Position numbers and translations under genes: made by a program | Assembly: GCA_020723385.1 (NCBI GenBank) | Contig: DYIZ01000061.1 | Coordinates: 1 to 32,676 of the forward strand | DNA from: Candidatus Aquidulcis sp. | GTDB lineage: Bacteria; Chloroflexota; Anaerolineae; Anaerolineales; UBA4823 | Reading direction: 5' to 3' | Length of the DNA stretch: 32,676 bases | Part shown: positions 1-32,676 of the stretch, piece by piece | Layout: every line of letters begins with the position of its first letter | How positions within the stretch are numbered: the stretch's first letter is position 1 | The notes under the pieces: generated by a model | Database searches by the model: none | What the model was told of the DNA's origin: nothing | What the model saw: only the letters and a program-made list of their open reading frames with translations

Positions 1-2
1 TG

Positions 3-854
3 TTGGACGATGGCGCCGCCCGGACGCCCCAGCGACCCCATGCTTTGATCGAACGAGACCGATATGTAGCGAGAGTATATGATGGCGATCAAAAACAATA
101 TCCCATGGAATTTCCCAGCAATGTGAATATGGAGGAAGATGAAGAGACAGTTCTTTCTCATTTGAGTTCTCCCTATCAGCAAACAGGCCCCGATGGTTTA
201 TTCAATAAATACCTGGCGAGTTGGCGAATTTATCAGAGTTTATCTACCCATCTCGATGCTCCTATTCGCCGGGCGCCGGTCTCGCGTCACGAAACCCAGG
301 TAGCCGCCGATGGCAGCAACCTGATCCAGGTCTTACATACCCTCTACACTGGCAACCGCGATTTCAAACATGACCTCGACCTGGCGATGAAAGCTGCCTT
401 TGGGGATGATTTCGAGGAGATCGTTTTCCCCCCCGACGCCGATCAGCGCATCCAGTTGCGCTTGCGCTGGAAGAGCTTGCAGCGCGCCCAAAGCGCCGCT
501 GATCTATCCGATGGCACACTGCGTTTTCTGTATCTCATCGCTATCCTGGCCAACCCCAATCCCCCCGCCCTGATTGCCATTGACGAGCCGGAGACCGGCC
601 TGCATCCTTCCATGCTGCCAATCATCGCTGAATATGCCGCCGAGGCTGCTTTGCACACCCAGGTTATCTTCACGACCCACTCCGCCGAATTTCTGGACGC
701 GTTTAGCGAGTCACCCCCAGCGACCACAGTGGCGCGTTGGGCGGATGGCAGGACAGAATTGAAAGTAGTATCCGAAGAACAATTGCGCTACTGGCTGGAA
801 GATTACACTCTCGGCAAACTCTATCGCAGCGGTAATCTGGAGAGCATGGAATGA
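3..854 (+). CDS. AAA family ATPase (ABC-type, AAA_21/OLD-like), 5'-truncated by window edge
   Basis: This is the C-terminal 283 residues of an ABC-type ATPase of the AAA_21/OLD/RecF class. Visible motifs are an ABC signature-like SDGTLR near residue 169, a Walker B strand ending in the Asp-Glu pair D194/E195 (LIAIDEPETGLHP), and the H-loop/switch His at about 226 in TTHSAEFLD. No Walker A P-loop is present, so the N-terminal part, and probably the true start, lies before the window; the apparent TTG at base 3 is not a credible start. It overlaps the next gene by ATGA, which implies translational coupling. Such ATPases next to TOPRIM-like partners occur in defence modules (OLD, PARIS, Gabija). 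I infer a nucleic-acid or phage sensing role; housekeeping alternatives cannot be excluded. Confidence 0.85.
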   Translation: MDDGAARTPQRPHALIERDRYVARVYDGDQKQYPMEFPSNVNMEEDEETVLSHLSSPYQQTGPDGLFNKYLASWRIYQSLSTHLDAPIRRAPVSRHETQVAADGSNLIQVLHTLYTGNRDFKHDLDLAMKAAFGDDFEEIVFPPDADQRIQLRLRWKSLQRAQSAADLSDGTLRFLYLIAILANPNPPALIAIDEPETGLHPSMLPIIAEYAAEAALHTQVIFTTHSAEFLDAFSESPPATTVARWADGRTELKVVSEEQLRYWLEDYTLGKLYRSGNLESME

Positions 855-1495
855 AGTTTGTCCTGATTGTCGAAGGCTACACGGAAAAAGAGTCATTGGG
901 GCCTTTCTTGAAGCGATGGTTAGATCCGCGCCTGGCCCAGCCTGTACGAATGAAGATGGACCGTCAAGAGGGCAATTCTGAGTTTCTGATTGACTTGCCG
1001 CGCCGGGTTTCCAGGCATCTAGGCGCTCCCGACGCCGGGGATACAATAGCCGTGATTGGCCTGCTAGACCTGTATGGGATTCGCGATTTCTACCCCGATC
1101 ACCTGCATAGCGCCGTCGAACGCCTGGAATGGGCGCGTAATCATCTTCAAAAAAAGGTTGGGCAAGAAAAGTTCCGCATGTTCTTTGCTGTTCACGAGGT
1201 GGAAGCCTGGTTGCTGAGCGATCCAGCCCTGTTCCCGGACAAAGTTCGCAAAGCCTTCCCGGGCAAAATTCGACAACCTGAGCAGGTAAACTTTGATGAG
1301 CCGCCAGCCAAACTGATTGATCGCCTGTATCGAGAGAAACTGAGTTCAGAGCGGCGCATTCGAACTTACAAAAAACGACCAGAAGGGCGCGTGAATTTTG
1401 GGCAACTAGACCCCAACCTGGTATATAACGCCTGCCCATATTTTTCCCAGATGATGGATGAACTGCTGGCGCTGGCCAAAGATGCAGGGCTGTAA
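851..1495 (+). CDS. DUF4276 family protein (TOPRIM-like), partner of the AAA ATPase
   Basis: A 214-residue protein matching the usual size and landmarks of DUF4276. The first strand ends in VEGYTEKE (E8, E12), the second acidic site is in LLDLYG (D73), and HEVEAWLLSD (H115, E116, E118) is the family's central motif. The E and D positions fit a TOPRIM-like metal site, so nuclease or related phosphoryl-transfer chemistry is plausible but unproven. The start is fixed by the ATGA overlap with the upstream ATPase gene, so the two are almost certainly one operon and probably one complex. By analogy with OLD and PARIS (ATPase plus TOPRIM effector) this is a candidate defence pair. The family assignment is from remembered motif pattern, not from a search. 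Confidence 0.8.
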   Translation: MKFVLIVEGYTEKESLGPFLKRWLDPRLAQPVRMKMDRQEGNSEFLIDLPRRVSRHLGAPDAGDTIAVIGLLDLYGIRDFYPDHLHSAVERLEWARNHLQKKVGQEKFRMFFAVHEVEAWLLSDPALFPDKVRKAFPGKIRQPEQVNFDEPPAKLIDRLYREKLSSERRIRTYKKRPEGRVNFGQLDPNLVYNACPYFSQMMDELLALAKDAGL

Positions 1496-1538
1496 CCGTC
1501 TCCCTGCATGTTGCAGAGATCAACGTTGAGGTATATCA

Positions 1539-2525
1539 ATGACCCTTCAACTCACCATCATCGGCCTGGGGCGGATCGGCGCATCGGTGGGATTGGCGCT
1601 GGCCGGACGGAAAGAGACGCTCCTGCGGGTGGGACACGACATCGCGATTCAGACCGCCCGCCAGGCTGAGAAGATCGGCGCGGTGGATCGGACGATGATC
1701 AACCTGCCCGCTTCGGTGCGTGACGCCAATATCGTTCTCCTGGCGCTGCCCCTCGATCAAATTCGCGAGACCCTTGAGATCATCGCCCCCGATCTGCAAG
1801 AAAATTCGGTTGTGATGGATACCGCCCCGGTCAAAAGCGCCGTGATGGCCTGGGCCAAGGAACTGCTCCCCGAGAATCGCTATTACGTCGGCCTGACGCC
1901 GGCTGTCAACCCTGCGTACTTCCGCTCGGCTGAGACGGGTATCGCCGCGGCGCGCTCTGATCTGTTCCAAAAGGGCCTGTTCGCCATTCTCACCCCGCCA
2001 GGCGCGCCCGCCGATGTGGTCAAGCTGGCGACGGATTTTACCGTCCTGTTGGGCGCACAGCACCTGTACGCCGATCCGCTGGAGGCTGACGGCTTGATGG
2101 CCGCGGCGCACCTCCTGCCGCAATTGCTGTCTGCCGCGTTGTTGAATGCCACCACGTCTCAGCCGGGCTGGCGCGAGGGTCGCAAGCTGGCCGGGGGCGC
2201 TTACGCTTCCGTTTCCGGGCCGTTGGCGGAGCTGGAAGGGCCGGAATCACTGTCTGCGGCGGTAATGCACTCCCGCGATAACGCGCTGCGAGCGGTGGAT
2301 AATGCTATCACTGAGTTGGAAGCCATACGAAGCAGCATCCAAGCCGAAAATGCCGAGGTGCTATCTGCGTGTCTAAAAACGGCTGCCCAAAACCAGCGAA
2401 AATGGCTGGAAGAACGCCAGGCATCCAACTGGGCAGCAGATGTCAGCCCGTCAGCCAAATTACCCACGATGGCTGACGCCTTGAGCGGGTATTTGGGATT
2501 CTTGGGCAAAAAACGTAAAACGTAA
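1539..2525 (+). CDS. Prephenate/arogenate dehydrogenase-like NAD(P)-binding protein
   Basis: A 328-residue TyrA-fold protein. A Rossmann beta-alpha-beta starts the chain ([10 protein letters not shown], residues 9-18), followed by the LALPLDQI strand-loop, the DTAPVKSAV segment (94-102) equivalent to the DxGSxK region of TyrA, and a helical C-terminal dimerisation half. In most TyrA enzymes the next strand carries a substrate-contacting His in an HPMAG motif. Here the aligned segment is GLTPAVNP, with Thr120-Pro121, so the His is missing, although the downstream ETGI...LF motif is kept. It may use another substrate or be a diverged relative. The stop codon lies within the first arm of a palindromic repeat, so the last residues (KKRKT) may be encoded by that element. 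Confidence 0.75.
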
Positions 2526-2560
2526 GGTGCTTTTACGTTTTACGCATTACGTTTTACGAG
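2514..2560. repeat. Palindromic CGTAAAACGTAA/TTACGTTTTACG element
   Basis: A perfect 12-bp stem (2514-2525 with 2533-2544) and 7-base loop, followed by a third copy of the ACGTTTTACG unit at 2549-2558. The element covers the stop codon of the TyrA-like gene and the gap before the aminotransferase-family gene, and could work as a weak transcriptional hairpin. A copy matching about 25 of 28 bases lies inside the giant secreted-protein gene at 23958-23985. Confidence 0.75.
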
Positions 2561-2613
2561 TTATGGTTTATCCACATTGTCACAATATATCTCACCCACA
2601 CGAAAGGACAAAT

Positions 2614-3801
2614 ATGTCGAATAAACTGCAATGGATCGAAACCGAGCTGCAAACCTTGAAAGACTCAGGTTTGTACAACCGTATCCGCACCCTCAGCTCG
2701 CCGCAAGGCGCATGGCTGGTGGTGGACGGCAAGCAGGTGCTCAACTTTTGCTCGAATAACTACCTGGGGCTGGCGAATCATCCCCGCATCGTCAAAGCCG
2801 CGCAGGATGCGGTGACGAAGTATGGCGTCGGCCCGGCGGCGGTGCGCAGCATTGCCGGAACGATGGAACTGCACCTCGAGCTGGAGCGGCGGCTGGCTGC
2901 TTTCAAAGGGGTGGAGTCTGCCATCACCTTCCAGTCGGGATTCACCGCCAATATGGGCACCATCCCGGCGCTGGTTGGCAAGGATGACGCTATCGTCTCC
3001 GACGAGCTGAATCACGCCTCCATCATTGACGGCAGCCGCCTCTCCGGGGCTAAGATTCTCCGTTATGCCCACTGCGATCCTGCTGATCTCGACCGGGTGC
3101 TGACCGAGAACCGCGGCCAGTTCCCCAAAGTGCTGGTCATCACCGACGGCGTGTTCAGCATGGATGGCGACATCGCCCCGCTGGACAAGATTTACGAGGT
3201 GTGCCTGAAGCACGATGTCATGCTGATGGTGGATGACGCCCACGGCGAGGGCGTGATCGGCGCGGGCGGGCGCGGCATCGTGGATCATTTCCACCTGCAT
3301 GGGAAGGTGGACGTGGAAGTTGGGACACTCTCCAAGGCGTTTGGCGTGGTGGGCGGGGTCTCGGCGGGCAAGCCGATCATCGTCGAGTGGCTGCGGCAGC
3401 GCGGCAGGCCGTTCCTCTTCTCGTCGGCAATGACCGTGCCGGATGTGGCGGCCTGCCTGGCGGCGGTGGATATTTTGGAAGAATCCACCGAGCTGGTGGA
3501 CCGGCTGTGGGAGAATGCCCGCTATTTCAAGGCAGAAATGAAGCGATTGGGATTCGACACCGGCCTGAGCACCACGCCGATTACCCCCATCATGCTCGGC
3601 GAGGCCCCCCTGGCGCAGCAGTTCAGCCGTGAGATGTTCGAGGCGGGCGTCTTTGCGATGGCCATCGGCTTCCCCACTGTGCCACGCGGCAAGGCCCGCA
3701 TCCGTGTGATGATCTCAGCCGCCCATGCCCGCGAGGATCTGGACAAAGGCCTGGAGGCGTTCGCCGCCGTTGGGCGGAAGCTGGGCGTCATCAATGGTTG
3801 A
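2614..3801 (+). CDS. kbl: Glycine C-acetyltransferase (2-amino-3-ketobutyrate CoA ligase) / BioF-family PLP enzyme
   Basis: A 395-residue alpha-oxoamine synthase. The usual family elements are present: [10 protein letters not shown] near the N-terminus, the PLP-ring stacking His134 in [12 protein letters not shown]207-D208-A209-H210 binding the pyridine nitrogen, and the Schiff-base Lys241 in GTLSKAFG. Length and these motifs fit glycine C-acetyltransferase (threonine catabolism: 2-amino-3-oxobutyrate plus CoA to glycine plus acetyl-CoA). Separation from 8-amino-7-oxononanoate synthase (BioF) by eye is not secure, and no tdh or bio gene is adjacent. The ATG at 2614 is chosen because GAAAGGA precedes it by about 5 bases. 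The longer frame from 2527 begins in the palindromic repeat ([10 protein letters not shown]) and is unlikely to be translated. Confidence 0.85.
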
Positions 3802-3818
3802 AAGTTAGCAGGTTGAAA

Positions 3819-3889
3819 GTTGAAGGTTAAATAAGTGCAGGGTGAAAGTCGAGTGTTCGACTTTCACCCTGCAACCTGGAACCTTCAAC
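3819..3889. terminator. Nested long inverted repeat between convergent genes
   Basis: An uninterrupted 16-bp stem (3837-3852 with 3857-3872, loop GTGT) sits inside a second inverted pair (3819-3828 with 3880-3889, 10 bp). It lies between the 3' ends of the convergent kbl-like gene and the small minus-strand gene, so it probably ends transcription from both sides, though there is no clear U-tract. The flanks are built from GGTTGAAAGTT/CCTGCAACCT words, which also occur inside the giant gene near 23074-23105. Confidence 0.65.
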
Positions 3890-3891
3890 GC

Positions 3892-4119
3892 TTATTCCGA
3901 GACCGCGAAAGGATCGTACGCCGGGTTGGTGCCGGCCCATTTACAACTGGCGCGGCCGTCCAGGTTGCACTGGAAACCCAGCGAGCAGCGATGCGCCAGA
4001 ATGCGCGGCTCATCCGGGATGTGATCCGCAGGGTAGATCACCTCGGCTTCGAAGCCGACTTCTTTCTTGACGTGCTCACAGAAGCAATATTTCACCGTTT
4101 CCCATTGTTTTACAGCCAT
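3892..4119 (-). CDS. Conserved small Cys-rich hypothetical protein
   Basis: A 75-residue protein read on the minus strand. The start at 4119 (MAVKQWETVKYC) is preceded by GAAAGGA, a good ribosome binding site; upstream in-frame extension would run through repeat-like DNA. It has Cys at CFC-H, HRC, QC and SC positions and ends in SCKWAGTNPAYDPF. The spacing of Cys and His (CxCxH ... HxC ... C ... C) suggests a small metal-binding knuckle. I recall similar short proteins in Anaerolineae annotated as hypothetical, but I know no function. It is convergent with the kbl-like gene and diverges from the receptor kinase. The plus-strand frame over the same bases is treated as its shadow. Confidence 0.7.
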   Translation of the reverse strand: MAVKQWETVKYCFCEHVKKEVGFEAEVIYPADHIPDEPRILAHRCSLGFQCNLDGRASCKWAGTNPAYDPFAVSE

Positions 4120-4170
4120 CGTCGTACGTCCTTTCACAACGCGTAAGATTACAATACCGGTAGTATTTTG

Positions 4171-4246
4171 CCACAGAGAGCGCTGAACTTTGTTCAGACG
4201 AGAACCCTGAGTTTGGTTATGAAACGACCCTTTTGACTCTCTGTGG
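4171..4246. repeat. Inverted CCACAGAGAG / CTCTCTGTGG pair
   Basis: Two 10-base arms (4171-4180 and 4237-4246) with perfect complementarity are separated by 56 bases in the divergent region between the small Cys-rich gene and the kinase gene. The words resemble a repeat type common between genes in such genomes. Function is unknown. Confidence 0.45.
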
Positions 4247-4272
4247 TCTCTGAGGCTATTTGTCATTTTGAG

Positions 4273-4278
4273 TATACT
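4273..4278 (+). promoter_or_regulatory. Candidate -10 (TATACT) for the receptor-kinase gene
   Basis: The context GAGTATACTCCG lies 89 bases before the chosen ATG of the kinase. A nearly identical context, GAGTATACTTCG, is present at 13018-13029 upstream of the transglutaminase-like gene. No convincing -35 is seen at the expected distance here. A small inverted repeat (GACACCT at 4287-4293, AGGTGTC at 4305-4311) lies just downstream and could be an operator or transcript hairpin. Confidence 0.3.
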
Positions 4279-4366
4279 CCGAAATTGACACCTCTCAAAG
4301 TGTCAGGTGTCACCCCGGAAACCGGACAAATTTCGTCTTTTATGTGACATCTATAAAGATTGCGTT

Positions 4367-7117
4367 ATGCCGCTGGCCCAGGGTCAAGTTCTGAATAACC
4401 GCTACCGTGTCGTCAAGCTGCTCGGGCAGGGTGGTTTTGGCGCAGTCTACCGCGCCTGGGATATGAATCTCAGCCGCCCGTGCGCGGTGAAGGAAAACCT
4501 GGACGCTTCCGCCGAAGCCCAGGCGCAGTTCAGCCGCGAGGCGCTGATCCTTGCCAATCTCAACCACCCCAACCTGGCGCGGGTGATAGATTATTTCTTT
4601 GTGCCCGGCCAGGGGCAGTATTTCGTGATGGATTTCGTCGAGGGGGAGGATTTGCAGGAGATGCTGGATGGGGCGGTTAGCGGTCAGCGATCAGCATTCA
4701 GTGGTCTTCCCGAGGAACAGGTTCTGCCCTGGATTTCTCAAATTTGCGATGCGCTCGATTACCTGCACTCGCAGAACCCGCCCATCATTCACCGGGACAT
4801 CAAACCCGCCAATATCAAGATCACCCCGCAAGGGAAGGCGATGCTGGTGGATTTCGGCATTGCCAAGATTTTCGACCCCAATTTGAAGACGACTGTGGGG
4901 GCGCGCGCCGTCACGCCTGGTTTCGCGCCCCCCGAGCAGTACGGCCAGGGCAAGACCGACAACCGCACCGATATTTACGCGCTGGGAGCGACGCTGTACA
5001 CCCTGCTCACCGGGCAAGTCCCTCCCGAAAGCGTGGAGATCATGTCGGGCAACGCCGCGCCGCCCCCGCCGGTCGCGGCGGCTAACCCGCGCATCTCGCG
5101 CACCGTGAGCGAGGCGGTGTCGAAGGCGATGGCCCTCAACCGGACGGAGCGCTTTCACCGGGTGAGTGAGCTGCGCGCGGCGCTTTCGGAGAGCGCCGCG
5201 CCGCCTCGGGAGCCGATGCCCCATGCGGCCCCGATCGCCATTCCCACCGAGATGACGCTCACCACCCCGGATGTCGCCGCGCCGCCAATCCCGGCCGCGC
5301 CGCCGCGGCCTTCATCCCCGCGGCGCGTACCGTCTGCACGCCGCGCGCTGCCGTGGGTCGGCATCTTTGGCGGGCTGGCAGCGCTCGTCCTGTGTGTGGG
5401 CGGCATTATTCTTTTATGGAGCATCTGGCCGCGGGCCGCCACGCCGACCGCCCTCCCACCCGCGCCGACCCGCACACCCACCCTTACCCCCACTCCCCTG
5501 ATACCAGGCGAAACGCCAACCGTCGTTCCACCAACACGCCCGCCGCTTCCCACCGACACTCTCCAGCCGTTCACCCATCTCTCGCTGGCCGCCGATTGCA
5601 GCTATGGCGGCGAGCTAAAATTCATCGAGACGTTGGACAACTTCACCGTGCGCTTTACGCTGTGTTACCCCGACTCGGCTTTCGCCGTCAAGATTGCGCT
5701 GCCGGTGTTTGCCATCCAGGATCGGGAGTATCTCGACCAGATGGGCGGCAGCTCGCAGCGGTTGAGCGAAGCGCCGAACGGCACCGGGCCATTCCGTTTC
5801 GGCGAATGGGTACGCGGCGATCACATCACCTTCGAGGCCAATCCCGATTATTGGGGAGCGCCGCCCGAGATCGGTACACTGGTATTCCAGTGGGAGGCGG
5901 ATAGCGCGGCGCGGTTGCTGGAAGTGCAGAGCGGCAACGCCCAGGCGATGGATAACCCGGCCCCAGACGATTATGCTGCCATAATCGGCGATACCAATCT
6001 CGGGCTGATCACCCGTCCGATCCTGAACATTGGCTACCTGGGCTTCAGCAACTTCCAGCCGCCGTTCGATAATGAGCTGGTGCGGCGGGCGGCGGCCATG
6101 GCGATTGACCGCGACTGGATGGTGAATAATTTCTATCCACCCGCCTCCACCGTGGCTGAACAGTTCGTACCGCCGGAAATCCAGCCGGGCTATACACAGG
6201 GCTTGCAATGGTATGCCTACGATCCCGATGCAGCCAAACAGTTGCTGGTCGAGGCCGGCTACCCGAATGGGTTTTCGACGACGCTGGTTTATCGCAACGT
6301 GGTGCGCAGCTATCTGGCTGACCCGGTCAGTGTCGCGCAATATATTCAGAAGCAGTTGGAAATGGTGGGTATTCAGGTCACACTGGTCGAGATGGATTCG
6401 GCGGCCTTCATAGAGGCTGCCAGCGCCGGCAGCCTGCCGATGTATCTCCTGGGTTGGGGCGCCGATTACGTAGACGCCTCGAATTTCTACGATTACCATT
6501 TTGCCAGCGAGGGCAACCAACAATATGGCAACCCTTATCCTGATCTGGTTGAGGTGATCCGCGCCGCCGGGATAGAGGCAGACCCAGGGAAACGTCAAGC
6601 TCTCTATGACGAGGTCAATGCGCTGATTATGGAACACGTCCCGATGGTGCCGCTGGCTCACGGGGGATCAGCGACCGTATGGGATGTGAATATCTCAGGG
6701 GCGCACGCCAGCCCGCTGGGGATGGAGCTGTTCGCGGGGATCAGCGTTCCGGGGCAGTCGTCGCTCACCTGGGTGCAGTCCTTCGAGCCGATGTCGCTGT
6801 GGTGCGCCGATGAGAGCGACGGAGATACCTTCCGCGCCTGCGCCCAGCTTTACGAACCTCTGGTCGCCTTTGGCGCCAGCGATACCACCCTGCACCCGGC
6901 GCTGGCCGAGCGGTGGGAGACGAGCAGCGATCTCCGGGTTTGGACGTTCCACCTGCGGCAGGGCGTGTACTTTCATAACGGCGCAGCCCTGGATTCTTCG
7001 GACGTGTTTGCCACATTCGAAGCTTTGTGGAATGCGGCCAGTCCCAACCATACGGGAAACTCGGGAGCTTTCGAGTATTTTCTGGCTTATTTTGGCGCGT
7101 TTCTAAACGGGCCATAG
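4367..7117 (+). CDS. Receptor Ser/Thr protein kinase with extracellular (circularly permuted) SBP_bac_5 sensor domain
   Basis: A 916-residue transmembrane Hanks-type kinase. The kinase domain (about 10-275) has all core residues: Gly-loop GQGGFG (20-25), VAIK-type Lys42, helix-C Glu58, HRDIKPAN (142-149) and DFG (162-164), followed by GFAPPEQYG. A Pro/Ala-rich stretch leads to one membrane helix (about 330-353), a PT linker, then from about 402 an oligopeptide-type solute-binding module of about 510 residues that would be extracytoplasmic. The module is homologous to the next gene's lipoprotein along its whole length and has the same permuted order, with the usual N-terminal segment at about 799-916. 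ATG 4367 is preferred over the GTG at 4307 because family members start a few residues before NNRYRVVKLLGQGGFG. A nine-residue insert (SGQRSAFSG) is encoded by repeat-like DNA. It probably senses peptide or sugar ligand; kinase substrates are unknown. Confidence 0.9.
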   Translation: MPLAQGQVLNNRYRVVKLLGQGGFGAVYRAWDMNLSRPCAVKENLDASAEAQAQFSREALILANLNHPNLARVIDYFFVPGQGQYFVMDFVEGEDLQEMLDGAVSGQRSAFSGLPEEQVLPWISQICDALDYLHSQNPPIIHRDIKPANIKITPQGKAMLVDFGIAKIFDPNLKTTVGARAVTPGFAPPEQYGQGKTDNRTDIYALGATLYTLLTGQVPPESVEIMSGNAAPPPPVAAANPRISRTVSEAVSKAMALNRTERFHRVSELRAALSESAAPPREPMPHAAPIAIPTEMTLTTPDVAAPPIPAAPPRPSSPRRVPSARRALPWVGIFGGLAALVLCVGGIILLWSIWPRAATPTALPPAPTRTPTLTPTPLIPGETPTVVPPTRPPLPTDTLQPFTHLSLAADCSYGGELKFIETLDNFTVRFTLCYPDSAFAVKIALPVFAIQDREYLDQMGGSSQRLSEAPNGTGPFRFGEWVRGDHITFEANPDYWGAPPEIGTLVFQWEADSAARLLEVQSGNAQAMDNPAPDDYAAIIGDTNLGLITRPILNIGYLGFSNFQPPFDNELVRRAAAMAIDRDWMVNNFYPPASTVAEQFVPPEIQPGYTQGLQWYAYDPDAAKQLLVEAGYPNGFSTTLVYRNVVRSYLADPVSVAQYIQKQLEMVGIQVTLVEMDSAAFIEAASAGSLPMYLLGWGADYVDASNFYDYHFASEGNQQYGNPYPDLVEVIRAAGIEADPGKRQALYDEVNALIMEHVPMVPLAHGGSATVWDVNISGAHASPLGMELFAGISVPGQSSLTWVQSFEPMSLWCADESDGDTFRACAQLYEPLVAFGASDTTLHPALAERWETSSDLRVWTFHLRQGVYFHNGAALDSSDVFATFEALWNAASPNHTGNSGAFEYFLAYFGAFLNGP
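4675..4707 (+). repeat. GGTCAGCGATCAGC-type short repeat in frame inside the kinase gene
   Basis: AGCGGTCAGCGATCAGC followed by ATTCAGTGG forms a degenerate direct repeat of (a/g)TCAGC units. It falls between the hinge strand and the helix preceding HRD, where kinases of this group usually go straight to LPEEQVLPW. It adds about nine residues without breaking the frame. Confidence 0.5.
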
Positions 7118-7125
7118 ACAACGCC

Positions 7126-7165
7126 ACAGCCCCCAGGAGTTTCCGAAACCCCCTGGGGGTCTGTT
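7126..7165. repeat. ACCCCAGGGGTTT palindrome, copy 1 (imperfect)
   Basis: ACAGCCCCCAGGAGTTTC followed by GAAACCCCCTGGGGGTCTGT. The arms pair except for one mismatch and one or two bulged bases. It lies 8 bases after the kinase stop codon. It belongs to the same element type as the copies at 12343-12374 (intergenic) and 13491-13524 (inside a gene). Confidence 0.7.
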
Positions 7166-7296
7166 GTCCTTCACATTTGGTCTCCCGCCTTCGGCGGGAA
7201 ATGTCCCGGATATGGGGTGTATGGGAGCGCGTGGCATTCCCATATACCCCAAATCTGGGGATTCCTCCCGTGGGAACGGGAGAGCCACATTTGGTT

Positions 7297-7302
7297 TATA
7301 AT
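7297..7302 (+). promoter_or_regulatory. Candidate -10 box (TATAAT) for the transporter operon
   Basis: A perfect TATAAT lies 140 bases before the binding-protein ATG, downstream of the terminator-like hairpins. No good -35 hexamer is visible 16-18 bases upstream, so activation by a regulator is possible. Confidence 0.4.
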
Positions 7303-7442
7303 TGCGGTACTTGACTGATCATCAAGGCATGACTTTCGGTCATGACCCAGAAAGGAGGTCTATCTCCAGCGATAGAACCAGGCAGATTCTTTCACCCACG
7401 AAACTCACAAACTGACCTATTCGACATTTGGAGGAGAACCGT

Positions 7443-9107
7443 ATGAAACAAAAGTTGTTCGTTTTGCTGGCCCTGTTTGTCGTTGCCAGCATGGTGTTAG
7501 CAGCGTGCAAGCCTGCACCCGTCGTCGAAAAACCGCCCTACGATGAAGTCAAATTTGCCCCAATCAAAGTCGAAGCGCCTGACTGCGAATACGGCGGCGA
7601 ATTCAAGTCTATCGAAGCGGTGGACGAATCCACGGTGAAATTCACTCTGTGCTATCCTGACCCCGCCTTCCCGTCGAAGTTAGCCTTCTCCGTCTTTTCT
7701 ATCCAGGACACCGGCTACCTCAACTACTTCACCGGCGACTCGGTCAAGATGAGCGACAAACCGAATGGCACCGGCCCGTACTTTGTCAAGGAATGGGTGC
7801 GCGGCGATCATATCACCTACGAAGCCAACCCCAACTATTGGGGCGAGAAAGCCAAGATCAAGACCGTCATCTTCCGCTGGTCCGAGCAGTCGGCGCAGCG
7901 CTTGCTCGAGCTGCAATCGGGCACGGCTGACGGCATTGACAACCCCGCCCCCGAGGATTTCGCCGCCATCCAGGGCGACTCAAATCTGAAGCTGTATCCC
8001 CGCCCGGCGCTGAACATCTTCTACATCGGGTTCAATAACACCTACCCGCCTTTCGACAACGAGAAAGTACGCCAGGCCGTCGCGATGGGCATTGACCGGC
8101 AGCGCATCGTGGATCAATATTACCCCACGGGTTCGAGCGTCGCCGACAACTTCGTCCCGCCTCCTTTCAACCCTGGTTACAGCCCGAGCATCAAGTGGTA
8201 CGACTACAGCATCGACGAGGCCAAGAAACTCCTGGCCGAGGCTGGCTATCCGGATGGCTTCGAAGTGACGCTTTCCTTCCGCAATGTGGTGCGCGGTTAC
8301 TTGCCCACCCCCGATAAAGTGGCCCAGGAAATCCAGGCCCAATTGGCCGAGATCGGCATCACGGTCAAGATCGAAGAGATGGAATCGGCGACCTTCATTG
8401 ACGCCACCTCCGCCGGGCAGGAAGATCTGTACCTGCTGGGCTGGGGCGCTGACTACCCCGATGCCACCAACTTCTTCGATTATCACTTCGCCAATGATAA
8501 CAACAAGCAGTTCGGCACGCTTTTCCCCGACATCGTGACCGAGATCAAAGCCGCCGCATCCCTGTCTGACCCGGTGGCCCGCCAGCAGCACTACGACAAG
8601 GTCAACGAGCTGATCAAGCTGCACGTTCCGATGATCCCCGTGGCGCACGGCGGCTCGGCAACCGCCTTCAAGGCCAACGTCGAGGGCGCGCACTCCAGTC
8701 CATTGAGCAACGAAGTATTCTCTGTGATGAATAACGGCGCTGCTCAATTGGTGTGGATGCAGAACGGCGAACCCTCCTCCCTGTGGTGCTCAGACGAGAC
8801 CGACGGCGAGACCCTGCGCGCCTGCGAGCAGGTTTATGAAGCCCTGCTCTCCTACAAAGTCGGCGGCGTGGAAGTCCAGGCCGGCCTGGCCGAGAAGTGG
8901 GAACCGAATGCTGACCTCACTGAGTGGACCTTTACTCTCCGCAAGGGCGTCACCTTCCACAACGGCGTCGCCTTCGACGCCGGCGACGTGGTTTCCACCT
9001 TCGTCGCCCAGTGGGATGCCGCCAGCCCCAATCATGTGGGCCGCACGGCGACCTTCGAATACTTTGGGGCCTTCTTCGGATCGTTCTTGAACGCTCCAAA
9101 GCCGTAA
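7443..9107 (+). CDS. ABC transporter substrate-binding lipoprotein, SBP_bac_5 family, circularly permuted
   Basis: A 554-residue lipoprotein. The signal peptide ends in lipobox LAAC with the acylated Cys22, and GGAGGAG at 7430-7436 fixes the ATG at 7443. After a short linker the chain begins at CEYGGEFKSIEAVDESTVKF, which is normally an internal SBP_bac_5 position. It continues through NGTGPYFVKEWVRGDH, NPNYWG and the C-lobe to PMIPVAHGG (the usual end). It then adds, from about residue 434, the segment that normally opens the family: NGEPSSLWCSDETDGE, VYEALLSYK, LAEKWEPNADLTEW, TFTLRKGVTFHNGVAFDAGDV, ending FEYFGAFFGSF. That end reads naturally into the N-terminal CEYGGEFKSI, so the order is a circular permutation. 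It is followed by a terminator and two permease genes. Ligand is unknown, probably a peptide or oligosaccharide. Confidence 0.9.
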   Translation: MKQKLFVLLALFVVASMVLAACKPAPVVEKPPYDEVKFAPIKVEAPDCEYGGEFKSIEAVDESTVKFTLCYPDPAFPSKLAFSVFSIQDTGYLNYFTGDSVKMSDKPNGTGPYFVKEWVRGDHITYEANPNYWGEKAKIKTVIFRWSEQSAQRLLELQSGTADGIDNPAPEDFAAIQGDSNLKLYPRPALNIFYIGFNNTYPPFDNEKVRQAVAMGIDRQRIVDQYYPTGSSVADNFVPPPFNPGYSPSIKWYDYSIDEAKKLLAEAGYPDGFEVTLSFRNVVRGYLPTPDKVAQEIQAQLAEIGITVKIEEMESATFIDATSAGQEDLYLLGWGADYPDATNFFDYHFANDNNKQFGTLFPDIVTEIKAAASLSDPVARQQHYDKVNELIKLHVPMIPVAHGGSATAFKANVEGAHSSPLSNEVFSVMNNGAAQLVWMQNGEPSSLWCSDETDGETLRACEQVYEALLSYKVGGVEVQAGLAEKWEPNADLTEWTFTLRKGVTFHNGVAFDAGDVVSTFVAQWDAASPNHVGRTATFEYFGAFFGSFLNAPKP

Positions 9108-9124
9108 CCAACCTTTTCAACCAT

Positions 9125-9167
9125 GAGAGTTTGGCGGCGCAACCCGCCGCCAAACTCTCGATTTTTT
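9125..9167 (+). terminator. Rho-independent terminator between binding-protein and permease genes
   Basis: A perfect 14-bp stem (9125-9138 GAGAGTTTGGCGGC with 9146-9159), 7-base loop, then G-ATTTTTT. Lying inside the operon between the lipoprotein and the first permease, it would let the binding protein be made in excess, with partial read-through to the permeases. Confidence 0.85.
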
Positions 9168-9182
9168 ATCCATAGAGACGCC

Positions 9183-10259
9183 ATGCTACAATTCGTCACC
9201 CGCCGCTTGCTCTTGTTGCTGCCGGTTTTCATCGGCATCTTACTGGTTACATTCGTCATCGTCCGGTTGATCCCGGGCGACCCATGCAGCGTGATGCTGG
9301 GGGAGCGCGCCACGCCCGAGAAATGCGAGGCGTTCAAAGAGCGCTTTGGCCTGAACGACAACATCGTTGTGCAGATCGTCCGCTATATGGTCAACATCGC
9401 CCAGGGGGACTTTGGCACCTCGCTCCGCTTCGGGCGGCCGGTGGTGGATGTGATCGCCGAGCGGCTGCCGATGACGTTCGAACTGACCATTGGGGCGATG
9501 ATATTCTCGACAACCTTCGGCATCCTGTTGGGGTTGGTCTCTGCCTTGAAACGGAACACTGTGATAGACGTGACGACGATGATCGGGGCGAATATCGGCA
9601 TCTCGATGCCGGTCTTCTGGCTGGGGTTGATGTTGGCCTACGTGTTTGCGCTGGTGTTCAAGGATACTTTCTTGTACATTCCCCCCTCGGGACGCCTGAC
9701 CTCCGGGATTTCTCTCCCCTCGCTGGCGACGCTGTGGGGACTCTCCGATCTGCAGGGGCTGCCCAAATTCCTGCTCGGTCTGGTCTCCAACTCGACCATC
9801 CTCAACAGCCTGCTCACCGCCAATTTCCTCATGCTGCGCGACGCCCTGTGGCATCTGATCCTGCCCTCGCTGGCGGTCGGCACGATCCCGCTGGCAGTCA
9901 TCGCCCGCATGACGCGCTCCAGCCTGCTGGACATCCTCGGGCAGGATTACATCCGCACGGCACGCGCCAAGGGACTCATCGAGCGGTTGGTGATTGCCCG
10001 CCACGCCATGCGCAACGCCTGGATCCCCATCGTGACCATCATCGGGTTGGAGACGGGCCAGCTATTGGCCGGGGCGGTGCTCACCGAGACGGTGTTTGCC
10101 CTGCCGGGGGTGGGCACGGCGCTCAAAGACGCCATCCTGGCGCGCGATTACCCGGTCGTCCAGGGCCTGACGGTGGTCATTGCGATTACATTTGTGGTGG
10201 CGAACCTGCTGGTGGATATTTCTTACGCCTACCTCGACCCCCGCATCCGCCTGGAGTAG
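9183..10259 (+). CDS. ABC transporter permease, DppB/OppB-like
   Basis: A 358-residue inner-membrane permease of the dipeptide/oligopeptide type. The N-terminus (MLQFVTRRLLLLLPVFIGILLVTFVIVRLIPGDP) is the typical first helix and PGDP motif of DppB. The EAA loop is near the C-terminal third (DYIRTARAKGL), and the protein ends with LDPRIRLE, as is usual. It contains a longer loop with GRLTSGISLPSLATLWG. ATG 9183 aligns with the family start; an upstream in-frame ATG at 9123 would start inside the terminator hairpin. The ribosome binding site is weak, consistent with low expression relative to the binding protein. The next permease begins 3 bases after its stop. Confidence 0.9.
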   Translation: MLQFVTRRLLLLLPVFIGILLVTFVIVRLIPGDPCSVMLGERATPEKCEAFKERFGLNDNIVVQIVRYMVNIAQGDFGTSLRFGRPVVDVIAERLPMTFELTIGAMIFSTTFGILLGLVSALKRNTVIDVTTMIGANIGISMPVFWLGLMLAYVFALVFKDTFLYIPPSGRLTSGISLPSLATLWGLSDLQGLPKFLLGLVSNSTILNSLLTANFLMLRDALWHLILPSLAVGTIPLAVIARMTRSSLLDILGQDYIRTARAKGLIERLVIARHAMRNAWIPIVTIIGLETGQLLAGAVLTETVFALPGVGTALKDAILARDYPVVQGLTVVIAITFVVANLLVDISYAYLDPRIRLE

Positions 10260-10262
10260 CTC

Positions 10263-11195
10263 ATGGAAAACGCCATCCCCAAACTCTCTGCAGAAGCTAT
10301 CCCCGAGCGCCGATCCCCCACGGTCGAAACCATCCGGCGGTTGTTCCGGCATCGTTCGGCCCAGGTGGGCATGATTTTGCTGGCCTTTATGATCTTGATC
10401 GCCATTTTTGCGCCCGTGATCGCGCCCTACGACCCGGTCGCCATTTTGAAAGAGGAAACTCGCCGCTCTGCGCCGTGTATTCACCTGCTCGGCTGCCCGC
10501 AGGAACAGACGCAGCACCTGATGGGTATTGACGGCAACAGCCGCGATCTGTTTTCCCGCGTCATCTACGGCTCACGGCTGTCGCTCCAGATTGGGTTCGT
10601 GACGATCACTTTTGCTATCATCATCGGCGGCATCATCGGCGCGCTGGCCGGTTTCATCGGCGGCTGGTTGGACAATATTTTGATGCGCTTGATGGATGTG
10701 CTGCTGGCCTTCCCCAGCCTGCTGCTGGCGATTGCGATTGTGGCGGTGCTCGGCCCTGGGCTAAGAAACGCCCTGCTGGCGATCGGTATTGTCTCCATCC
10801 CGATCTATGCCCGTATTGTACGAGCCAGCGTGCTTTCGGTGAAGGAGCTGGATTTCGTCTCGGCCTCGCGGGCGCTGGGCGCGTCGAAACTGCAACTGCT
10901 GTTGACCAAAGTGATGCCCAACGCGCTCACCCCGTTGATCGTGCGCGGCACACTGGGCATCGCTACAGCTATTTTGGATGCGGCTGGCCTTTCGTTCCTC
11001 GGCCTGGGCGCTGAAAAGCCTATCCCCGAATGGGGGCTGATGCTCGGCGAGGAGCGTAACAGCATCTTCAACGCCCCGCACCTGGTTTTCTTCCCCGGCC
11101 TGGCGATCATGATCCTGGTGCTGTCGTTCAATCTGCTCGGCGACGGGCTGCGCGACGCCCTCGATCCCCGGCTGGCGCAGAACCGTTCGAAATAA
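10263..11195 (+). CDS. ABC transporter permease, DppC/OppC-like
   Basis: A 310-residue permease. A soluble N-terminus is followed by the first helix (GMILLAFMILIAIFAPVIAPYDP), the DppC landmark LMGIDGNSRDLFSRVIYGSR, several helices, the EAA loop (DFVSASRALGAS) and the C-terminal GLSFLGLGAEKPIPEWG plus GDGLRDALDPR. It pairs with the preceding DppB-like protein to form the channel. No ATP-binding subunits follow in the window, so the transporter must use ATPases encoded elsewhere or a shared pair. Transcription probably ends in the inverted repeat after the gene. Confidence 0.9.
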   Translation: MENAIPKLSAEAIPERRSPTVETIRRLFRHRSAQVGMILLAFMILIAIFAPVIAPYDPVAILKEETRRSAPCIHLLGCPQEQTQHLMGIDGNSRDLFSRVIYGSRLSLQIGFVTITFAIIIGGIIGALAGFIGGWLDNILMRLMDVLLAFPSLLLAIAIVAVLGPGLRNALLAIGIVSIPIYARIVRASVLSVKELDFVSASRALGASKLQLLLTKVMPNALTPLIVRGTLGIATAILDAAGLSFLGLGAEKPIPEWGLMLGEERNSIFNAPHLVFFPGLAIMILVLSFNLLGDGLRDALDPRLAQNRSK

Positions 11196-11247
11196 CCTGA
11201 CGCCTGTGGATCCAGAATAACCGAATTCCCTGCCGGAAAAAGCAAAT

Positions 11248-11326
11248 CACGAATAGCACGAATGAACGAATGACACGAATTGATCCAGAAAATATTCGTG
11301 AAATTCGTCCATTTGTGACATTCGTG
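11248..11326. repeat. Long imperfect inverted repeat of ACGAAT words
   Basis: Arms 11248-11280 and 11294-11326 (33 bases each, 13-base loop) start and end with CACGAAT/ATTCGTG and pair with a few mismatches; the arms themselves are built of direct CACGAAT/ACGAATGA repeats. It lies in the 204-base gap between the permease and the LLM gene, and probably also ends the permease transcript. Confidence 0.7.
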
Positions 11327-11399
11327 ATGAAAATGCAAACGCCATCTTAATATCCGTATCAAAATACAGAAAAGCAATACGCAACTGGAGAAAATTGCC

Positions 11400-12302
11400 A
11401 TGAAAATCGGCGTTGTCATCATGTTAGCCAACAGCAAAGAACCGCCCCACGCACGCCGCTACGACGGCATCAAAGACATGGCCCTGCGCGCCGAGGCTGC
11501 CGGCCTTGATTCGATCTGGCTGTACGATCATTTCCTCTACCGCAACGAGGGCCAGCCCACCATCGGCATTTGGGAATGCTGGACGATGCTGGCGGCGCTG
11601 GCGGACGCCACGCAGCGGGTGGAACTGGGCACGCTGGTGGTGTGCAATTCGTTCCGCAACCCGGCGCTGCTGGCGAAGATGGCCATCACCGTGGACGAGA
11701 TCAGCCACGGACGGTTGATCCTGGGCGTCGGCGCGGGCTGGAACAAGCCCGAATACGAGGCATTCGGCCTGCCCTTCGATCATCGCGTCGAGCGCTTCGA
11801 TGAAGCCTTGCAGATCATCAAACCGCTGCTGCGCGAGGGGCATGTGGATTTCGAGGGGAAGTATTATCAGATGCGGGATTGCGAGATCAACCCGCGGGGA
11901 CCTCGGCCGGAGGGGCCTCCGCTGATGATTGGCAGTTTTGGCCCGAAGATGCTGCGCCTCACCGCCCAGCACGCCGACCTGTGGAATACGGCCTACCTCG
12001 GCAAACCCGAGACGCTCATCAAACCCCGGGAGGATCTGTGGGCCGCCTGCAAAGACGTGGGGCGCGACCCGGCCACCCTGGGTGTGACCGGCCTGGTGGC
12101 GCTGCTCGACCCCGCCTGGCCCGATAAACCGTCATTTGACAACGAGCCGCTCTCCGGCTCGGCGGAGGAGATCGCCGAGGCGATGCGCGCCTACCAGCAA
12201 ATGGGTGTGGCGCATCTCATGTTCCACCTCGTCCCGTACACGCCCGCCATGCTCGACCGGCTGGCCGATGCGGCGCGGCTGTATCACGAGGCGGCGGGCT
12301 GA
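11400..12302 (+). CDS. LLM class (luciferase-like) F420-dependent oxidoreductase
   Basis: A 300-residue TIM-barrel LLM enzyme. Supporting segments are the N-terminal KIGVVIML strand, SIWLYDHF, ELGTLVVCNSFRNPALLAKMAITVDEISHGRLILGVGAGWNKPEYEAFGLPF, RVERFDEALQIIKPLL and PPLMIGSFGPKMLRL. The RNPALLAKMA...GR...GVGAGW series is characteristic of F420-dependent members, though FMN-dependent relatives share parts of it. GGAG lies about 9 bases before the ATG. Substrate is unknown. It is separated from the permeases by a hairpin repeat and has no obvious pathway partner here. Confidence 0.85.
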   Translation: MKIGVVIMLANSKEPPHARRYDGIKDMALRAEAAGLDSIWLYDHFLYRNEGQPTIGIWECWTMLAALADATQRVELGTLVVCNSFRNPALLAKMAITVDEISHGRLILGVGAGWNKPEYEAFGLPFDHRVERFDEALQIIKPLLREGHVDFEGKYYQMRDCEINPRGPRPEGPPLMIGSFGPKMLRLTAQHADLWNTAYLGKPETLIKPREDLWAACKDVGRDPATLGVTGLVALLDPAWPDKPSFDNEPLSGSAEEIAEAMRAYQQMGVAHLMFHLVPYTPAMLDRLADAARLYHEAAG

Positions 12303-12342
12303 TAGAAAAAATCTTCCCCGCCGCCGGTTGTCTGGTTCGCGC

Positions 12343-12374
12343 AGACCCCAGGGGTTTCTAAACCCCTGGGGTCT
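12343..12374. repeat. ACCCCAGGGGTTT palindrome, copy 2 (perfect, intergenic)
   Basis: AGACCCCAGGGGTTT (12343-12357), CT, and the exact reverse complement (12360-12374): a 15-bp stem. It lies between the convergent LLM and XRE genes, where it may end transcription from both. About 28 bases of 5' flank (from CGCCGG..TGTCT) resemble the flank of the intragenic copy at 13491, so the element is larger than the palindrome. Confidence 0.8.
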
Positions 12375-12415
12375 ATTGCGGCCTGCGTTCGCTTTTCCCG
12401 GCATAAAAGAAAGTA

Positions 12416-12763
12416 TTACGATCCCGTGTCTTGGGGCCCGGTGAGGTACTCGGCGACTTTTTCTTTGATCTCATGCTGCTGGTCGCTGGACAGCTTGTCC
12501 CAATTGCGCGTCACGTAACTGTAAAGTGGATCGGGTCGCTGCTTGCCGGTGATTTCATAAATTTCATCCCCAAACCGGGCAGCGATGCGGTCGGCCATCT
12601 CCTGGCTGATGCTCTCACGCTCGCCATTGATGCACATGCTGAGATAAGCCTGGCTCATGCCGAGATATTCGGCAAATTGGGTCAGGTTTTTTCTTTGGCC
12701 CTCGTGAAGCTGCCATTCAAGGAATTTGATGTTGAGCCAACGGCCCAGGGCGGTTTCAGCCAT
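12416..12763 (-). CDS. XRE-family helix-turn-helix transcriptional regulator
   Basis: A 115-residue protein with a Cro/C1-type HTH at about residues 26-68: KNLTQFAEYLGMSQAYLSMCINGER is the classical helix 2-turn-helix 3 pattern, followed by the ADRIAARFG helix. The C-terminal half (LYSYVTRNWDKLSSDQQHEIKEKVAEYL) is a charged helical tail, perhaps for dimerisation. The ATG at 12763 has no ribosome binding site but sits at the predicted transcription start of a strong promoter, so translation is probably leaderless. Targets are unknown; the nearest candidates are itself and the surface cluster that starts divergently at 13301. Confidence 0.85.
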   Translation of the reverse strand: MAETALGRWLNIKFLEWQLHEGQRKNLTQFAEYLGMSQAYLSMCINGERESISQEMADRIAARFGDEIYEITGKQRPDPLYSYVTRNWDKLSSDQQHEIKEKVAEYLTGPQDTGS

Positions 12764-12769
12764 GGCGCG

Positions 12770-12797
12770 ATTATAGCATTAATCGAACGGATGGCAA
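12770..12797 (-). promoter_or_regulatory. Sigma70-type promoter of the XRE gene (leaderless)
   Basis: Read on the minus strand: TTGCCA (12797-12792, 5 of 6 consensus), 16-base spacer, TATAAT (12775-12770, 6 of 6). Transcription should start 6-7 bases on, which falls on the A of the ATG at 12763. No room is left for a Shine-Dalgarno site. Confidence 0.75.
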
Positions 12798-12837
12798 ATT
12801 TCGGCTCTCAGGGACTTGCCGTGATACACCGCCAGCG

Positions 12838-12864
12838 GTAGGTCGGATTGGCAATCCGACCTAC
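12838..12864. repeat. GTAGGTCGGATT palindrome
   Basis: GTAGGTCGGATT (12838-12849), GGC, and the exact reverse complement AATCCGACCTAC (12853-12864), lying in the divergent region between the XRE gene and the surface cluster. It could be an operator-like site or another member of the small palindromic repeats seen across this window. Confidence 0.7.
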
Positions 12865-12997
12865 ACTGCACCGCCGGATTTGCTGGTCAGTCACGGCGAC
12901 TCCCAGTGAACCCAAATTTTCCATTGACGCAAATATTACATTGTGATAATATATAAATTGCTAATCATTGAAATTATTGTGATTTTTTATTAAAACA

Positions 12998-13026
12998 TTG
13001 CACGGGCGGCAGTCATCGAGTATACT
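12998..13026 (+). promoter_or_regulatory. Candidate promoter of the surface-protein cluster
   Basis: TTGCAC (12998-13003), 17-base spacer, TATACT (13021-13026). The -10 context GAGTATACTTCG is nearly the same as that before the kinase gene (GAGTATACTCCG at 4271-4282). It would give a 5' leader of about 265 bases. A second candidate, TTGACG-N17-TAATAT, is at 12924-12952. Confidence 0.45.
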
Positions 13027-13300
13027 TCGGCGCAATTCTTGGGCTTTATTGGTGGGTCTTTTACAGGTAGCAGAAATTCTAAGCGCAGACGATTAACACA
13101 ACGAAATACCCAATCCCCGCATCTTGCCGCTGTTCGCATCGCCGCCACTGAGATTATTTGGGGAAACGCCCTGGTTGCAAGGGCTCAGTGACTTCTTTTC
13201 GCAGAAGCCTCAGGCAAGGCTATTAGCCTCTGCTGGTTGATTGCAATGCGTTCCATATTCTCATCCATTTTCATCACTTCGGACTGATAGGAGTAAAACG

Positions 13301-16282
13301 ATGGCTATCACCAGACGCCGAATTCACGCACGTATTTCGCTAGCGCTCATTGTAGCAATCATGGTCAGCGCCATAACCCCGCCGCAGGCCCAAATGGGCG
13401 TCTCGGCAGCGGAAGCCGCTCATTCGACCTGGTTATTAGATGTTGTCGAGACGGCCGAGTTCCTGCCTTCGCCGGCTGTCTCGCTCGCACAGACCCCAGG
13501 GGTTTTCCAAAACCCCTGGGGTCTATTGTCTGCCGAGAGTAAACCGGCGTTCGCGGATGAGACGCCGCCGCTGTCCGTCTCGCGCGTACAGTCAGCGTAC
13601 ACGCCCGGCGGGGTTTTCTCCGGTACGCTGGTGGTCACGTACACCGTCGCCAACAACCAGCTTCCGGCAGCAATTCCCAGTCTCTCCGGCGCGGCCACGC
13701 TGACGGACACTGTCGCCATCTTGCAAGCGATGGATACGCCGGGCGACGCCAACACGCTGCGAAACGTGCTGCTGGCCGATACGCTGACAGGCGGGGCAGT
13801 ATTTGCGTCGTCGTCGCTTGCTCCTGACCGCAACCCCTCGCCCGGCGGGGACGAATTGGCCTGGAACCTGGGCGACATCCCGCCGATGAAGAGCATCACG
13901 GTGACGATGGCGATCACGGTTCCGGCCTCCATTGCCGGGGTCACCGCGCTCGACGGCGGCGCGACCGCCTGGGGGACGCGGCAATCCCAGGTGGTCAACG
14001 CCAGCGCCTGCCCGGTCACGTTGACGCCCGACACCCTGAGCGGCGAGCCGATGGCGGATTATCTGAGATCTGCCGTAGATGCCGATCCGTCCGACGAATA
14101 TGTGTCCCGCTTTGCGGGATCGTTGTGTACGCCCAACCAGGCCTTCGAGGCGGTGCGGACGCTTGGCTACGAGGCCTACCGCGGCTCGCTGCGCGGGGCC
14201 AGGGGCACGCTGTGGAGCCAGGCTGGCAACAGCCTGGACAAGTCCAGCCTGCTGATCGCCACCTTACGAGCCAACGGCACGCCCGCCCGCTACCAGCACG
14301 GCACGCTCAGCGACGAGCGGGCGCGCGAGCTAATCCTTTCGATGTTCCCGACCACCGGCGGCGTGGTGGGCTACGTCCCGGAGGGGGCCACGGTCTCCGA
14401 CCCGGCGAATGACCCTGACCTGCTGGCGGAAGCGCGCGATCACTGGTGGGTGGAAGCCTACCAGAACGGCCAATGGGTGGCGATGGACCCTTCGTTCTCG
14501 TATGCCGCCCCCGGTGCGACGTTTACAACCCCCGGGGGTGCGCCCCTCGCCGAGCCGCCGAACGACCTGCGGCACACGGTCACCTTCCGTCTCGAAATCG
14601 AACGCTATCAAATCCTGAATTACCTGATGTCAGGCTTCGAGTACCAGACCACGCTAGTCTTCACGATGACGACCGCCGAGCTGGTGGGTCAGCCGGTGAC
14701 GGTCAAGCACCTGGTCAGCACGCAGTACCCGCCGGCTGGCTGCCTGATTTATTGTTGGGTGCATTACTCGTACGTGCCTTACCTGCAAATCGGCGACGGG
14801 ATCGCGCCGCCGCTCGGCTCGCCGCCCGGCAGCGTGCTCCCGTCGGAAGAGAATGGGGGATCAGGGGGCTGGGTGATCCTGGGACACCCGTACTTCGAGC
14901 TGCTCTCGAATTATCCGCTGGGGCAGTTTGCCGTGACCGGCGAGTGGCTGCACCTCGACGTTCGTGACGCCGAAGGCAACCTGCGCACCTACACGCGCAC
15001 GCTGGCCGACCGGGTGGGCATCGAGCAGCGCGAAAGCCCCAACAAAATCCAGGGCCTGATCCCCGAGCTGACCACCGAGGAGGTGATCTCGCGCTTCGGC
15101 CCGCAGGCGCCGCCCACCGCCACGTCGCTCGACAACGTCAGCGTGTACTTCAACCCGTCGTGGATGTCGGCGGAATACGCGGCGCACGTGGGCGAGAACC
15201 TGCTGGCGGCCGCGCCGCGCGTGCTGGCGATCCAGCCGGTGATCTCGGGGCTGGCGGACATCGAGCGCATTTTCAGCGGCGAGCGCCCCGACGTAAGCGG
15301 GCGCATCCAACTGGCCGAGGCGGCGGAGGTTGTGGAGGACACCACCCAGGCCTTCAACCGGATGATGGGAGCGTCGTTCGTGACGATGTCGGACGCGGCT
15401 TCGCAAGACCTGGCGCAGACCGGGCTGGTGAAGGTGTATCCCGACGCGCCGCGCATCACCATCGCCTCGTTCGTGATTGCGCAGCCTTTCGAGTACCCGC
15501 AGGTGATCACGCAGTCCATACCGACAGAGTCCATTGACCTGCTCTCGGACGGCGTGCGGGCAATTGCCTACCCCGGCCAGGCGAAGAGGGCCGAGCCGGT
15601 CTACCGGCTGACGCGGGGGATGAACGAGGCGTTTTTGGAGAAGATGATCGGGGATTACTTCATCAAAGCCGGCGAGCCGGAGGATGGCGAAACCGCCGTG
15701 GTGGTGAAATCTGCGGCAGGTGTGCTGCAAGCCGCCGGGGCGCAGAACATCCCGCTGATCTACGTGGACGAGGATCACCTGCAGCCCCTGGCGCAGGCGG
15801 CGATCTCCGAGGAGGCCAAGGCGCGCATCGTGCAGACGGTCAAGGGCGGCGGGTATGGGGTGCTTGTGCCGAAGCGGATGGCGACGTACAACGGGGAGGC
15901 GGCCATCGCCTGGTGGCAGGTGGATCTGCGGACGGGGGAGACGGTGGGGGTGGGGGAAGAAGGGATGCACCAGTTTTTGGTGCAGTTGCCGTTCGAGATG
16001 GAGTTTTTCTTTCAGACAGCCAATTTCCTGGATTTAGCACTCTCGACATTCATATCCTATCTTCGCCATTATGTCTGGGAACAAACTGCGATAGTAACCT
16101 GGAAAGAATTCTGGTATGCAGCTACTCTGTTGAGAAGACGGCCTGGGGAAACCAATCTCGTGTTCTACCAACGAGTATTGAAGGAAACGAAAACCTATAT
16201 GAATACAATTGTATGGGGTCAATTAAAAGAAGATTGGGAAGAAATATTTGGCGACGAGATACCCGTTGATATTATTCGGTGA
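13301..16282 (+). CDS. Secreted transglutaminase-like protein with Ser replacing the catalytic Cys
   Basis: A 993-residue exported protein. ATG 13301 has AGGAG 8-12 bases upstream and begins a signal peptide (RRR, then SLALIVAIMVSAI). A transglutaminase-like core lies at about 275-400: GNSLDKSSLLIATLRANGTPARY, H381 in DHWWVEAY and D396 in MDPSF. The position usually taken by Cys is Ser311, so the His and Asp are kept but thiol chemistry is lost. The middle part (RPDVSGRIQLAEAAE, ITIASFVIAQPF) resembles proteins that accompany RHS or long surface proteins. A palindromic repeat is read in frame as QTPGVFQNPWGLL (residues about 64-76). From about 16,000 the DNA drops from about 73% to 35-43% GC (hand-counted lines) and the last 90 residues differ in character. 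Confidence 0.8.
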   Translation: MAITRRRIHARISLALIVAIMVSAITPPQAQMGVSAAEAAHSTWLLDVVETAEFLPSPAVSLAQTPGVFQNPWGLLSAESKPAFADETPPLSVSRVQSAYTPGGVFSGTLVVTYTVANNQLPAAIPSLSGAATLTDTVAILQAMDTPGDANTLRNVLLADTLTGGAVFASSSLAPDRNPSPGGDELAWNLGDIPPMKSITVTMAITVPASIAGVTALDGGATAWGTRQSQVVNASACPVTLTPDTLSGEPMADYLRSAVDADPSDEYVSRFAGSLCTPNQAFEAVRTLGYEAYRGSLRGARGTLWSQAGNSLDKSSLLIATLRANGTPARYQHGTLSDERARELILSMFPTTGGVVGYVPEGATVSDPANDPDLLAEARDHWWVEAYQNGQWVAMDPSFSYAAPGATFTTPGGAPLAEPPNDLRHTVTFRLEIERYQILNYLMSGFEYQTTLVFTMTTAELVGQPVTVKHLVSTQYPPAGCLIYCWVHYSYVPYLQIGDGIAPPLGSPPGSVLPSEENGGSGGWVILGHPYFELLSNYPLGQFAVTGEWLHLDVRDAEGNLRTYTRTLADRVGIEQRESPNKIQGLIPELTTEEVISRFGPQAPPTATSLDNVSVYFNPSWMSAEYAAHVGENLLAAAPRVLAIQPVISGLADIERIFSGERPDVSGRIQLAEAAEVVEDTTQAFNRMMGASFVTMSDAASQDLAQTGLVKVYPDAPRITIASFVIAQPFEYPQVITQSIPTESIDLLSDGVRAIAYPGQAKRAEPVYRLTRGMNEAFLEKMIGDYFIKAGEPEDGETAVVVKSAAGVLQAAGAQNIPLIYVDEDHLQPLAQAAISEEAKARIVQTVKGGGYGVLVPKRMATYNGEAAIAWWQVDLRTGETVGVGEEGMHQFLVQLPFEMEFFFQTANFLDLALSTFISYLRHYVWEQTAIVTWKEFWYAATLLRRRPGETNLVFYQRVLKETKTYMNTIVWGQLKEDWEEIFGDEIPVDIIR
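13491..13524. repeat. ACCCCAGGGGTTT palindrome, copy 3 (perfect, inside a coding region)
   Basis: AGACCCCAGGGGTTTT (13491-13506), CC, and the exact reverse complement (13509-13524): a 16-bp stem in frame near the N-terminus of the transglutaminase-like protein. Bases on both sides resemble those around copy 2 (CGCCGG-TGTCT before it, TCTATTG after it), which shows shared origin rather than chance. Confidence 0.85.
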
Positions 16283-16330
16283 CCAGAGACTTGTTGATAG
16301 GATAGACAAGTAGCTTGAAGGAGAACTAAA

Positions 16331-17524
16331 ATGACGAACCTTCGAAACAAGAAAATCATTACAATCTTGATTCTTTGTGGCATATCAGCGGTCATTCTCA
16401 TCATGGTTGGCTACCGGCTGCTCAATTCCAAGCCGCAGTTTATCCCGCCGCCGGTGCCGACCAGCAACGCCGGAACGCTGCTACTGGTTTCGGGAGGGCA
16501 ATCGGTGGAACAACTTTCTGTGACTGCCAGCGGCGTGATTACCGGCACGCCCGCGTCAGCAACTACTGGCCCATCTGATTTGTCACCGGAATGTATCATC
16601 GGCGGGCAGGTGGCATCCCCTGACGGCAAACAAGTGGCAATCAAGATTTACTGTGATGAGCAGTCATACACTCGGGTATTGGATGTGACCACCGGCGAGG
16701 TTCAGGATATCCAAACGAAAGCAGGGCCAGAAAGCCGGTTTTTAGGTTGGTCGCCGGATGGACGAGCAGCAGTGGTCTGGAGCGGATATATCGAAGTCAG
16801 CCAGATTCAAGTCGTAAACCTGAAAACTGGCGACACAGAGATTTTAGACACACCGCCTCACACCTATAACGCAGCGATTTCCCCCGACAATGACCGGGTG
16901 CTGTTTGTTGTCACCAAAGGGTTGGGATGGGGCGGCGAGCTATGGATGATGAGGCTCAATGGCGGAAACCAACAAATGATTCTGCAGGATCCCACTCATC
17001 TGATCTCTTTTCCAAGCTGGTCGCCAGACATGCAGGCCATCACTTACATTCGCATGGAGGATTCGAGTATCCCCTTTACGATTGGCGAACTTTGCTTGGC
17101 GGATGGTGATGGGCACAACCAACGCTGCGTTGCCGCGGCCGATGCCGGGCACGGCTATCCGCCGGTTTGGTCGCCGGACAGCAAATGGGTGGCTTTCGTG
17201 GTACGTGAGAATCCGGACGATGTGGGGGCGAATAATGAGAGCAGCGCACTAATCAGCAACATCTATCTGGCCAATCCACAGACGAATGAAACGCGCCCGC
17301 TGACTCATTTTGAGAATGCAATCGTCAATGGCGCTGTCTGGTCGCCCAATGGACAACAACTGGCCTTTCGCAAAACCGAAAACGGCCTCTCGGACATCTG
17401 GCTCATAGATATTGCCACCGGCGAGTTGCAGCAAGTGACCCAAAATGGCAACGCTTCCTGGCCGGTTTGGTTAAGCCAGGGAAATGCATTGCAATCCACC
17501 GCTCAACCCACCGAGGAGAAATGA
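16331..17524 (+). CDS. Membrane-anchored TolB-like beta-propeller (PD40 repeats) protein
   Basis: A 397-residue protein with one N-terminal membrane helix (ITILILCGISAVILIMVGY) and an extracytoplasmic beta-propeller. PD40-type blades recur: VASPDGKQVAIKIY, GWSPDGRAAVVWSG, AISPDNDRVLFVV, SWSPDMQAITYI, VWSPDSKWVAFVV and VWSPNGQQLAFRK. AAGGAG at 16318-16323 supports the start. It follows the transglutaminase-like gene by 48 bases and ends one base before the next ATG. PD40 propellers of this kind usually bind proteins or glycans at the cell surface or in the envelope; the specific role is unknown. Lower GC than the left-hand genes. Confidence 0.85.
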   Translation: MTNLRNKKIITILILCGISAVILIMVGYRLLNSKPQFIPPPVPTSNAGTLLLVSGGQSVEQLSVTASGVITGTPASATTGPSDLSPECIIGGQVASPDGKQVAIKIYCDEQSYTRVLDVTTGEVQDIQTKAGPESRFLGWSPDGRAAVVWSGYIEVSQIQVVNLKTGDTEILDTPPHTYNAAISPDNDRVLFVVTKGLGWGGELWMMRLNGGNQQMILQDPTHLISFPSWSPDMQAITYIRMEDSSIPFTIGELCLADGDGHNQRCVAAADAGHGYPPVWSPDSKWVAFVVRENPDDVGANNESSALISNIYLANPQTNETRPLTHFENAIVNGAVWSPNGQQLAFRKTENGLSDIWLIDIATGELQQVTQNGNASWPVWLSQGNALQSTAQPTEEK

Positions 17525-17525
17525 T

Positions 17526-18416
17526 ATGAACCGCTCTTTTTTACTGTTCTTTTCGTTGACTTTGATATGCCTGGTTGCCGGCTGTACGCACCCAACGACG
17601 ACGGCCATTCCCTCGTCAACGGTCATTCCACGACCCTCGGCGACATCCAGCCCCATCCCGCCCTCAGCCACTCTGACCGCGACGCCTTCCGCCAACCCAA
17701 CGAAATCTGCCACCCCGACACTTTCCCCCACGCCAATCGCCAGCGAAACGCCCACGGCTTCCCCTACCCCAACCGAGACGCCTACTCCTGCCCCGACCTC
17801 CAGACCGTGGAGGATATGGTTTTCAGGAGCAAAATTCGATGGGTATGACTTAAATCCCAACCCCTTGTATTATTCGGTCATCAGCGATGGAACGGGACTG
17901 TCTCAGGTTGACCCTGACACATTCCACAATTTAGCGATTACTACACCGCCATTCAGTTTACCGGAAGAAGGGCGTGCTTATCTGGAATATTCACCCGACA
18001 GAAGCCTCGCAATTGCGTTTGTTGTACGTTCTCTCAATACCTACATTGTCAATTTGAGCAGCAAACAAACCATTCCGCTTTATCAACCCAATAGCGACGA
18101 TCTGAACCCTGTTATAGCAGCATGTTGGTTGCCAGACGGAACCTACTTGCGACTTGTTAGCAGTTTCGGACAAGTCTACCAAATAAAGCCAGATCGAACC
18201 GATTTGCATTTGCTATTCGAAATAACAGAGATCTCATTCAGCGGTTTTCTGGGTGCTTGTTCCCCTGATGGACAAGAGGCAGCCCTTTATGGATATTATG
18301 TTAATGACCCTATGACACAAGGTATATACATTTTGGATCTGAACACTGGCAGGTTTCATAGTGTTCTAATCCCGTGGTTTATAGGTAGGATTCTGCGAGC
18401 GCCATATCAACCCTAA
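17526..18416 (+). CDS. Lipoprotein with Pro/Thr linker and propeller-like domain
   Basis: A 296-residue lipoprotein. The signal peptide ends in lipobox LVAGC with Cys20. A PT-rich linker runs to about residue 97, then a domain starting [10 protein letters not shown] that continues with [42 protein letters not shown] and [13 protein letters not shown], which are degenerate PD40 blades. GAGGAG lies just before ATG 17526, and the gap from the previous stop is one base, so the two are translationally linked. The last gene of the window is a clear homologue. It is 34 bases upstream of the giant secreted-protein gene. About 280 residues is short for a full propeller, so it may be partial or form a different fold. 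Confidence 0.8.
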
Positions 18417-18450
18417 AATTCTGCGAAATGAAAATATCGAGAGGTCTATT

Positions 18451-21400
18451 ATGAGAAAACCGTCAGCCTATTGGATATTTATTGCTACGCTCATACTTCT
18501 ATTTCTGGCAGCAGTCAGCCCTATAACAGCCTATGCGAATGAGCTATCAACCGGCAGCCTGCAAGACGGGGATACGCCAACGCCAACAATTACGCTCCCC
18601 GATCCTTTTTTGTATTCTCCTTATGTCGGATCGGCTGAAATTATTTCTGTATTCGATCATGATTGCCCTCTAGGGAAAAGTGAAAGTGATCCAGGTTATG
18701 ATTGCGACACAACGACGGTGTTTCATAATGACGGGTATATTATTAACAAAAATTATTCTGGTCACATGGGAATTGACTATGGCCTGGCCTATAAACCGAT
18801 TCTGGCTGCGGCTGCTGGGACCGTCACATACGTGGGATGGGACGATCCAGATCATCACGAGGGCGATGCAGGCATGGGGTTGAAGATCACGATTCAACAC
18901 CTAGACAATTCTTACACAGGCCCCGGACCCGGGGCAGGCTCTGCCTACTATACACTCTATGGCCATATGAGCTCGGTTTCCGTGAAAACAGGGGATGAAG
19001 TACAAGTACATACCCCTTTGGGTATCAGTGGGCAAAAGGGGTATGGCAATAGTCTGCACCTGCATTTCCAGGTGATGGCTGGTTTAGCTTATGACGGCGC
19101 AGTTAATCCTTATGGGTGGAAAGGACCGGATGGCGAAGACCTATGGAAGAATCACCGCATAAGTTACGATCTTTGGGTCGCATATCCTTCTGTCATAAAT
19201 CCCGAAGTATATCCGCCTGGCAACAAACCAGTGGAGGAATATGATGATTGGCGCCAGGAAGCTAACTTATTCCCAGACCCCAATAATCTGAACAGCCTTA
19301 CAGTCCAACCGGACGAACCTAACCATTGTCCAAGTGTTTGGATACAAAAAGAGGCTGGCTCCTTGGTCTATTACACAGCCGAGGTCAAAAGGGATAATAA
19401 TCGAGAGCATGATCTCCCTACAACAACTACTTGTCAGATTCAATGGTCTATGGACAATGTGGTGGACCATAATGGGCAGACTCACCACCCTGAAGGTGTC
19501 TACGATGTTTACGCTCGGATTCCACCACAAGAATCAGGCTATACATGGAGCGACAGCGCCTGTTATGAAGTCGCTCCAAACAGTCAATATCATTCTATAG
19601 TAGTTCAAAGTGAGGCTTTCGAAGAATACGGGAGTCAGTACCCGCGTGGGGGAGATGGTAATATCTGGATGTATATGGGTACCTTCCAGTTTTCTACTGA
19701 CGATCAGGCGATCAAATTGGGAGACGGCACAAAAGATGATAACAATGTTGACCGGCTAGTTGTGGCGTCGCAACTGCTATTTATGCCATCCAATGATGCC
19801 TCTGTGTCCCCGAGTACACCCGTGCCGCCCACCAGCACACCAACACCGGAACCAGTCACACTGATCGATTCTGAGCTTGATGATACACCACCAGTGGATA
19901 TTGCAAATCAACATCAGTCATTTTTATTATTAGATGGCGCGCCGGAACCCCAAAATGGAGATGGGAATCATCCCTATTACTTAAATTTTAATCCCTACAT
20001 CAACAATGTGGATGGGGTTTATTTTCGCCGGGATCCAGAGTCTCCTCACGAATTCGATTTGGGTCGAACGGAATGGGATTCTCTAACTGTAGAGCTTTGG
20101 TTCCGTGCGGACACTCTTAACATTGTATCGGGGGAACAGGCAAGAACACTAGTTAATTATTCCAAAGCAACCAGCATAACAAGCTACAAAGGGTGGGAAG
20201 TAACTTACAATCGGGATACCAAAACTCTAGCTTTTAGCATCCTCAATGGGCAAAAAGATCAACCTGTCGCTCAAGTGACTCAGGTGGGAATTCCAGTTGG
20301 CAAATGGGTACATGTGTATGCCATCAAATCTAGCGCACATGGTGAACTGTTCCTTTGCTCACAAGAGGAGGGAAATGCGCCGATATTACGCAGCGGGGAT
20401 CCAGTAAATGGCATCCTCTACTATTCCACCGCGTTGGATATAAACCTGGGGTTTGAATACGAAGTACCTCCGCCAGGTGTAATCCGTGAGCAAAGCTGGT
20501 ATGGTGATTTGGATCACTTTTCTTACAAGAATTACGCGGATTTTGGCGTGTGTGACGGTTTTGTTCCATCAACATCAACACCAACACCGACCTATACTCC
20601 GACGAAAACCCCTGTTCCGTCAATCACGCCTACGCCTACGCAAACTATGATACCACCAACACCTAAACCCCCGGCCAGAGTCGTATACATGTCCATGAAT
20701 GAAGATGGGAGGCCTCAATATATAAATCAGGATGGTCAATCATTGGATATTTCCACCTATGATGAACCTATCGTTACGCCAGGAATTGATGGTAGCAACG
20801 GCCGCCAGTTTGCCTTGGATACCAATAATCGTTACCGTATTGACAAGATTGAAATAGGGAATTCGACGGATTTCCAATTGGGTGATCAACATAATTATTC
20901 GTTCACAATTGATCTATGGTTCAGATATGATGCATTGTTCGAAGATAATAATGGTGGTTGTGAATATCGGGAAGATTACGTTGGTGTGGATTGTTTTTCA
21001 TCTCTAGACAAAACGATTGCGAGTCTTGTGGGTCAACATGTGGAAGGAGAATCGTCATCCCTACGTGGTTGGTTTCTAAACTATACGCCAGCCAGAGAAT
21101 TTGGGTACTTGACCTTTGGAGTTTACAATCAATATGGTGGCCTGACCAGTGTACCTCTTGGTGAAATTGCTGCGAAGAAATGGTACCATGTCAAAGCGAT
21201 AAAAGATGGGAATGCGGGTTGGTTGGCGCTTTGCGTTATGCAACAAGCCGACACCAGTGGAGCTATTCCAACTTCAACGGCAATCCCGGATTGGCGCGTC
21301 GAAAACGTGTCTTATCAGGGAAGCGTCAGTTATGAGCCAGGTAGTTTTTTGCGCCTCGGGGCATCTCGAGGCTATGTTTACCATACCCAAAGTTGGCACG

Positions 21401-24400
21401 GCCAGCTAGACGAATTCACCTACCTCAACTACGCCGATTACGGTGGCTGCGCCAGCGTTCTGCCCACTGCAACCCCCACCAAAACTTTGACGCCGACGAC
21501 TACTCCCACATCACAATATTCTCCAACGCCAACACCAACCGCAACAATCCCCCCCGCCCCGATTGGAGAATGTTCAGCGGACACCTATTACCCCTACGGT
21601 TTCGACAAGGGCATTGCTTGTGGGATTCAAATGATCCGCGACTCCTTGATACGGGATGGGTTGATTGATCCGAAAGATCCATTTGGCGACCCTCCCCTCC
21701 CCGCCATGCTCTTCACCGGCGGACAATCCCCCCTCCCCTCCGGCAGCGACTCATCCATTGTCCCCGTCGCCGCCGACCACGCTGCCGCGCCCATCGTTGC
21801 CACGCTGACCACCACCTATACCGTTCTCACGGGCGACCTGACGGCATCCTGGGTCAACGCGACCTGGGCCGCCGCCGAGTTCGAGACCCTCTCCGTTTCC
21901 TGGGCGCAGGTGTACGACGAAAACAACCTCCTCATCGCCGAGGGGCCGATTAGCGCCGCTCCACTCCCCTCTCCCAGCGGGGGAGGGGCCGGGGGTGAGG
22001 GAGAATCTGCTTTCGCCCTGGCGTTGGGCGATCCCCTCACCTACACCGTCACCGGCGCCGACTCGGCCACCTTCTACGCCCCCGCATCCAACGGCCTGGG
22101 CGCAGGCGGCGATTGGACGAGCTACACCGCCCAAATCGAATCTGGCCAAACCTTCGGCGTAGGCTTGCAAAACGCCATCGTCACCGTCAACGGCCAAACC
22201 TACACCGGCGCTCTAACCCTTGTCACCCTGTCACCTGTCACCCTATCAGGCTCCGGTCACACCCTCCTCCCCAACTTCGCCGGACAGGTCTCCATCCAGG
22301 CCAGCGACGCGTCCCTCCTCATCGGCCCCTCCACCTTCCTCACCGGCACGCTTCCGGCCCAATCTCCCCTATCCTCTATCCCTTCTCCCCTGTCTTTCTC
22401 CGGCTTCGACGGCTCGCTGCACATCGCCGAAGATTCCGCCGATACGGACCGCCTCGAGCTATCCGGCGCGGCCGACCGCGACCTGTCCCTCTCGCTCGAC
22501 CCGGCAGCCAGCGCCATCACGCCCTTCGAGAGCGCCAGCTTCCAGGCTGAAATCCACACCAACCAGAGCGGCGATTACACCCTCGCCGCCATCCCGCCTC
22601 TCGGCTGGCAGGCGCAGGTGGACGAGACCGGTCATGTTACCATCCTCCCCGCCCTCGACGCCGCCCCCGGCGAGTACACCGTGCTCGTCACCGCTCAGTC
22701 TACCAACTACCAGTCTACCAATTTACTGGCCTCCGCCCTCCACACCATCACCATCATCCCCTTCCAGGGCATGGAATTCTCCGTCGCCCCCGACCCGCTG
22801 ACCACCGTCCCATGGGGTTCCCCTCTCCCAGGATTGGGAGAGGGGGCAGGGGGTGAGGGAAGCATCAACACCGGCGTCACCCAAATCCCCGGCGCGGCGT
22901 ACATCGCCGTCATCACCAACACATCCACTGTCGCGCACACCTTCGGCGTGCAGGTTGCGCCGGACGGCTTCCCGGCTGAGTGGATCATGATCGGCGGGGC
23001 GGGGCGCACCACGGTGACCAACATTACGTTATTGCCAGGTCACGTCGGTCGCCTGGGAATCTATCTCCAACCACCTTGCAACCTGCCACCTGCAACTTGC
23101 AACCTCCCCGCCGCCGGGACTGAGTATCCCTTCATCGTCACCGCGGCCGCCAACGACGAGCCGTCGCTGAATCAATCGGCGGCGGAAGTGTTCGTCATGC
23201 CGGCGGCGCCTTTCGCCTACCTGCAAGCCAGTCCCGATTGGGTGGTCGCGACCAACGGCGTCAGCGCCACCTTCGAGATCAGCCTGACCAACGTGGGCAA
23301 CGCGGCGGGCGATTTCCCCGTGCGGATTCTACCGCCTACCGGTTGGGAAGCTGGCACAGCCTATACAGTCACACTCCCTGCCGGGGATGCCGACACCCAC
23401 TCGATGACTTTCACCCCCGTGGGCGCGGCGCCCGGCGATGAAGAGACCGTCTACGCCGAGAGCCAGCCGCCGGGCAGCCCATACCGGCTGTCCGACAGCG
23501 TGCGGGTGCGTATCGTCGGGCCGTGCGTGTACGCCGCTTTCCAGGCCATGCGCGCCTCGGTCCCGTTGGACGATGTTTTCCTGACGGCTTCGCTGGACAA
23601 CCTGGCGGTGCAGTTGGACCGCTGGGAGCGGGACAGCGACAACGCCGAGATGCGCGAGCGCGCCATCGCCGCGCTGAACGACACGCTTGCCTACCTGCGC
23701 GCCAGCTATCCCGGGGTGGATACCGCCTCCCTGGAGACGCTGGCGGCCGCGCCGACCGTCGAGGGGTTCTGCAGCCCGCTGGAGGATCTCGACCCGCAGT
23801 TGGACGACCTGGTGAAATACCGCCTCGCTGTCCGTTTCATCCCCGGCGCGGCAGCCACACTCGTCGGCGAGACAGTGACATATACCCTGCAAGTCGAAAA
23901 CCAGGGCGATTCTGCTGCGACTTACCTGATCGCCGTCAATGCCTGGCCCACCGACGGCTTACGTTTTACGCCTTACGTTTTACAGACCACATTATCACCG
24001 GGCGAAGCGATCACCTCCACCATCCCCGTCACCCCCACCGCGCTCGGCGCTTACACCCTCGAAGCGGATGTGACCATCGTTGGCAGGGATGATCTTCCCG
24101 GCGCACAGGCGACCGCCGCGCTGAAGGCGGTGGATCGCCTGATCCAGGTTATTTCGGTGGATGCTGTTCCCGGTTTCGTCGAGGTTGGGCCGAACAGCGC
24201 AGATTTATTCGCGCTCGTCGCCAACGTGGCCGGAATCTACCAGGAGGGATTGGCCGAAGTGGGCATCCTCGCGCCTTCCGGCGAGATGGTTTATAGCGGG
24301 ACAGTCTCGGTCGCGCTGGCATCTGCGCTGGATCTGCAAAGCCTGTCCCTGGGGAATGTCCCCACGGCAGGCTGGGCCGAGGGGGTTTACACCATCACAT

Positions 24401-27400
24401 TGAGCATCACCGACCCGGCGGGGAGACCGATCCCCAACGGCGAGGGTTTCGGCCACCTGTCGGTGGGCGTCGGCGTGAACGCCAGCGCCGCCGTCTGGCC
24501 GGAGATCGTCGTTCCCGGCACGGTGACGGTGACGACTTACATCACCGCCGAGCGCACCGCGGACGTGGGGGCAGGCCATCCCGATGGATTGAACAATGTC
24601 TACACGTTCTACCTGCCCGATGACGATGTACCTGGTCGTGATGGCGGTTTCTACATCGTGGGGCTGCGGCCAAGCACACTTTATGATATCCAACGATTCG
24701 ACGCCGCCAGCCAGGCATGGACGCAAGCGCTGACGGACACTGTTGTGATGGATGATATCAAACTGTATATTGCCAGTTTCCCGGTGGGCAATATTTACCG
24801 TGTCTACGCATCGGAGCCGATCTTGCTGGTCGTCACCTCCGCCGAAGGGTCGTTGGTCTCCGCCGCCACGCCGGATCTTAAATTCAAAGGGCAGCACTTC
24901 GTCTTCTTGGGCGATTACAACAATGTATTGAGTTGGACGCGCACCACAATCTTTGCTTTGGATGCCAGTACGACGATCAGCGTCGAACTTAAGACGCCCG
25001 GCGGGGAGTGGAGCGCGCCTGAAAAGATGACGCTGCAAGCTGGGGCCTACTGGTATTACCAGAAAGATACCAACGGCACGCAAATCGTGCGGGTTACCTC
25101 GGACAAGGATGTGATCGTTTACCGGAACAGCGGCGACAACGATGAGCTGGATACGGCCATGAGCGACAACGGCACCCCTTACGGCAAGGTTTTTTACTTT
25201 GCCCCGGTGCCGCGTGCTTACCCTGTTGCATTCGTTCTCTCCAACACCGAACCGGCGACAGCCAACGTTACGATATATGGGATAGACAATCCCGCCAATC
25301 CGGTCTTGATCTGGCAGGGAGTGATCTCCCCTTACGGCGCATGGGCGGTCAATGCAGAATTCAGAGCCAGTTATTTCAAAATCGTTTCTGACCGCACTTT
25401 GAGCGTCATCGGTGGAGGCGTATTCGGCGGGCAAGTGTCGCCGGGCAACGCTTCCATGGATGCGATTTGGGAAATTCTAAACAAACCGCAAGGCAGTTTC
25501 TATGTTTACCAGACCAATCTGCTCTACTCACGCGGCTTGGGGTTGATCTCAGAATACAACGAGTTCGAAGCGGATTTCTTGCAAGGAACAGTTATCTCAA
25601 CCTCCATTCCATTGATTGACAAGACTACAAACAACCTGTGGTTTGGAAATGCCATCAACTACCTGTCCAGCGTCCCGGTCACACTCACGTTGGAGGTCGC
25701 TGCGTTCCCGATACCCGATAGCGGTTACCGCTACGAAGAAAACCAGGGCTTCTACTACACACCGGCCTGGGGCCGGCCTGGAAACGGGCGCGCAAGCCTG
25801 GGATATACGGCCAGCTCGGCAGCCGCCGGTGCGAATGCGCATCTCACCTTCGATGGAACCTGGGCCAGCGTCGGCTTTTTGACCGGGCCGGGCAATGGTA
25901 AAGCTCAGGTTTTCATAGATGGGGAGCTTCGGGACATTGTAGATACCTACAGCCGCTATGAAGATGTGACCAGTCTTTTCTACTCGGATTTGATCACCGG
26001 CACTCACACCATCTCGATTACCGTGATGGGCAGCCACAACCCCAATTCTGCCAATAATTGGGTGTATCTGGATTATGTGGATGTCTGGAACGGCGCGGAT
26101 ATGCCCGAAGGCTCCTTCGAGGAGAACGACCCACGCGCGATCTCCAGCGGCAATTGGTCAACGTACAGCAGCGCAGTCGCCAGCGGCGGCAAATACTACC
26201 GGAGCGGCAATAATATCTGGTTCTCCTTCACCGGCGAGTCGGTCACTTACCAGGCGCTGGCAGGCAATTGGGCCGGGCAAGTGGAGATTATGATAGACGG
26301 GATCAGCCAGGGTTATTTCGACCTGTACAATCCCACCGAGCAGGTGCGCGCTTTCTCTTTTGGCAATCTCTCTCCCGGCCCGCACACCTTGCTGGTCAAG
26401 GCTTATCGCGGCAATGCAGTCGTAGATGCCTTTATCACGCCGGGCATCCCGCCTTTCTACGAGCCGCCTGACCGTAGCGGCGTTATCCGCCTCGAGGAAG
26501 ACGATCCTGCTCTGCGTTATAATGGCGTTCCCTTCCGCCAGACGGCCCAATCCTGGCTGATCGATTCCAACGACCGCCTCAGCGGCCGGTACGGGGCGCG
26601 ATCGGCCACCGCCGATGATACCGTCAGCCTGACCTTCCACGGGCCGTGGATCGGCCTGGGTTTTCTCACCGCAACCTGGAGCGGTCAAGCGGAGGTTGCC
26701 ATTGATGGCGAAAGCCAGGGGGTGATAGACACTTACGGCCGTTATGAGGATGTTACCAGTTTCTACTTCACCGGGCTGGACCCCATCACCCATACGCTTA
26801 CGCTCAAAGTTTTGGGGACGCATAATGCCAATTCCAGCGGAAACTGGATTTATCTGGATTATGTGGATGCCTGGAATGGGGCCGACATGCCTCAAGGCAT
26901 TTTCCAGGAAAACGATGGGCGCGTGGCCCGCAGCGGCGGCTGGCTCCCGGAAAACTCGGCCGCAGCCAGCGGGGGCAGCTACTACCGGTTCGGCTACAAC
27001 GCCTGGTTTTTCTTCACCGGCGAGTCGGTCACTTACCAGGCATTATCTGCCAACTGGGCTGGGCAGGTGAATATCCTGATAGATGGGGTCAGCCAGGGTT
27101 ATTTCGATCTGTACAGCCCCACCGAAACGACCCGCTCCCTGTCTTTTGGCAATCTGGCCCCAGGGCCGCACGTTCTGCAGGTACGCGCCTATCGAGGGAT
27201 CGTGACTGTAGACGCGGTCGCGGCCCCCGGCGCGCCGCCTTTCTACCAGCCCCCGGCGCAGACCGGCATCGTCCGTTACGAGGAAGATGATCCTGCTCTT
27301 CGTTATAACGGCGTTTCTTTCCGTCAAACCACCAATACCTGGAATTTGGACAACAACGACCGCGCCAGCCGCCGGTACTACGCCTGGTCGCGCACTGCCG

Positions 27401-30400
27401 GAGATACCGCCAGCCTGACCTTCCAGGGCGAGTGGTTTGGCGTTGGATTCTTGACCCGCTCGAATACGGGACGCGCTGAGGTGTTCATTGACGGCGTGAG
27501 TCAAGGGATCATTGACACCTACAGCCAGCTCGAAAACGTGACCAGTGTCTACTTTACTGGCCTGGCGCCTGTCACGCATACCCTCACCATCGAAGTGCTC
27601 GGGACGCGTAACCCGAATTCCGGCGATGCCATCGTATGCCTGGATTTCATTGACACCTGGGATGGCGCGGCCATGCCCCAAGGTACTTTCGAGGAGAACG
27701 ATCCCCGCGTTTACCGCAGCGGCGGCTGGACACCAGCCAGTCACACCGCGGCCAGCGGAGGCGGCTATTACGTTCTGGGTTATAACGCCTGGTTCCCCTT
27801 CACCGGCGACTCGACGACATTCCAGGCCCTGGCCGGTTCTTTTGGGCAAGTGGAAATCCTGATTGACGGCGTCAGCCAGGGGCTTTACAGCCTGGAAAAC
27901 CCTGCCGTCATCGCACGCGCCTTTACCTTCAGCAATCTCCTACCCGGCGCGCATATCTTGCAGGTTCGGGCCTCGACGGGCGCAGCCAATATAGACGCCT
28001 TCATCGTACCCGGTGTGGGCCTGCCCACCCCAACCCCCCCCCCGACGCTGGCTCCAACGCCGACGCATACCCCGGCGCCCACGGAAACGCCGCAGCCAAC
28101 GCCAACCGATACAGATACACCGGAACCGACCGGCACATTGACGCCGACCTTCACCCCTAACCCCACACCAACGGATACGCCGACGTCCACACCGTCGCCG
28201 ACCGGCACGGATACGCCATCGCCGACCGACACGGACACCCCAGAAGCAACCCTCACGCCAACGCCAACGGATACGCCAACGGCGACCCCGCAGCCCACGC
28301 CAACGCCAACGGATACGCCCACGCCATCGGAGACTCCCCCCTCGCCAGCGTTTGCCGGGCCGGCCGTACTCGACGTTGTGCCGGTGCGTTACAACGCCCG
28401 CCCGGTCACGCAGTTCATCCCCGTGCAGCCAGCGCTGCGGCAAGACGATCCTCCTATCGAGAACGTCAACGTCAAGCTGAATTTCGATGGGAACGCACCC
28501 TTCCAAACCATCACGCTGCCGGGAACTTATACCATCGTGCTGCCCGCAGGAAACCACCGTCTGAACCTGGAAGCCATCTCCGGCAATGTCACCCTCACCG
28601 GGTTCGATCTCCCGCCTGCCGCTTCAATGGTCTGGAATCTGTTCGATGTGCCACCCCAGGCCTTCGACGGCCCGTACTCGCAGACGTTCTGGACCTTCAT
28701 CTCGAACACGCCTTTCAGCTTCTTCCAGGGCGGCTCGGGCAACTGCTGGATTCACACCGTCCTGCCGTATTCCTACGGCGAGAGCTACCAATTGCAAATC
28801 GAACACGCCGCGCCGCTCGCCGGCGTCCAACCGGTTCCCGGCTCATTCTCCACGCTGCCCATCACGACCACCCTCAGCCTCACTCAGACCGCCTTCACCT
28901 GGCAGTACGAGCTGATCCCCAGCCAGCAGGATTACGCGGTCGCCTATCAATCCCGCCTGCCCGACATGCAGCCGGGCGAGGTGCGGCAGGTGTCGAATAG
29001 CACGCGGGTGGATTACGAAACCCTGGGCGGCAGAGGGATGGTTACCCTCCCGCCGCTTTATGTCGCCGCCTCCCACATCCTGGCGCTCACGCCGCTCACC
29101 AACACGGCCAACCCCGGCGGCCTGGCGCGCTACCAGCTCGATCTGCTCAACCCCGGCCTGACGACTGAAACTTACACTCTCACCCTCGCCGGGCTGCCTG
29201 GGAGTTGGGCTAACCTGCCCGATACAGTCACGCTGGCGACTGGCGAGTATCTGACTCAGTCCCTAACGGTGTCCGTCCCGGCGGGAACAGACCCGTCTGT
29301 CTATAACTTTGCCGTGACCGCGGCAACACAGTACGGTGGCAGCGAGCAGGCGCAGGCCGTGCTCGTTGTTGAAGATCGCCTGCGCTTGTCTATTTCGCCG
29401 TTGTGGCAGACGGCAGGTTACGGCGAAACGGTGACGTACACGCTGTCGGTGACTAACATGGAAGAAACCGACCGGGTTTACGATCTGGCTGTGATTGGAT
29501 TGGATGGCAACCCGGTGACGCTGCCGGCGATGTTGAGCGTCTCCGCCCATGGGGTTGTGACTACAACCCTGGAGGTTACGGCGCGCGGGCCGCTTGGGAT
29601 TCTGCCCTTCCGGGTGAGCGCCGCGTACCCGGAGGCGGGCAGCAGCTTCCTGGCTTACGCCAGCGCCGCGTTGAGCATCACCGGCGAGCGCAGCGTGGCT
29701 GGCGAGGTGACGCCGGAATCGGTTATCGCCGGCCCATCTTCTCCGGCTGTCTATACCGTCGTCATTACCAACACCGGCACGCTGGCCGACGATTACGATC
29801 TGTCCATCCAGTTGCCCGAGGGCTGGGCTTACGCCTTCTCTGCCAATGGGACGCCAGAAGCCAGCCTGTCGCTGACTCCCTTCCTTTTCGAGACAGCCTC
29901 TCTCCGGTTAGCGGTCACCCCGTCCGAGAGCGCCATCGCCGGGTCGTATCCCATCACTGTGACGGCGACATCCCGCACTGATTCAGTTATCGCCGTTCAC
30001 CTGCCTGCCGAAGTGATTGTGGTTTCGCGCGGCGTGACGGTCGTCATCAGCCCGCACAGCGCCGAGATGCTCCCCACTGCGGCGCAAAGCTGGGACGTGC
30101 AGGTGACCAACACCGGCAGCCTGCCGGATACGTTCGACCTGACCGCCGGGGGAATCCTGGCTGCCGATGGGCAGTTCAGCGCCGACCCGGTTTCCCTGGG
30201 GCCGGGCGAGACGACCGTGGTGCAGTTGACCGCCAGCAACCTGGAATTTGCCCTGGCGCAGACTTACCCCTTTGGGGTGACGGTCTGCTCACAAAGTGAG
30301 CCGGCGATCTGCGGCTACGACTTTGCCGAGATCGTCTTCCAGGGCTTCCAGCAGGTGGCTGTTGATCTGCTGCCCGCCAGTATCACGCTGACGGATACGC

Positions 30401-31815
30401 TGACCGCTTACTACATGGTGATCATCACCAACACCGGCAACCTGGACACGGTTTTCACGCTGAGCGCGTTTGCCGATCCCGAATTGGCTCTCGACCTGGG
30501 CGTGGACGAAATCTTCATCCCCGCCCACATGAGCGCCGGTGTGCTTCTGACCGCCAGGGCCGGCGCAGCGGGCGCGTATGCTGTCACGCTGCAAGCCGCC
30601 GCCGATGCGGCCTCGGCTTCGGATACATCCAGCCTGATCATCGAAGAAGCCGCCGTTCCAACGCCTACGCCGACATTGACTCCGACGCCGACGCGCACGC
30701 CCACCGTAACGCTGACGCCTTCGCCAACGCCAACGGATACGCCAACGCCGACTCCAACCGAGACGGCCACACCAACGCCTACGGAGACCCCGACGCTCAC
30801 GCCGACGCCCACGGCAACAGCCTCTCCGACCGCAACTGAAACGGCCACACCGACTCCAACGGAGACTCCCACGCCAACGGATACGCCGACCCGCACGCCG
30901 ACGGCCACGGCGACATCTTCCCCGACTCCGACCGAGACCGCCACGCCGACTCCGACGGAGACTCCCATCCCAACGGAGACGCCGACACGCACACCCACGG
31001 CTACGGCGACATCTTCCCCGACTCCGACCGAGACCGCCACGCCGACCCCCACGGAGACTCCCACGCCAACGGGTACGCCCACACGGACGCCGACGGCCAC
31101 GGCGACATCCTCCCCGACGCCGACCGAGACCGCCACGCCGACCCCGACGCGTACGCCCACCGCTACGAAGACATCTTCTCCGACCTCGACCAAAACCGCT
31201 ACACCAACTTCGACTAGAACGCCGACCCCAACCAGTACGCTGACGAGGACTTCTACCCCAACCGGAACCGCCGCTTCGACGCGCACGCCGACGCCAACTC
31301 AAACTCGAACCGCCACCCGCACGCCCACGCCAACCACAACGACGACCGCTGCGCCGTGTTCTCTCTATCCCATTGCCCTGCACGTTGATACCCTCGTTGG
31401 CGCGGTCGCTGGTCAACAACTTCCGGATGTCTACAATGGCTCGGGGCCTGGCAATTTCGGCTGGCTGACCTGGGCCGGCGACCAGAGCACCGGCGCGCTG
31501 GCGACCAGCCTCACCCCGCCCGGCAACAGCGGCACGTACATCAACCCGAACGATCCGGCTGATCATGTTTTGTCAGTCTACGATTGGGCTTACGGAAGAC
31601 CAGGTGTGAACAACTCGAGCCAGATCCGCAGCGCGCTGGACTCGCTGGAGCCGTTGATCATCGTCGTGCCCGTTTGGGATCAGGCGACCGGCCAGGGGTC
31701 CAACCTGCGCTACCACATCGTCGGTTTCGCAATGATCCAGATCACCGACTACCGCCTCCCCAGCCAGAACCGCATCTCGGCTATTTTCTGGGGTTACGCG
31801 GCCTGCCAGCCATAG
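18451..31815 (+). CDS. Giant secreted multidomain surface protein (4454 aa): M23 peptidase, LamG-like, NEW3/CARDB-like and jelly-roll repeats
   Basis: Signal peptide (about 1-30), then an M23/LytM peptidase with an intact site: H105 and D109 (GHMGIDYG), H172 (YGHMS), H203 and H205 (HLHFQV). Two LamG-like lectin domains follow (about 471-704 and 744-1002), each with the pattern [10 protein letters not shown] or [10 protein letters not shown] ... KGW ... KWVHVYAIK ... [18 protein letters not shown] or [18 protein letters not shown], separated by PT linkers. From about 1037 the DNA becomes GC-rich and encodes NEW3/CARDB-like Ig-fold modules (such as [15 protein letters not shown]), a region at about 2100-2400 with propeller-like or IgGFc-binding-like features, six repeats of about 120-130 residues (2426-3188), more NEW3-like modules, a 230-residue PT linker, and a TadG-like end domain (4303-4454). 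GAGAGG precedes the ATG. Likely a wall-bound adhesin or wall-remodelling protein. Confidence 0.85.
18754..19083 (+). other. M23 (LytM-type) metallopeptidase domain of the giant protein
   Basis: The segment encodes residues about 102-211. Zn ligands H105, D109 and H205 and the catalytic-type H203 are all present, together with YGHMS (H172). It is therefore predicted to be an active peptidoglycan or cross-bridge endopeptidase, not a scaffold remnant. It is placed directly after the signal peptide. Confidence 0.85.
21966..22003. repeat. CCCCTCTCCC...GGGGAGGGG...GGTGAGGGAG element, copy 1, in frame
   Basis: TCCCCTCTCCCAGC pairs with the following GGGGGAGGGG, and the sequence ends GGGGGTGAGGGAG. 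It is read as [16 protein letters not shown] in the giant protein. A second copy with the same order of parts is at 22818-22863. This purine/pyrimidine-asymmetric palindrome is a well-known type of interspersed repeat in several bacterial phyla. Confidence 0.75.
22221..22250 (+). repeat. TGTCACC direct repeats in frame
   Basis: TGTCACCCTG, TCACCTGTCA and CCCTATCAGG form a run of three TGTCACC words, read as [10 protein letters not shown]. The same word occurs in the hairpin before the kinase gene (GACACCT/AGGTGTC near 4287-4311). Simple-repeat inserts of this kind cluster in this part of the giant gene. Confidence 0.45.
22695..22724 (+). repeat. CAGTCTACCAACTAC direct repeat in frame
   Basis: CAGTCTACCAACTAC followed by CAGTCTACCAATTTA: a 15-base direct repeat in the giant gene, read as [11 protein letters not shown]. 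It is AT-richer than the surrounding GC-rich DNA and fits the insertion pattern of neighbouring repeats. Confidence 0.55.
22818..22863. repeat. CCCCTCTCCC...GGGAGAGGGG...GGTGAGGGA element, copy 2, in frame
   Basis: TCCCCTCTCCCAGGATT is followed by GGGAGAGGGGGCAGGGGGTGAGGGA. It is read as [15 protein letters not shown] in the giant protein. Same frame and same peptide character (GAGGEG) as copy 1, about 850 bases downstream. Confidence 0.75.
23074..23105 (+). repeat. TTGCAACCTGC repeats in frame
   Basis: CTTGCAACCTGCCACCTGCA followed by ACTTGCAACCT consists of repeated (C)TTGCAACCT words. It is read in the giant protein as [13 protein letters not shown], which introduces the unusual Cys residues. 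The same words occur around the inverted repeat after the kbl-like gene (3865-3890). Confidence 0.55.
23958..23985 (+). repeat. CTTACGTTTTACG direct repeat in frame
   Basis: CTTACGTTTTACGC followed by CTTACGTTTTACAG, read as [10 protein letters not shown]. It matches the intergenic element at 2533-2560 in about 25 of 28 bases, where the untranslated frame would read LRFTHYVLR, so this is the same element in a coding context. Confidence 0.7.
25726..28014 (+). repeat. Six homologous ~120-130-residue modules in ABABAB order
   Basis: Module starts (type A at about 25726, 26476, 27262; type B at 26101, 26887, 27673). Type [15 protein letters not shown] ... GxAEVFIDGxSQGxIDTYSxxExVTS ... HTLTIxVLGTxNxNS ... 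YLDYVDxWNGADMP. Type B: FEENDPR ... SGGW ... AASGGxYY ... [34 protein letters not shown] ... LSFGNLxPGPHxLxVxAYRG. A and B share the IDG...DxY...G.H.L core, so all six probably share one jelly-roll-like fold. Surface glycan or protein binding is inferred. Confidence 0.8.
28021..28350 (+). repeat. Pro/Thr-rich linker (about 110 residues) of the giant protein
   Basis: Tandem PTPT/TDTPTP/ETPxPT codons (ACGCCNACN words) separate the six-module array from the C-terminal NEW3-like modules. Shorter PT linkers are at about 19801-19857, 20563-20675 and 21463-21560. They act as extended spacers, as in secreted Chloroflexota proteins, and produce long spurious open frames on the opposite strand. Confidence 0.85.
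30655..31355 (+). repeat. Pro/Thr-rich linker with a 96-base tandem repeat
   Basis: About 230 residues of PT-rich sequence. Within it, four consecutive 96-base (32-residue) units start at 30817, 30913, 31009 and 31105. Each begins TAT(A/S)SPT(P/A)[10 protein letters not shown] or close to it, and the fourth decays towards its end. This second-order repeat points to recent unequal crossing-over within the linker. Confidence 0.85.
31357..31812 (+). other. TadG-like C-terminal domain of the giant protein
   Basis: Residues about 4303-4454: [85 protein letters not shown] and [14 protein letters not shown] recognise this as the domain usually found at the end of TadE/TadG-like Flp-pilus proteins in Chloroflexota and Actinomycetota. 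The assignment is from memory of that pattern. It may anchor or present the giant protein, or interact with a Tad system encoded elsewhere. Confidence 0.65.
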
Positions 31816-31836
31816 CGATATAATCCACGGATAACG

Positions 31837-31874
31837 CAGATGACGCCGATTTTGTAGGACCTCGGCGTCATCTG
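31837..31874. repeat. CAGATGACGCCGA inverted repeat after the giant gene
   Basis: Perfect 13-bp arms (31837-31849 and 31862-31874) with a 12-base loop, flanked on both sides by TATAATCC. It may end the giant-gene transcript, and its right flank forms the -10 box of the next gene. The wording (CCACGGATAACGCAGATGACGC) is typical of interspersed repeats in these genomes. Confidence 0.7.
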
Positions 31875-31880
31875 TATAAT
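31852..31880 (+). promoter_or_regulatory. Candidate promoter of the terminal lipoprotein gene
   Basis: TTGTAG (31852-31857), 17-base spacer, TATAAT (31875-31880), 50 bases before the ATG at 31930. The -35 lies in the loop of the inverted repeat and the -10 just beyond its right arm, so the repeat seems to carry the promoter. Confidence 0.5.
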
Positions 31881-31929
31881 CCGCGCCCTTTTTGTCCGGC
31901 GGCGAATGCCCCGAAAGGATGACTGAATC

Positions 31930-32676
31930 ATGCCCCGCTGCACCGTGCTGTTCATCTCCCTCGCCGCCCTGCTCCTGGCCGCGGCGTGCGCCTCGAAGCA
32001 GATCTCGACACCGGCAGTCTCTCTTCCCTCACCGACGAGACCGGCGTCAACCGCGACGCCTACCGCCGCGCCCACCCGTACAGACGTTCCGCCGGAACGT
32101 CTCAACACGCCGACACTGCTACCGCCAACTTGGACGCTGACGCCCACAATCACGAACACATCCAGGCCGACACCAACTGCCACAACCATGCAAACCCCTG
32201 CTCCCACCCCGGGCACCTGGGAGATTTGGTTCGAGGGTTTTTTCTGTGGAAATCACTCTAGTTGCAATATTGGGCCTGGCCAGGAAACATTCGTTTACTC
32301 GATCTTAAGCGATGGTAGCAATTTGAAGCAGCTTTCGATCACATCTCTTCCCCCTCTGCCCGCTCTACCTGCCGGGGTTACTGCGCCCGGCGAGGGAAAT
32401 ACGGCAATACGCCAGTTTTCTCCAGATGGTTCATCGGTAATATCGGTTCGTCGTAAAGATTGGGGCCTCTATTCGATTGATTTGAATACCGGTTTGTCTA
32501 CTTTACTTTACCAACCGAGAAGGGATTTTCAAACAGACAAGATTTTCTTTATCGCGGGTGCATGTTGGGCAACTGATGGGGCTACGATTCGCTTCTTGAT
32601 TGTGACTAACGGATCAGAACCTGCAGTTGTATACCAAGTAGAGCTAGATGGGGATAATTTAAAGGAGTTATTTATT
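31930..32676 (+). CDS. Lipoprotein with Pro/Thr linker and propeller-like domain, 3'-truncated by window edge
   Basis: An open frame of 249 codons that runs off the window end without a stop. GAAAGGA precedes the ATG. The signal peptide ends in lipobox LAAAC (Cys20), a PT-rich linker follows to about residue 93, and then a domain begins WEIWFEGFFCG. It aligns with the lipoprotein at 17526-18416: W-IWF-G, YSILSDGSNLKQL, FSPDGSSVISVRR, YSIDLNTGLSTLLYQP, IAGACWATDGATIRF and VYQVELDGDNLKELF all have counterparts. The two paralogues therefore bracket the giant gene. The linker DNA is GC-rich and the domain DNA is clearly poorer in GC, as in the other copy. Function is unknown; an envelope-surface role is inferred. 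Confidence 0.85.
   Translation, partial: MPRCTVLFISLAALLLAAACASKQISTPAVSLPSPTRPASTATPTAAPTRTDVPPERLNTPTLLPPTWTLTPTITNTSRPTPTATTMQTPAPTPGTWEIWFEGFFCGNHSSCNIGPGQETFVYSILSDGSNLKQLSITSLPPLPALPAGVTAPGEGNTAIRQFSPDGSSVISVRRKDWGLYSIDLNTGLSTLLYQPRRDFQTDKIFFIAGACWATDGATIRFLIVTNGSEPAVVYQVELDGDNLKELFI

Follow-up and report, generated by a model that had tools for sequence, protein, structure and literature searches.

A predicted receptor Ser/Thr kinase carrying a circularly permuted DppA-type module akin to the binding protein of the adjacent transporter

Results

The kinase gene and its surroundings

The window analysed here, by which we mean the whole stretch of 32,676 nucleotides, contains a receptor kinase gene followed by genes for a lipoprotein and two permeases. 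The features are as follows.

4367–7117, plus strand: receptor kinase gene; frame open from GTG 4307, likely start ATG 4367
4403–5029, plus strand: Ser/Thr kinase domain (Pfam Pkinase, ORF residues 33–241, E = 3e-40)
5357–5413, plus strand: single transmembrane helix (residues 351–369; hydropathy scan)
5414–5587, plus strand: Pro/Thr-rich linker of about 58 residues, read from the sequence; site of sensor change among paralogues
5588–7114, plus strand: circularly permuted SBP_bac_5 (DppA-type) module, putatively extracellular (residues 428–936)
7115–7260, plus strand: three strong RNA hairpins in the kinase–lipoprotein gap (fold −80.9 kcal/mol, z = −7.35)
7443–9107, plus strand: lipoprotein with the same permuted SBP_bac_5 module (ATG 7443 after GGAGGAG; lipobox LAAC)
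9124–9160, plus strand: terminator-like hairpin in the lipoprotein–dppB gap (16-pair stem and T run)
9183–10259, plus strand: DppB-type permease (Pfam BPD_transp_1; ORF open from 9123)
10263–11195, plus strand: DppC-type permease (Pfam BPD_transp_1 and OppC_N)

The frame of the kinase gene is open over 936 codons (4307–7117), with the stop ending at 7117, and the ATG at 4367 lies within it; the coordinates 4367–7117 given for the gene in the initial annotation are correct. Within the kinase domain the glycine loop (GQGGFGAV), the VAIK-type lysine (AVK) and the HRD (HRDIKPAN) and DFG motifs are all intact. By domain and motifs the protein belongs to the Hanks-type Ser/Thr kinases, and phosphorylation activity is predicted. 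The transmembrane helix is the only hydrophobic segment of the protein and lies between the kinase and the outer domain, with the basic segment RRVPSARR directly on its N-terminal side. The kinase is likely to be located inside the cell and the C-terminal half outside.

No ATPase gene is present beside the lipoprotein and dppBC genes; the DppD-type homologues of this genome are encoded elsewhere, on contigs C172 and C173. The gap between the kinase and lipoprotein genes measures 325 bases, of which the hairpins fill the first 146. The strong hairpins and the size of this gap count against a simple kinase–lipoprotein operon, and the two genes may be transcribed separately. The terminator-like hairpin upstream of dppB would fit production of the binding protein in excess over the permeases.

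Elsewhere in the window, all on the plus strand, positions 3–1495 hold an ATPase and DUF4276 pair (best defence-library matches HEC-01A and HEC-01B; the upstream end of the ATPase may exceed the window), positions 13241–16282 encode a 1013-residue protein with a transglutaminase core, and positions 18451–31815 form a giant, putatively secreted ORF of 4454 residues, the start of which resembles an M23-type peptidase by eye.

Circular permutation of the outer module

The match in the kinase ORF to SBP_bac_5, the family of cluster C solute-binding proteins, comprises residues 436–737 and a second stretch (Pfam, E = 1.5e-85). Comparison with the DppA structures 1dpp and 1dpe using phmmer reveals the order of its two parts.

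5624–6748, plus strand: part of the module corresponding to native DppA residues 127–506 (module residues 13–387)
6818–7087, plus strand: part corresponding to native DppA residues 21–116 (module residues 411–499), relocated to the C-terminus

The two parts are swapped relative to DppA: the circular permutation is real, and its cut point lies close to residue 120 of the native protein. The lipoprotein has the same permuted order relative to its relatives. An alignment of kinase residues 428–936 with lipoprotein residues 50–557 spans 509 columns, contains one gap and shows 57% identity (617 bits, well above any chance similarity). It bears out the collinearity of the two proteins, permuted order included, that the initial annotation had proposed. 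The WC-DE-DG segment and the C-terminal ends FLNGP (kinase) and FLNAP (lipoprotein), also remarked upon there, are indeed common to both. The former characterises the permuted family as a whole: in an alignment of 18 sequences its C, D, E, D and G columns do not vary.

Both modules yield confident models (pLDDT 92.7 for the kinase module and 93.0 for the lipoprotein). In a structure search the kinase-module model matches GbpA and DppA with Z of about 32 and an r.m.s.d. of 1.8–2.4 Å; about 382 residues are superposed, reaching as far as the native C-terminus. The search aligns in sequence order only, and the relocated C-terminal part (model residues 395–513) is identified by sequence. The closest solved relatives of the module in this search are dipeptide and glutathione binders.

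The ligand pocket

In structures of DppA the two ends of the bound dipeptide are held by Arg355 and Asp408. These are the residues that appear in precursor numbering in the title of PDB entry 8z1z (DppA R383D+D436R). Their equivalents in the kinase were located by alignment.

6305–6307, plus strand: codon of Arg667, equivalent to DppA Arg355 (Arg in 112 of 112 permuted modules)
6464–6466, plus strand: codon of Asp720, equivalent to DppA Asp408 (Asp in 112 of 112 permuted modules)

The initial annotation had named loss of the pocket residues in the kinase module as a refutation of its reading; the sequence alignment finds both Arg667 and Asp720 in place. The module thus carries the DppA-type Arg/Asp pair, and dipeptide binding itself is predicted. 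The module further keeps 77 of the 79 near-invariant columns, the two departures being Leu to Val and Pro to Ala, and has no large insertion or deletion. Sequence and model together support an intact, putatively binding-competent sensor.

The end branch of the kinase module in the tree is long, 0.89 against 0.22 for the lipoprotein, and could reflect a changed ligand. The same branch length would suit an outer module that has no part in sensing and persists as a structural or decoy remnant, but the retention of nearly all near-invariant columns and of both pocket charges, the absence of large indels and the confident model of the module make this reading very improbable. A decayed sensor in particular is ruled out by the conserved columns.

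The fold also has relatives, among them MppA and DppE, that bind murein peptides, and PASTA kinases offer a precedent for wall sensing. The module might accordingly bind murein or other wall peptides, so that the kinase would fulfil the role of a PASTA kinase using a different domain. We regard this as quite unlikely: the closest solved relatives bind dipeptides and glutathione, the sister module serves a transporter and nothing points directly to the wall.

Age and distribution of the permuted family

Collinear permuted modules occur in 179 of 400 genomes of the order (E up to 1e-100), nearly all of them in frames of stand-alone length. At the level of the class a match is found in 180 of 396 genomes at E values up to 1e-60, the weakest of which may be binding proteins of native order. 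Three candidates were scored per genome in these large searches. Named records with the permuted module include ones from Anaerolineae, Thermoflexus, Ardenticatenia and Caldilineales, and the module is also present in Acidimicrobiales and Ilumatobacter, which belong to the Actinomycetota. We inspected the best 80 of 460 named loci. In 68 of them the sequence extends 2.5 kb or more downstream, and 59 of these 68 permuted-lipoprotein loci have dppB and dppC in this stretch on the same strand.

In the tree the kinase module nests among stand-alone permuted lipoproteins in a clade of 19 rows (100/99). Because such lipoproteins are spread through the phylum and the kinase module lies among them, the analysis supports a permutation that is old and that predates the fusion to the kinase, in line with the order of events put forward in the initial annotation. 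The kinase module and the neighbouring lipoprotein do not form a sister pair in the best tree, yet this pairing is not rejected (p-AU = 0.256), and we do not claim firmly that the neighbour underwent a recent tandem duplication.

The permuted module is often the last domain of longer proteins, where it follows SBP_bac_3, Peripla_BP_6, SBP_bac_1 or a CxxCH segment together with SBP_bac_3. Examples of the last kind are single lipoproteins at L125 1933–4638, L128 1993–4791 and L103 1643–4408 (all plus strand), which combine a cytochrome-c-like CxxCH segment, SBP_bac_3 and the permuted module and are followed by dppBC. A lipoprotein of about 1,340 residues (L108 5269–9279, plus strand) consists of two Peripla_BP_6 copies and the permuted module, and L100 3267–7286 (minus strand) has the same size. 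A long frame in G050, initially read as a kinase fusion, turned out to be SBP_bac_1 followed by the permuted module.

The module is also found joined to other cytosolic parts through a transmembrane helix. A protein with caspase, HEAT and FHA domains (L113 1427–4669, plus strand, G522:C1393) has one transmembrane helix and the same permuted module outside; no DppBC-type genes are present near it in the stretch read. A third layout of cytosolic part, transmembrane helix and permuted module is seen at L111 2198–4498 (plus strand, G546:C266), where the cytosolic part belongs to no assigned family and the helix spans residues 181–199. In the tree these two modules group together, though not with strong support, and separately from the kinase module.

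A family of kinases with exchanged sensors

Searching the same genome with the kinase, transmembrane and linker half yields 17 other matches at E < 1e-90, eight of which are on contig C138, and the matches end in the linker. Six of the 17 paralogues carry other ABC-type binding proteins, as judged from Pfam or phmmer matches and reading: SBP_bac_1 or SBP_bac_8 in three cases, and Bmp, Peripla_BP_6 and SBP_bac_5. Further outer modules are WD40, FGE and SH3. In total the genome encodes about eight receptor kinases of the SBP type with several classes of binding protein. In the kinase tree the window kinase, two WD40 kinases and one SBP_bac_1 kinase form a single starred clade of four; given this mixture, kinases that share the chassis have exchanged their outer modules. 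The window kinase belongs to a family of receptor kinases whose sensors are exchangeable.

One paralogue (G000:C202, L157 1755–5363, minus strand) has an SBP_bac_5 sensor that is permuted at a different cut point, with query residues 20–242 matching 7fi3 residues 330–570 and query residues 408–679 matching 7fi3 residues 38–304. Two differently permuted SBP_bac_5 sensors are therefore present within one genome. A Peripla_BP_4 receptor kinase (G000:C69, L167 625–2932, minus strand) has a frame break in its kinase domain and is either an assembly error or a pseudogene. In the same taxonomic family, kinases with a native-order SBP_bac_5 occur twice in G020 and once each in G028 and G031, a cut one is found in G013, and G031 also has a Peripla_BP_6 kinase.

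We tentatively suggest that in some Chloroflexota a kinase, transmembrane and linker chassis serves as a general platform that adopts whole transporter binding proteins of many classes through exchange in the linker, and that has done so at least once beside a transporter with a homologous binding protein. Permuted binding proteins may suit such a platform, as their new N-terminus can be tethered, and the modules joined to the caspase–FHA protein and to the other cytosolic protein are of this same permuted kind.

No second kinase fused to this permuted module was found among the matches listed in about 1,500 genome look-ups, of which the large searches scored three candidates per genome so that rare cases could escape, and the kinase fusion is likewise absent from the best 80 of the 460 named loci. 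A fusion found once, in an assembly of 239 contigs, could come from two genes misjoined in a metagenome-derived contig. Such an artefact is highly improbable, as the frame is open throughout, the kinase half comes from a family abundant in this genome and the outer half from the family of the neighbouring gene, and the joint falls in the linker, where paralogues change their sensor.

Relationship to the transporter

The initial annotation viewed kinase, binding protein and permeases as one unit for sensing and uptake. Adjacency and the kinship of the two modules agree with this, but it does not extend to a general rule: no dppBC-type genes lie near the other SBP-kinases examined in this genome and its relatives (searched for DppB, DppC and the DppD-type ATPase and read by eye; a sugar-type permease could escape), and strong hairpins occupy the gap in the window. 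Kinases with SBP_bac_5, which it proposed to look for, do occur in native order in G020, G028 and G031, but none of them has dppBC-type neighbours. A conserved kinase–transporter neighbourhood in several lineages is not found, the arrangement being seen only in the window and no fused kinase being present in the best 80 of the 460 named loci.

As the modules are akin and the genes adjacent, the sensor and the DppBC transporter probably have the same or a related ligand. The adjacency also raises the idea of a transport-coupled sensor, in which the tethered module additionally docks on DppBC and delivers substrate while the kinase responds to the traffic through the transporter and not to the ligand as such. 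The module has kept the whole binding protein, including the rest of its near-invariant surface, and permuted proteins of this family normally serve dppBC, as in the 59 named loci above. Still, docking cannot be the general mode for the other examined SBP-kinases, which have no dppBC-type permease nearby, and we consider transport coupling unlikely.

Proposed mechanism

We favour, as fairly probable, a one-protein receptor kinase that arose by sensor exchange and in which a permuted DppA-type sensor for a peptide-like ligand switches a Ser/Thr kinase. The outer module would close upon binding a short peptide, or a comparable molecule whose amino and carboxyl ends are free. Capture of the ligand would then alter the clustering of receptors or their contacts outside the membrane, and the cytosolic kinase would be switched by trans-autophosphorylation and go on to phosphorylate its targets. 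As for its origin, a kinase gene of the large in-genome family would have acquired its outer half through a joint in the linker, the new partner being a permuted module of the type used by the DppBC transporter next to it. Signalling by a rigid piston is unlikely because the linker of about 58 residues is flexible. We infer the topology, the ligand class, activation by clustering and the sharing of a ligand with the transporter, and the steps beyond binding competence are put forward in the same conditional sense.

To our knowledge, ligands have been identified for only a minority of bacterial receptor Ser/Thr kinases. For the window kinase, the sensor's fold and pocket and the transporter encoded beside it allow a guess at the class of ligand. 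The genome also encodes closely related kinases that carry other binding proteins, which opens the way to direct tests of ligand-controlled Ser/Thr phosphorylation and to sensor swaps between paralogues. The family also raises the question of what makes permuted binding proteins so common in the phylum.

Comparison with known systems

PASTA and propeller kinases (PknB and PknD) share with the window kinase the arrangement of kinase, one transmembrane helix and extracellular sensor and differ in the type of sensor; the WD40 paralogues in this genome are the counterpart of the propeller-sensor kinases. E. coli DppA and Haemophilus GbpA share the fold of the kinase module, and the likeness to DppA extends to the pocket Arg and Asp. 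Unlike both, the window module is circularly permuted and fused through a transmembrane helix to a kinase. A natural circularly permuted and tethered binding protein, MglB-2 of Treponema pallidum, has been proposed to act in transport and sensing (PMC4990184), but it is of the sugar-binding type, with a different fold class and cut point, and has no kinase.

In Mycobacterium and Corynebacterium, GlnH–GlnX–PknG places a Ser/Thr kinase under the control of a binding protein that responds to an outside nutrient (PMC6069109). This system consists of three proteins, a lipoprotein, the membrane protein GlnX and a soluble kinase, whereas the window kinase is a single chain. Single-chain examples have been known since 2005, when Ser/Thr kinases with a binding protein outside were described in Streptomyces coelicolor (Glu/Gln-type) and Nostoc (ANF receptor) (PMC1262709); actinomycete proteins that combine SBP_bac_3 and Pkinase have also been listed (PMC13293324). 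The initial annotation had called a full oligopeptide-binding module much less familiar than PASTA or propeller sensors; kinases with binding-protein sensors as such were already on record. In a literature search confined largely to papers outside subscription journals, nothing closer was found on SBP_bac_5 kinases or on SBP receptor kinases of Chloroflexota. The window kinase shares with the Streptomyces, Nostoc and actinomycete proteins the combination of a Ser/Thr kinase and an ABC-type solute-binding domain in one chain, and differs from them in that its sensor is of the SBP_bac_5 class, is permuted, is akin to the binding protein of the adjacent transporter and belongs to a set of SBP-kinases of several classes. 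As far as searchable papers show, the new features are the class of binding protein, its permutation, its kinship with the protein that serves the transporter next to it, and the wide range of sensors found within a single genome.
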